A model generated the notes under the pieces. It was not told the DNA's origin. It saw nothing but the letters and a program-made list of their open reading frames with translations, and made no database searches. A DNA stretch of 32,812 nucleotides from Pseudomonadales bacterium (GTDB taxonomy: Bacteria > Pseudomonadota > Gammaproteobacteria > Pseudomonadales > Azotimanducaceae), in the NCBI GenBank assembly GCA_028280225.1, contig JANQMF010000162.1:1-32812 (forward strand), written 5' to 3'. Both the position numbers and the translations under genes were made by a program. This document shows positions 1-32,812 of this stretch, in pieces; within the stretch, counting starts at the first letter, position 1, and every line of letters begins with the position of its first letter.

Positions 1-400
1 CCATCAACAGGGTGGCACCCAGGATGGCACAGTTCACTGTGATCAGCGGCAGGAATACCCCCAGCGCGTTGTACAAAACCGGTACGTAACGGTCCAGAAC
101 CATTTCCAGAATCTGCACCATGGCGGCAATTACCCCAATGTATGACAAATAACCCAGAAAGCTCAGATCCACGTCCGGAAAGCCGGCCCAGGCCAGCGCG
201 CCTTCACGCAGCAAATTATTAAAGATCAGGTTATTGACCGGTACCGTAATACCCAGCACAACAATAACCGCAATCCCCAGGCCAATGGCCGTGGATATCT
301 TTTTGGAAATGGCGATAAAGGTACACATGCCCAAAAAGAAGGTGAGCGCCATGTTCTCGATGAACACCGCACGGACAAAAATGCCCAAAAAATGTTCCAT
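1..400 (-). CDS. nqrE: Na+-translocating NADH:quinone reductase subunit E (partial, N-terminal part)
   Basis: This is an integral membrane subunit of Na+-NQR, which couples NADH oxidation and quinone reduction to Na+ export. The first 133 residues are visible; the C-terminal third lies beyond the window. It begins [20 protein letters not shown] and closely resembles Vibrio NqrE. Cys26 (in FLGMC) and Cys124 (in TVNC) correspond to the conserved cysteines that, with two from NqrD, hold the [2Fe-2S] cluster inside the membrane. The ATG (398-400) lies 2 nt after the nqrD stop, so the two are probably translationally coupled. The hydrophobic segments match the six-helix family topology as far as they can be seen. 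nqrF would be expected next, outside the window. Confidence 0.95.
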
Positions 401-402
401 AA

Positions 403-1065
403 CTACATGGCCTCCCTGTACTGCACATTGTCAGCAATTTCGTATTCCGGTTCCTCCACCTGTTCAGATTTCCAGGCGCGAATTCCCCAGATAAAAAATC
501 CGATGATGAAAAAGGCACTGGGTGACAACAACAACATGCCGTTGGACTGATACCATCCGCCATTACTGACCGTGGGCAGAATTTCATAACCCATGAGCGT
601 ACCCGCACCCAGGGGTTCTCTGATCAGCGCCACGCCAATAAGAATAACGCTATAACCCAGCGCATTCCCCAACCCATCCAGTGCGGACAACATGGGGCCA
701 TTTTGCATGGCAAACGCTTCGGCTCGTCCCATTACAATACAGTTGGTGATTATCAAACCTACAAATACAGACAGGCTTTTGGAAATGTCGTAAGCCACCG
801 CCTGCAACACCTGGTCTACAACAATCACCAGCGAGGCGATAATGGTCATCTGCACGATAATACGGATATTTGTAGGCACCCGGTTGCGTACCAGGCTGAC
901 AGCCAGGTTGGACATGGTGGTTACAAAAATCACCGCAGCACACATCACCAGCGTCTGGGACATACTGATGGTCACCGCCAGGGCAGAACATATCCCAAGT
1001 ACCTGCAAGGCGATGGGATTGTTATTAAAAATCGGATCAACGAGTACTTCTGTTCTGTTTGCCAT
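403..1065 (-). CDS. nqrD: Na+-translocating NADH:quinone reductase subunit D
   Basis: This 220-residue integral membrane subunit of Na+-NQR is full length for the family. It is almost wholly hydrophobic, with about six predicted membrane segments. Cys26 (VLGICSAL) and Cys109 (IITNC) sit 83 residues apart, the same spacing as Cys29 and Cys112 of the Vibrio protein, which ligate the intramembrane [2Fe-2S] cluster shared with NqrE. The ATG at 1063-1065 lies 8 nt after the nqrC stop, and the nqrE start follows the stop by 2 nt, so it sits inside a tight operon. The C-terminal tail is hydrophilic and acidic, as in homologues. Confidence 0.96.
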
Positions 1066-1073
1066 GTCTACCT

Positions 1074-1880
1074 CTAAGTCGCACTGGTGGCTTTTAAGCG
1101 CGCGATAAACGGACCAAAGCCAAGATCACCGGTCCAAAAGTTCACTAAATTCTGCACACCCCGGGTGGTAAAGGTGGCTCCCGAAAGGGCATCAACTTCA
1201 TAGCTTGAGCCCGGGTTGGATTCGGGTAGTCTGCGCTTAACCAATTGCACCGCGGGTTCACCGCTTTCAAGATCAAATAGCTGCACCCCGGGCCATGTCT
1301 GTTTCCAACGCGGATTATCAACCTCGCCACCCAAACCCGGTGTTTCCCGGTGGGAGTAAAAGCCTAAGCCGGAAATGGTCTGCAAGTCCGCATCCAGGGC
1401 CAGATAGCCAAACAACGTACCCCACAACCCGTAACCCCGAACCGGAATCACCAGTTTAGCCAGGCGGCCTTCTTCCCGCTTGATATAAACCAGCGACACA
1501 TTTTCGCGACGCCGCAGCGTGGCGATGTCCTGCTCCGCAGACAGGGCAATAGACATTGCCGGGTCTTTTGCGGCCCGAATAGGGTCAAAACTGTCTGCGT
1601 CAATTTCTTCGAGATATTCGCCGGTTTCCAGATCCACAACATGTACGGAAAACTCGGCAAATAACTCATTAACCGTGCGGCCGTCTTCGCTGACATTGCT
1701 ATTCTGGGGCAGCAAACCCGCGGCACGCAGAATATTCTGCTTCTGATCCAAGGCTTTGTTCGCCTGCTGCTGGGGTTTCAGCGCAACGGCAATACCCGAG
1801 ACAATAACAGAACACACCAAACACAGCAGCAGCGCAACAATAAAGGTATTACGCAGGCTATCTTTATCAAATTCAGCCAC
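1074..1880 (-). CDS. nqrC: Na+-translocating NADH:quinone reductase subunit C
   Basis: This is the periplasmic flavoprotein subunit, anchored by one N-terminal helix (about residues 10-33) with an FMN-binding domain at residues 110-260. The flavinylation motif SGAT is at residues 233-236, inside [11 protein letters not shown]; the last Thr (T236) is the expected site of covalent FMN attachment by ApbE. I chose a GTG start (1878-1880), giving 268 residues that begin (M)[10 protein letters not shown] as in homologues. A GGAGG-like ribosome-binding site lies about 7 nt upstream. A longer frame reading back to 1916 adds residues not seen in the family. The start overlaps the nqrB stop by 8 nt. 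Confidence 0.95.
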
Positions 1881-3057
1881 GTGCCATCCTCCGCTTGATA
1901 TTCGATTGCACAACAAAGTGGTCGATCAATGGTGCAAACAAGTTACCGAACAAAATCGCCAGCATCATGCCTTCGGGAAAGGCAGGATTCACCACCCGGA
2001 TCAGAACACACATAAACCCGATCAGAATACCGTACAGCCAGCGACCGGTATTGGTCATCGCCGCTGAAACCGGATCGGTGGCCATAAATACCGCACCAAA
2101 GGCAAAACCGCCCAAAACCAAGTGCCAGCTCCAGCTCATGGTGAACATCGGGTTGGTGGAGGGAATGAGGTTAAACAGCGTTGCCGTTGCAGCCATACCC
2201 ACCAACGTACCCAGCATAACCCGGTAAGAGGCAATGCGGGTTAAACACAGGATGATGGCGGCCACCAATATGGCCAGGGTGGAAGTTTCGCCAATGGAGC
2301 CGGGTATTGCGCCGATAAAGGCCTGAGACCACTCCACACCATACTCCAACCCCACGGCCGCATTCCCCAGGGGAGTAGCCTGGGTTACCCCGTCGACAGC
2401 CAACCACACCGCATCGCCGGACATGGATGCCGGATAGGCAAAGTACAAAAACGCCCGCCCGGTCAATGCCGGATTCAGGAAATTCTTGCCGGTTCCGCCA
2501 AATACCTCCTTGCCGATAACCACACCAAAGATGATACCCACCGCTGCCATCCACAGGGGGATTGAAGGCGGCAGGGTCAGGGTGAAAAGAATTGAGGTGA
2601 CAAAAAACCCCTCATTAACCTCGTGTCCCCGGACCGATGCAAACCAGATTTCAAAGGCAATCCCCGCGGCAAAAACAACAACATACAGCGGCAGGAAATA
2701 AGCTAAACCGTGAATCAGGCAATCGAACACGTTGTTAGGATTAAAACTGATTAAGCCATTCAGGAATATACCCCGCCAGCCCTCAACCGCCGTAATACCC
2801 GCGGCCTGCATGGCTTCATTGGCGTTAGCGCCCAAAACATAACTACCGGCCAGGGCCGGGATCCAGGCGCAAAACCAAACGGTCATCATGATGCGCTTCA
2901 GGTCCAGGCCATCGCGCACATGGGCCGCCCCGCCGGTGACCTTACCCGGGGTGTAAAGTGCGGTGTCGATCGCCTCGTAAGCCGGATACAACCATTCCAG
3001 CTTGCCGCCTTTTTCAAATTTTGGCGCAATATCATCCATAAAGGAGCGTAAACTCAT
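1873..3057 (-). CDS. nqrB: Na+-translocating NADH:quinone reductase subunit B
   Basis: This 394-residue multi-pass membrane subunit carries a covalent FMN and a riboflavin in known complexes and forms part of the Na+ path. The N-terminal cytoplasmic stretch (1-50) and the helices from about residue 52 onward fit the NqrB/RnfD family. The usual flavinylation motif is D-G-x-(S/T)-G-A-T. Here residues 222-228 read D-G-V-T-Q-A-T, so Gln226 replaces the normally conserved Gly, and T228 would be the FMN acceptor. I checked the codon by eye: it is CAG. The gene starts with ATG, two bases after the nqrA stop codon, and overlaps nqrC by 8 nt at its end. The motif change is described separately as a finding. 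Confidence 0.96.
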   Translation of the reverse strand: MSLRSFMDDIAPKFEKGGKLEWLYPAYEAIDTALYTPGKVTGGAAHVRDGLDLKRIMMTVWFCAWIPALAGSYVLGANANEAMQAAGITAVEGWRGIFLNGLISFNPNNVFDCLIHGLAYFLPLYVVVFAAGIAFEIWFASVRGHEVNEGFFVTSILFTLTLPPSIPLWMAAVGIIFGVVIGKEVFGGTGKNFLNPALTGRAFLYFAYPASMSGDAVWLAVDGVTQATPLGNAAVGLEYGVEWSQAFIGAIPGSIGETSTLAILVAAIILCLTRIASYRVMLGTLVGMAATATLFNLIPSTNPMFTMSWSWHLVLGGFAFGAVFMATDPVSAAMTNTGRWLYGILIGFMCVLIRVVNPAFPEGMMLAILFGNLFAPLIDHFVVQSNIKRRMARG

Positions 3058-3059
3058 GA

Positions 3060-4415
3060 TTAACCCTCCTTTTCCAGTTGTGTCAGCACGTTGCGTAAAA
3101 CGGGCCCGTATTCATATTTGCCGGGACAGGCATAAGTACACAGGGCAATATCCTCCTCATCCAGTTCCAGACAACCCAGGTTCACCGCGGTTTCCAAATC
3201 TCCAACCAGTAAGCTGCGCAGCAGCTGGGTGGCTAAGATATCCAGCGGCATCACCTCTTCAAAAGTACCGATGGGGACCATTCCCCTGGGGCTGCCATTG
3301 GTTGTTGTGCTGAACTGAATGCCTTTTTCACCCAACCACTTGGATAAGTAGATGGGAAAAACCGAGTGCCGGTTAGTCCCCGGGGTAAGATAGCCAAACA
3401 GACGCCGTTCAGAATCTTCGGGAATAACCGAAACCTGCAGATGGTAGCGGCCCAGAAAGTCCACCGGGCTGTGTGCCGTGCGGCCCGCCAGGATTGAACC
3501 GGAAATCACTCTTTGACTGCCGGGTTCAAGTTCCCCGGCTGTCAGCTCCTGTAAATTTGCGCCCACCACGGTGTTGATCAGGCGTGGTTTTGTCACTCCG
3601 GGACCTGCCAGGGACACCACTCTGTCGCTGAAGATTTTGCCGGTCAGGAACAAAGCGCCCAAGCTGATAACGTCCTGGTAGTTGATGTACCAGACCATCT
3701 TGGTTGCGTTAACCGGATCCAGGAAGTGAATGTGGGTACCCGGAAGACCCGCCGGATGTGGGCCCGAAAATTCATGGCTGCTTATTTTGCCGTCGTTGCC
3801 CGTGGGTAAAAATTTGCCCTTCTCATGGCAGACAAAAACAGGGCCTTCGGTCAGTTGGGCCAGCAGATCCAGGCCGGCGGCAAATTCGGTGGCTTTTTCC
3901 GGAATAATGAACAGCGGATCCGCAGCCAGCGGATTGGTATCCATGGCCGTGACAAAAATTGAATGTGGTGCGCTTTGGGGGTCCGGAACCTTGGCATAAG
4001 GCCGGGTGCGCAAACTTGTCCACTCTCCCGATGCCAACATCTGACTGACAATCTTATCGCGCCCGATATCTTTCAATTCATCTGCGGAGAATTGATCAAA
4101 GGTACGTTCCCCCCCTTCGGTCACCTCGATCACAACAGATTGCAGGGCGCGTTTTTCGCCGCGGTTAATTGAGCTGATGCGCCCGGCAGCCGGTGCGGTA
4201 TAGACCACCCCGTCTATTTTCTTGTCAGAAAACAGGATTTGCCCTTTGTCGACAACATCTCCCTCCGCCACAGCCATGGTGGGTTTCATTCCGGGGTAGT
4301 CGTCCCCAAGAATGGCAACACTGCGAACGGATCTGCCTGCCTCGATGGCCTGTTCCTGGCCTTGCAGCGGCTCACCCGCCACGGGTAGACGCAAACCCTT
4401 TTTAATATTTATCAT
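3060..4415 (-). CDS. nqrA: Na+-translocating NADH:quinone reductase subunit A
   Basis: This is the first gene of the nqr operon and encodes the peripheral cytoplasmic subunit linked to quinone binding. The protein is 451 residues from the chosen ATG (4413-4415), giving MINIKKGLRLPVAGEP, the typical NqrA N-terminus. In-frame GTG (4421) and TTG (4424) codons would add two or three residues and cannot be ruled out, because no strong Shine-Dalgarno stands before any of them. The frame ends two bases before the nqrB start codon. Transcription probably starts near 4677 from the promoter at 4684-4712, leaving a leader of about 260 nt. Confidence 0.95.
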   Translation of the reverse strand: MINIKKGLRLPVAGEPLQGQEQAIEAGRSVRSVAILGDDYPGMKPTMAVAEGDVVDKGQILFSDKKIDGVVYTAPAAGRISSINRGEKRALQSVVIEVTEGGERTFDQFSADELKDIGRDKIVSQMLASGEWTSLRTRPYAKVPDPQSAPHSIFVTAMDTNPLAADPLFIIPEKATEFAAGLDLLAQLTEGPVFVCHEKGKFLPTGNDGKISSHEFSGPHPAGLPGTHIHFLDPVNATKMVWYINYQDVISLGALFLTGKIFSDRVVSLAGPGVTKPRLINTVVGANLQELTAGELEPGSQRVISGSILAGRTAHSPVDFLGRYHLQVSVIPEDSERRLFGYLTPGTNRHSVFPIYLSKWLGEKGIQFSTTTNGSPRGMVPIGTFEEVMPLDILATQLLRSLLVGDLETAVNLGCLELDEEDIALCTYACPGKYEYGPVLRNVLTQLEKEG

Positions 4416-4677
4416 GCGCACCAATCACATTAATTCTTGTCCAGAAAGTGCAAATCCTCAAATACCGGGTATTTGGGACGGGCACTCATTGTCGTCCAGT
4501 GGGCCAAACGAATAAGCACAAGATGCTGTGCAAATCCCAACCGCCAAACGCAAGGTCTCAAGACTAGTGTAGTCGACTATTCGCAAGACCTTACATGTAT
4601 CCTTGCTGAGGTAACGTTGTATTGGCTAGGCCTGTAGGCCGGTTTGGGGACTGACTGAGCAGCACCCTGAAGTGGCC
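4416..4677 (-). promoter_or_regulatory. Long structured 5' leader of the nqr operon (candidate)
   Basis: No gene is seen here. The stretch between the inferred transcription start and nqrA holds four inverted repeats: 4459-4475 (CAAATACC-g-GGTATTTG, perfect), 4516-4531 (GCACA/TGTGC), 4552-4592 (AAGGTCT paired with AGACCTT, enclosing a GACTA-gtg-TAGTC hairpin) and 4629-4640 (GGCC-tgta-GGCC). That density suggests a folded RNA leader or protein operators. The 17-bp palindrome lies about 45 nt upstream of the nqrA start. I recall that leader motifs named after nqrA exist in RNA family collections, but I cannot match this one by eye. The repeats are seen; the function is inferred. Confidence 0.45.
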
Positions 4678-4683
4678 GCGGAG

Positions 4684-4712
4684 ATTATAAAGATACCGAC
4701 ATTTATTGCCAA
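4684..4712 (-). promoter_or_regulatory. Sigma70-type promoter of the nqr operon
   Basis: Read on the minus strand, a -35 box TTGGCA (4707-4712) and a perfect -10 box TATAAT (4684-4689) are separated by exactly 17 bp. The -35 hexamer matches the TTGACA consensus at five of six positions. It points toward nqrA, with a predicted start near 4677. It lies just past the end of the DUF3570 gene, so nqr can be transcribed independently of the upstream set. Confidence 0.7.
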
Positions 4713-4722
4713 TAATTTGGCA
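4707..4722. promoter_or_regulatory. 16-bp palindrome covering the nqr -35 box (possible operator)
   Basis: The sequence TGCCAA-taat-TTGGCA is a perfect inverted repeat with 6-bp arms. One arm is the -35 hexamer of the nqr promoter. A dimeric regulator bound here would block RNA polymerase, which suggests an operator. No T-run follows on either strand, so it is not a standard terminator. Confidence 0.45.
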
Positions 4723-4744
4723 TGCTTTGGGGCGAGTTTAGTGG

Positions 4745-4763
4745 CCTGACCGGCCCCGGCAGG
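4745..4763 (-). terminator. GC-rich hairpin after the DUF3570 gene
   Basis: CCTG-a-CCG pairs with CGG-CAGG around a four-base loop, directly past the DUF3570 stop. No T-tract follows on the minus strand, so it is a weak terminator candidate at best; Rho-dependent termination or read-through into nqr is possible. Confidence 0.25.
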
Positions 4764-4766
4764 TGC

Positions 4767-5936
4767 TTAGTAGTAAAAGGAAAAGAATAGACGAGTTACC
4801 GTGGAGTCAAACTCGTACAAAGGTTCTTCCCCCGGTGCAAAACCCGTGGCTGTGACATCGCGAAAGTTGTCATAAGCAAAGTCAATATAGTCGACAAACA
4901 GGCTCAACTGACCCCGTTTAAACCCGGGAAACCAGTCCATGTCAAATTCATAGGTTACCCCGGCACCCAGGGTATTGGTTTGAAACGCAGCCAATTCCTT
5001 ATCCCGGGCAATAAAGTTTTGCGCATTTGACCGCGGAAACAGGTCACTGTAAAAATCCGCCTCGGTCTGATCGTAAAAACGGTACTTCAGCTCTACCGTC
5101 AGCCCGGTTTCTTCGATGGGATGGGTATAAGCCACTTCCGCATTGTAGGCATTAATCCCCCAGGTATCGCTGTAGTTGCGAAACTCAAGTTTCAGGGCCG
5201 CCCGGTAAGGCAAAAAATACATGGCCCGAATGGCTTGAGCAGAACTGGTGCGGGTACGCGGATACAGTTCTGCTTCATAACTGTAACCACGGGCAGAATT
5301 TGGATCCAAAAAGCGTACCTGGCGATAGGGGTTGTTTAAAAAACCCTCATCCGTCACACCTTCGTAGTTCAGGTTGACAATCAGGTTTTTGGTGATGACC
5401 TGGGACAGATCTACCCGGTAAATCTGCCGCTTGGCGTCCTCTTCAAAGTTATCATCACCATTGCGGCGCACCGTGTCAGAGCCCCGGGCGTAACTGATGC
5501 CCAGGGTGGTCAGGTCACCAAAAAAGTCCTGGCTGATACCGAAGCGGAAGGAATGGGCAGAATAATCATCTTCCTCCGAGTTGGTGTAGGACAGGCCCAT
5601 AAAGGTCTTGCCGTGCAAATAGTCAAAACCTAAGCTTTTTTCTTCCCGCTCCTCGGTGTATTCACTTGCTGTGGCCATCACGTCGATGGATGCGCTGGAT
5701 ATGTGGTCAACGTAGTAGTTAGCCCATATGGATACTTTGTCTTTAATACCCTTGCGCACCAGCACTGAAGGTCCGGTTACTTCCAAACCACCCCCTTCAT
5801 AACCATGGTACATGACATCAGCCCGGTCCTCGGGCAACACCGCTGCATAACCGGATATTCCCGTAACCAGGAAAAACAGCATACCCGCCGCCATCAGCCA
5901 GATTAATCTTGCGGGAAAGTACGCTTTAATTTGCAT
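4767..5936 (-). CDS. DUF3570 family outer-membrane beta-barrel protein
   Basis: The protein has 389 residues. A signal-like hydrophobic segment occupies about residues 10-32. The rest alternates short hydrophobic and polar stretches with many aromatic residues and ends in FFSFYY, as expected of an outer-membrane barrel. I recognise the overall sequence as DUF3570, a family often found beside DUF4266 and ApbE or thioredoxin-like genes. Function is unknown; a pore or a scaffold for redox proteins in the outer membrane is plausible. It is the last gene of the minus-strand set and starts 44 nt after the DUF4266 gene. Its upstream region carries two copies of GGGACAA (direct repeat) that may include the ribosome-binding site. 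Confidence 0.8.
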   Translation of the reverse strand: MQIKAYFPARLIWLMAAGMLFFLVTGISGYAAVLPEDRADVMYHGYEGGGLEVTGPSVLVRKGIKDKVSIWANYYVDHISSASIDVMATASEYTEEREEKSLGFDYLHGKTFMGLSYTNSEEDDYSAHSFRFGISQDFFGDLTTLGISYARGSDTVRRNGDDNFEEDAKRQIYRVDLSQVITKNLIVNLNYEGVTDEGFLNNPYRQVRFLDPNSARGYSYEAELYPRTRTSSAQAIRAMYFLPYRAALKLEFRNYSDTWGINAYNAEVAYTHPIEETGLTVELKYRFYDQTEADFYSDLFPRSNAQNFIARDKELAAFQTNTLGAGVTYEFDMDWFPGFKRGQLSLFVDYIDFAYDNFRDVTATGFAPGEEPLYEFDSTVTRLFFSFYY

Positions 5937-5980
5937 GCCAAATTGTCCCTAATTTGTCCCTGCGCGAAATTCGCGTAAAA

Positions 5981-6214
5981 CTAGTTGCATCCGCAACCAC
6001 CACCGGAACCGCCTTCAGCCCCACGCGCGCCTTCCCGGGCCTGGTAAACATGGTGTAAGTAAGCTGCGGAAACCGGATCGCGGCTGAAACTCATGATCGG
6101 GTCTGCCAGGTTGTTTCTCTCAAAAGGGCTGACCCAGGGCTTGAGTTCGTAGTTGCTGCAACCACCGGAGCCGACAACCAAGAAAAACAACAGCAACAAA
6201 TAACGTCTTTTCAT
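5981..6214 (-). CDS. DUF4266 family small lipoprotein
   Basis: This 77-residue protein starts with a basic n-region, a hydrophobic core and a lipobox-like GSGGC (Cys19), so the mature chain should be lipid-anchored. The middle holds the family pattern KPWVSPFER-N-LADP and a DPVSAAYLHHVY helix. The C-terminus is glycine-rich and ends GGGCGCN; the two cysteines at the tail are a hallmark of DUF4266. The role is unknown; the cysteine pair could bind a metal or form a disulfide. A GGAG ribosome-binding site stands 6 nt before the ATG. The gene lies between two beta-barrel genes, 10 nt after the preceding stop, which argues that it works at the outer membrane with them. Confidence 0.8.
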   Translation of the reverse strand: MKRRYLLLLFFLVVGSGGCSNYELKPWVSPFERNNLADPIMSFSRDPVSAAYLHHVYQAREGARGAEGGSGGGCGCN

Positions 6215-6224
6215 ATCTGCTCCG

Positions 6225-6947
6225 CTAGAAGAAGAAGGTCAGGCCAGCACTGAATTCAACGTTGTGTTTGCCTTCCATCGTGCCCAACAAGTCTGATTCG
6301 AAGTAGTGATCGCGCACATCCAGGTGCAGGGCCATCCAATCCGTTGCCACAAAGCGATACCCTGCCCCGGCATTGATGGTAAATAAATCGTCACCGCCAA
6401 ATTCCGTACTGCCTGCACCGGCAATCAGATAAAGCCCCCCCTTAAACGCCCACCGTCCGGCAACAAAAGATTCACCGGGAAAAATGTTCCACCCCAGGGA
6501 AACGTTATAAAAGGTCACGTCCCGTTCTTCATCGGTCAGCAAAGGTGCACCGCCGCTGAGCTGTTCAAAGCTGGTCTGGCCTAATTTAGAGCGGCCATAG
6601 ACACCCTCAACAAAAAAATGTTCGGAAATATGGTAAGCCAGGCGGATACTGGTGGAGGTATCCGTGCCAAAGTCCTCAAAGTGCATGAGTCCGGCATTGA
6701 TACCAATCTCAAAGTCTTCACTGTCGATGGCATCCACTTTAACCTTACGTTGTTCCGGCTCGCGGACCACCAGAGGTTCCAGTTCCAGGTCCTCAGCCTC
6801 CGTGGCCGCCAGGGCCAATTCGGCACCTGATCCCAGGCTGAACAGCAGAACCAATATCTGCATAAGCCACCCGGCAGACCGGGCACATGAAGTGGCGTTT
6901 TGCGTTTTGTTTTGGTTTAGAAAAATATACTGAAGCCTGCTTTCCAT
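6225..6947 (-). CDS. Small outer-membrane beta-barrel protein (OMP_myx_plus/TIGR04565-like)
   Basis: The encoded 240-residue chain has a hydrophobic signal segment ending in ELALA near residue 47, then a short acidic linker (about 48-75) and a barrel of roughly eight strands. It ends GLTFFF with a terminal Phe typical of outer-membrane proteins. The pattern fits the outer membrane beta-barrel domain first defined in myxobacteria. Two starts are possible: ATG at 6945-6947 (31-nt overlap with the preceding gene, GAAGAGA-like site upstream) or ATG at 6861-6863, which gives a more usual signal peptide starting MQILVLLFSLG. I list the longer form. It is followed by the DUF4266 gene 10 nt later. 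Confidence 0.7.
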   Translation of the reverse strand: MESRLQYIFLNQNKTQNATSCARSAGWLMQILVLLFSLGSGAELALAATEAEDLELEPLVVREPEQRKVKVDAIDSEDFEIGINAGLMHFEDFGTDTSTSIRLAYHISEHFFVEGVYGRSKLGQTSFEQLSGGAPLLTDEERDVTFYNVSLGWNIFPGESFVAGRWAFKGGLYLIAGAGSTEFGGDDLFTINAGAGYRFVATDWMALHLDVRDHYFESDLLGTMEGKHNVEFSAGLTFFF

Positions 6948-7678
6948 TGATCTATCTCTTCGTTGTCATCCCGACTCGTCAACACCGTATGGCGCTTGTA
7001 TTCCATGCGCAGCATGAACCGATCATTCAGGTATAGGTTTGCCCCTACCCCCGCATGCGCAATTTCATCCTCGCGATCTTCCGCGGCAACAATTGTGGTA
7101 TGCGGTTTTGTGGTGATTATGCCTGTACCGATAGTGAAATAAGGTGACAGACGCCACTTCGGGAAGGGATACATAAGAATATTTGCGGACGCCATCACAC
7201 CGTCGGAAAATTCACCTAATATTTGTGTCCCTTCCACCTGCAACGTAATGTTGGGGGTCAGCGCATAGCCGATATAGCCGGACAGGGAGTTAGCCCCGCC
7301 GAAGTCGCCACCGTTAAATCCCATCTCCCAGCGGCGTTTACTGAAATCACCCAAGCCCAGCTCACCAAAATCTATGGGATCGCCGTTCAGATCCAGGGTA
7401 TGACGCATCTCATTGCGGTGCACCCAGCCTTCTTTGTCCCGCGGCGTGCGCACCTTGTACCAATCGGTTTTGGATTTCAGAATCTGTACTTCATCACCCT
7501 GAGCCGCCACATAAAATATGGGATAACCCTTGCCGGGGCCGGTACGCAGTTCAATGTAGGGATCCGAGACCACCACCAACGGCTGGTACTTTTCGAACGG
7601 ATTCCAGGCGGCAGCACTGCTGCTGAAAATAAGCATCAGCACCATCAGGCCCCATTGGATATATCGATTGTTATTCAT
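6917..7678 (-). CDS. SH3b domain plus outer-membrane beta-barrel protein
   Basis: From the ATG at 7676-7678 the product has 253 residues. A signal peptide covers about 1-24 (ending SSAAA). A bacterial SH3 domain spans about 35-92, with the hallmark YIELRTGPGKGYPIF, a W-Y-K-V segment and EGWVHR. A beta-barrel domain from about 105 to the end finishes in FSIFF. Bacterial SH3 domains bind peptide stems or other cell-wall parts, so the protein may tie the barrel to peptidoglycan. It is the paralogue-like partner of the next barrel, with which it overlaps or nearly abuts. A longer reading back to 7795 gives a poor N-terminus and was not used. Confidence 0.75.
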   Translation of the reverse strand: MNNNRYIQWGLMVLMLIFSSSAAAWNPFEKYQPLVVVSDPYIELRTGPGKGYPIFYVAAQGDEVQILKSKTDWYKVRTPRDKEGWVHRNEMRHTLDLNGDPIDFGELGLGDFSKRRWEMGFNGGDFGGANSLSGYIGYALTPNITLQVEGTQILGEFSDGVMASANILMYPFPKWRLSPYFTIGTGIITTKPHTTIVAAEDREDEIAHAGVGANLYLNDRFMLRMEYKRHTVLTSRDDNEEIDQWKAGFSIFF

Positions 7679-7745
7679 ATCTGCCGTATGTCCTTCTTCG
7701 GCCTCTTTCTTCGGCCCCCTTCTTCGGAGTAGCTTTGGCCTTAAA

Positions 7746-10454
7746 TTACTGGGGAACCACAAAGGGGTCGTTGTAATATTGTCCACCCACATCAATCCAT
7801 TCCGAAATCAACTTCAACTCCGCCTCGGACAACCGGCCTTGATGGCTGCCGGCAGGTCCAAACAGGTCAAAAAAGCGGGGGCTGAAGTTTGCACCCGCCA
7901 CACTCAGCGAGGGTGTCACCCCAACCGGTACCAGCACCGGGATGGGATTGTCGTCCGCATCCAGCACCAGGGTGCCGTCAGCATTGGTTTCAAAAAGCAG
8001 ATTGCCGTTACCATCCGTTGCCTGCACCAACCTGTCTTGCACCGCCCCGTCCACCAGTTCTTGTTCATTGTCGTTAAACAGCAACTCGCGATAGCTTTTC
8101 AACTGATCAGCCTCTTCCGCGCTGGGGCCGTCAGACAAATCCAATTGCGCCATGGGTACCATGGCGGCACCGTCGCCATCAACGATGTTGTGGCAGGACG
8201 TACACGTATCGTCAGACACAAGCGTTATGCCGTCGGTGTCAAAGATGCGGCGGTCAACCGCCCAGATGGGATGAATATGATCGGGATAATGTACCGTAAT
8301 ACGGCATGCTGCCGTCCAGTTGGTCACACACCCCGCATCCACCGGCGGCGGGGTTGACAGGTTGGTATACAAATACGCAAAGCTTGGGTCCTTTGTGCGC
8401 ACATTGGGATCTGTCCACACATCGTCATAGACTATGTCCACACTGGGATCAGGGATGGCCGCGCGAGTGATCACCTCGGCCATGGTTTCCCCGGCGTTTG
8501 CAAACAAAGCTGGTTCGGTGTTGGGGAAAGGTGAGCCGTCAGCCACCGCTCCGGAATTAATGCTGGGTGCCTCAGCGTCAGCACGGCCATGTGGCAGTTC
8601 GCTGGTAGAGGTATGGCAGCCGTTACAGGTTTTTTCTTCACCCGGACGCAATTGCATCCAGTTATTGTGGCGCTCAAATATGCGCCGCCCGTCAGCATCC
8701 AGAATTTCTATCCAAAAAGCGATATTGGCCGGGACCTTCACCTTTACCGAACCGTCAGGTTCAACGGCGGCATAACCAATAATTTCACGCATCAGTTGGG
8801 CTTGGGAGCGGCCAAAGTCGGCGCCATCAAGATCCACAATATCATCATCCGGAATGGATACCGATTTGGTGATGCGCACAAAGCGGGCGGGTCTGTCTGC
8901 CGCGGCGGTTTGCAACGGGTCCGCCAAAACCCCGATATCTGCCGCGGCGGTTCCGTCAAAGTCGTATACCGAACGTATATGCAGTACGCCAACGGATTCA
9001 CCCACCAGATCAGGGTCCAGATCCAGCCCGGGGACTTTGTCCAGTATCACCGGTGGGTTTACCCGGTTCTCCATGACCACAGATTCAGAATAGGCCATAC
9101 CCGCCTGGGCCAGCACAATGGGTTGCTGGGTACTTTCGGTCACATCATTCATCCAGATGCCGTACAGCGGATCCGCTTCGATCATATCCGGATTGGCTAA
9201 ATTCTCATCGGTACAGGGTAAGATGACCGGGTCCAGGGGATTACTGGTGGTGTCTTCCAGACGGCACTGGCTCCAGGCGACCAACAGCCGGTTTGTACCG
9301 TCGTAAAGGGGTGAGATATGCGCATAACGGCCCTGCCGGGGCGGCTCTGATTCATCCAGGCTGAGATCACCGGGAATAAGAATCTCCTGGGCGTCCGTTA
9401 ATAACCCCTGGCTGGCGAAGGTCGGCTGGTCGTGCTCAACATAGCTGGCCACATCGATGGCCACGGGCAGCGCGCCCAGACGCGCTTGCGCGCCCGGCGC
9501 GCGCATCATAACCAGCAGTCGCCCATCCGGCAGTTCCGTCGGCTCGACAAATTCAATCACTTCCCCGTTGGGCCCGGTGTCGTGGCTGTGCACCCCATAA
9601 AGGAGTTCTTGTTCCGTCCCGTCAGGGTTGGCGCGGTACAGGCTGATCCGGTCGCGCCCTGCCACATTGTCCCAACGGGCATAGACAACACGCCCATCAG
9701 ACATCACCGCCGGATCTAAGTCCGAACTTTGGTTGAAGGTAATTTGCTGCAGATCCGTACCATCCACGTTCATGACGTGCAGCGTCAGAGCTTCTTCATC
9801 CCGGTCTTCATCCAGAGCGGAAAACTGGGGTTTTCCCTCATCCAACAATATGGCCTTGCTCAGGCGCTGGCGGGTTGAGGAAAAGACAATACGTCCGTCC
9901 GGCAAAAACTTAGGCGCCACATCCTGCCCATCTTCGGCAACAATGTCGGAGGTAATGGCCCGGGTAACCGTGCCTAACTCCCGGTCGTATACCCAGATAT
10001 TCCAGGTGGGTTGTTCGTCATCGTCCAGATCCGGATCTTCCGGTGCACGCAGGGCAAAGGCCAATTGGTTACCGTCATAAGAAACGGCAAGGTCCTTAAC
10101 GTCAATCAAAGCCGGGTTGCCGTCTTCGTCATCCGGGAATAACCCGGCGGTGATATTCACCTCATCCGCGCTGGGTGAGGCCCGATCGCGGACAAAAATT
10201 TGTGCCCCCGGAAAGAACTCGGTGGCGTTACGAACTTCGGTGGTTAAAAGGTTGCCGTCATCATCCGTCAGCAGCGGGCGCTGTACATAGGCAACGGCAA
10301 AATCGACCACCACCGGATCAGGGCTTTGACCGCCCCCCAGTCCGGCACTGCCGCCGGAACTTCCGGAGCCGCCACCGCCACAACCGGCGGCTGCCACAAG
10401 GGTGGCACCGGCAAATATCCAGGTGTACAGACGATTCAGGTGTGAGCTGCGCAT
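7746..10454 (-). CDS. Diheme c-type lipoprotein with beta-propeller, hydrazine synthase alpha-like
   Basis: The 902-residue product begins with a signal peptide and lipobox AAAGC (Cys25), then a Gly/Ser-rich linker. Residues about 80-350 hold TolB/PD40-like propeller repeats such as PKFLPDGRIVFSS and PAVMSDGRVVYAR. A middle part ending KVKVPANIAFWIEILDADG resembles the HZS_alpha domain and leads into the first haem site C-N-G-C-H (610-614). The second is C-T-S-C-H (751-755). The C-terminus has a cytochrome-like GRLSEAELKLISEWIDVGGQ. Such proteins are widespread outside anammox bacteria and do not imply hydrazine chemistry; here an extracytoplasmic electron carrier or oxidase is likely. It is the first gene of the minus-strand set, divergent from the DUF1588-like gene. 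Confidence 0.8.
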   Translation of the reverse strand: MRSSHLNRLYTWIFAGATLVAAAGCGGGGSGSSGGSAGLGGGQSPDPVVVDFAVAYVQRPLLTDDDGNLLTTEVRNATEFFPGAQIFVRDRASPSADEVNITAGLFPDDEDGNPALIDVKDLAVSYDGNQLAFALRAPEDPDLDDDEQPTWNIWVYDRELGTVTRAITSDIVAEDGQDVAPKFLPDGRIVFSSTRQRLSKAILLDEGKPQFSALDEDRDEEALTLHVMNVDGTDLQQITFNQSSDLDPAVMSDGRVVYARWDNVAGRDRISLYRANPDGTEQELLYGVHSHDTGPNGEVIEFVEPTELPDGRLLVMMRAPGAQARLGALPVAIDVASYVEHDQPTFASQGLLTDAQEILIPGDLSLDESEPPRQGRYAHISPLYDGTNRLLVAWSQCRLEDTTSNPLDPVILPCTDENLANPDMIEADPLYGIWMNDVTESTQQPIVLAQAGMAYSESVVMENRVNPPVILDKVPGLDLDPDLVGESVGVLHIRSVYDFDGTAAADIGVLADPLQTAAADRPARFVRITKSVSIPDDDIVDLDGADFGRSQAQLMREIIGYAAVEPDGSVKVKVPANIAFWIEILDADGRRIFERHNNWMQLRPGEEKTCNGCHTSTSELPHGRADAEAPSINSGAVADGSPFPNTEPALFANAGETMAEVITRAAIPDPSVDIVYDDVWTDPNVRTKDPSFAYLYTNLSTPPPVDAGCVTNWTAACRITVHYPDHIHPIWAVDRRIFDTDGITLVSDDTCTSCHNIVDGDGAAMVPMAQLDLSDGPSAEEADQLKSYRELLFNDNEQELVDGAVQDRLVQATDGNGNLLFETNADGTLVLDADDNPIPVLVPVGVTPSLSVAGANFSPRFFDLFGPAGSHQGRLSEAELKLISEWIDVGGQYYNDPFVVPQ

Positions 10455-10774
10455 AAACTTCTTTCGAGCCTCGATACCCGTTACGTTGGCCTGCTATTTT
10501 TTCACAAGGCCCTTACAAATAGTTGTGCGCCACATCACGTCCCGTTAACCGTGGTTGGCACAGGGACTTATTTGCAGCTACTTTTTTGTTAGCCGTTTGT
10601 CTGACCAGGCCGCAGATTCTTACATTGGCATAAAAAGTGGAACTTCGTCACAGCTTTAAGGGCGAGTTTTCTTGATCCTATGCGCCTTGAACGCCCACAG
10701 GGATGAAGGGGTTTTGCAGCGTCCGTTCTTCGACAGTTGAGTTCGCACTTAGGACGCAGATATAGGAGCAACTC
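10455..10774. promoter_or_regulatory. 320-bp divergent intergenic region between the two halves of the cytochrome locus
   Basis: No gene is seen. The region separates the minus-strand HZS-like gene from the plus-strand DUF1588-like gene and must hold the start signals for both. On the plus strand a TAGGAG ribosome-binding site stands 6 nt before the ATG at 10775. I found no convincing -35/-10 pair on either strand. A TTGGCAC...TTGCA pair near 10555-10576 resembles sigma54 boxes, but the spacing is wrong. Confidence 0.5.
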
Positions 10775-11995
10775 ATGAGGTTTGTTGGACCTGCCGTTAG
10801 CCGTTTTTGCAGGGTACTGCTGCTCATATCGGCCACCCTAAGTACATCCGGTGCCATTGCTGATGCCACCGATCAAGCCAAGCGTCTCCACGATCGAATT
10901 GCCGGTGTGCCCCCGGATGCCACCACCCTGGACGACATGCGTATTCTGATCACCGGCGGACAACCCCTGGAGGCGGCGCTGCTCGCCACCCAGTCGCCGG
11001 AATTTTATAGCGTAACGCTTAAGAACTTTGCCGCCCCCTGGACGAACAGGGATCAGAGTGTCTTTGTCCCCTTGGATGACTATATTGCCACGGTCATCGG
11101 CATGGTCCGCGACGACGTCGATTTTCGTGAGCTGCTTTCCGGCGACATATTATATATCGGCAGCGGCGGCGGTGTACCCGCCTATTCCAATTCCTCCAAC
11201 GCACACTATGACGCTTTGGAAGACGCCGGCACAGATCTACAGGCCAATCTGACCGCCACCACTCAGTCTGCGGTGACCGGACTGCCCGCGGAGGCCACCG
11301 CTGGCATTTTGACCACCCGCTCAGCAGCCAAAGCCTTTTTTATTGCGGGTACCAATCGCGCCATGTTCCGCTTCACCATGCTCAACCACCTGTGTCTGGA
11401 CATGGAGCAAGTTCACGACGTAACCCGGGTCCCGGACCGGATTCGTCAGGATGTTTCCCGCAGCCCCGGGGGAGACAGCCGTGTTTTTCTGAACAACTGC
11501 ATCGGTTGCCACGCGGGCATGGACAGCATGTCTCAGGCTTTTGCCTACTACGATTATGAATATGACGAAATGAACGACCCTGATGCCCAGAATGGCTCAA
11601 TCAACTACAACGGCACCGGAGAGGTAGACCCGGTTACCGGTACCCGGGTGGAAGAAAAGTACTTTAACAACAACCTCAACTTTGAACACGGTTTTGTGAC
11701 CCCCAACGATGATTGGATCAACTACTGGCGCGAAGGCCCCAACAAACTCCTGGGTTGGGACACTGCCTTACCCAACAGCGGTACCGGCGCCAAAAGCATG
11801 GGCCGGGAACTTGCCCACTCTCAGGCTTTTGCTCAATGCCAGGTCAGGAAGGTATTCGAAAACGTCTGCCTGCGCCCACCCCAGGACAGCAGTGACCGCA
11901 ATCAGATCGACAGTATGGTGAGTTCCCTGCAAACCAGCGGTTACAACCTGCGCCGTACCTTTGCCGAATCCGCCGTTTACTGTATGGGCAGCTAG
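10775..11995 (+). CDS. Monoheme DUF1588/DUF1585-like exported protein
   Basis: This 406-residue protein has an N-terminal signal sequence (about 1-29, ending SGAIA). One c-type haem site, C-I-G-C-H, is at residues 242-246. The stretch TAGILTTRSAAKAFFIAGTNRAMFRF (about 175-200, shown only in part by motif) resembles the DUF1588/DUF1592 segment of planctomycete-type cytochromes. The C-terminal R-x-x-F-x-E-S-A-V-Y resembles the DUF1585 end. These families usually occur beside DUF1501 proteins, as here. The substrate is unknown. Translation is well set by TAGGAG 6 nt before the ATG. It leads a three-gene plus-strand operon; the next gene's ribosome-binding site overlaps its stop codon. Confidence 0.65.
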   Translation: MRFVGPAVSRFCRVLLLISATLSTSGAIADATDQAKRLHDRIAGVPPDATTLDDMRILITGGQPLEAALLATQSPEFYSVTLKNFAAPWTNRDQSVFVPLDDYIATVIGMVRDDVDFRELLSGDILYIGSGGGVPAYSNSSNAHYDALEDAGTDLQANLTATTQSAVTGLPAEATAGILTTRSAAKAFFIAGTNRAMFRFTMLNHLCLDMEQVHDVTRVPDRIRQDVSRSPGGDSRVFLNNCIGCHAGMDSMSQAFAYYDYEYDEMNDPDAQNGSINYNGTGEVDPVTGTRVEEKYFNNNLNFEHGFVTPNDDWINYWREGPNKLLGWDTALPNSGTGAKSMGRELAHSQAFAQCQVRKVFENVCLRPPQDSSDRNQIDSMVSSLQTSGYNLRRTFAESAVYCMGS

Positions 11996-12005
11996 GAGAT
12001 AAACG

Positions 12006-14450
12006 ATGAATAATCAGCTTATAAAAGTAGTTAGTCTTCTTAGCCTTAGCCTGATCCTGCAGGCCTGTGGCAGCGGCAGCGGTGCGTCCACCACGGAAAA
12101 TCCGATTACCGCCGCACCGGATGTCAGCAACTACTCCGGCCCGGCCCCGTCAACCCCGGATGTGCAGGCCTTTAAGCTTGCTCTGTGGGACAATCTGGTG
12201 CCGAACAACCGCTGTGGCACCTGCCACAACGATGACCAAAATCCACGTTTTGTCCGCTCGGATGACATCAACGATGCCTATACCGAAGCCAATACCATAG
12301 TCGACTTAGCGGATCCGGCTAATTCGATCATGGTCAGCAAGGTACGCGGTGGACACAATTGCTGGCTCAGCAGCGACGACGCCTGCGGCGATATTATCCA
12401 GTCTTATATCGAAAACTGGGCCGGTCAAACGCTGGGGGGTACCGGTAAAGAAATTCAACTGGAAGCACCCCCCATCCAGGATCCGGGCACCAGCAAAAAC
12501 TTCCCCGCCGACACCGCATTATTTGCCGCTGAGGTATATCCTCTGTTGACCGAATACTGCTCGGATTGTCACCGGGACACCGCCGCCATCCCCCAGAGCC
12601 CGTTTTTTGCCAGTGAAGAAATCGATACGGCTTACGCGGCAGCGCAGACGCGGATCGACCTGGAAACCCCCAGTGCCTCACGTTTTGTCGTCCGCCTGGG
12701 CGGTGAATTCCACAACTGCTGGGATGACTGCACCAGCAACGCCGCCGAAATGGAAACCGCCATCACCAACATGTCCGACGCCATTGTGCCCACTACGGTG
12801 GACCCGGCCCTGGTGACCTCAAAAGCGCTGCGTCTGATCGACGGCATCATCTCTTCCGCCGGTGGCCGCCACGAAACCAATGTGATTGCGCTGTACGAAT
12901 TTAAGACCGGCATTGGCAATACGGTTTTTGATACCAGCGGCATCGAACCTTCCCTGAACCTGACCCTGTCCGGTGACTACGGCTGGGTTGGCGGCTGGGG
13001 GGTGCAATTTACCGATGGTAAGGCCCAGGGATCCACCACCGCCTCGGCCAAACTGCGGGATCAGATTACCGCCACCGGCGAATATACCATTGAGTTGTGG
13101 GCTGCCCCGGCCAATGTGACCCAGGACGGGCCCGCGCGCATTGTCACCTATTCCGGTGGTCCTACCTCGCGCAACTTTATGCTGGGCCAAACCTTGTACA
13201 ACTACGACACGTTCAACCGCTCGGACCAGTCCGACCAGGCGGGTGAACCCCAATTGTCCACAGCGGATGACGATGAAGACTTACAGGCAACACTGCAACA
13301 TGTGGTGGTGACCTATGATCCGGTGAACGGCCGGCAGATCTTCGTAAACGGCATGCACACCGGTGACAGTGATGCGGTACCCGGCGGTTTGCTCAACGAC
13401 TGGGACGATACCTTTGCCCTGGCACTGGCCAGCGAGGTTGACAACAACAACCGCTGGGCCGGGACCGTGCGCCTGATGGCCATTCACAACCGTGCCCTCA
13501 CCCAGGCACAAATCACCCAGAACTATGATGTTGGGGTGGGTGAAAAGTACTACCTGCTGTTCAACATCAGCGATCACATCAGCGTCGCGGACGCCTATGT
13601 GGTCTTTGAGGTGAGCCAGTTTGACAATCACGCCTACCTGTTTGATGAGCCTTTCTTTGTCATCCTGGACAGCACCGCCACGCCAGGCAGCTTTCCCATG
13701 CAGGGTATGCGCCTGGGTCTGAACGGACGTGAGGTGGCGGTTGGGCAGGCATTTGGCAATCTGGATATCACCATCAACGACAGCGACTATGCCGTTGAAG
13801 GACTCCAGCGCCTCTCGGACCTGGGTACCATCATCCCCCTGGAAAAAGGCCCCACCCTGGACGAATTTTTCCTCACCTTTGAACAATTGGCCGGGGAAAG
13901 TAATGTGGTGGTGGAAGCAGATCCCATTGCCCCGCCACCTCCTGCGGACGTGCCCCGGGATCCAGAGCTGGGCATTCGCGACTTTGCCGAGATTAACGCC
14001 ACCATGTCCAAGCTCACCGGTGTACCCACCACGGATCCGGCGGTGGCACCCACCTTTGAGCAGGTCCACCAGGCCTTACCCGTGGGCACCAACGTGGCCG
14101 GCTTTATTTCATCCCAGCAGATGGGTATTACCCAGTTGGCCATCAAGTACTGTGCCGCCCTGGTGGATGACACCACGGCCCGGGCCGGCTACTTCCCCGG
14201 TTTCCCCTTTGGCGCGGATGCCAGCGTTGCCTTTAACGACCCGGATCTGCTGCTGGATCCCCTGGTCAACAACATGGTAGGCAACGGCATCAGCACACAG
14301 CCGGACCTGGCTGCGCTGCGGACCGAAGTGGAGAGTCTGGTGACCTCCCTGACCGCTTGCGGCGGTGGCTGTGCCCCGGACCGCACCGAATCCGTGGTCA
14401 AGGCAGCCTGTGCCTCGGTGCTGGGTAGTGCCGCCATGCTGGTTCAGTAG
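12006..14450 (+). CDS. Diheme LamG-domain lipoprotein with duplicated cytochrome module
   Basis: The 814-residue product starts with a signal peptide and lipobox LQAC (Cys21). Two similar haem modules follow, at about residues 53-140 (C-G-T-C-H, 70-74) and 168-258 (C-S-D-C-H, 185-189). Each contains the same later pattern, with AY-x-x-A-x-T, DL/DLE-x-P and GG-x-x-HNCW. A LamG/concanavalin-like domain (about 295-510) contains YTIELWAAP, a typical strand of that fold, suggesting carbohydrate or polymer binding. A further globular region ends in a cysteine-rich tail (CGGGC). It is probably anchored in the outer membrane facing outward or into the periplasm. The start is fixed by a strong AGGAG site that overlaps the previous stop. 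Confidence 0.75.
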   Translation: MNNQLIKVVSLLSLSLILQACGSGSGASTTENPITAAPDVSNYSGPAPSTPDVQAFKLALWDNLVPNNRCGTCHNDDQNPRFVRSDDINDAYTEANTIVDLADPANSIMVSKVRGGHNCWLSSDDACGDIIQSYIENWAGQTLGGTGKEIQLEAPPIQDPGTSKNFPADTALFAAEVYPLLTEYCSDCHRDTAAIPQSPFFASEEIDTAYAAAQTRIDLETPSASRFVVRLGGEFHNCWDDCTSNAAEMETAITNMSDAIVPTTVDPALVTSKALRLIDGIISSAGGRHETNVIALYEFKTGIGNTVFDTSGIEPSLNLTLSGDYGWVGGWGVQFTDGKAQGSTTASAKLRDQITATGEYTIELWAAPANVTQDGPARIVTYSGGPTSRNFMLGQTLYNYDTFNRSDQSDQAGEPQLSTADDDEDLQATLQHVVVTYDPVNGRQIFVNGMHTGDSDAVPGGLLNDWDDTFALALASEVDNNNRWAGTVRLMAIHNRALTQAQITQNYDVGVGEKYYLLFNISDHISVADAYVVFEVSQFDNHAYLFDEPFFVILDSTATPGSFPMQGMRLGLNGREVAVGQAFGNLDITINDSDYAVEGLQRLSDLGTIIPLEKGPTLDEFFLTFEQLAGESNVVVEADPIAPPPPADVPRDPELGIRDFAEINATMSKLTGVPTTDPAVAPTFEQVHQALPVGTNVAGFISSQQMGITQLAIKYCAALVDDTTARAGYFPGFPFGADASVAFNDPDLLLDPLVNNMVGNGISTQPDLAALRTEVESLVTSLTACGGGCAPDRTESVVKAACASVLGSAAMLVQ

Positions 14451-14505
14451 CGGCAGGCTGAGCAATGTACAACAAGCAATTTAAGTAGGAACTAGAGGAT
14501 TTAAC

Positions 14506-16122
14506 ATGCGTAGACGTAGACAACGTAAGTACGATGACCCATTGTGTCATGCAGATCATCCTCGGCCCCGTACCCGCAGAGAGTTTCTTGCCCAGGGATT
14601 TATGATGGGCACCGGCGCGGTACTGGGCCCCAGCCTGGTGACCCTCCCCGGCGGGGTCAGGGCGGAATTGTCGTCGGACCTGGCATCACTGGTGGCCGGA
14701 TGTGGTATTACCGCTCAGGGCGCGGGGAAAATTCCCTTTATCGCCTTTGATCTGGCCGGTGGATCCAACCAGGCCGGCTCCAACGTGCTGGTCGGCCGCC
14801 AGGGTGGACAGCTTGATTTTCTGACCACCGCCGGTTACGAGCGGCAAGGTCTGCCCGGGGATATGGTGCCCTCCATTGTCAACCCGGACACCCAGACCAA
14901 CGACTTTGTGGACACCACCCTGGGTCTGGCCTTTCACTCGGACAGCGCCTTTCTGCGCGGCATGATGACCCGCATCTCGCCGGCGACCGCAGCCAATATT
15001 AACGGGGCGGTAATCCCCGCCCGCTCGGAAAACGATACCGGCAACAATCCGCACAACCCCATGTACGGCATTGCCAGCGCCGGTGCTGATGGTGAGCTGC
15101 TAACCCTGATTGGCTCGGAAAACTCAGATTCCGGCGGCAACTCCATGGCACCCCAGTCGATGATCGATTTAACCAAGCGGCCCACCAAGGTTGACCGGCC
15201 CACGGATGTGACCGGCCTGGTGGATGTGGGGGATTTGACCGAAGTATTGACCCAACAGGACGCGGTGGCGGTGATGGAATCGATCTACCGCATCAGCGAT
15301 CAGAAAATGCAGGCCGTTGACGTGGACAACAATCCAATTACCCCGGACGATGTGATTAAGGATCTGGTGAAGTGTGGTTACCTGAAAAGTGCGGATCTTG
15401 CGGACCGCTTTGGTAATCCCAGTACCTTAAATCCGCTGACAGACCCCCAGATTGTCGGCGCAACCGGTATCTTTACCGATGCGGAATTTGATGCCGGGGA
15501 CCGCTCCGCCCGGGAATTTCAAAAGACCGCATCGGTCATGAAAATGGTCATTAACGGGTTTGCCGGTGCCGGCACCATCGAGATGGGTGGTTATGACTAT
15601 CACGGCGGACGGCGAGCGGAAGGTGAAGTTAAAGACTTCCGCGCCGGTGAGTGTATGGGTGCCTGTCTGGAATATGCCGCCCTGCAAAATATGCCCCTGA
15701 TGATGTACGTTATGTCCGACGGTTCGCTGTCTTCCAACGGCGCCATCGACGATACCGTGGATGGACGCGGCAAGGGTGAATGGGTCAGCGACAACCAACA
15801 GACCGCTGCCACCTTTTTCCTGGTTTACAACCCGGCGGGCCGGCCAACCTTAATTGGCGCCACCCCCGAACAACAGGCTGTACATCAGCAAATTGGCTAT
15901 ATGCGGCCGGACGGCTCGGTGGAAACCGGCGGCACCCCCGCGGCCAACAACGTAAATCTATTGGCCGAAACCATTGTTCTTAACTACATGGCCTTACACG
16001 GCGAAAACGGCAACTTTGGTACCGTGATGCCTGACCACGGCTTGGGCAACAGTACGCTGCAGGACAGTTTGACCGCCTTTGAGCCCATCGTAAACGGCAC
16101 CATAGGCAATCCGCCAACCTAG
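14506..16122 (+). CDS. DUF1501 family protein, Tat-exported
   Basis: The 538-residue product carries a twin-arginine signal, T-R-R-E-F-L at residues 23-28, followed by the hydrophobic AQGFMMGTGAVLG, so it is exported folded. The body has DUF1501 features (a fold related to the sulfatase/alkaline phosphatase superfamily), including the IPFIAFDLAGGSNQAGSN start and GYDYHGGRRAEGE. DUF1501 proteins are nearly always paired with DUF1592/1588/1585-type cytochromes; here the partners are the two upstream cytochromes. Its reaction is unknown. A GAGG ribosome-binding site stands 8 nt before the ATG. Its export by Tat suggests that a cofactor is inserted in the cytoplasm, but I see no obvious binding motif. 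Confidence 0.8.
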   Translation: MRRRRQRKYDDPLCHADHPRPRTRREFLAQGFMMGTGAVLGPSLVTLPGGVRAELSSDLASLVAGCGITAQGAGKIPFIAFDLAGGSNQAGSNVLVGRQGGQLDFLTTAGYERQGLPGDMVPSIVNPDTQTNDFVDTTLGLAFHSDSAFLRGMMTRISPATAANINGAVIPARSENDTGNNPHNPMYGIASAGADGELLTLIGSENSDSGGNSMAPQSMIDLTKRPTKVDRPTDVTGLVDVGDLTEVLTQQDAVAVMESIYRISDQKMQAVDVDNNPITPDDVIKDLVKCGYLKSADLADRFGNPSTLNPLTDPQIVGATGIFTDAEFDAGDRSAREFQKTASVMKMVINGFAGAGTIEMGGYDYHGGRRAEGEVKDFRAGECMGACLEYAALQNMPLMMYVMSDGSLSSNGAIDDTVDGRGKGEWVSDNQQTAATFFLVYNPAGRPTLIGATPEQQAVHQQIGYMRPDGSVETGGTPAANNVNLLAETIVLNYMALHGENGNFGTVMPDHGLGNSTLQDSLTAFEPIVNGTIGNPPT

Positions 16123-16144
16123 TGCTGTACGATACCGGCAGGCA

Positions 16145-16165
16145 CCCCGGGGTTTCTGCCCGGGG
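16145..16165 (+). terminator. GC hairpin between the DUF1501 and methyltransferase genes
   Basis: CCCCGGG (16145-16151) and CCCGGGG (16159-16165) form a perfect 7-bp stem with a 7-nt loop, 23 nt after the DUF1501 stop. No T-run follows, so it may slow transcription or stabilise the upstream mRNA rather than terminate. Confidence 0.4.
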
Positions 16166-16211
16166 CATAGTGTAGGCTATAGTAAGAGGTAAGCCATTTA
16201 AGGATTGAAGG

Positions 16212-17591
16212 TTGTCGGATTTAGCCTGTCCAAATTGTCAGCAAGCTGTTACCACAACCGCTAATGGATACCGGTGCAAGGCCTGCCGGATCAGTTTTCC
16301 CAAACTGGGCAAGGTGCCGTTTATGTGGCCCCAACCCAGTGCCGGCTTATTGGACTGGCGCAACCGCTTTAACTTTGCCCTGGCGGATCTTGACAGCCAG
16401 ATCACTGCTATCCCGCAGCACAGCAGCCCGCTACCCAGTACCCGGCAGCGGCTGACCTGCTTGTCACAGGGACTACAGACACACCAAAACGAGTTACAGG
16501 ACATTCTAGCCCCCCTGCGTGTTGGCGAAACCCTGGCCAGGGAAACTCACCTGGCCCTGGCCACCCGGCTACCGAGCCACCATGGCATTTTGTCTTACAC
16601 CACACACATATTTCGAGATTGGAGCTGGGGTGAGGAGGAAAATCAACTGGTTGCCGGTCATCTGGTGGATGTGCTCAAGCCCAACCTGGGTGAGCGCGTG
16701 CGCATGCTTGTTTTAGGTGCCGGCGCCGGACGCCTGGCTTATGATCTTCACCACAAGCTGCCCGGCAATATCGACACCGTTGCCCTGGACAGCAATCCGT
16801 TTCTGTGTCTGGTCGGCCAGACCTTGATCAGCGGCGGCTCCTTATCACTTACGGAATTTCCCCATGCCCCCATAGATGCTGAAGATGTCGCCATCAGCCG
16901 GATCTTAACTGCCCCCCCGGGTGACAACACCGCGCCCATAACGTACATCTGCGCGGATGCCACCCGGCCACCCTTTGCACCCGGCAGCTTTGATGTGGTG
17001 GTCACACCCTGGCTGATTGATGTGATCGACATGGGCTTAAGCCCCTTTGTGCTAAAGGTGGGTGAACTCCTGGCGGAAGGTGGCCTGTGGCTCAATCACG
17101 GCTCCGTTGCTTTTCGCGGCACAAACCCGCTCAACCGCATCACCGCCAACGAAATAGCGGAGCTGAGTGAACAGGCCGGATTTGAGATCTGTCATCAGGA
17201 CAATACGCAATTCCCCTACCTTCAGTCCCCGGCCAGCCGTAACCATCGCCGGGAAAATGTGTATACCCAGTTGGCGAAAAAAAGTGCCGAGTCACACATA
17301 CGCAACAAAGGCACCAGGCGCACCCATCAGCACTTGCCGGATTGGATTGTCCATGCCAATGTGCCGGTGCCAGTGAGCCCGGAGTTTCAGACCCAGATCA
17401 CCACGGTGCGTATACATGCATTTATCATGGGGTTGATCGACGGCAAACGGGACATTAATGCCATGGCAAAGGTCCTGGAAGAACAGCGTTTAATGCCGGC
17501 CAACCAGGCCACTCAAGCCATTCGCGGATTTTTGCAGAAAATGTATGAAGAGGCCGTGACCGCAAGCGGTCACAGCCAGTCATCCCCTTAG
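16212..17591 (+). CDS. Zinc-ribbon SAM-dependent methyltransferase, CARNMT1/N2227-like, with PqqD-like tail
   Basis: The 459-residue product has three parts. Residues 1-30 form a zinc ribbon (CPNC at 6-9, CKAC at 22-25). Residues about 125-340 are a Rossmann methyltransferase, with FRDWSWGEEE before SAM motif I LVLGAGAGRL (166-175), acidic D193 after strand 2, and DVVVTPW (261-267). This layout resembles carnosine N-methyltransferase-like (N2227) proteins. Residues about 405-450 (GLIDGKRDINAMAKVLEE) look like a PqqD-type winged-helix tail. The TTG start at 16212 is supported by AAGGA 7 nt upstream and by the zinc ribbon starting at once. The substrate is unknown; cotranscription with the cytochrome/DUF1501 genes 90 bp upstream is possible. 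Its stop overlaps that of lpxC. Confidence 0.65.
   Translation: MSDLACPNCQQAVTTTANGYRCKACRISFPKLGKVPFMWPQPSAGLLDWRNRFNFALADLDSQITAIPQHSSPLPSTRQRLTCLSQGLQTHQNELQDILAPLRVGETLARETHLALATRLPSHHGILSYTTHIFRDWSWGEEENQLVAGHLVDVLKPNLGERVRMLVLGAGAGRLAYDLHHKLPGNIDTVALDSNPFLCLVGQTLISGGSLSLTEFPHAPIDAEDVAISRILTAPPGDNTAPITYICADATRPPFAPGSFDVVVTPWLIDVIDMGLSPFVLKVGELLAEGGLWLNHGSVAFRGTNPLNRITANEIAELSEQAGFEICHQDNTQFPYLQSPASRNHRRENVYTQLAKKSAESHIRNKGTRRTHQHLPDWIVHANVPVPVSPEFQTQITTVRIHAFIMGLIDGKRDINAMAKVLEEQRLMPANQATQAIRGFLQKMYEEAVTASGHSQSSP
17556..17573. terminator. Inverted repeat at the convergent methyltransferase/lpxC ends
   Basis: GTGACCGC-aa-GCGGTCAC is a perfect 8-bp inverted repeat inside the last codons of the methyltransferase gene and just past the lpxC stop. 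It could act as a two-way terminator, although neither side has a clear T-tract. Confidence 0.35.
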
Positions 17592-18523
17592 ATGACCGAA
17601 ACCGCCGCGGGCTGCAAAATCGGCTCGCGAATTGCATCCTCGTGGGCAGCGGAACTGGGCACTTCGAACGTTGCTAATTCCCACGCATCTTCGCAGCGCA
17701 GCAACGCCCGGGCTAATTTGTTGTTGAGTGCGTGGCCCGACTTGTGACCGTGGAAGGCACCCAATATGGGCCGGCCCAGCAGGTACAGATCACCAATCAC
17801 GTCCAGGAGTTTGTGCATGACAAACTCATCATCGTAACGTAAGCCACCTTCGTTAACCACGTTGTAGTCGTCGATGCCCACCGCATTTTCCAGGCTGGAG
17901 CCCAAACACTTGTTAATCGCCTGGGCTTGTTCCAATTCTTTTACGAGGCCAAAGGAACGGGCACGGCTGACTTGTTCAACGTAGGACACCGTGGAAAAGT
18001 CCAATTCAGCGTACTTGGGGTAGCGATTGTAAACCGGATGATCCGCTTCGAACGTATAACCCGCTTTAAAGCCGGCAAAAGGTTTCAGAGTGGCTTGAGC
18101 ATCACCCTGGGTCACGGTTATGGGGCGTTTAATGCGGATAAATTCTTTGGCGGCATTTTGTTCAACAATGCCAACGGTGTTGATCAGGTAAACGAAGGGC
18201 GATGCGCTGCCGTCCATAATCGGCACTTCCTGGGCAGACAGCTCAACCACCAGGTTATCGATACCCAGCCCCCAAAGCGCAGACATCAGATGCTCAACCG
18301 TAGACACCTGTACATCCGCCTGACCCAGGCTGGTAGACAAGGTGGTATCCGATACGTTATCCGCCTGGGCCGCAACCGGCTTAGCCCCCTTAACATCAGT
18401 TCGAACAAATACAATTCCAGTATTTTCCCCGGCAGGGCGCAATGTCATGCGGACTTTTTCACCAGAATGCACACCAATCCCAATGGCGTGTACGGCTTTT
18501 CTAATGGTTCTTTGCTTCAGCAT
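17588..18523 (-). CDS. lpxC: UDP-3-O-acyl-N-acetylglucosamine deacetylase (lipid A synthesis)
   Basis: LpxC carries out the committed step of lipid A synthesis in the cytoplasm, removing acetate from UDP-3-O-acyl-GlcNAc by a Zn2+ mechanism. The protein has 311 residues, normal length. Zinc ligands H78 (TVEHL), H237 and D241 (HKLLDVIGD) are present, as are the catalytic E77 and H264 (HKSGH). The N-terminus (VHAIGIGVHSGEKV) fits the family. The ATG is at 18521-18523. In many gammaproteobacteria lpxC follows ftsZ; here it stands alone, with an IsdG-like gene upstream and the methyltransferase converging on it. The two stop codons share bases (17588-17591). Confidence 0.97.
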   Translation of the reverse strand: MLKQRTIRKAVHAIGIGVHSGEKVRMTLRPAGENTGIVFVRTDVKGAKPVAAQADNVSDTTLSTSLGQADVQVSTVEHLMSALWGLGIDNLVVELSAQEVPIMDGSASPFVYLINTVGIVEQNAAKEFIRIKRPITVTQGDAQATLKPFAGFKAGYTFEADHPVYNRYPKYAELDFSTVSYVEQVSRARSFGLVKELEQAQAINKCLGSSLENAVGIDDYNVVNEGGLRYDDEFVMHKLLDVIGDLYLLGRPILGAFHGHKSGHALNNKLARALLRCEDAWELATFEVPSSAAHEDAIREPILQPAAVSVI

Positions 18524-18822
18524 ATACGGGCTCGCTTACTTCACTGGGTGCCTTAACACCACTTAGATAATCGCTTAAGTTCTTTTTCTGACCTGAATTA
18601 TGGGCTTGAAATACTAAGCGCTTATCTATCAATAACTTGGAGCGCAACTATACAAACATTTAAAGCAAAAATGAAGGAAAAATGGAGGGAAAAATGGAGA
18701 AAAGTGAAACAGATTGTTTCAATATTGTTAGACGCAGAAATTCTTTAAAATCAAATAGTTAGCCTTAATACCGGACAGAAGAGCCGCCATTCCATGGCAA
18801 AATCTGCAATTAAACTGCAGAT
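18524..18822 (-). promoter_or_regulatory. AT-rich leader region of lpxC with short tandem repeats
   Basis: No gene is seen. Reading toward lpxC, the region is AT-rich and holds a possible -10 (TATAGT on the minus strand, near 18645-18650), without a clear -35. Three imperfect 11-12 bp tandem copies of AAAAATGGAGG lie at 18667-18701. A perfect inverted repeat GAAACA-gat-TGTTTC lies at 18706-18720. These may be operators or an mRNA leader. Confidence 0.4.
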
Positions 18823-18824
18823 TT
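18800..18824 (-). terminator. Hairpin terminator of the IsdG-like gene
   Basis: AAATCTGCA and TGCAGATTT form a perfect 9-bp stem around a 7-nt loop, overlapping the TAA stop of the upstream minus-strand gene. On the minus strand it ends in TTTTG, which fits a short intrinsic terminator. Confidence 0.5.
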
Positions 18825-19128
18825 ATTCCACCACCGATTCAAATAATTCCAGATTAGGATGCCCCAGATAGGTGCCCTTGGGTGCACTGGCTTGAGCGTG
18901 GGCCTTGCGAAAGTGCTCCGACTCGGTCCAGGCATCAAAGGCCGCCCGGGATTGCCATACCGAATGGGAGGCATACAGCGTATGATCATCCTCTGTAGCG
19001 CCCTTGAGTAGGGCAAAAGATACAAAACCCGGCACTTCTTTAAGATAGGTGTCCCGCTCCCGCCAGATTTTTTCAAAACCCTCCTCAAAACCAAGGGCAA
19101 TTTTGAACCGATTCATGGCCACAAACAT
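18823..19128 (-). CDS. IsdG/HmoA-like antibiotic biosynthesis monooxygenase (putative haem-degrading)
   Basis: This 101-residue protein is a single ABM ferredoxin-like domain. Counting from the ATG at 19126-19128, Asn6, Trp67 and His77 fall where the catalytic Asn-Trp-His of IsdG/IsdI lies, within the family pattern AAFDAWTESEHFRKAH. This suggests oxidative haem cleavage to release iron, probably in the cytoplasm. The chosen start has AAGG 7 nt upstream; an ATG two codons earlier (19132-19134) is too close to that site. The gene is divergent from dusA. I see no Fur-box-like sequence beside it. Confidence 0.8.
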   Translation of the reverse strand: MFVAMNRFKIALGFEEGFEKIWRERDTYLKEVPGFVSFALLKGATEDDHTLYASHSVWQSRAAFDAWTESEHFRKAHAQASAPKGTYLGHPNLELFESVVE

Positions 19129-19238
19129 AGGCATACCTTATGGTAAATAAACCCCCATGTTACGGTTGCCCCAGCCGTTATCCAAGCCTATCCGCAGGTT
19201 GCGGGTTATTCTTCAAGTGAATGCGCTAATATACGCCG

Positions 19239-20258
19239 GTGAATACCCAAGCAGCACCCAATCCGCGCCTGTGTGTGGCCCCGATGATGGCCTGGACAGA
19301 CCGTCACTGTCGTTATCTGCACCGCTTGTTTGCACCACAAGCTTTGTTGTTTACCGAAATGGTCACCGCCGGTGCCCTGTTGCACGGTCAGCAGTGGCAC
19401 TTGCTGGACCATCACCCGGCGGAATACCCCTTGGCTGTGCAGCTTGGCGGCAGCGATCCAGCCGGCCTGGCTGAATGTGCCGTTGCGGTTGAGGAGCGTG
19501 GGTTTAAGGAAGTAAATTTGAACGTGGGTTGTCCTTCTGATCGTGTGCAACGGGGTACCTTTGGCGCGTGTTTGATGGCTCAACCGGAACGGGTTGCTGA
19601 ATGTGTGGCGGCCATGAGACAAGCCTGCACCCTGCCCGTCACCATCAAATGCAGACTTGGGGTAGATGATGCTGACAGTGACGAGTTACTGGATGAGTTT
19701 ATCCGTATCAACAAAGCCGCCGGCTGCCAGCGGTTTTACGTACATGCCCGCAAAGCCATCCTGAACGGACTGTCCCCGGCGCAAAATCGTTCGATCCCAC
19801 CCCTGCGGCCCGAGCGGGTGGCCAGGGTCAAGGCAAATCACCCGGAATTGCAGATCATCATCAACGGCGGCATTGACCGGCTGGAACTTATTGCGGCCCA
19901 CCTCAAGTGGGCGGATGGTGTCATGATCGGCCGGGCCGCTTATCACAACCCCAACTTTCTGGCTGCTGCCCATGCGGCAATATTTGACTGCCGGGATGAC
20001 TTGGACCTGCGCGGTAAATTGACCCAGTACCGCACCTACATGGTAGCTGAACTTGAGCGGGGTACCCGTTTGCACGCCATGACCCGGCATTTGCTCACTG
20101 CTGTAAACGGCCGCCCCGGCGCCCGGCGCTTCCGCCAGGTGCTGAGTGATGCCACTCGGCTCAAGGCCAACAACATTGCTCTATTTGACGAGGCGGTTGC
20201 CCTGGTTTTTGACCGGGCGGATCAGACAGTGTTCTTTGCCCAACCAAAAACCGCCTGA
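19239..20258 (+). CDS. dusA: tRNA-dihydrouridine(20/20a) synthase
   Basis: DusA reduces uridines 20 and 20a in the D-loop of tRNA using FMN and NADPH. The product has 339 residues, usual length. The N-terminal LCVAPMMAWTDRHCRYLHRL is the FMN-binding start of the family. Catalytic Cys98 lies in NLNVGCPSDRVQ, followed by G-x-FGACLM, which is typical for DusA rather than DusB or DusC. Later GGID and MIGRAAYHNP match the phosphate-binding part. The start is GTG (19239-19241); the ribosome-binding site is poor, so a different nearby start cannot be excluded. The terB-like gene follows after 9 nt. Confidence 0.95.
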   Translation: MNTQAAPNPRLCVAPMMAWTDRHCRYLHRLFAPQALLFTEMVTAGALLHGQQWHLLDHHPAEYPLAVQLGGSDPAGLAECAVAVEERGFKEVNLNVGCPSDRVQRGTFGACLMAQPERVAECVAAMRQACTLPVTIKCRLGVDDADSDELLDEFIRINKAAGCQRFYVHARKAILNGLSPAQNRSIPPLRPERVARVKANHPELQIIINGGIDRLELIAAHLKWADGVMIGRAAYHNPNFLAAAHAAIFDCRDDLDLRGKLTQYRTYMVAELERGTRLHAMTRHLLTAVNGRPGARRFRQVLSDATRLKANNIALFDEAVALVFDRADQTVFFAQPKTA

Positions 20259-20267
20259 GGTTCAGCC

Positions 20268-20702
20268 GTGCTTGACCGACTACTTGATCTATTGCGTGAT
20301 ACCGAAGACGAAACCCAGATCTCAACGGAACTTGCCGCAGCGGCCGTCCTGTTTGAAGTGGTTTGGGCTGATCATGACGTTGACCCTGCTGAGATACAGG
20401 CCGTTGCCGCCGCATTGCGGGAACAATTTGCCCTGAGTGCAAATCAGGTTGACGACATTCTGCACCAAACCCAGGCCAATCATGAGCAAAGTGTTGGGGT
20501 GTTCGGGTTTACCCGGGTGCTCAACGAACAACTGGACCAACAGGAAAAGGCGGAGATTATTGGTGCCATGTGGCGTATCGCCTACGCAGACAACACCGTG
20601 GATGCCCTTGAAGAGCATACAATACGTCGCATCGCGGACCTGCTCTATGTCCCGCACAAAACATTTATCGCGGCCAAACATGCCGCCAGGGATGACCGTT
20701 GA
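20268..20702 (+). CDS. TerB family (DjlA/TerB-like helical) protein
   Basis: The 144-residue, acidic, all-helical product matches the TerB fold. Two similar helical halves each carry an acidic helix-start pattern, ADHDVDPAEI (about residue 35) and ADNTVDALEEHTIRRIADLL (about 105-125), as seen in metal-binding TerB domains. The function is not established for such stand-alone forms; tellurite resistance should not be assumed from the name. The start is GTG, with GAGG 7 nt upstream overlapping the dusA stop, so it is very likely translated from the dusA message. Confidence 0.8.
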   Translation: MLDRLLDLLRDTEDETQISTELAAAAVLFEVVWADHDVDPAEIQAVAAALREQFALSANQVDDILHQTQANHEQSVGVFGFTRVLNEQLDQQEKAEIIGAMWRIAYADNTVDALEEHTIRRIADLLYVPHKTFIAAKHAARDDR

Positions 20703-20703
20703 C

Positions 20704-20722
20704 AGGTACTTCGTAAGTACCT
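20704..20722. terminator. Two-way terminator hairpin between convergent genes
   Basis: AGGTACTT-cgt-AAGTACCT is a perfect 8-bp inverted repeat occupying the 19-bp gap between the stops of the TerB-like and STAS genes. Its place between convergent genes suggests termination for both. On the plus strand a T6 tract follows only 12 nt later, so efficiency is uncertain. Confidence 0.55.
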
Positions 20723-21255
20723 TAGCAGGTGCCGTTTTTTGCCATCACGCCGTCGCCGGGCGGTTGACCCTGGCCCTCAGCTTCCAGCGCGGTGACCAGA
20801 TCCCGGAATGTGTCGTGGTTGTGTTGATTCATGGCCATCAAGGTTTTGTGCGCCTCGATGACCTGCTTACGCAAATCGTCCTGGTCCAGATCCGTGGCCA
20901 ATGGCAGTTCAGCCAGATTCTGGGTGGTTTCATAACCGTCATCAACAATGGCAAATATATCGTCAAAACCCATGTTGTGCAGGATACGCAAGATATCCGG
21001 CGCGCTGCAGACCAGGGTCGGCAGCTTACCCCGGCCTTTCTGAACCGCAATTGAAAGTTTGGCCAGCACCCCCAATGAGGTGCTGTCTATGGCAACAGCC
21101 TGAGACAGATCAACCAGCACCGATACCAGGTTTTTGTCTTTCAAAATGGCATCTAAATAATGGTCGAAGGAGCCGGACAGGGTAACCCGCACATCACCCT
21201 CAAAGCGGATCATATAGACGCCGTTATGATCACCTACCAAGATTCGACCGTTCAT
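20722..21255 (-). CDS. HsbA-like STAS domain anti-sigma factor antagonist
   Basis: The 177-residue product has a STAS domain (about 1-110) with the phosphorylation loop D-S-T-S-L-G at 57-62; Ser58 is the likely switch residue. A C-terminal helical extension (about 118-160) includes VIEAHKTLMAMNQHNHDTFRD, as in HsbA of the HptB-HsbR-HsbA pathway. In that family the protein is phosphorylated by a kinase domain and dephosphorylated by a PP2C domain, switching between an anti-sigma factor and a diguanylate cyclase. Here the phosphatase gene lies 109 bp upstream on the same strand. No kinase or anti-sigma gene is visible in the window. The tail ends in an odd flexible stretch with a terminal Cys. 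Confidence 0.82.
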   Translation of the reverse strand: MNGRILVGDHNGVYMIRFEGDVRVTLSGSFDHYLDAILKDKNLVSVLVDLSQAVAIDSTSLGVLAKLSIAVQKGRGKLPTLVCSAPDILRILHNMGFDDIFAIVDDGYETTQNLAELPLATDLDQDDLRKQVIEAHKTLMAMNQHNHDTFRDLVTALEAEGQGQPPGDGVMAKNGTC

Positions 21256-21364
21256 AAGTTCAACCTGTCACCGTCATATCACTTTCTAACACATGTGCAT
21301 CTGCGCACGCTGTTATGAATTTGTAGCTCATTTGCACCATCCCCGGCCAGAAGCCGGCAGACTG

Positions 21365-22462
21365 CTAATGTTCATGGGTTACCAACAAACAACTGACATC
21401 GTCTGCCCCCAGTTTTGCGGTATCCAGGCACGACCACAGGTCGGCCAGGGTTTCCCGCTCCAGCATGGATGTTGAAAGCCGCTTTTCCTTATCTACCAGT
21501 GTAGTCCCGGTCAGCAAATCCAGCACCCCATCGGAAAAAACCACCAGACGGCTGCCTTCGGGAAAGGCAACAGACTCCGAGGCATAACTGAGTTTCGGAA
21601 AAAGCCCCAGGGGCTTGCCCTTCTGCTCCAGACTGATGAGATGGTCATCATCAATCAGGGCAGCCGGCGGAAAGTGCGCCGCGTTGGCGTAATGCAGACA
21701 ATCCTGCTGTGTATCAACAACGGCAAAGAACATTGCCACATGCTTGTCGATCTGCTGGTCGATCAACTCGTTGTTGATCCAGGCAAGTACCTCACCCGGC
21801 TGTTGCAACATCGTGGGCCGGTACTCCCTGCGCAGGCGCCGGGAGAAATTTTTCAGCAATACAGTGACAAAGGCTGACGAAGCCCCATGCCCGGAAACAT
21901 CAGCCACGTAACAAGCAAAGTAACGATCGGTGATTTGAAAATAGTCCACAAAGTCACCGCTGAGAATAAGTGAAGGTTCCACCTTGTGCTGCAGACGATA
22001 GTGACCAATACCCATGGGATTAGGGGGTAACATACCCATCTGAATATACTGGCCGGCGCGCTGATCGCGCTCCAGTTCTACCCGCACATCCCGCAGTTCC
22101 CGGCTGACCTCATTCAGCCAGTGCTGCATACGGTCAATACGTCCCTGGGCTTTGCGTTTCAGCTCTTCAGCAGCCAGGGGCAGAGGCCAGATATCCTGGG
22201 CACCCTGATCCAGGTATTCCAACATGGACGTTGTATCCAACGATGTCCGACAAGCCTGGACACAGGCCACCCCGGCGGGAACCGTAAGCTGGGGCAAAAA
22301 GCTGTCTTCACAGCAGACCAACAGTTCAATATGTCCTTGGGCGCACAGGCTGGACGCTGAGCCGGGCTCAGTGCAAACCAATGTATCAAAACCTAGATCA
22401 GTCAATTGTTGGGCGAAGGATTGCGCCTCAGCAATATCCGGGTCTAGCACTAACAGGCTCAT
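21365..22462 (-). CDS. SpoIIE-type PP2C phosphatase with degenerate receiver domain
   Basis: The 365-residue product has an N-terminal receiver-like domain (1-112), a coiled linker (about 113-138) and a PP2C/SpoIIE phosphatase (about 140-365). The phosphatase keeps its metal-binding acids: D170 (LSGDFVDYF), D188 (VADVSGHG), and the later VVFSDGVLDL and DDVSCLLV. The receiver looks non-phosphorylatable: the Asp expected after IELLV is Cys50 or Cys51, and the usual KP is LP (95-96). It probably dephosphorylates the STAS protein encoded next. Compared with HsbR it lacks a C-terminal HATPase kinase domain, so the opposing kinase must be elsewhere. It starts 130 nt after the mlaA stop. Confidence 0.85.
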   Translation of the reverse strand: MSLLVLDPDIAEAQSFAQQLTDLGFDTLVCTEPGSASSLCAQGHIELLVCCEDSFLPQLTVPAGVACVQACRTSLDTTSMLEYLDQGAQDIWPLPLAAEELKRKAQGRIDRMQHWLNEVSRELRDVRVELERDQRAGQYIQMGMLPPNPMGIGHYRLQHKVEPSLILSGDFVDYFQITDRYFACYVADVSGHGASSAFVTVLLKNFSRRLRREYRPTMLQQPGEVLAWINNELIDQQIDKHVAMFFAVVDTQQDCLHYANAAHFPPAALIDDDHLISLEQKGKPLGLFPKLSYASESVAFPEGSRLVVFSDGVLDLLTGTTLVDKEKRLSTSMLERETLADLWSCLDTAKLGADDVSCLLVTHEH

Positions 22463-22592
22463 TAAAACTAGTGCTCAAATCCCAGTGGGTTCGGGGACGG
22501 CACCCTACTCCTGTCGGTTCACGGTTACAAGCAGTAAATTACGCGCCCGTCGACAATTTTTTTCGCGAGGCGTCCGCTGGCTCAGCAGGCTG

Positions 22593-23348
22593 CTAATACT
22601 CATCATCAGCGTAATCATCTTCTTCGTCATCAAAGCCGTCTGTGGCAAATGGGTCATCCTCAATCGTGCCATCGTTAATCAGAAATACCCGCCGCTGCAG
22701 GTAAGCGTCCCGCAAAAACAGGTACTCATCACCCACCACCAGTGCCTCTGCGCTCAGCAGATCCGCGCGCAAATCTATGACCGAAAGCGCGGCAAGGGGA
22801 TAACGCTCCTGGGGGCGGCTGAGATAGCCAATCGGGTTAGTGAAGGCGTTAAATACCTGGCCGGTACCATCCCGCACCGACGAACTCCCTAAAAAGGGCA
22901 GCACCAGGTAATTTCCTGAACCAATCCCCCACACAGCAAACGTTTGGCCAAAGTCTTCCTGATGCGCCGGTAAACCTGATCCGGTAGCCACGTCAAACAG
23001 CCCCCCCAAACCAATAGTGCTGTTTATCAGAAACCGCCCGGTATCGGATAACGCCAGTTTGCCCTTACCTTGAAGCAATTGATTCAGCGCAACGGCCGGT
23101 GTACCCAGGTTATCAAAAAAATTACCAACCCCACGGCGTACAAAACCCGGGACCACGTTCACGTAGCCTTCGGCAACGGGTTTTACAACGTATCGGTCAG
23201 CCGCATCATTAAATTTGAAGATGCCGCGGTTCAGCCCTTCCCAGGGGTCGCGTACCTGATCTTCAGCAACCGCAAGGACACTGCTGCCCAACAGTAGGGC
23301 AAACATAAAGAGATTGAGAGGGGTGTTCTTCTTGTATGGGTTGGACAT
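22593..23348 (-). CDS. mlaA: MlaA/VacJ family outer-membrane lipid asymmetry protein
   Basis: MlaA forms a ring in the inner leaflet of the outer membrane and removes misplaced phospholipids, passing them to MlaC. The product has 251 residues from the ATG at 23346-23348, preceded by GGAAA about 8 nt upstream; a frame back to 23390 adds 14 residues without support. The signal peptide ends SSVLAVA. The family start DPWEGLNRGIFKFND (about 33-47) and RFLINSTIGLGGLFDVA are clear. There is no lipobox Cys, unlike the E. coli lipoprotein, so cleavage by signal peptidase I is likely. The C-terminal tail is very acidic. It begins only 43 nt after the hvfC-like stop and may be cotranscribed. Confidence 0.9.
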   Translation of the reverse strand: MSNPYKKNTPLNLFMFALLLGSSVLAVAEDQVRDPWEGLNRGIFKFNDAADRYVVKPVAEGYVNVVPGFVRRGVGNFFDNLGTPAVALNQLLQGKGKLALSDTGRFLINSTIGLGGLFDVATGSGLPAHQEDFGQTFAVWGIGSGNYLVLPFLGSSSVRDGTGQVFNAFTNPIGYLSRPQERYPLAALSVIDLRADLLSAEALVVGDEYLFLRDAYLQRRVFLINDGTIEDDPFATDGFDDEEDDYADDEY

Positions 23349-23391
23349 TGATAATTTCCAGTTCAGCAGCCGGCACAAGTGCTGCAACATG

Positions 23392-24159
23392 TTAACGGGT
23401 GCCGCGTATTATGCCTTGAGAATGCAGGTGTGTAAGGGTCTGCATCCCCTGATCCTGCACTTGTTGTAAACTGATCTTGCGCCCACCCTGCTCCAGTTCC
23501 TGGTGGATTTGTGTTATGGCCGCAGCACCCGGCAGCTCAGCCACCAGTTCCAGCAGCCGATGGGTCACCGGATTAGACTCTATAAATCTGACTACATCCT
23601 TATCGTTGCGGTAAACGATCAAAAAGGTGGGCTGCCCGCCGGGTTCCCCGGGCTGGTGCTCCACCCCAATAAGATGCACCGGATAACTATAGGTCAGCGT
23701 CCGCGTATAGGGGTTAAGTAAAATTTCGCGATGCCAATTCACCTGTTGACCTGGCTGCTCTTCTTCACGGTCCGCTGCCACATCCAGGCTCAGTTCAACC
23801 CACTCGTAGTGGCACAGCTCCAACAAAAACCCAGGCAGATCATGTAGTCCACGCTCATGCAAGAAAGTTAGAAATTCTTCGGAAATTTGCAGAAAGTACG
23901 GGGATTGACTGCCGTGCAGATGGATGAACTCGCGCACCAGAGTCAACCAGCGGTGTTCCCCAACGATCTCCTTGGCTATGGGAAAGGCGCTTGCCACAAA
24001 GTTTTGAATATTGTTGAAGAACAAGTCCAGGTAAATCTGCATGCGTCGAGGTTCAATATCCCCGGGCCGCTCATGCACCTTGGGGTTGCGTATGTGATCC
24101 GCAAACTGAAGCTGAACAGAACGGAAAAAAGGCAGGTTTGCGCCAAGGGGCTGCATCAC
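23392..24159 (-). CDS. DUF2063 family partner protein of an MNIO enzyme (HvfC-like)
   Basis: The 255-residue product starts with the DUF2063 (PF09836) helical domain: [11 protein letters not shown], then [19 protein letters not shown] at about 38-56 and [14 protein letters not shown]. The C-terminal half (about 150-255) is a mixed domain ending in a winged-helix-like segment. In HvfB/HvfC systems this partner binds the precursor leader and helps the iron enzyme modify it. The ATG overlaps the hvfB-like stop by 4 nt (ATGA), a mark of coupled translation. Old annotation as DNA-binding is not supported by this context. Confidence 0.85.
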
Positions 24160-25049
24160 GACAACGCGGTGGGTTGTGTCTGTTGGGGCAGGACGGAGGA
24201 CCTGGCCAGGGCTTGCCCCTGCAAATGCCTGATCCGTTCGATTTCGCTCAACAAACTGGTCAGCGGCGGATAATTAAAATCCCGCTCCAATAAGGTCGGC
24301 AGTGGACCCACCTTGGCATAGGCAGATTCCAGTAGCGCCCAAACGGGCTCTATGACATCGCTGCCATGGGTATCCACGCGTAAATCCTCTGCCTCTACAT
24401 AGTGGCCGGCAACATGCAGGTACGCGGTGCGGGCCAAGTCCAGCTCGCTTAAGAACTGCTCAGCATCATAAGAAAAATTGATGCTATTAACGTAAATATT
24501 GTTAACGTCTAACAATAATTCACAATCCGCTTCAGCCAATACGGCGTTGATGAAGTCCACTTCCTTCATCTGTTGGCCGGGTGCTGCATAAAAGCTGACG
24601 TTTTCGATGGCAATTTTGCGTTCCAGAATATCCTGGACTTGCCGGATACGCTGCGCAACGTAATACACCGACTCTTCGGTAAAGGGGATTGGCATAAGGT
24701 CGTACAGGTGACCTTTGTCGTCGCTACAGTAGCTTAAGTGTTCGCTGTAGTAGACAATCTGGTGAGTGTCGAGGAAGTGTTTAACCTGGCGGACAAATTC
24801 CACATCCAGGGCAGCCGGACTACCGATGGATAACGAAAGCCCGTGGCAGAAGAAGGGAAACCTTTCGGTATAGGCTCGAAACTGGCGGCCAAACCGGCCG
24901 CCAACCCCAATCCAGTTCTCCGGTGCCACCTCCATAAAATCAACGTCTGAGTCCTTAAGATTGCGCAGCATGGGCAACATGCCGCGCCGCAATCCCAAAC
25001 CTCCGCTAATTCCAGGGGTTAGCGCCGAAGTATGCATCAGACTATTCAT
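24156..25049 (-). CDS. DUF692/MNIO multinuclear iron enzyme (HvfB-like)
   Basis: The 297-residue product is a TIM-barrel DUF692 protein. Likely metal ligands are visible: H69 (FFCHGLSLS), H104 (SEHLSY), E149 (IENVS), D181 (LLLDVNN), H212 and H216 (YLHVAGH), D226, H228 and D231 (VDTHGSD) and E255 (LLERD). Related enzymes (MbnB, HvfB) use a multi-iron site and O2 to convert Cys in precursor peptides into oxazolone/thioamide groups. The substrate here is most likely the EGKCG-repeat protein encoded 42 nt upstream. The ATG (25047-25049) lacks a strong ribosome-binding site; another ATG follows four codons later. Tandem order A-B-C with overlap supports one operon. Confidence 0.9.
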
Positions 25050-25091
25050 AACAGGATAGTCCGGTGTCCGGCTAAGCCCGGTGCACGTCGC

Positions 25092-25520
25092 TTAAGCAGC
25101 GCCTCCACACTTGCCTTCACCACACTTACCTTCAGCGGCGTCGTCACCTTCACCACATTTGCCTTCACCACACTTGCCTTCACCACACTTGCCTTCAGCA
25201 GCATCGTCGCCTTCACCACATTTGCCTTCGCCGCATTTGCCTTCAGCAGCATCGTCGCCTTCGCCGCACTTGCCTTCACCGCATTTGCCTTCAGAGCCAT
25301 CGTCGCCTTCGCCACACTTGCCTTCACCACATTTGCCTTCGCCGCACTTACCCTCAGCATCACCCTGGGCAAGGAGATCGTAGCCGCGGTCCAAATCCTG
25401 GGTCACAAACAAGCTGTCATCTGCTTGAGCAACACTTGCAGTAGCCAACGAAGCAACAAACGCGGTACCTACAGCAGCTGCAATAGGCTTCATTTTTAGA
25501 TCTGATTTGTCATTGAACAT
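25092..25520 (-). CDS. HvfA-like RiPP precursor with twelve EGKCG motifs
   Basis: The 142-residue product has a signal/leader region (about 1-33, ending SVAQA), a short spacer with TQDLDRGYDLLAQGD and then a repeat array from residue 56 to 139. The array has twelve EGKCG motifs in blocks of 3, 2, 2, 3 and 2, separated by acidic links DDGS or DDAA. All twelve cysteines of the protein lie in these motifs. EGKCG is the target motif in Haemophilus HvfA, where modified Cys residues bind copper. Export and copper buffering are therefore likely. Two starts are possible: ATG 25518-25520 (used; GGAG 12 nt upstream) and ATG 25491-25493 (no clear site). Confidence 0.9.
   Translation of the reverse strand: MFNDKSDLKMKPIAAAVGTAFVASLATASVAQADDSLFVTQDLDRGYDLLAQGDAEGKCGEGKCGEGKCGEGDDGSEGKCGEGKCGEGDDAAEGKCGEGKCGEGDDAAEGKCGEGKCGEGKCGEGDDAAEGKCGEGKCGGAA
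25104..25355 (-). repeat. Tandem coding repeat (EGKCG array)
   Basis: The 252-bp array encodes twelve 15-bp EGKCG units with interspersed 12-bp acidic linkers. Units differ mostly at third codon positions (TGT/TGC, GGT/GGC, AAG/AAA), so amino-acid sequence is kept while DNA has drifted. The block arrangement suggests growth by duplication of a two- or three-motif unit plus linker. Such arrays can change length by slippage or recombination. Confidence 0.9.
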
Positions 25521-25862
25521 TAGGATTTAAATCTCCACTTAAGAATGTATACAGGCTCCCTCAACTTCGGCCCGCTGGTTACTGTTTAAACTGTAATGGT
25601 CTTTCGATCAATATCCACCGCTGGTTAGAAAGTAATATTTTCGAAAATTTCCATTTAAGCCATCAGGACGCCGGTACAGCTTAACCCGGCGTTGGTGTTA
25701 TGACCCGGACCGCTACAAATGGTTCACCACATTTTGCTGATCAGGCCCTATTTCAATAAAATTTAAGCCACTTACCCCACGTCAGTCCAGATGCCGAGCA
25801 ACACAGAGCCATATACCCACCCGTAACCCCCAACAGTCGGAAAATGGCCGGGTCTGCTGCCC
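25521..25862. promoter_or_regulatory. 342-bp intergenic region upstream of the HvfA-like gene
   Basis: No gene is seen between the hrpA stop and the HvfA-like start. The promoter of the RiPP operon should lie here on the minus strand. A TATACA -10-like box occurs near 25546-25551 without a good -35, which might mean an alternative sigma factor. A 12-bp AT palindrome ATTTTCGAAAAT lies at 25637-25648. No clear terminator for hrpA is visible. Confidence 0.4.
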
Positions 25863-28800
25863 TCAGGCCAGGCCCAGGCGTTGTTCTTCTGTCAGCAGCA
25901 GGTCTTTCACCCGCTTTGTCGACGCCTTCCAGCCCGGGCCCAGATGATTGTCCAGGGGGTGCGGACGTACCCTGGTCCGGGCTATGCCTTCAGCAAACAA
26001 CACAAGCCTAAGCTCTTCAATGTAAAATCTGAGTGAAAGGAAGATATCCTCTTCATAGAGGTCCGCACCGGGTATTTTTTCCAGGCGCTGCAACAGGGGG
26101 GTTAATTCATTCATCAGCCGCCTGTCTTTGGGCACGTGCCCGTTGAGCATTTCGATCCGCCGCTTAATACCCATCAGATAACGGGGGAGTATGCCCAAAT
26201 AGACCTGGGGCGTAATGGCCAGGACGTTTTTGGGCACCAGATCCTCAAGGTGCGCCTGTATATCCTGCACACTCTGCACATAGGCCTTGGACGTCAATGG
26301 GTCGAGCAGGCGGTAGCACTCAAACCGCAGGGCTAGAATTTCCGCAAATTGTGCGGTAACCGTCTGAAACAACCCCGCCAGGCCGGGACGCTTCTCCTGC
26401 AACCGCTGGGCAAATTCAGCCTGAGACTTAGGCAGGGGCTGGTCTTCGAAAAAACAATACCAGACAACACTGCGCAATAATTCATCTTTGAGTTCGTCAG
26501 CACTGCCCAGGGTCGCAAAGTGCAGGCCAAGATGGGGATGTTTGTCCAGTTCCTTGCGAAAATAAGTGCTGGCCTGTCCAAGCTGTTTTAACGCCAGACG
26601 CCCAAAAGCCGCAGCCCGGTGCGCATCTCTTTCCCGGGCATCAGCAAACAACCGCAAATGTACGGATTTGTCCTTGTCCACCAAACCGGGATAGCGGATA
26701 ACCGGACCGTTAACGGTCTCCAGTATGACCTGCTCCTGGGCTACCCGCTCCGGAAACTCCTGCACATCAGCTTGCTGATAGTCTTCTGAAGCCACGACAT
26801 CTTCAGACACAGCCCGGGCTGCCAAACTGTCCTTGAGCTGAGCCAGATTACGTGCGCAACCCAGGGATTTTCCGCCCTCATCAACAACTCTGACATTCGG
26901 CAGCAGGTGTTCCGGCAGCCGGTCCCGGTGCCAATCCGCCTCATTCACCTGCACCTTGTACAACCCGGCCAACAACCTCGACAACGCGGTCAGCAAACGT
27001 CCCCGGCGGTATTGGTCAACATGCAGAAGCTGCCCACACAGTTCATCCACCTTGTCGGGCAGGGGGACCAGTTGCCGGCGAAGCTGTTTTGGCAGGGTCC
27101 GCAACCAGTGCTCCACCAGGCCGGGCAGCAATCCGGGCACCGACCAATCGAGCCATGTGGCACTGATGCCGCTTAACAAGCCAACGGGTACAATAACGGT
27201 CATGCCGTCGTCCGGCTCACCGGGAGCAAATCGATAACTCACCTTAAGTTCCATACCCTGAATGACCAACACACCCGGGAATTCATCGTCGGTAACCAGG
27301 CCATCCCGGGTGCGCATAATGTCCTCTGCCCCAAGACGCAAAGTCTCTGCCCTGGACTTGTCCTTGCCTAACCACTTGTTCAACTGCGACACCCGGTTGA
27401 TGGACTCAGGCAAACGCTCCGCGTAAAAGCCATAAATCTCGTCTTCGCTGACCAGAATATCCCTGCGGCGCGCCTTAGCTTCCAATTCCTGAACCGCGGT
27501 GATGGTGCGTATATTTTCCTTCAGAAACTCCGGTGGTTTCTTGATTTGCCCCATCACCAGACCTTCCCGGATAAATAAATCACGGCACACAACCGGATCA
27601 ACAGCGTGATAACTCACCGGGCGCCGTTCAACCAGACGCAGCCCGTACAACAAACTGCTTTTGTGGACCATAACCTCACCCCGGGATGTACTCCAATAGG
27701 GTTCGCTATACTGATGTTTCAGCAAGTGTGCCGCCTGGCGTTCGATCCAGCCGGGCTGTACCCCGGCGACATTGCGCGCATAGACCCTTGAGGTTTCGGC
27801 AATTTCACTGGCCACCAGCCACCGGGGCTTTTGCTCCTTTAAACCAGACCCCGGAAAAATACGCAGTTTCAGATTACGTGCCCCCAGGTAGAGCCCCCTT
27901 TCATCGTGTTGGGCAACCAGGCTTAAGCTGCCCGAGATAATTGCTCCATGGACAGCTTCGAAACCGGCAGGTGTGGCATTCTCCCGATAGCCCAGGTCTT
28001 TGCAAACCAGACGCAACTGGCGGTGCACCTCCCGCCACTCCTGAACCCGTTGCGGGCTGATAAACTGCTTTTTCAGCACGCGGGAGAAACGGTTTCGCGT
28101 CAACCGCTGACGCTGCTCCGTCAACCAGGACCACAGCTTGAGATAACTCAGAAAATCGCTGCGCCCGTCCGCAAATTCACTGTGTGCCTGATCTGCCGCC
28201 TGGGCTTTCTGAATAGGGCGTTCACGGGGGTCCGGGACGGCCAGGGCGGCGGTAATCACTAACAGCTCCTGTAGTGCACCCAGGTTGTTTGCCTCCACTA
28301 ACATCCGTGCTAAGCGCGGATCGATGGGCATTCTGGCCATATGCCGCCCGGCCTTGGACAAGACCGTGGGTTCAGCGGGATCTAAGGCACCCAGTTCGAC
28401 CAGCAGCGTGTGGGCATCGCGCACCGCCTTAGGATCAGGCGGATCAACAAAGGGGAACTTCTGGATCTGACCCAGCTTAAACGCCATCATCTGCAACACC
28501 ACTGACGCCAGGTTGACCCGGTGTATTTCCGGGTCGGTGAACGCCGGCCGGCTCAGAAAATCCTGTTCCTCATATAAACGAAAGCAGATACCCGGAGCAA
28601 CACGGCCACAGCGTCCTTTGCGCTGCTCGGCACTGGCCTGGGAAATGGGTTCGATGGGCAGACGCTGTAACTTCGATCGATAACTGTAGCGGTTAATCCT
28701 GACCATGCCGGGATCAATGACGTAGCCGATGTTGGGGACCGTCAGCGACGTTTCCGCAACATTGGTGGCCAATATCACCCGGCGCAAGCCACCGGCGGGT

Positions 28801-29765
28801 TGAAATATCTTTTGCTGTTCCGCCAGGGGCAGCCGGGCGTACAAGGGCAGGATCTCGAACTTTTGCTTAAAGTGACGCCGCAGATCCCGGGCACAATTAA
28901 AAATTTCCTGTTCGCCGGACAAAAAGACCAGCACGTCCCTGGCGGCACTTTGAGGACCGCGGTCGATCTCCTCCAAAGCGCCAACAATACCACCCACCAG
29001 GTCCTCCTCGGTAGCCCGGTACCGCACCTCTACCGGGTAAGACCGCCCGCCAACCGCTACAATGGGCGCGCCATCAAAAAACCGGGCAAAACGTTCAACA
29101 TCAATGGTGGCGCTGGTGATAATGACTTTCAGGTCTTGCCGGCGCCGCAACAAACCCCGCAAAAACCCCAGCAGAAAATCTATATTTAGACTGCGTTCGT
29201 GGGCTTCGTCGATAATAAGGACATCGTATTGGTTTAAAAAACGATCCTGCCTGATCTCGGTGAGCAGCAAGCCATCCGTCATGACTTTCAGCAGCGTTTG
29301 CGGCTGAACCTGATCCGAAAAGCGCACCGCGTAGCCCACCCCGTCACCCAACCGGGTGCCTGTTTCGCCGGCAATTCGGCGAGCCACCGCGCGCGCAGCC
29401 AGGCGCCGGGGCTGAGTATGGCCAATCATGCCGCGCACACCCAAGCCAAGCTGCAGACAGATTTTGGGTAACTGGGTAGTCTTCCCGCTGCCGGTTTCCC
29501 CGGCAACAATCACAACCTGATGATTTTGCAGGTAGGTGCAAATGGCGTCAGCTTGCCCACTGACCGGAAGCTCAGGAGCAAGGTTTACATTCAATCCTTC
29601 GAGCAGCTTTTGCCGGCTGGTAAGGTGGGCCCTGGCGGCCTCAAGTTGTGTCAGCAATCCACCGTGATCCGCATCACCCTGTTTTTGCAGACGACGTTGT
29701 TTGGCTCGCAGGCGGTAATAGTCACTGCGGGTGATATCAGCGGGGTCAATTGTTACGTTGCTCAA
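25863..29765 (-). CDS. hrpA: ATP-dependent RNA helicase HrpA (DEAH box)
   Basis: HrpA is a large DEAH-box RNA helicase, implicated in E. coli in mRNA processing and rescue of stalled ribosomes. The product has 1300 residues, the family length. Motif I GETGSGKT is at 89-96, motif II DEAH at 186-189 and motif III SAT at 218-220; motif VI shows as QRKGRCGR. The winged-helix/OB part and the long C-terminal DUF3418 domain are present. The start codon is TTG (29763-29765), giving MSNVTIDP; the ribosome-binding site is weak, and an upstream ATG runs into a stop. It starts 63 nt after the VWA gene. Confidence 0.96.
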   Translation of the reverse strand: MSNVTIDPADITRSDYYRLRAKQRRLQKQGDADHGGLLTQLEAARAHLTSRQKLLEGLNVNLAPELPVSGQADAICTYLQNHQVVIVAGETGSGKTTQLPKICLQLGLGVRGMIGHTQPRRLAARAVARRIAGETGTRLGDGVGYAVRFSDQVQPQTLLKVMTDGLLLTEIRQDRFLNQYDVLIIDEAHERSLNIDFLLGFLRGLLRRRQDLKVIITSATIDVERFARFFDGAPIVAVGGRSYPVEVRYRATEEDLVGGIVGALEEIDRGPQSAARDVLVFLSGEQEIFNCARDLRRHFKQKFEILPLYARLPLAEQQKIFQPAGGLRRVILATNVAETSLTVPNIGYVIDPGMVRINRYSYRSKLQRLPIEPISQASAEQRKGRCGRVAPGICFRLYEEQDFLSRPAFTDPEIHRVNLASVVLQMMAFKLGQIQKFPFVDPPDPKAVRDAHTLLVELGALDPAEPTVLSKAGRHMARMPIDPRLARMLVEANNLGALQELLVITAALAVPDPRERPIQKAQAADQAHSEFADGRSDFLSYLKLWSWLTEQRQRLTRNRFSRVLKKQFISPQRVQEWREVHRQLRLVCKDLGYRENATPAGFEAVHGAIISGSLSLVAQHDERGLYLGARNLKLRIFPGSGLKEQKPRWLVASEIAETSRVYARNVAGVQPGWIERQAAHLLKHQYSEPYWSTSRGEVMVHKSSLLYGLRLVERRPVSYHAVDPVVCRDLFIREGLVMGQIKKPPEFLKENIRTITAVQELEAKARRRDILVSEDEIYGFYAERLPESINRVSQLNKWLGKDKSRAETLRLGAEDIMRTRDGLVTDDEFPGVLVIQGMELKVSYRFAPGEPDDGMTVIVPVGLLSGISATWLDWSVPGLLPGLVEHWLRTLPKQLRRQLVPLPDKVDELCGQLLHVDQYRRGRLLTALSRLLAGLYKVQVNEADWHRDRLPEHLLPNVRVVDEGGKSLGCARNLAQLKDSLAARAVSEDVVASEDYQQADVQEFPERVAQEQVILETVNGPVIRYPGLVDKDKSVHLRLFADARERDAHRAAAFGRLALKQLGQASTYFRKELDKHPHLGLHFATLGSADELKDELLRSVVWYCFFEDQPLPKSQAEFAQRLQEKRPGLAGLFQTVTAQFAEILALRFECYRLLDPLTSKAYVQSVQDIQAHLEDLVPKNVLAITPQVYLGILPRYLMGIKRRIEMLNGHVPKDRRLMNELTPLLQRLEKIPGADLYEEDIFLSLRFYIEELRLVLFAEGIARTRVRPHPLDNHLGPGWKASTKRVKDLLLTEEQRLGLA

Positions 29766-29828
29766 CGTCTTTATCCGCCGCGGGGGAACAACATATGGGC
29801 AAATTGCCTGAGCAGCTTGCCCCTTAAC

Positions 29829-30998
29829 TTATTTGGACAGTTCGCCCATCCCCTCTTCCAGGCCGCGGATGGTTAACGGATACATTTTGCCGTCCACCAG
29901 GTCCTGGGTCATGGTGACCGAACTGGAGTACTCCCAGGTTTCCTGAGGGGTTGGATTCAACCACACCAACTTATCGTAGATACCGCTGAAACGCTCCATC
30001 CAGGTTGCCCCGGGTTCCTCATTCCAGTGCTCAACACTGCCGCCCGCATGGGTAATTTCATAGGGCGCCATGGTCGCATCACCGACAAATACAACCTTGT
30101 AGTCGTGGGCATATTTGTTGAGGACTTCCCAGGTTGGTATACGCTCGCTCATGCGGCGTTTGTTGTCTTTCCATACCGACTCATAAATAAAGTTGTGGAA
30201 ATAGAAGCTTTCCAGGTGCTTAAACTCGGTGCGGGTGGCAGAAAATAATTCTTCACAGATTTTGACGTGGGCATCCATGGAGCCGCCAATATCCAGAAAC
30301 AGCAATACCTTAACCGTATTCTTCCGCTCCGGCCGCATCTTGATGTCGAGCATGCCGCCGTTGTGGGCTGTGGAGCGAATGGTATTGTCCATATCCAGCT
30401 CTTCTTCCACCCCCGTGCGGGCAAACTTGCGCAGGCGCCTTAACGCCATTTTGATATTGCGGGTACCCAGTTCAACAGAATCGTCCAGATTCTTGTACTG
30501 GCGTTCATCCCAGACCTTTTTGGCCTTTTTCTTTTTGCCCTTACCGCGTCCCCCGGGACCGTTTTTACCCTCTTTGTCAGCGTCTCCTTCTTCACCCTCC
30601 TGGCCTTCCTTGCCTTGTTCAGCTTCTTTACGCTCAGCCTCTTCCTTGGCTTCCTTAAACGCCTCAATGAGTTTTTCCAAACCCCCAAGGGATTCAATCT
30701 GTTCCAGCTCTTCCGGGGTTAATGACTTTTCGAATTCCCGCCTGAGCCACTCATCGGGGATCAGTGATTCCAGCAGTCCATGCAGGTCATCCAGCCCCTT
30801 GAAGTAGGCGCTGAAAGCCCGGTCGAACTTGTCATAGTTTTTTTCGTCCTTAACCATGGCGGTACGGCTGAGGAGATAGAAGTCATCCACGTTGGCATAA
30901 ACCAGGTGCTCCTTTAACCCGGCCAACAAATCCATCAGTTCCCGGATGGTGACCGGGACTTTGTACTTCCTGAGGGTAAGGAAGAAGTTTATAAGCAC
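29829..30998 (-). CDS. CoxE-like VWA domain protein
   Basis: The 389-residue product has an N-terminal helical part (about 1-110) starting MLINFFLTLRKYKVPVTIREL. A highly charged, low-complexity linker (about 112-165, rich in E, K and G with a KKKKAKK patch) leads to a von Willebrand A-like domain (about 225-389). The metal site that is usually DxSxS reads D-I-G-G-S, so the first Ser is replaced by Gly. Such proteins work with MoxR AAA ATPases as chaperone-like remodelling pairs; the partner gene precedes it by 3 nt. The start is GTG with GAGG 8 nt upstream. The client of the pair is unknown. Confidence 0.88.
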   Translation of the reverse strand: MLINFFLTLRKYKVPVTIRELMDLLAGLKEHLVYANVDDFYLLSRTAMVKDEKNYDKFDRAFSAYFKGLDDLHGLLESLIPDEWLRREFEKSLTPEELEQIESLGGLEKLIEAFKEAKEEAERKEAEQGKEGQEGEEGDADKEGKNGPGGRGKGKKKKAKKVWDERQYKNLDDSVELGTRNIKMALRRLRKFARTGVEEELDMDNTIRSTAHNGGMLDIKMRPERKNTVKVLLFLDIGGSMDAHVKICEELFSATRTEFKHLESFYFHNFIYESVWKDNKRRMSERIPTWEVLNKYAHDYKVVFVGDATMAPYEITHAGGSVEHWNEEPGATWMERFSGIYDKLVWLNPTPQETWEYSSSVTMTQDLVDGKMYPLTIRGLEEGMGELSK

Positions 30999-31001
30999 GG
31001 T

Positions 31002-31850
31002 TTAACCTCGGCTGTCTCGTCGGTTCATAAATGCCAAACGCTCTAACAGGTGAACATCCTGTTCGTTTTTTACCAACGCACCGTAGAGCGGGGGAATGGC
31101 CTTGCTTGGATCTCTATTAGTCAATATTTCGTCCGGAATATCGTCTGCCATCAGTAACTTAAGCCAATCTATTAACTCAGAGGTTGAAGGTTTTTTCTTT
31201 AACCCAGGCACCTTGCGCACATCGAAGAAGATGTCCATGGCTTCTTTAACCAGATCCTGTTTCACTTCCGGGAAATGGACATCAACAATAGCCTGCATGG
31301 TCTCCCGGTCCGGAAAGTTAATAAAGTGGAAGAAACACCGGCGTAAAAACGCATCCGGCAGTTCTTTCTCATTGTTGGAGGTGATGATGACAATGGGCCG
31401 CTGTTTGGCCTTGATGGTTTCGCCTATTTCGTAGACAAAAAACTCCATGCGGTCGATTTCCTGCAGCAAGTCGTTTGGAAATTCAATATCCGCTTTGTCG
31501 ATTTCATCAATCAACAACACCACCCGTTCTTCGGACTCAAAGGCTTCCCACAGCTTGCCTTTCTTGATGTAGTTACGAATATCCTGAACCCGCTCGTCAC
31601 CAAGCTGAGAATCTCTGAGCCGGGATACCGCATCATATTCATACAGACCATTAATGGCCTTGGTGGATGATTTGATATGCCATTCAATCAACCGCAAGCC
31701 AAGGGAGGCGGCAACCTGTTCCGCCAACATCGTTTTTCCGGTGCCGGGTTCACCCTTGATCAGCAGCGGACGCTCCAGTTTTACTGCGGCATCCACCGCC
31801 ATACTCAGTTCATCGGTTGATATATATTCATCGGTACTTTCAAATATCAT
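31002..31850 (-). CDS. MoxR-family AAA+ ATPase
   Basis: The product has 282 residues from ATG 31848-31850, which has GGAA 8 nt upstream; a reading from an upstream TTG (31877) is less likely. Walker A GEPGTGKT (about 37-44) and Walker B VVLLIDEIDKAD are intact, and ITSNNEKELPDAFLRRCF provides sensor and arginine-finger features of the MoxR group. MoxR proteins use ATP to mature or assemble metal enzymes and complexes, usually with a VWA protein encoded beside them, as here. The VWA gene follows after 3 nt, so the pair is surely one operon. Confidence 0.93.
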   Translation of the reverse strand: MIFESTDEYISTDELSMAVDAAVKLERPLLIKGEPGTGKTMLAEQVAASLGLRLIEWHIKSSTKAINGLYEYDAVSRLRDSQLGDERVQDIRNYIKKGKLWEAFESEERVVLLIDEIDKADIEFPNDLLQEIDRMEFFVYEIGETIKAKQRPIVIITSNNEKELPDAFLRRCFFHFINFPDRETMQAIVDVHFPEVKQDLVKEAMDIFFDVRKVPGLKKKPSTSELIDWLKLLMADDIPDEILTNRDPSKAIPPLYGALVKNEQDVHLLERLAFMNRRDSRG

Positions 31851-31944
31851 GCAGGAATTCCGTAAATGCAGACGCAAAGCCCGTTACTTTAAAGAGCGCA
31901 GGGATACCGTGCAAGCTGGAAAGTTTGCAGATTACGCCAGGCAG

Positions 31945-32812
31945 TCAGGCTGTACCCACTGCTTCACCGGCGTCAGCCCCTATGTCCCGGGCGTTTTCAG
32001 CCTTCGAAGCGCGCAACCGCTCAGCTAAATCCTCATCCAGGGGTTTGGGTTTATTCATCCACCAAACCAGTCCACCCACTGCGGCATTAACCAGCGTAAT
32101 CAGCGCCACAAACCACAGCGGGATTTTTGGCCAGGGTGGCTCCTGGGGTTGTGCACTGAGTACCTGAGCCGGGGGCGCACTCTCCGGCGCCACCGGGGCC
32201 GCAACGTCGGAAGATGTTTCCAGCCCGTTGTCCTGTGCTTCCGTCTCAACAATGTCGGTGGGCTGACTGAGCAACTTACCGTCCGCCGCAAACCGGAAAG
32301 AGGCCTCCCTGGCCATGGGCAGAGTCACTGTCTGGGGTCTGGTCTTTAGGAAAAATCCTTTTTTATTCAGATAGTTGCCGGATATAGTGAAAGAAATTTC
32401 GACAACTCCGGACTGTTCCTTTATTGGGATCTGGAAAAATCCCGCAGGCAAGCGCTGCGCCGGGACAATGGTGCCTACCTGAGGCGGTTTGCGCACCTTG
32501 GCGGCGGCGCGAACCGAGCTGTAGTCCACCGCAGCATGATTAAAGTTCAACCAGGCCACAACATCTCCGGATTGTGAATGTTTAAAGTCTACCCGTAGCG
32601 GATTGCTGGCGACAAAGGGCACCTTACGGTGCCGCTTAAAGGTGGGTGCCGCCACCTCCACTTCTAATTCGTAAGCGCCATCCGCCAGATTAACAAAGTA
32701 GGCCTGGAAGCCCCCCTCCACCCGGTCAACGGGTAGCGGCACCCGTTTACGGTCGTCGGACAACCAGGCGCGCAGATTCACCAGGTTAAGAAAGTCGTTA
32801 TCCGCAACCAAC
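31945..32812 (-). CDS. Membrane-anchored protein of unknown function (partial; TIGR03503-like)
   Basis: Only the C-terminal 289 or so codons are visible; the frame runs to the window edge without a credible start. The visible part has beta-rich extracytoplasmic sequence (about 1-180), a Pro/Ala/acidic linker (about 195-235), one membrane helix IPLWFVALITLVNAAVGGLVWW and a short charged cytoplasmic tail. Its place just before a MoxR/VWA pair and its layout recall the TIGR03503 family of gammaproteobacteria, but I am not sure. It could be a client or membrane anchor of the MoxR/VWA pair. The gap to the MoxR start is 94 bp. Confidence 0.55.
   Translation of the reverse strand, partial: LVADNDFLNLVNLRAWLSDDRKRVPLPVDRVEGGFQAYFVNLADGAYELEVEVAAPTFKRHRKVPFVASNPLRVDFKHSQSGDVVAWLNFNHAAVDYSSVRAAAKVRKPPQVGTIVPAQRLPAGFFQIPIKEQSGVVEISFTISGNYLNKKGFFLKTRPQTVTLPMAREASFRFAADGKLLSQPTDIVETEAQDNGLETSSDVAAPVAPESAPPAQVLSAQPQEPPWPKIPLWFVALITLVNAAVGGLVWWMNKPKPLDEDLAERLRASKAENARDIGADAGEAVGTA

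Follow-up and report, generated by a model that had tools for sequence, protein, structure and literature searches.

Gene content and layout of the locus

The analysed window comprises 32,812 nucleotides of contig JANQMF010000162.1 from a Pseudomonadales bacterium. At positions 4767 to 16122, all eight predicted open reading frames are present and form two arms, with five genes on the minus strand and three on the plus strand. The original prediction described two facing operons sharing one intergenic region of 320 bp; the size of this gap (10455-10774) and the grouping of the genes were correct, but the arms lie back to back and are thus divergent. A promoter and terminator scan of the gap returned no sigma-70 promoter and no terminator match.

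The minus arm encodes a DUF3570 protein (4767-5936; PF12094, 120.8 bits, cut-off 25, E 8.2e-35), a DUF4266 lipoprotein with the C-terminal end GGGCGCN (5981-6214; PF14086, 78.6 bits, cut-off 27, E 6.6e-22), an outer-membrane barrel of OMP_myx_plus type (6225-6902; TIGR04565, 163.7 bits, cut-off 60), a protein combining an SH3 domain with an outer-membrane barrel (6917-7681; PF08239, 48.6 bits, cut-off 27; PF13505, 30 bits, cut-off 28.7) and a dihaem lipoprotein resembling the alpha subunit of hydrazine synthase (HZS), with a TolB-like propeller (7746-10454; PF18582, 59 bits, cut-off 26.6, E 7.2e-16). The plus arm encodes a monohaem protein that is a distant relative of PSCyt3/PSD2 (DUF1588/DUF1585) proteins (10775-11995), a dihaem LamG lipoprotein (12006-14450; PF13385, 62.9 bits, cut-off 27.6, E 5.1e-17) and a Tat-type exported protein (14506-16122). 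A comparison with PHROGs gave one weak match, to the LamG protein only.

The scores above cut-off bear out the labels proposed for the DUF3570 and DUF4266 proteins, for the two barrels, one with SH3, and for the HZS-alpha-like and LamG proteins, each of which carries two CxxCH sites and a lipobox. With the single site of the 10775-11995 protein, the window proteins contain five CxxCH sites, and lipobox cysteines are found in the HZS-alpha-like, DUF4266 and LamG proteins, in line with the five CxxCH sites and three lipid anchors of the original prediction. A lipobox-like pattern recurs in 68/80, 64/73 and 63/67 relatives of these three lipoproteins, respectively.

Conservation of the eight-gene layout

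Eighty named gammaproteobacterial loci were inspected; they rank highest among at least 569 relatives and so sample the close end of the family. Flanks were too short in 21 of them; among the 59 evaluable loci, 56 show the full set of eight genes, with divergent arms and unchanged gene order. The whole layout was also found in nine of 17 loci from related genomes, four others being cut by contig ends. The eight-gene layout recurs beyond chance, in numerous marine bacteria, and the predicted linkage of the two arms is strongly conserved across many gammaproteobacterial families; genera with relatives of the locus include Marinobacter, Alteromonas, Shewanella and Microbulbifer. Additional genes within the 59 evaluable loci encode TlpA (49 loci), a small protein serving as core marker (41), a first TPR protein (35) and ApbE (28).

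For motif counts, translations with in-frame stops were removed from the sets of relatives, leaving 74/75 DUF3570, 73/74 DUF4266, 72/73 PSD2-like, 67/70 LamG, 59/65 DUF1501-like, 77/78 SH3-barrel, 53/60 TlpA and 27/31 ApbE sequences.

The HZS-alpha-like protein

The 7746-10454 protein matched the HZS-alpha structure 5c2v_A in a profile comparison (E 1.3e-17), and its structural model (mean pLDDT 58.6) retrieved the same entry with Foldseek (E 3.9e-22), TolB ranking next. An HZS-alpha fold, as judged from this model, and an HZS_alpha domain are thus supported. His871 aligns with alphaHis772, and no tyrosine occupies the position of alphaTyr591, the haem alphaI ligand, in 12/12 rows of the HZS alignment. 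The protein scored 56 bits against the NCBIfam equivalog NF052339, far below its cut-off of 800, and is not an HZS-alpha equivalog by this measure. Because the counterpart of alphaTyr591 is missing, hydrazine synthesis was rejected as a function and is not expected of the window protein. Passages of PMC12758564 judge HZS-alpha homologues lacking key residues unable to make hydrazine. The non-anammox homologues described there share with the window protein the propeller, the CxxCH-bearing middle domain, the C-terminal haem domain and the missing Tyr591; in contrast to them, the window protein retains the His772 counterpart, and its recognised partners are of Glt type and do not resemble HZS beta-gamma.

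An extra haem domain of the HZS-like protein and the plus arm were considered as alternatives. Two CxxCH sites are present in 71/73 HZS-like proteins that adjoin a PSD2-like gene, and three in those of seven loci where no plus arm lies alongside (L042, L043 and L183-L187). The rule does not hold strictly, since in L120 and L121 the HZS-like protein has two CxxCH sites and the 10 kb flank holds no PSD2-like match.

DUF3570, DUF4266 and flavinylation

The DUF3570 protein (4767-5936) is likely a barrel, according to prediction. Relatives of this family serve as substrates for flavinylation by ApbE. The flavinylation site [ST]GA[ST] was not found in the window DUF3570 protein, which has SSAS and ATAS instead; at least one such site is present in 23/74 DUF3570 relatives of the window type and in eight of nine canonical DUF3570 proteins. 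This degenerate site in the window protein counts against a flavin step. The GGGCGCN end of the DUF4266 protein (5981-6214) is conserved in 71/73 relatives. ApbE is not encoded at the window locus; two ApbE genes lie elsewhere in the same genome, one of them adjoining the Glt core on contig C229.

Literature searches on DUF4266 and on DUF3570 led to a single shared paper. The clusters of DsbD/thioredoxin, DUF4266, DUF3570 and ApbE genes described for flavinylation in PMC8238504 resemble the present locus in the pairing of DUF4266 with DUF3570 and, in many relatives, in the presence of TlpA and ApbE. The present locus departs from them in its additional HZS-like cytochrome and barrels, in the placement of TlpA and ApbE away from the window locus, and in a flavinylation motif that has largely disappeared.

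The plus arm

For the 10775-11995 protein, the only Pfam match was PF07624 (DUF1585), at 21.3 bits and below the cut-off of 25.8. Within its family, PF07624 and PF07627 (DUF1588) each matched seven of eight members, with best E values of 1.6e-4 and 0.045. The predicted DUF1588-like label is thus weakly supported, by marginal family matches, while the window protein itself stays under the Pfam cut-off. One CxxCH site is present in 72/72 relatives. The LamG domain PF13385 was found in all seven members of the alignment of the 12006-14450 protein, and 65/67 relatives have two CxxCH sites.

For the 14506-16122 protein, the predicted Tat export is in keeping with a Tat-like RRxFL motif, and 55/59 relatives have a similar one. 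Its DUF1501 label failed the Pfam test: none of 13 family members matched PF07394 with hmmscan at E values up to 10. In profile-profile comparison with DUF1501 by hhalign, two alignments received probabilities of 4% and 6%, and a forced alignment placed GGYDYH on GGWDTH and SDGSLSSNG on DFGRTLTSNG. At best, the protein is a distant relation of DUF1501. Its poor AlphaFold model (mean pLDDT 54.5) gave a best Foldseek E value of 0.081, and the names of the top 50 matches are ones that we take to belong to the alkaline-phosphatase superfamily; a fold of this superfamily is possible, as far as such a model can indicate. When the DUF1501-like and core-marker profiles were compared with PDB sequences, nothing credible emerged.

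The PSD2-like, LamG and DUF1501-like genes also occur as a trio away from HZS genes in six fetched loci. A possible ninth member of the locus lies downstream on the plus strand (16212-17591), where a profile match points to a CARME-like methyltransferase with a weak PqqD-like C-terminus; a relative of it is found inside 14/80 named loci and adjoins three of the six trio copies.

Planctomycete-type cytochromes in Verrucomicrobia are reported, in a part of PMC5615132, to be encoded near carbohydrate-active genes, with unknown function. The plus arm resembles these PSCyt/PSD cytochromes in having a PSCyt3/PSD2-like protein beside a conserved partner and a LamG protein, and differs in its marginal Pfam matches, its single haem and its linkage to HZS-like and Glt-type genes.

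A Glt/Agl-type core adjoining the locus in many relatives

In many relatives, the locus continues into genes for TlpA, ApbE, TPR proteins, a MotA/TolQ protein, two ExbD proteins and a TonB-like protein with an AgmX/PglI tail. The motor genes, MotA/TolQ/ExbB (AglR) and two ExbD/TolR (AglQ, AglS), stand side by side in locus L162 (PF01618, E 3.1e-28; PF02472, E 7.2e-12 and 2e-18), and tblastn revealed the same order in L159-L164. TonB-like proteins of GltG type were recognised by their AgmX/PglI tail (NF033768, 69.9 and 69.6 bits, cut-off 40); against the GltG equivalog model they scored 44.1 and 38.8 bits, with a cut-off of 650. Three TPR-type proteins of fitting size are candidates for GltC, GltD and GltE; the small one alone matches GltE, at 44.4 bits against a cut-off of 225, and TPR models tend to match promiscuously. 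L186 and L187 each form a single co-directional array from the HZS-like to the GltG-like gene, with ApbE at its head. The window locus itself contains neither core genes nor TlpA. In the window genus (L159-L161), the core is unlinked from the redox locus, yet accompanied by TlpA and ApbE, and the window's own genome carries the core genes on two other contigs, C229 and C36.

In 2011, a Glt/Agl core complex of Gammaproteobacteria was presented as a conserved machine without known function (PMC3169522). As in this complex and in the Agl-Glt and Nfs machines of Myxococcus covered in part of PMC3858216, MotA/TolQ-type and two ExbD-type motor genes, an AgmX/PglI-tailed TonB-like gene and TPR genes are clustered here. 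In the present loci the core comes with a redox cassette, unlike in those passages of the two papers, which are without haem, TlpA, ApbE, DUF3570 or DUF4266 genes. The words 'thioredoxin' and 'cytochrome' are absent from the main text of PMC3169522, as is 'redox' from that of PMC3858216. Among the literature matches listed, none joined redox genes to the Glt core by its title or the start of its abstract, a supplementary mention being possible.

Co-occurrence across genomes

Co-occurrence was assessed in a class sample of 273 other gammaproteobacterial genomes, leaving out the window's own, with Fisher tests that ignore kinship. Nearly all genomes with an HZS-like gene also have the core marker (37/38) and a GltG-like gene (35/38). 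Conversely, HZS is absent from 20/57 marker-bearing and 24/59 GltG-bearing genomes, which implies that the core works without an HZS-like gene. In the stretches fetched from the 20 marker-bearing, HZS-less genomes, searched with family profiles built from every fifth sequence, no redox cassette was found in 16, weak TlpA matches in three aside; in G080 and G098, barrels, TlpA and DUF3570 adjoin the core marker without HZS. In the single-contig genome G097, the plus arm is accompanied by an incomplete HZS, and neither the marker nor GltG was matched. HZS-less cores, the separate loci of the two halves in the window genus and G097 count against joining the locus to the core in one machine.

A quick tree of the core marker, with long branches and with fragments of up to 110 aa removed, placed the window genus among redox-linked markers. 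Redox labels cluster on this tree, with 5 changes compared with 16.6 after shuffling and none of 500 shuffles as low, L246 being labelled redox despite matching only ApbE, marker and TPR profiles.

Interpretation of the locus

The original prediction of an outer-membrane redox machine made of eight genes holds for the parts, which fit, but the eight genes appear to be one half: TlpA, ApbE and a Glt/Agl-type motor border them in many genomes and, in the present genome, are encoded at other sites. Probably, the locus provides the redox and outer-membrane part of an envelope machine of TolQR type (Glt/Agl type) and serves a redox function at the outer membrane. The other half appears to resemble the motor behind Myxococcus gliding. 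This core half would consist of a MotA/TolQ and two ExbD motor, the AgmX/PglI-tailed TonB-like arm, the TPR proteins and the small core marker protein, and the target of the motor would be an assembly in the outer membrane that comprises DUF3570, the barrels and the haem lipoproteins. Such mechanical coupling may exist, though we would sooner doubt than assume it. Tentatively, the whole could be a machine with two energy inputs, in which a proton-driven Glt/Agl-type motor is coupled to an outer-membrane electron-transfer assembly and moves, loads or switches surface redox proteins. More conjectural still is the full electron route: electrons might leave a periplasmic donor by way of TlpA and the DUF4266 CxC, with a flavin on DUF3570 as a possible step, reach the haems of the propeller-bearing HZS-like protein and continue to the LamG and PSD2-like proteins, whose contact at the cell surface would be a glycan or particle.

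Alternatively, in keeping with the second option of the original prediction, the locus might encode a surface oxidoreductase that degrades or modifies a polymer, the motor merely aiding secretion or assembly. The LamG domain in 7/7 members, the PSCyt3/PSD2-like partner, the verrucomicrobial cytochromes near carbohydrate-active genes (the part of PMC5615132 cited above) and the trio away from HZS genes would suit this; however, none of the eight genes was recognised as encoding a glycosidase, lyase or sulfatase, and the Glt core is present in nearly all HZS-bearing genomes, and we consider it unlikely. An extracellular electron conduit to insoluble acceptors, independent of the motor and by analogy with MtrCAB, appears less likely again: the locus does place three haem proteins, including two lipoproteins, beside outer-membrane barrels, but it has five haem sites only, no multihaem protein and, among its eight genes, no recognised quinol dehydrogenase, and the close association with the Glt core would be left unexplained. 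It is improbable that the genes serve thiol-disulfide and flavin maturation of outer-membrane proteins with the haem proteins as electron sink; TlpA/ResA-like, DUF4266 CxC and ApbE/DUF3570 proteins are a group described in a passage of PMC8238504 and travel with the locus, but the window locus lacks TlpA, and neither the LamG protein nor the motor genes would be explained. A hydrazine-synthase-like nitrogen enzyme, suggested by the HZS_alpha domain and fold and by His871, is scarcely credible given the missing tyrosine and the published judgement (passages of PMC12758564) on homologues without key residues.

If the locus and the Glt/Agl-type core do form a two-input machine, this would tell the role of the gammaproteobacterial core complex in lineages with the redox module. 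An HZS-like redox gene in 37 of the 57 core-marker genomes of the 273-genome sample, together with the many loci where the two gene sets are neighbours, hints at what one lineage of such machines handles. The reading would also unite orphan groups, namely HZS-alpha-like cytochromes, DUF3570/DUF4266 clusters and PSCyt-type proteins. The system occurs in genera with cultured strains, for example the four named above.

The eight-gene locus and its conservation

An ORF and sequence check of the window recovered all eight genes of the divergent locus (4767-16122) exactly where the original prediction had placed them. The minus arm encodes, in order, a dihaem lipoprotein resembling the hydrazine synthase alpha subunit (HZS-like, 7746-10454), an SH3-plus-barrel protein, an OMP_myx_plus barrel, DUF4266 and DUF3570; the plus arm, diverging from the same 320-bp gap, encodes a monohaem PSD2-like protein, a dihaem LamG lipoprotein and a Tat-type, DUF1501-like protein (14506-16122).

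An HZS-like orthologue was present in 14 of 57 related genomes, a count leaving out a weak 55-residue match in genome G003, and the DUF1501-like gene was found in 13 of these 14 versus none of the other 43. All eight genes occurred in the same order in 9 of 17 loci fetched from related genomes, the remainder being cut by contig ends (four), restricted to the minus arm (two) or distant or fragmentary matches (two). At one complete locus, L036, the LamG and DUF1501-like matches were each in two pieces (contig C6 of genome G019, around 762700-766800), reflecting either real decay or an assembly error.

A scan of named genomes returned at least 569 relatives, from Marinobacter, Alteromonas, Shewanella, Microbulbifer, Glaciecola, Thalassotalea, Alcanivorax, Gilvimarinus, Thiodiazotropha and Woeseiaceae, among others. 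Among the best 80 of these, 59 loci had enough flank to be evaluable, and the full set was found in 56, every one divergent. The exceptions were L104, where DUF4266 was found once the threshold was loosened, L085, without an SH3-barrel match, and L120, without the plus arm.

The PSD2-like, LamG and DUF1501-like genes also occur together as a trio at sites apart from HZS genes (L220, L221, L222, L224, L225 and L226), which makes the trio a module in its own right. Near a second trio copy in genome G008, a 528-aa ORF with 21 CxxCH sites was observed (L220:13636-15222).

The gene next to the DUF1501-like gene (16212-17591, plus strand) encodes a methyltransferase with CARME-like similarity, a weak PqqD-like end and a zinc-ribbon-like start, and may be a ninth member of the locus. 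A relative lies within 14 of the 80 named loci, with varying adjacency and strand, and beside three of the six trio copies located away from HZS genes; its product might modify either a peptide or one of the proteins of the locus. On the other side, nqrA (3060-4424) borders DUF3570 within the window genus, at 8 of the 17 loci fetched, but was seen in only 1 of the 80 named loci, and is therefore regarded as a local neighbour.

HZS-like and DUF3570 proteins

Profile comparison matched the HZS-like protein to the hydrazine synthase alpha subunit (E 1.3e-17). Fold comparison gave the same match (E 3.9e-22, TM-scores 0.32-0.36), followed by TolB propellers; the predicted model used for it has modest confidence, with a mean pLDDT of 58.6. 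His871 is invariant in 12 alignment rows and aligned with chain position 745 of the subunit, which we equated with alphaHis772 after applying a numbering offset of 27 derived from the CxxCH histidine. Haem alphaII has alphaHis772 as its distal ligand, and published clade I homologues lack this residue (PMC12758564). Tyr591 was absent from the HZS-like proteins in all 12 rows.

At both flavinylation sites of DUF3570, alanine-serine is retained and the glycine is mostly gone; any [ST]GA[ST] motif was present in 23 of 74 HZS-type DUF3570 proteins compared with 8 of 9 canonical ones.

Association with a Glt/Agl-type motor core

In relatives, a TlpA/ResA-like thioredoxin gene often lies between the barrel genes and DUF4266, and the locus is adjoined by ApbE, TPR genes and the gene of a small core protein, hereafter the marker, labelled 'WxL' in this analysis and unrelated to the Gram-positive WxL domain. 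Among the 59 evaluable loci from the best 80 of at least 569, TlpA was found in 49, the marker in 41, the first TPR gene in 35 and ApbE in 28. Farther along come genes for a MotA/TolQ/ExbB protein, a pair of ExbD proteins and a TonB-like protein with a tail that scored above the cut-off against the AgmX/PglI domain found in Myxococcus gliding proteins. At L186 and L187, sixteen co-directional genes run from ApbE and HZS through to the GltG-like gene.

In the window genus, the redox half and the core half occupy separate loci. Three of its genomes (L159-L161) have the order ApbE-TlpA-marker-TPR-TPR2-TPR3-small-AglR-AglQ-AglS-GltG, and in the window's own genome the same set lies on two contigs: C229 has the genes from ApbE up to a portion of TPR2, and C36 those from a portion of TPR2 onwards to the GltG-like gene. 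Genome G057 has several divergent copies of the system (L040, L043 and L167), one with SH3/OMP-OMP-marker-TPR-motor genes and then an HZS-like gene. In genome G149, a Glt-type core without HZS shares its 20-kb stretch with an open frame of 744 aa that contains 21 CxxCH sites (L232, from base 2, minus strand).

Class-wide co-occurrence

Four profiles were run against 274 genomes of the class, yielding, without the window's own genome, 38 genomes with HZS, 34 with the DUF1501-like gene, 57 with the marker and 59 with the GltG-like gene. Of the 38 HZS genomes, 37 carried the marker, 35 the GltG-like gene and 31 the DUF1501-like gene, with tiny p values that ignore kinship; in the 57 related genomes, the marker was found in 13 of 14 with HZS versus 2 of 43 others. 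The class exception, the one-contig genome G097, retains an incomplete HZS gene together with the plus arm, and its contig gave no marker or GltG match.

The marker was found without HZS in 20 genomes, and the GltG-like gene without HZS in 24; the core can thus occur on its own. In four of the 20 marker-only genomes, genes for barrel, TlpA and DUF3570 proteins adjoin the marker: G080 and G098 have this cassette without HZS, and G156 and G240 have it near contig ends, where HZS could be cut off. The fetched stretches of the other 16 showed no redox cassette, bar weak TlpA matches in three. The redox module thus accompanies some of the cores.

In a quick tree built from 85 marker proteins, of which 67 were labelled redox and 18 alone, the labels clustered far more strongly than under shuffling (5 changes versus 16.6, with 0 of 500 shuffles as low), and the core of the window genus, though unlinked, fell among redox-linked ones. 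Because of long branches, a single origin is unproven by this tree.

Proposed mechanism and relation to published systems

The mechanism proposed here goes beyond what was observed, namely the parts, their order, their co-occurrence and the motor family. According to published work, a DUF3570 protein is flavinylated by ApbE (PMC8238504), and at the cell surface of Myxococcus, Nfs complexes and glycan are set in motion by the proton-driven motor AglRQS (PMC3858216). The redox proteins would serve as the motor's output at the outer membrane; electrons would pass from TlpA-type and CxC thiols, perhaps via flavin, to the haems, and the LamG and PSD2-like proteins would contact a glycan or particle at the surface. 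The occurrence of a TolB-like propeller next to a motor of the TolQR type is at most suggestive.

The gammaproteobacterial core was presented in 2011 as a complex of then unknown function (PMC3169522), and a 2013 paper regarded it as possibly a basal machine for transport (PMC3858216). Clusters of DUF3570, DUF4266, thioredoxin and ApbE followed in 2021 (PMC8238504), and a 2025 paper covers HZS-alpha homologues found outside anammox (PMC12758564). Among the titles and abstract openings listed by the literature searches, no paper joined the Glt core, DUF3570/DUF4266 clusters and HZS-alpha homologues. As far as tested, the system is a new variation on the Glt/Agl kind, and it may work as a motor-coupled redox machine.

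Other genes in the window

A DUF2063 gene, a DUF692 (MbnB/TglH/ChrH) gene and an upstream small ORF (25092-25520, minus strand) occupy 23392-25520 and may form a peptide-modification cluster of the bufferin type; an MlaA gene follows at 22593-23390.
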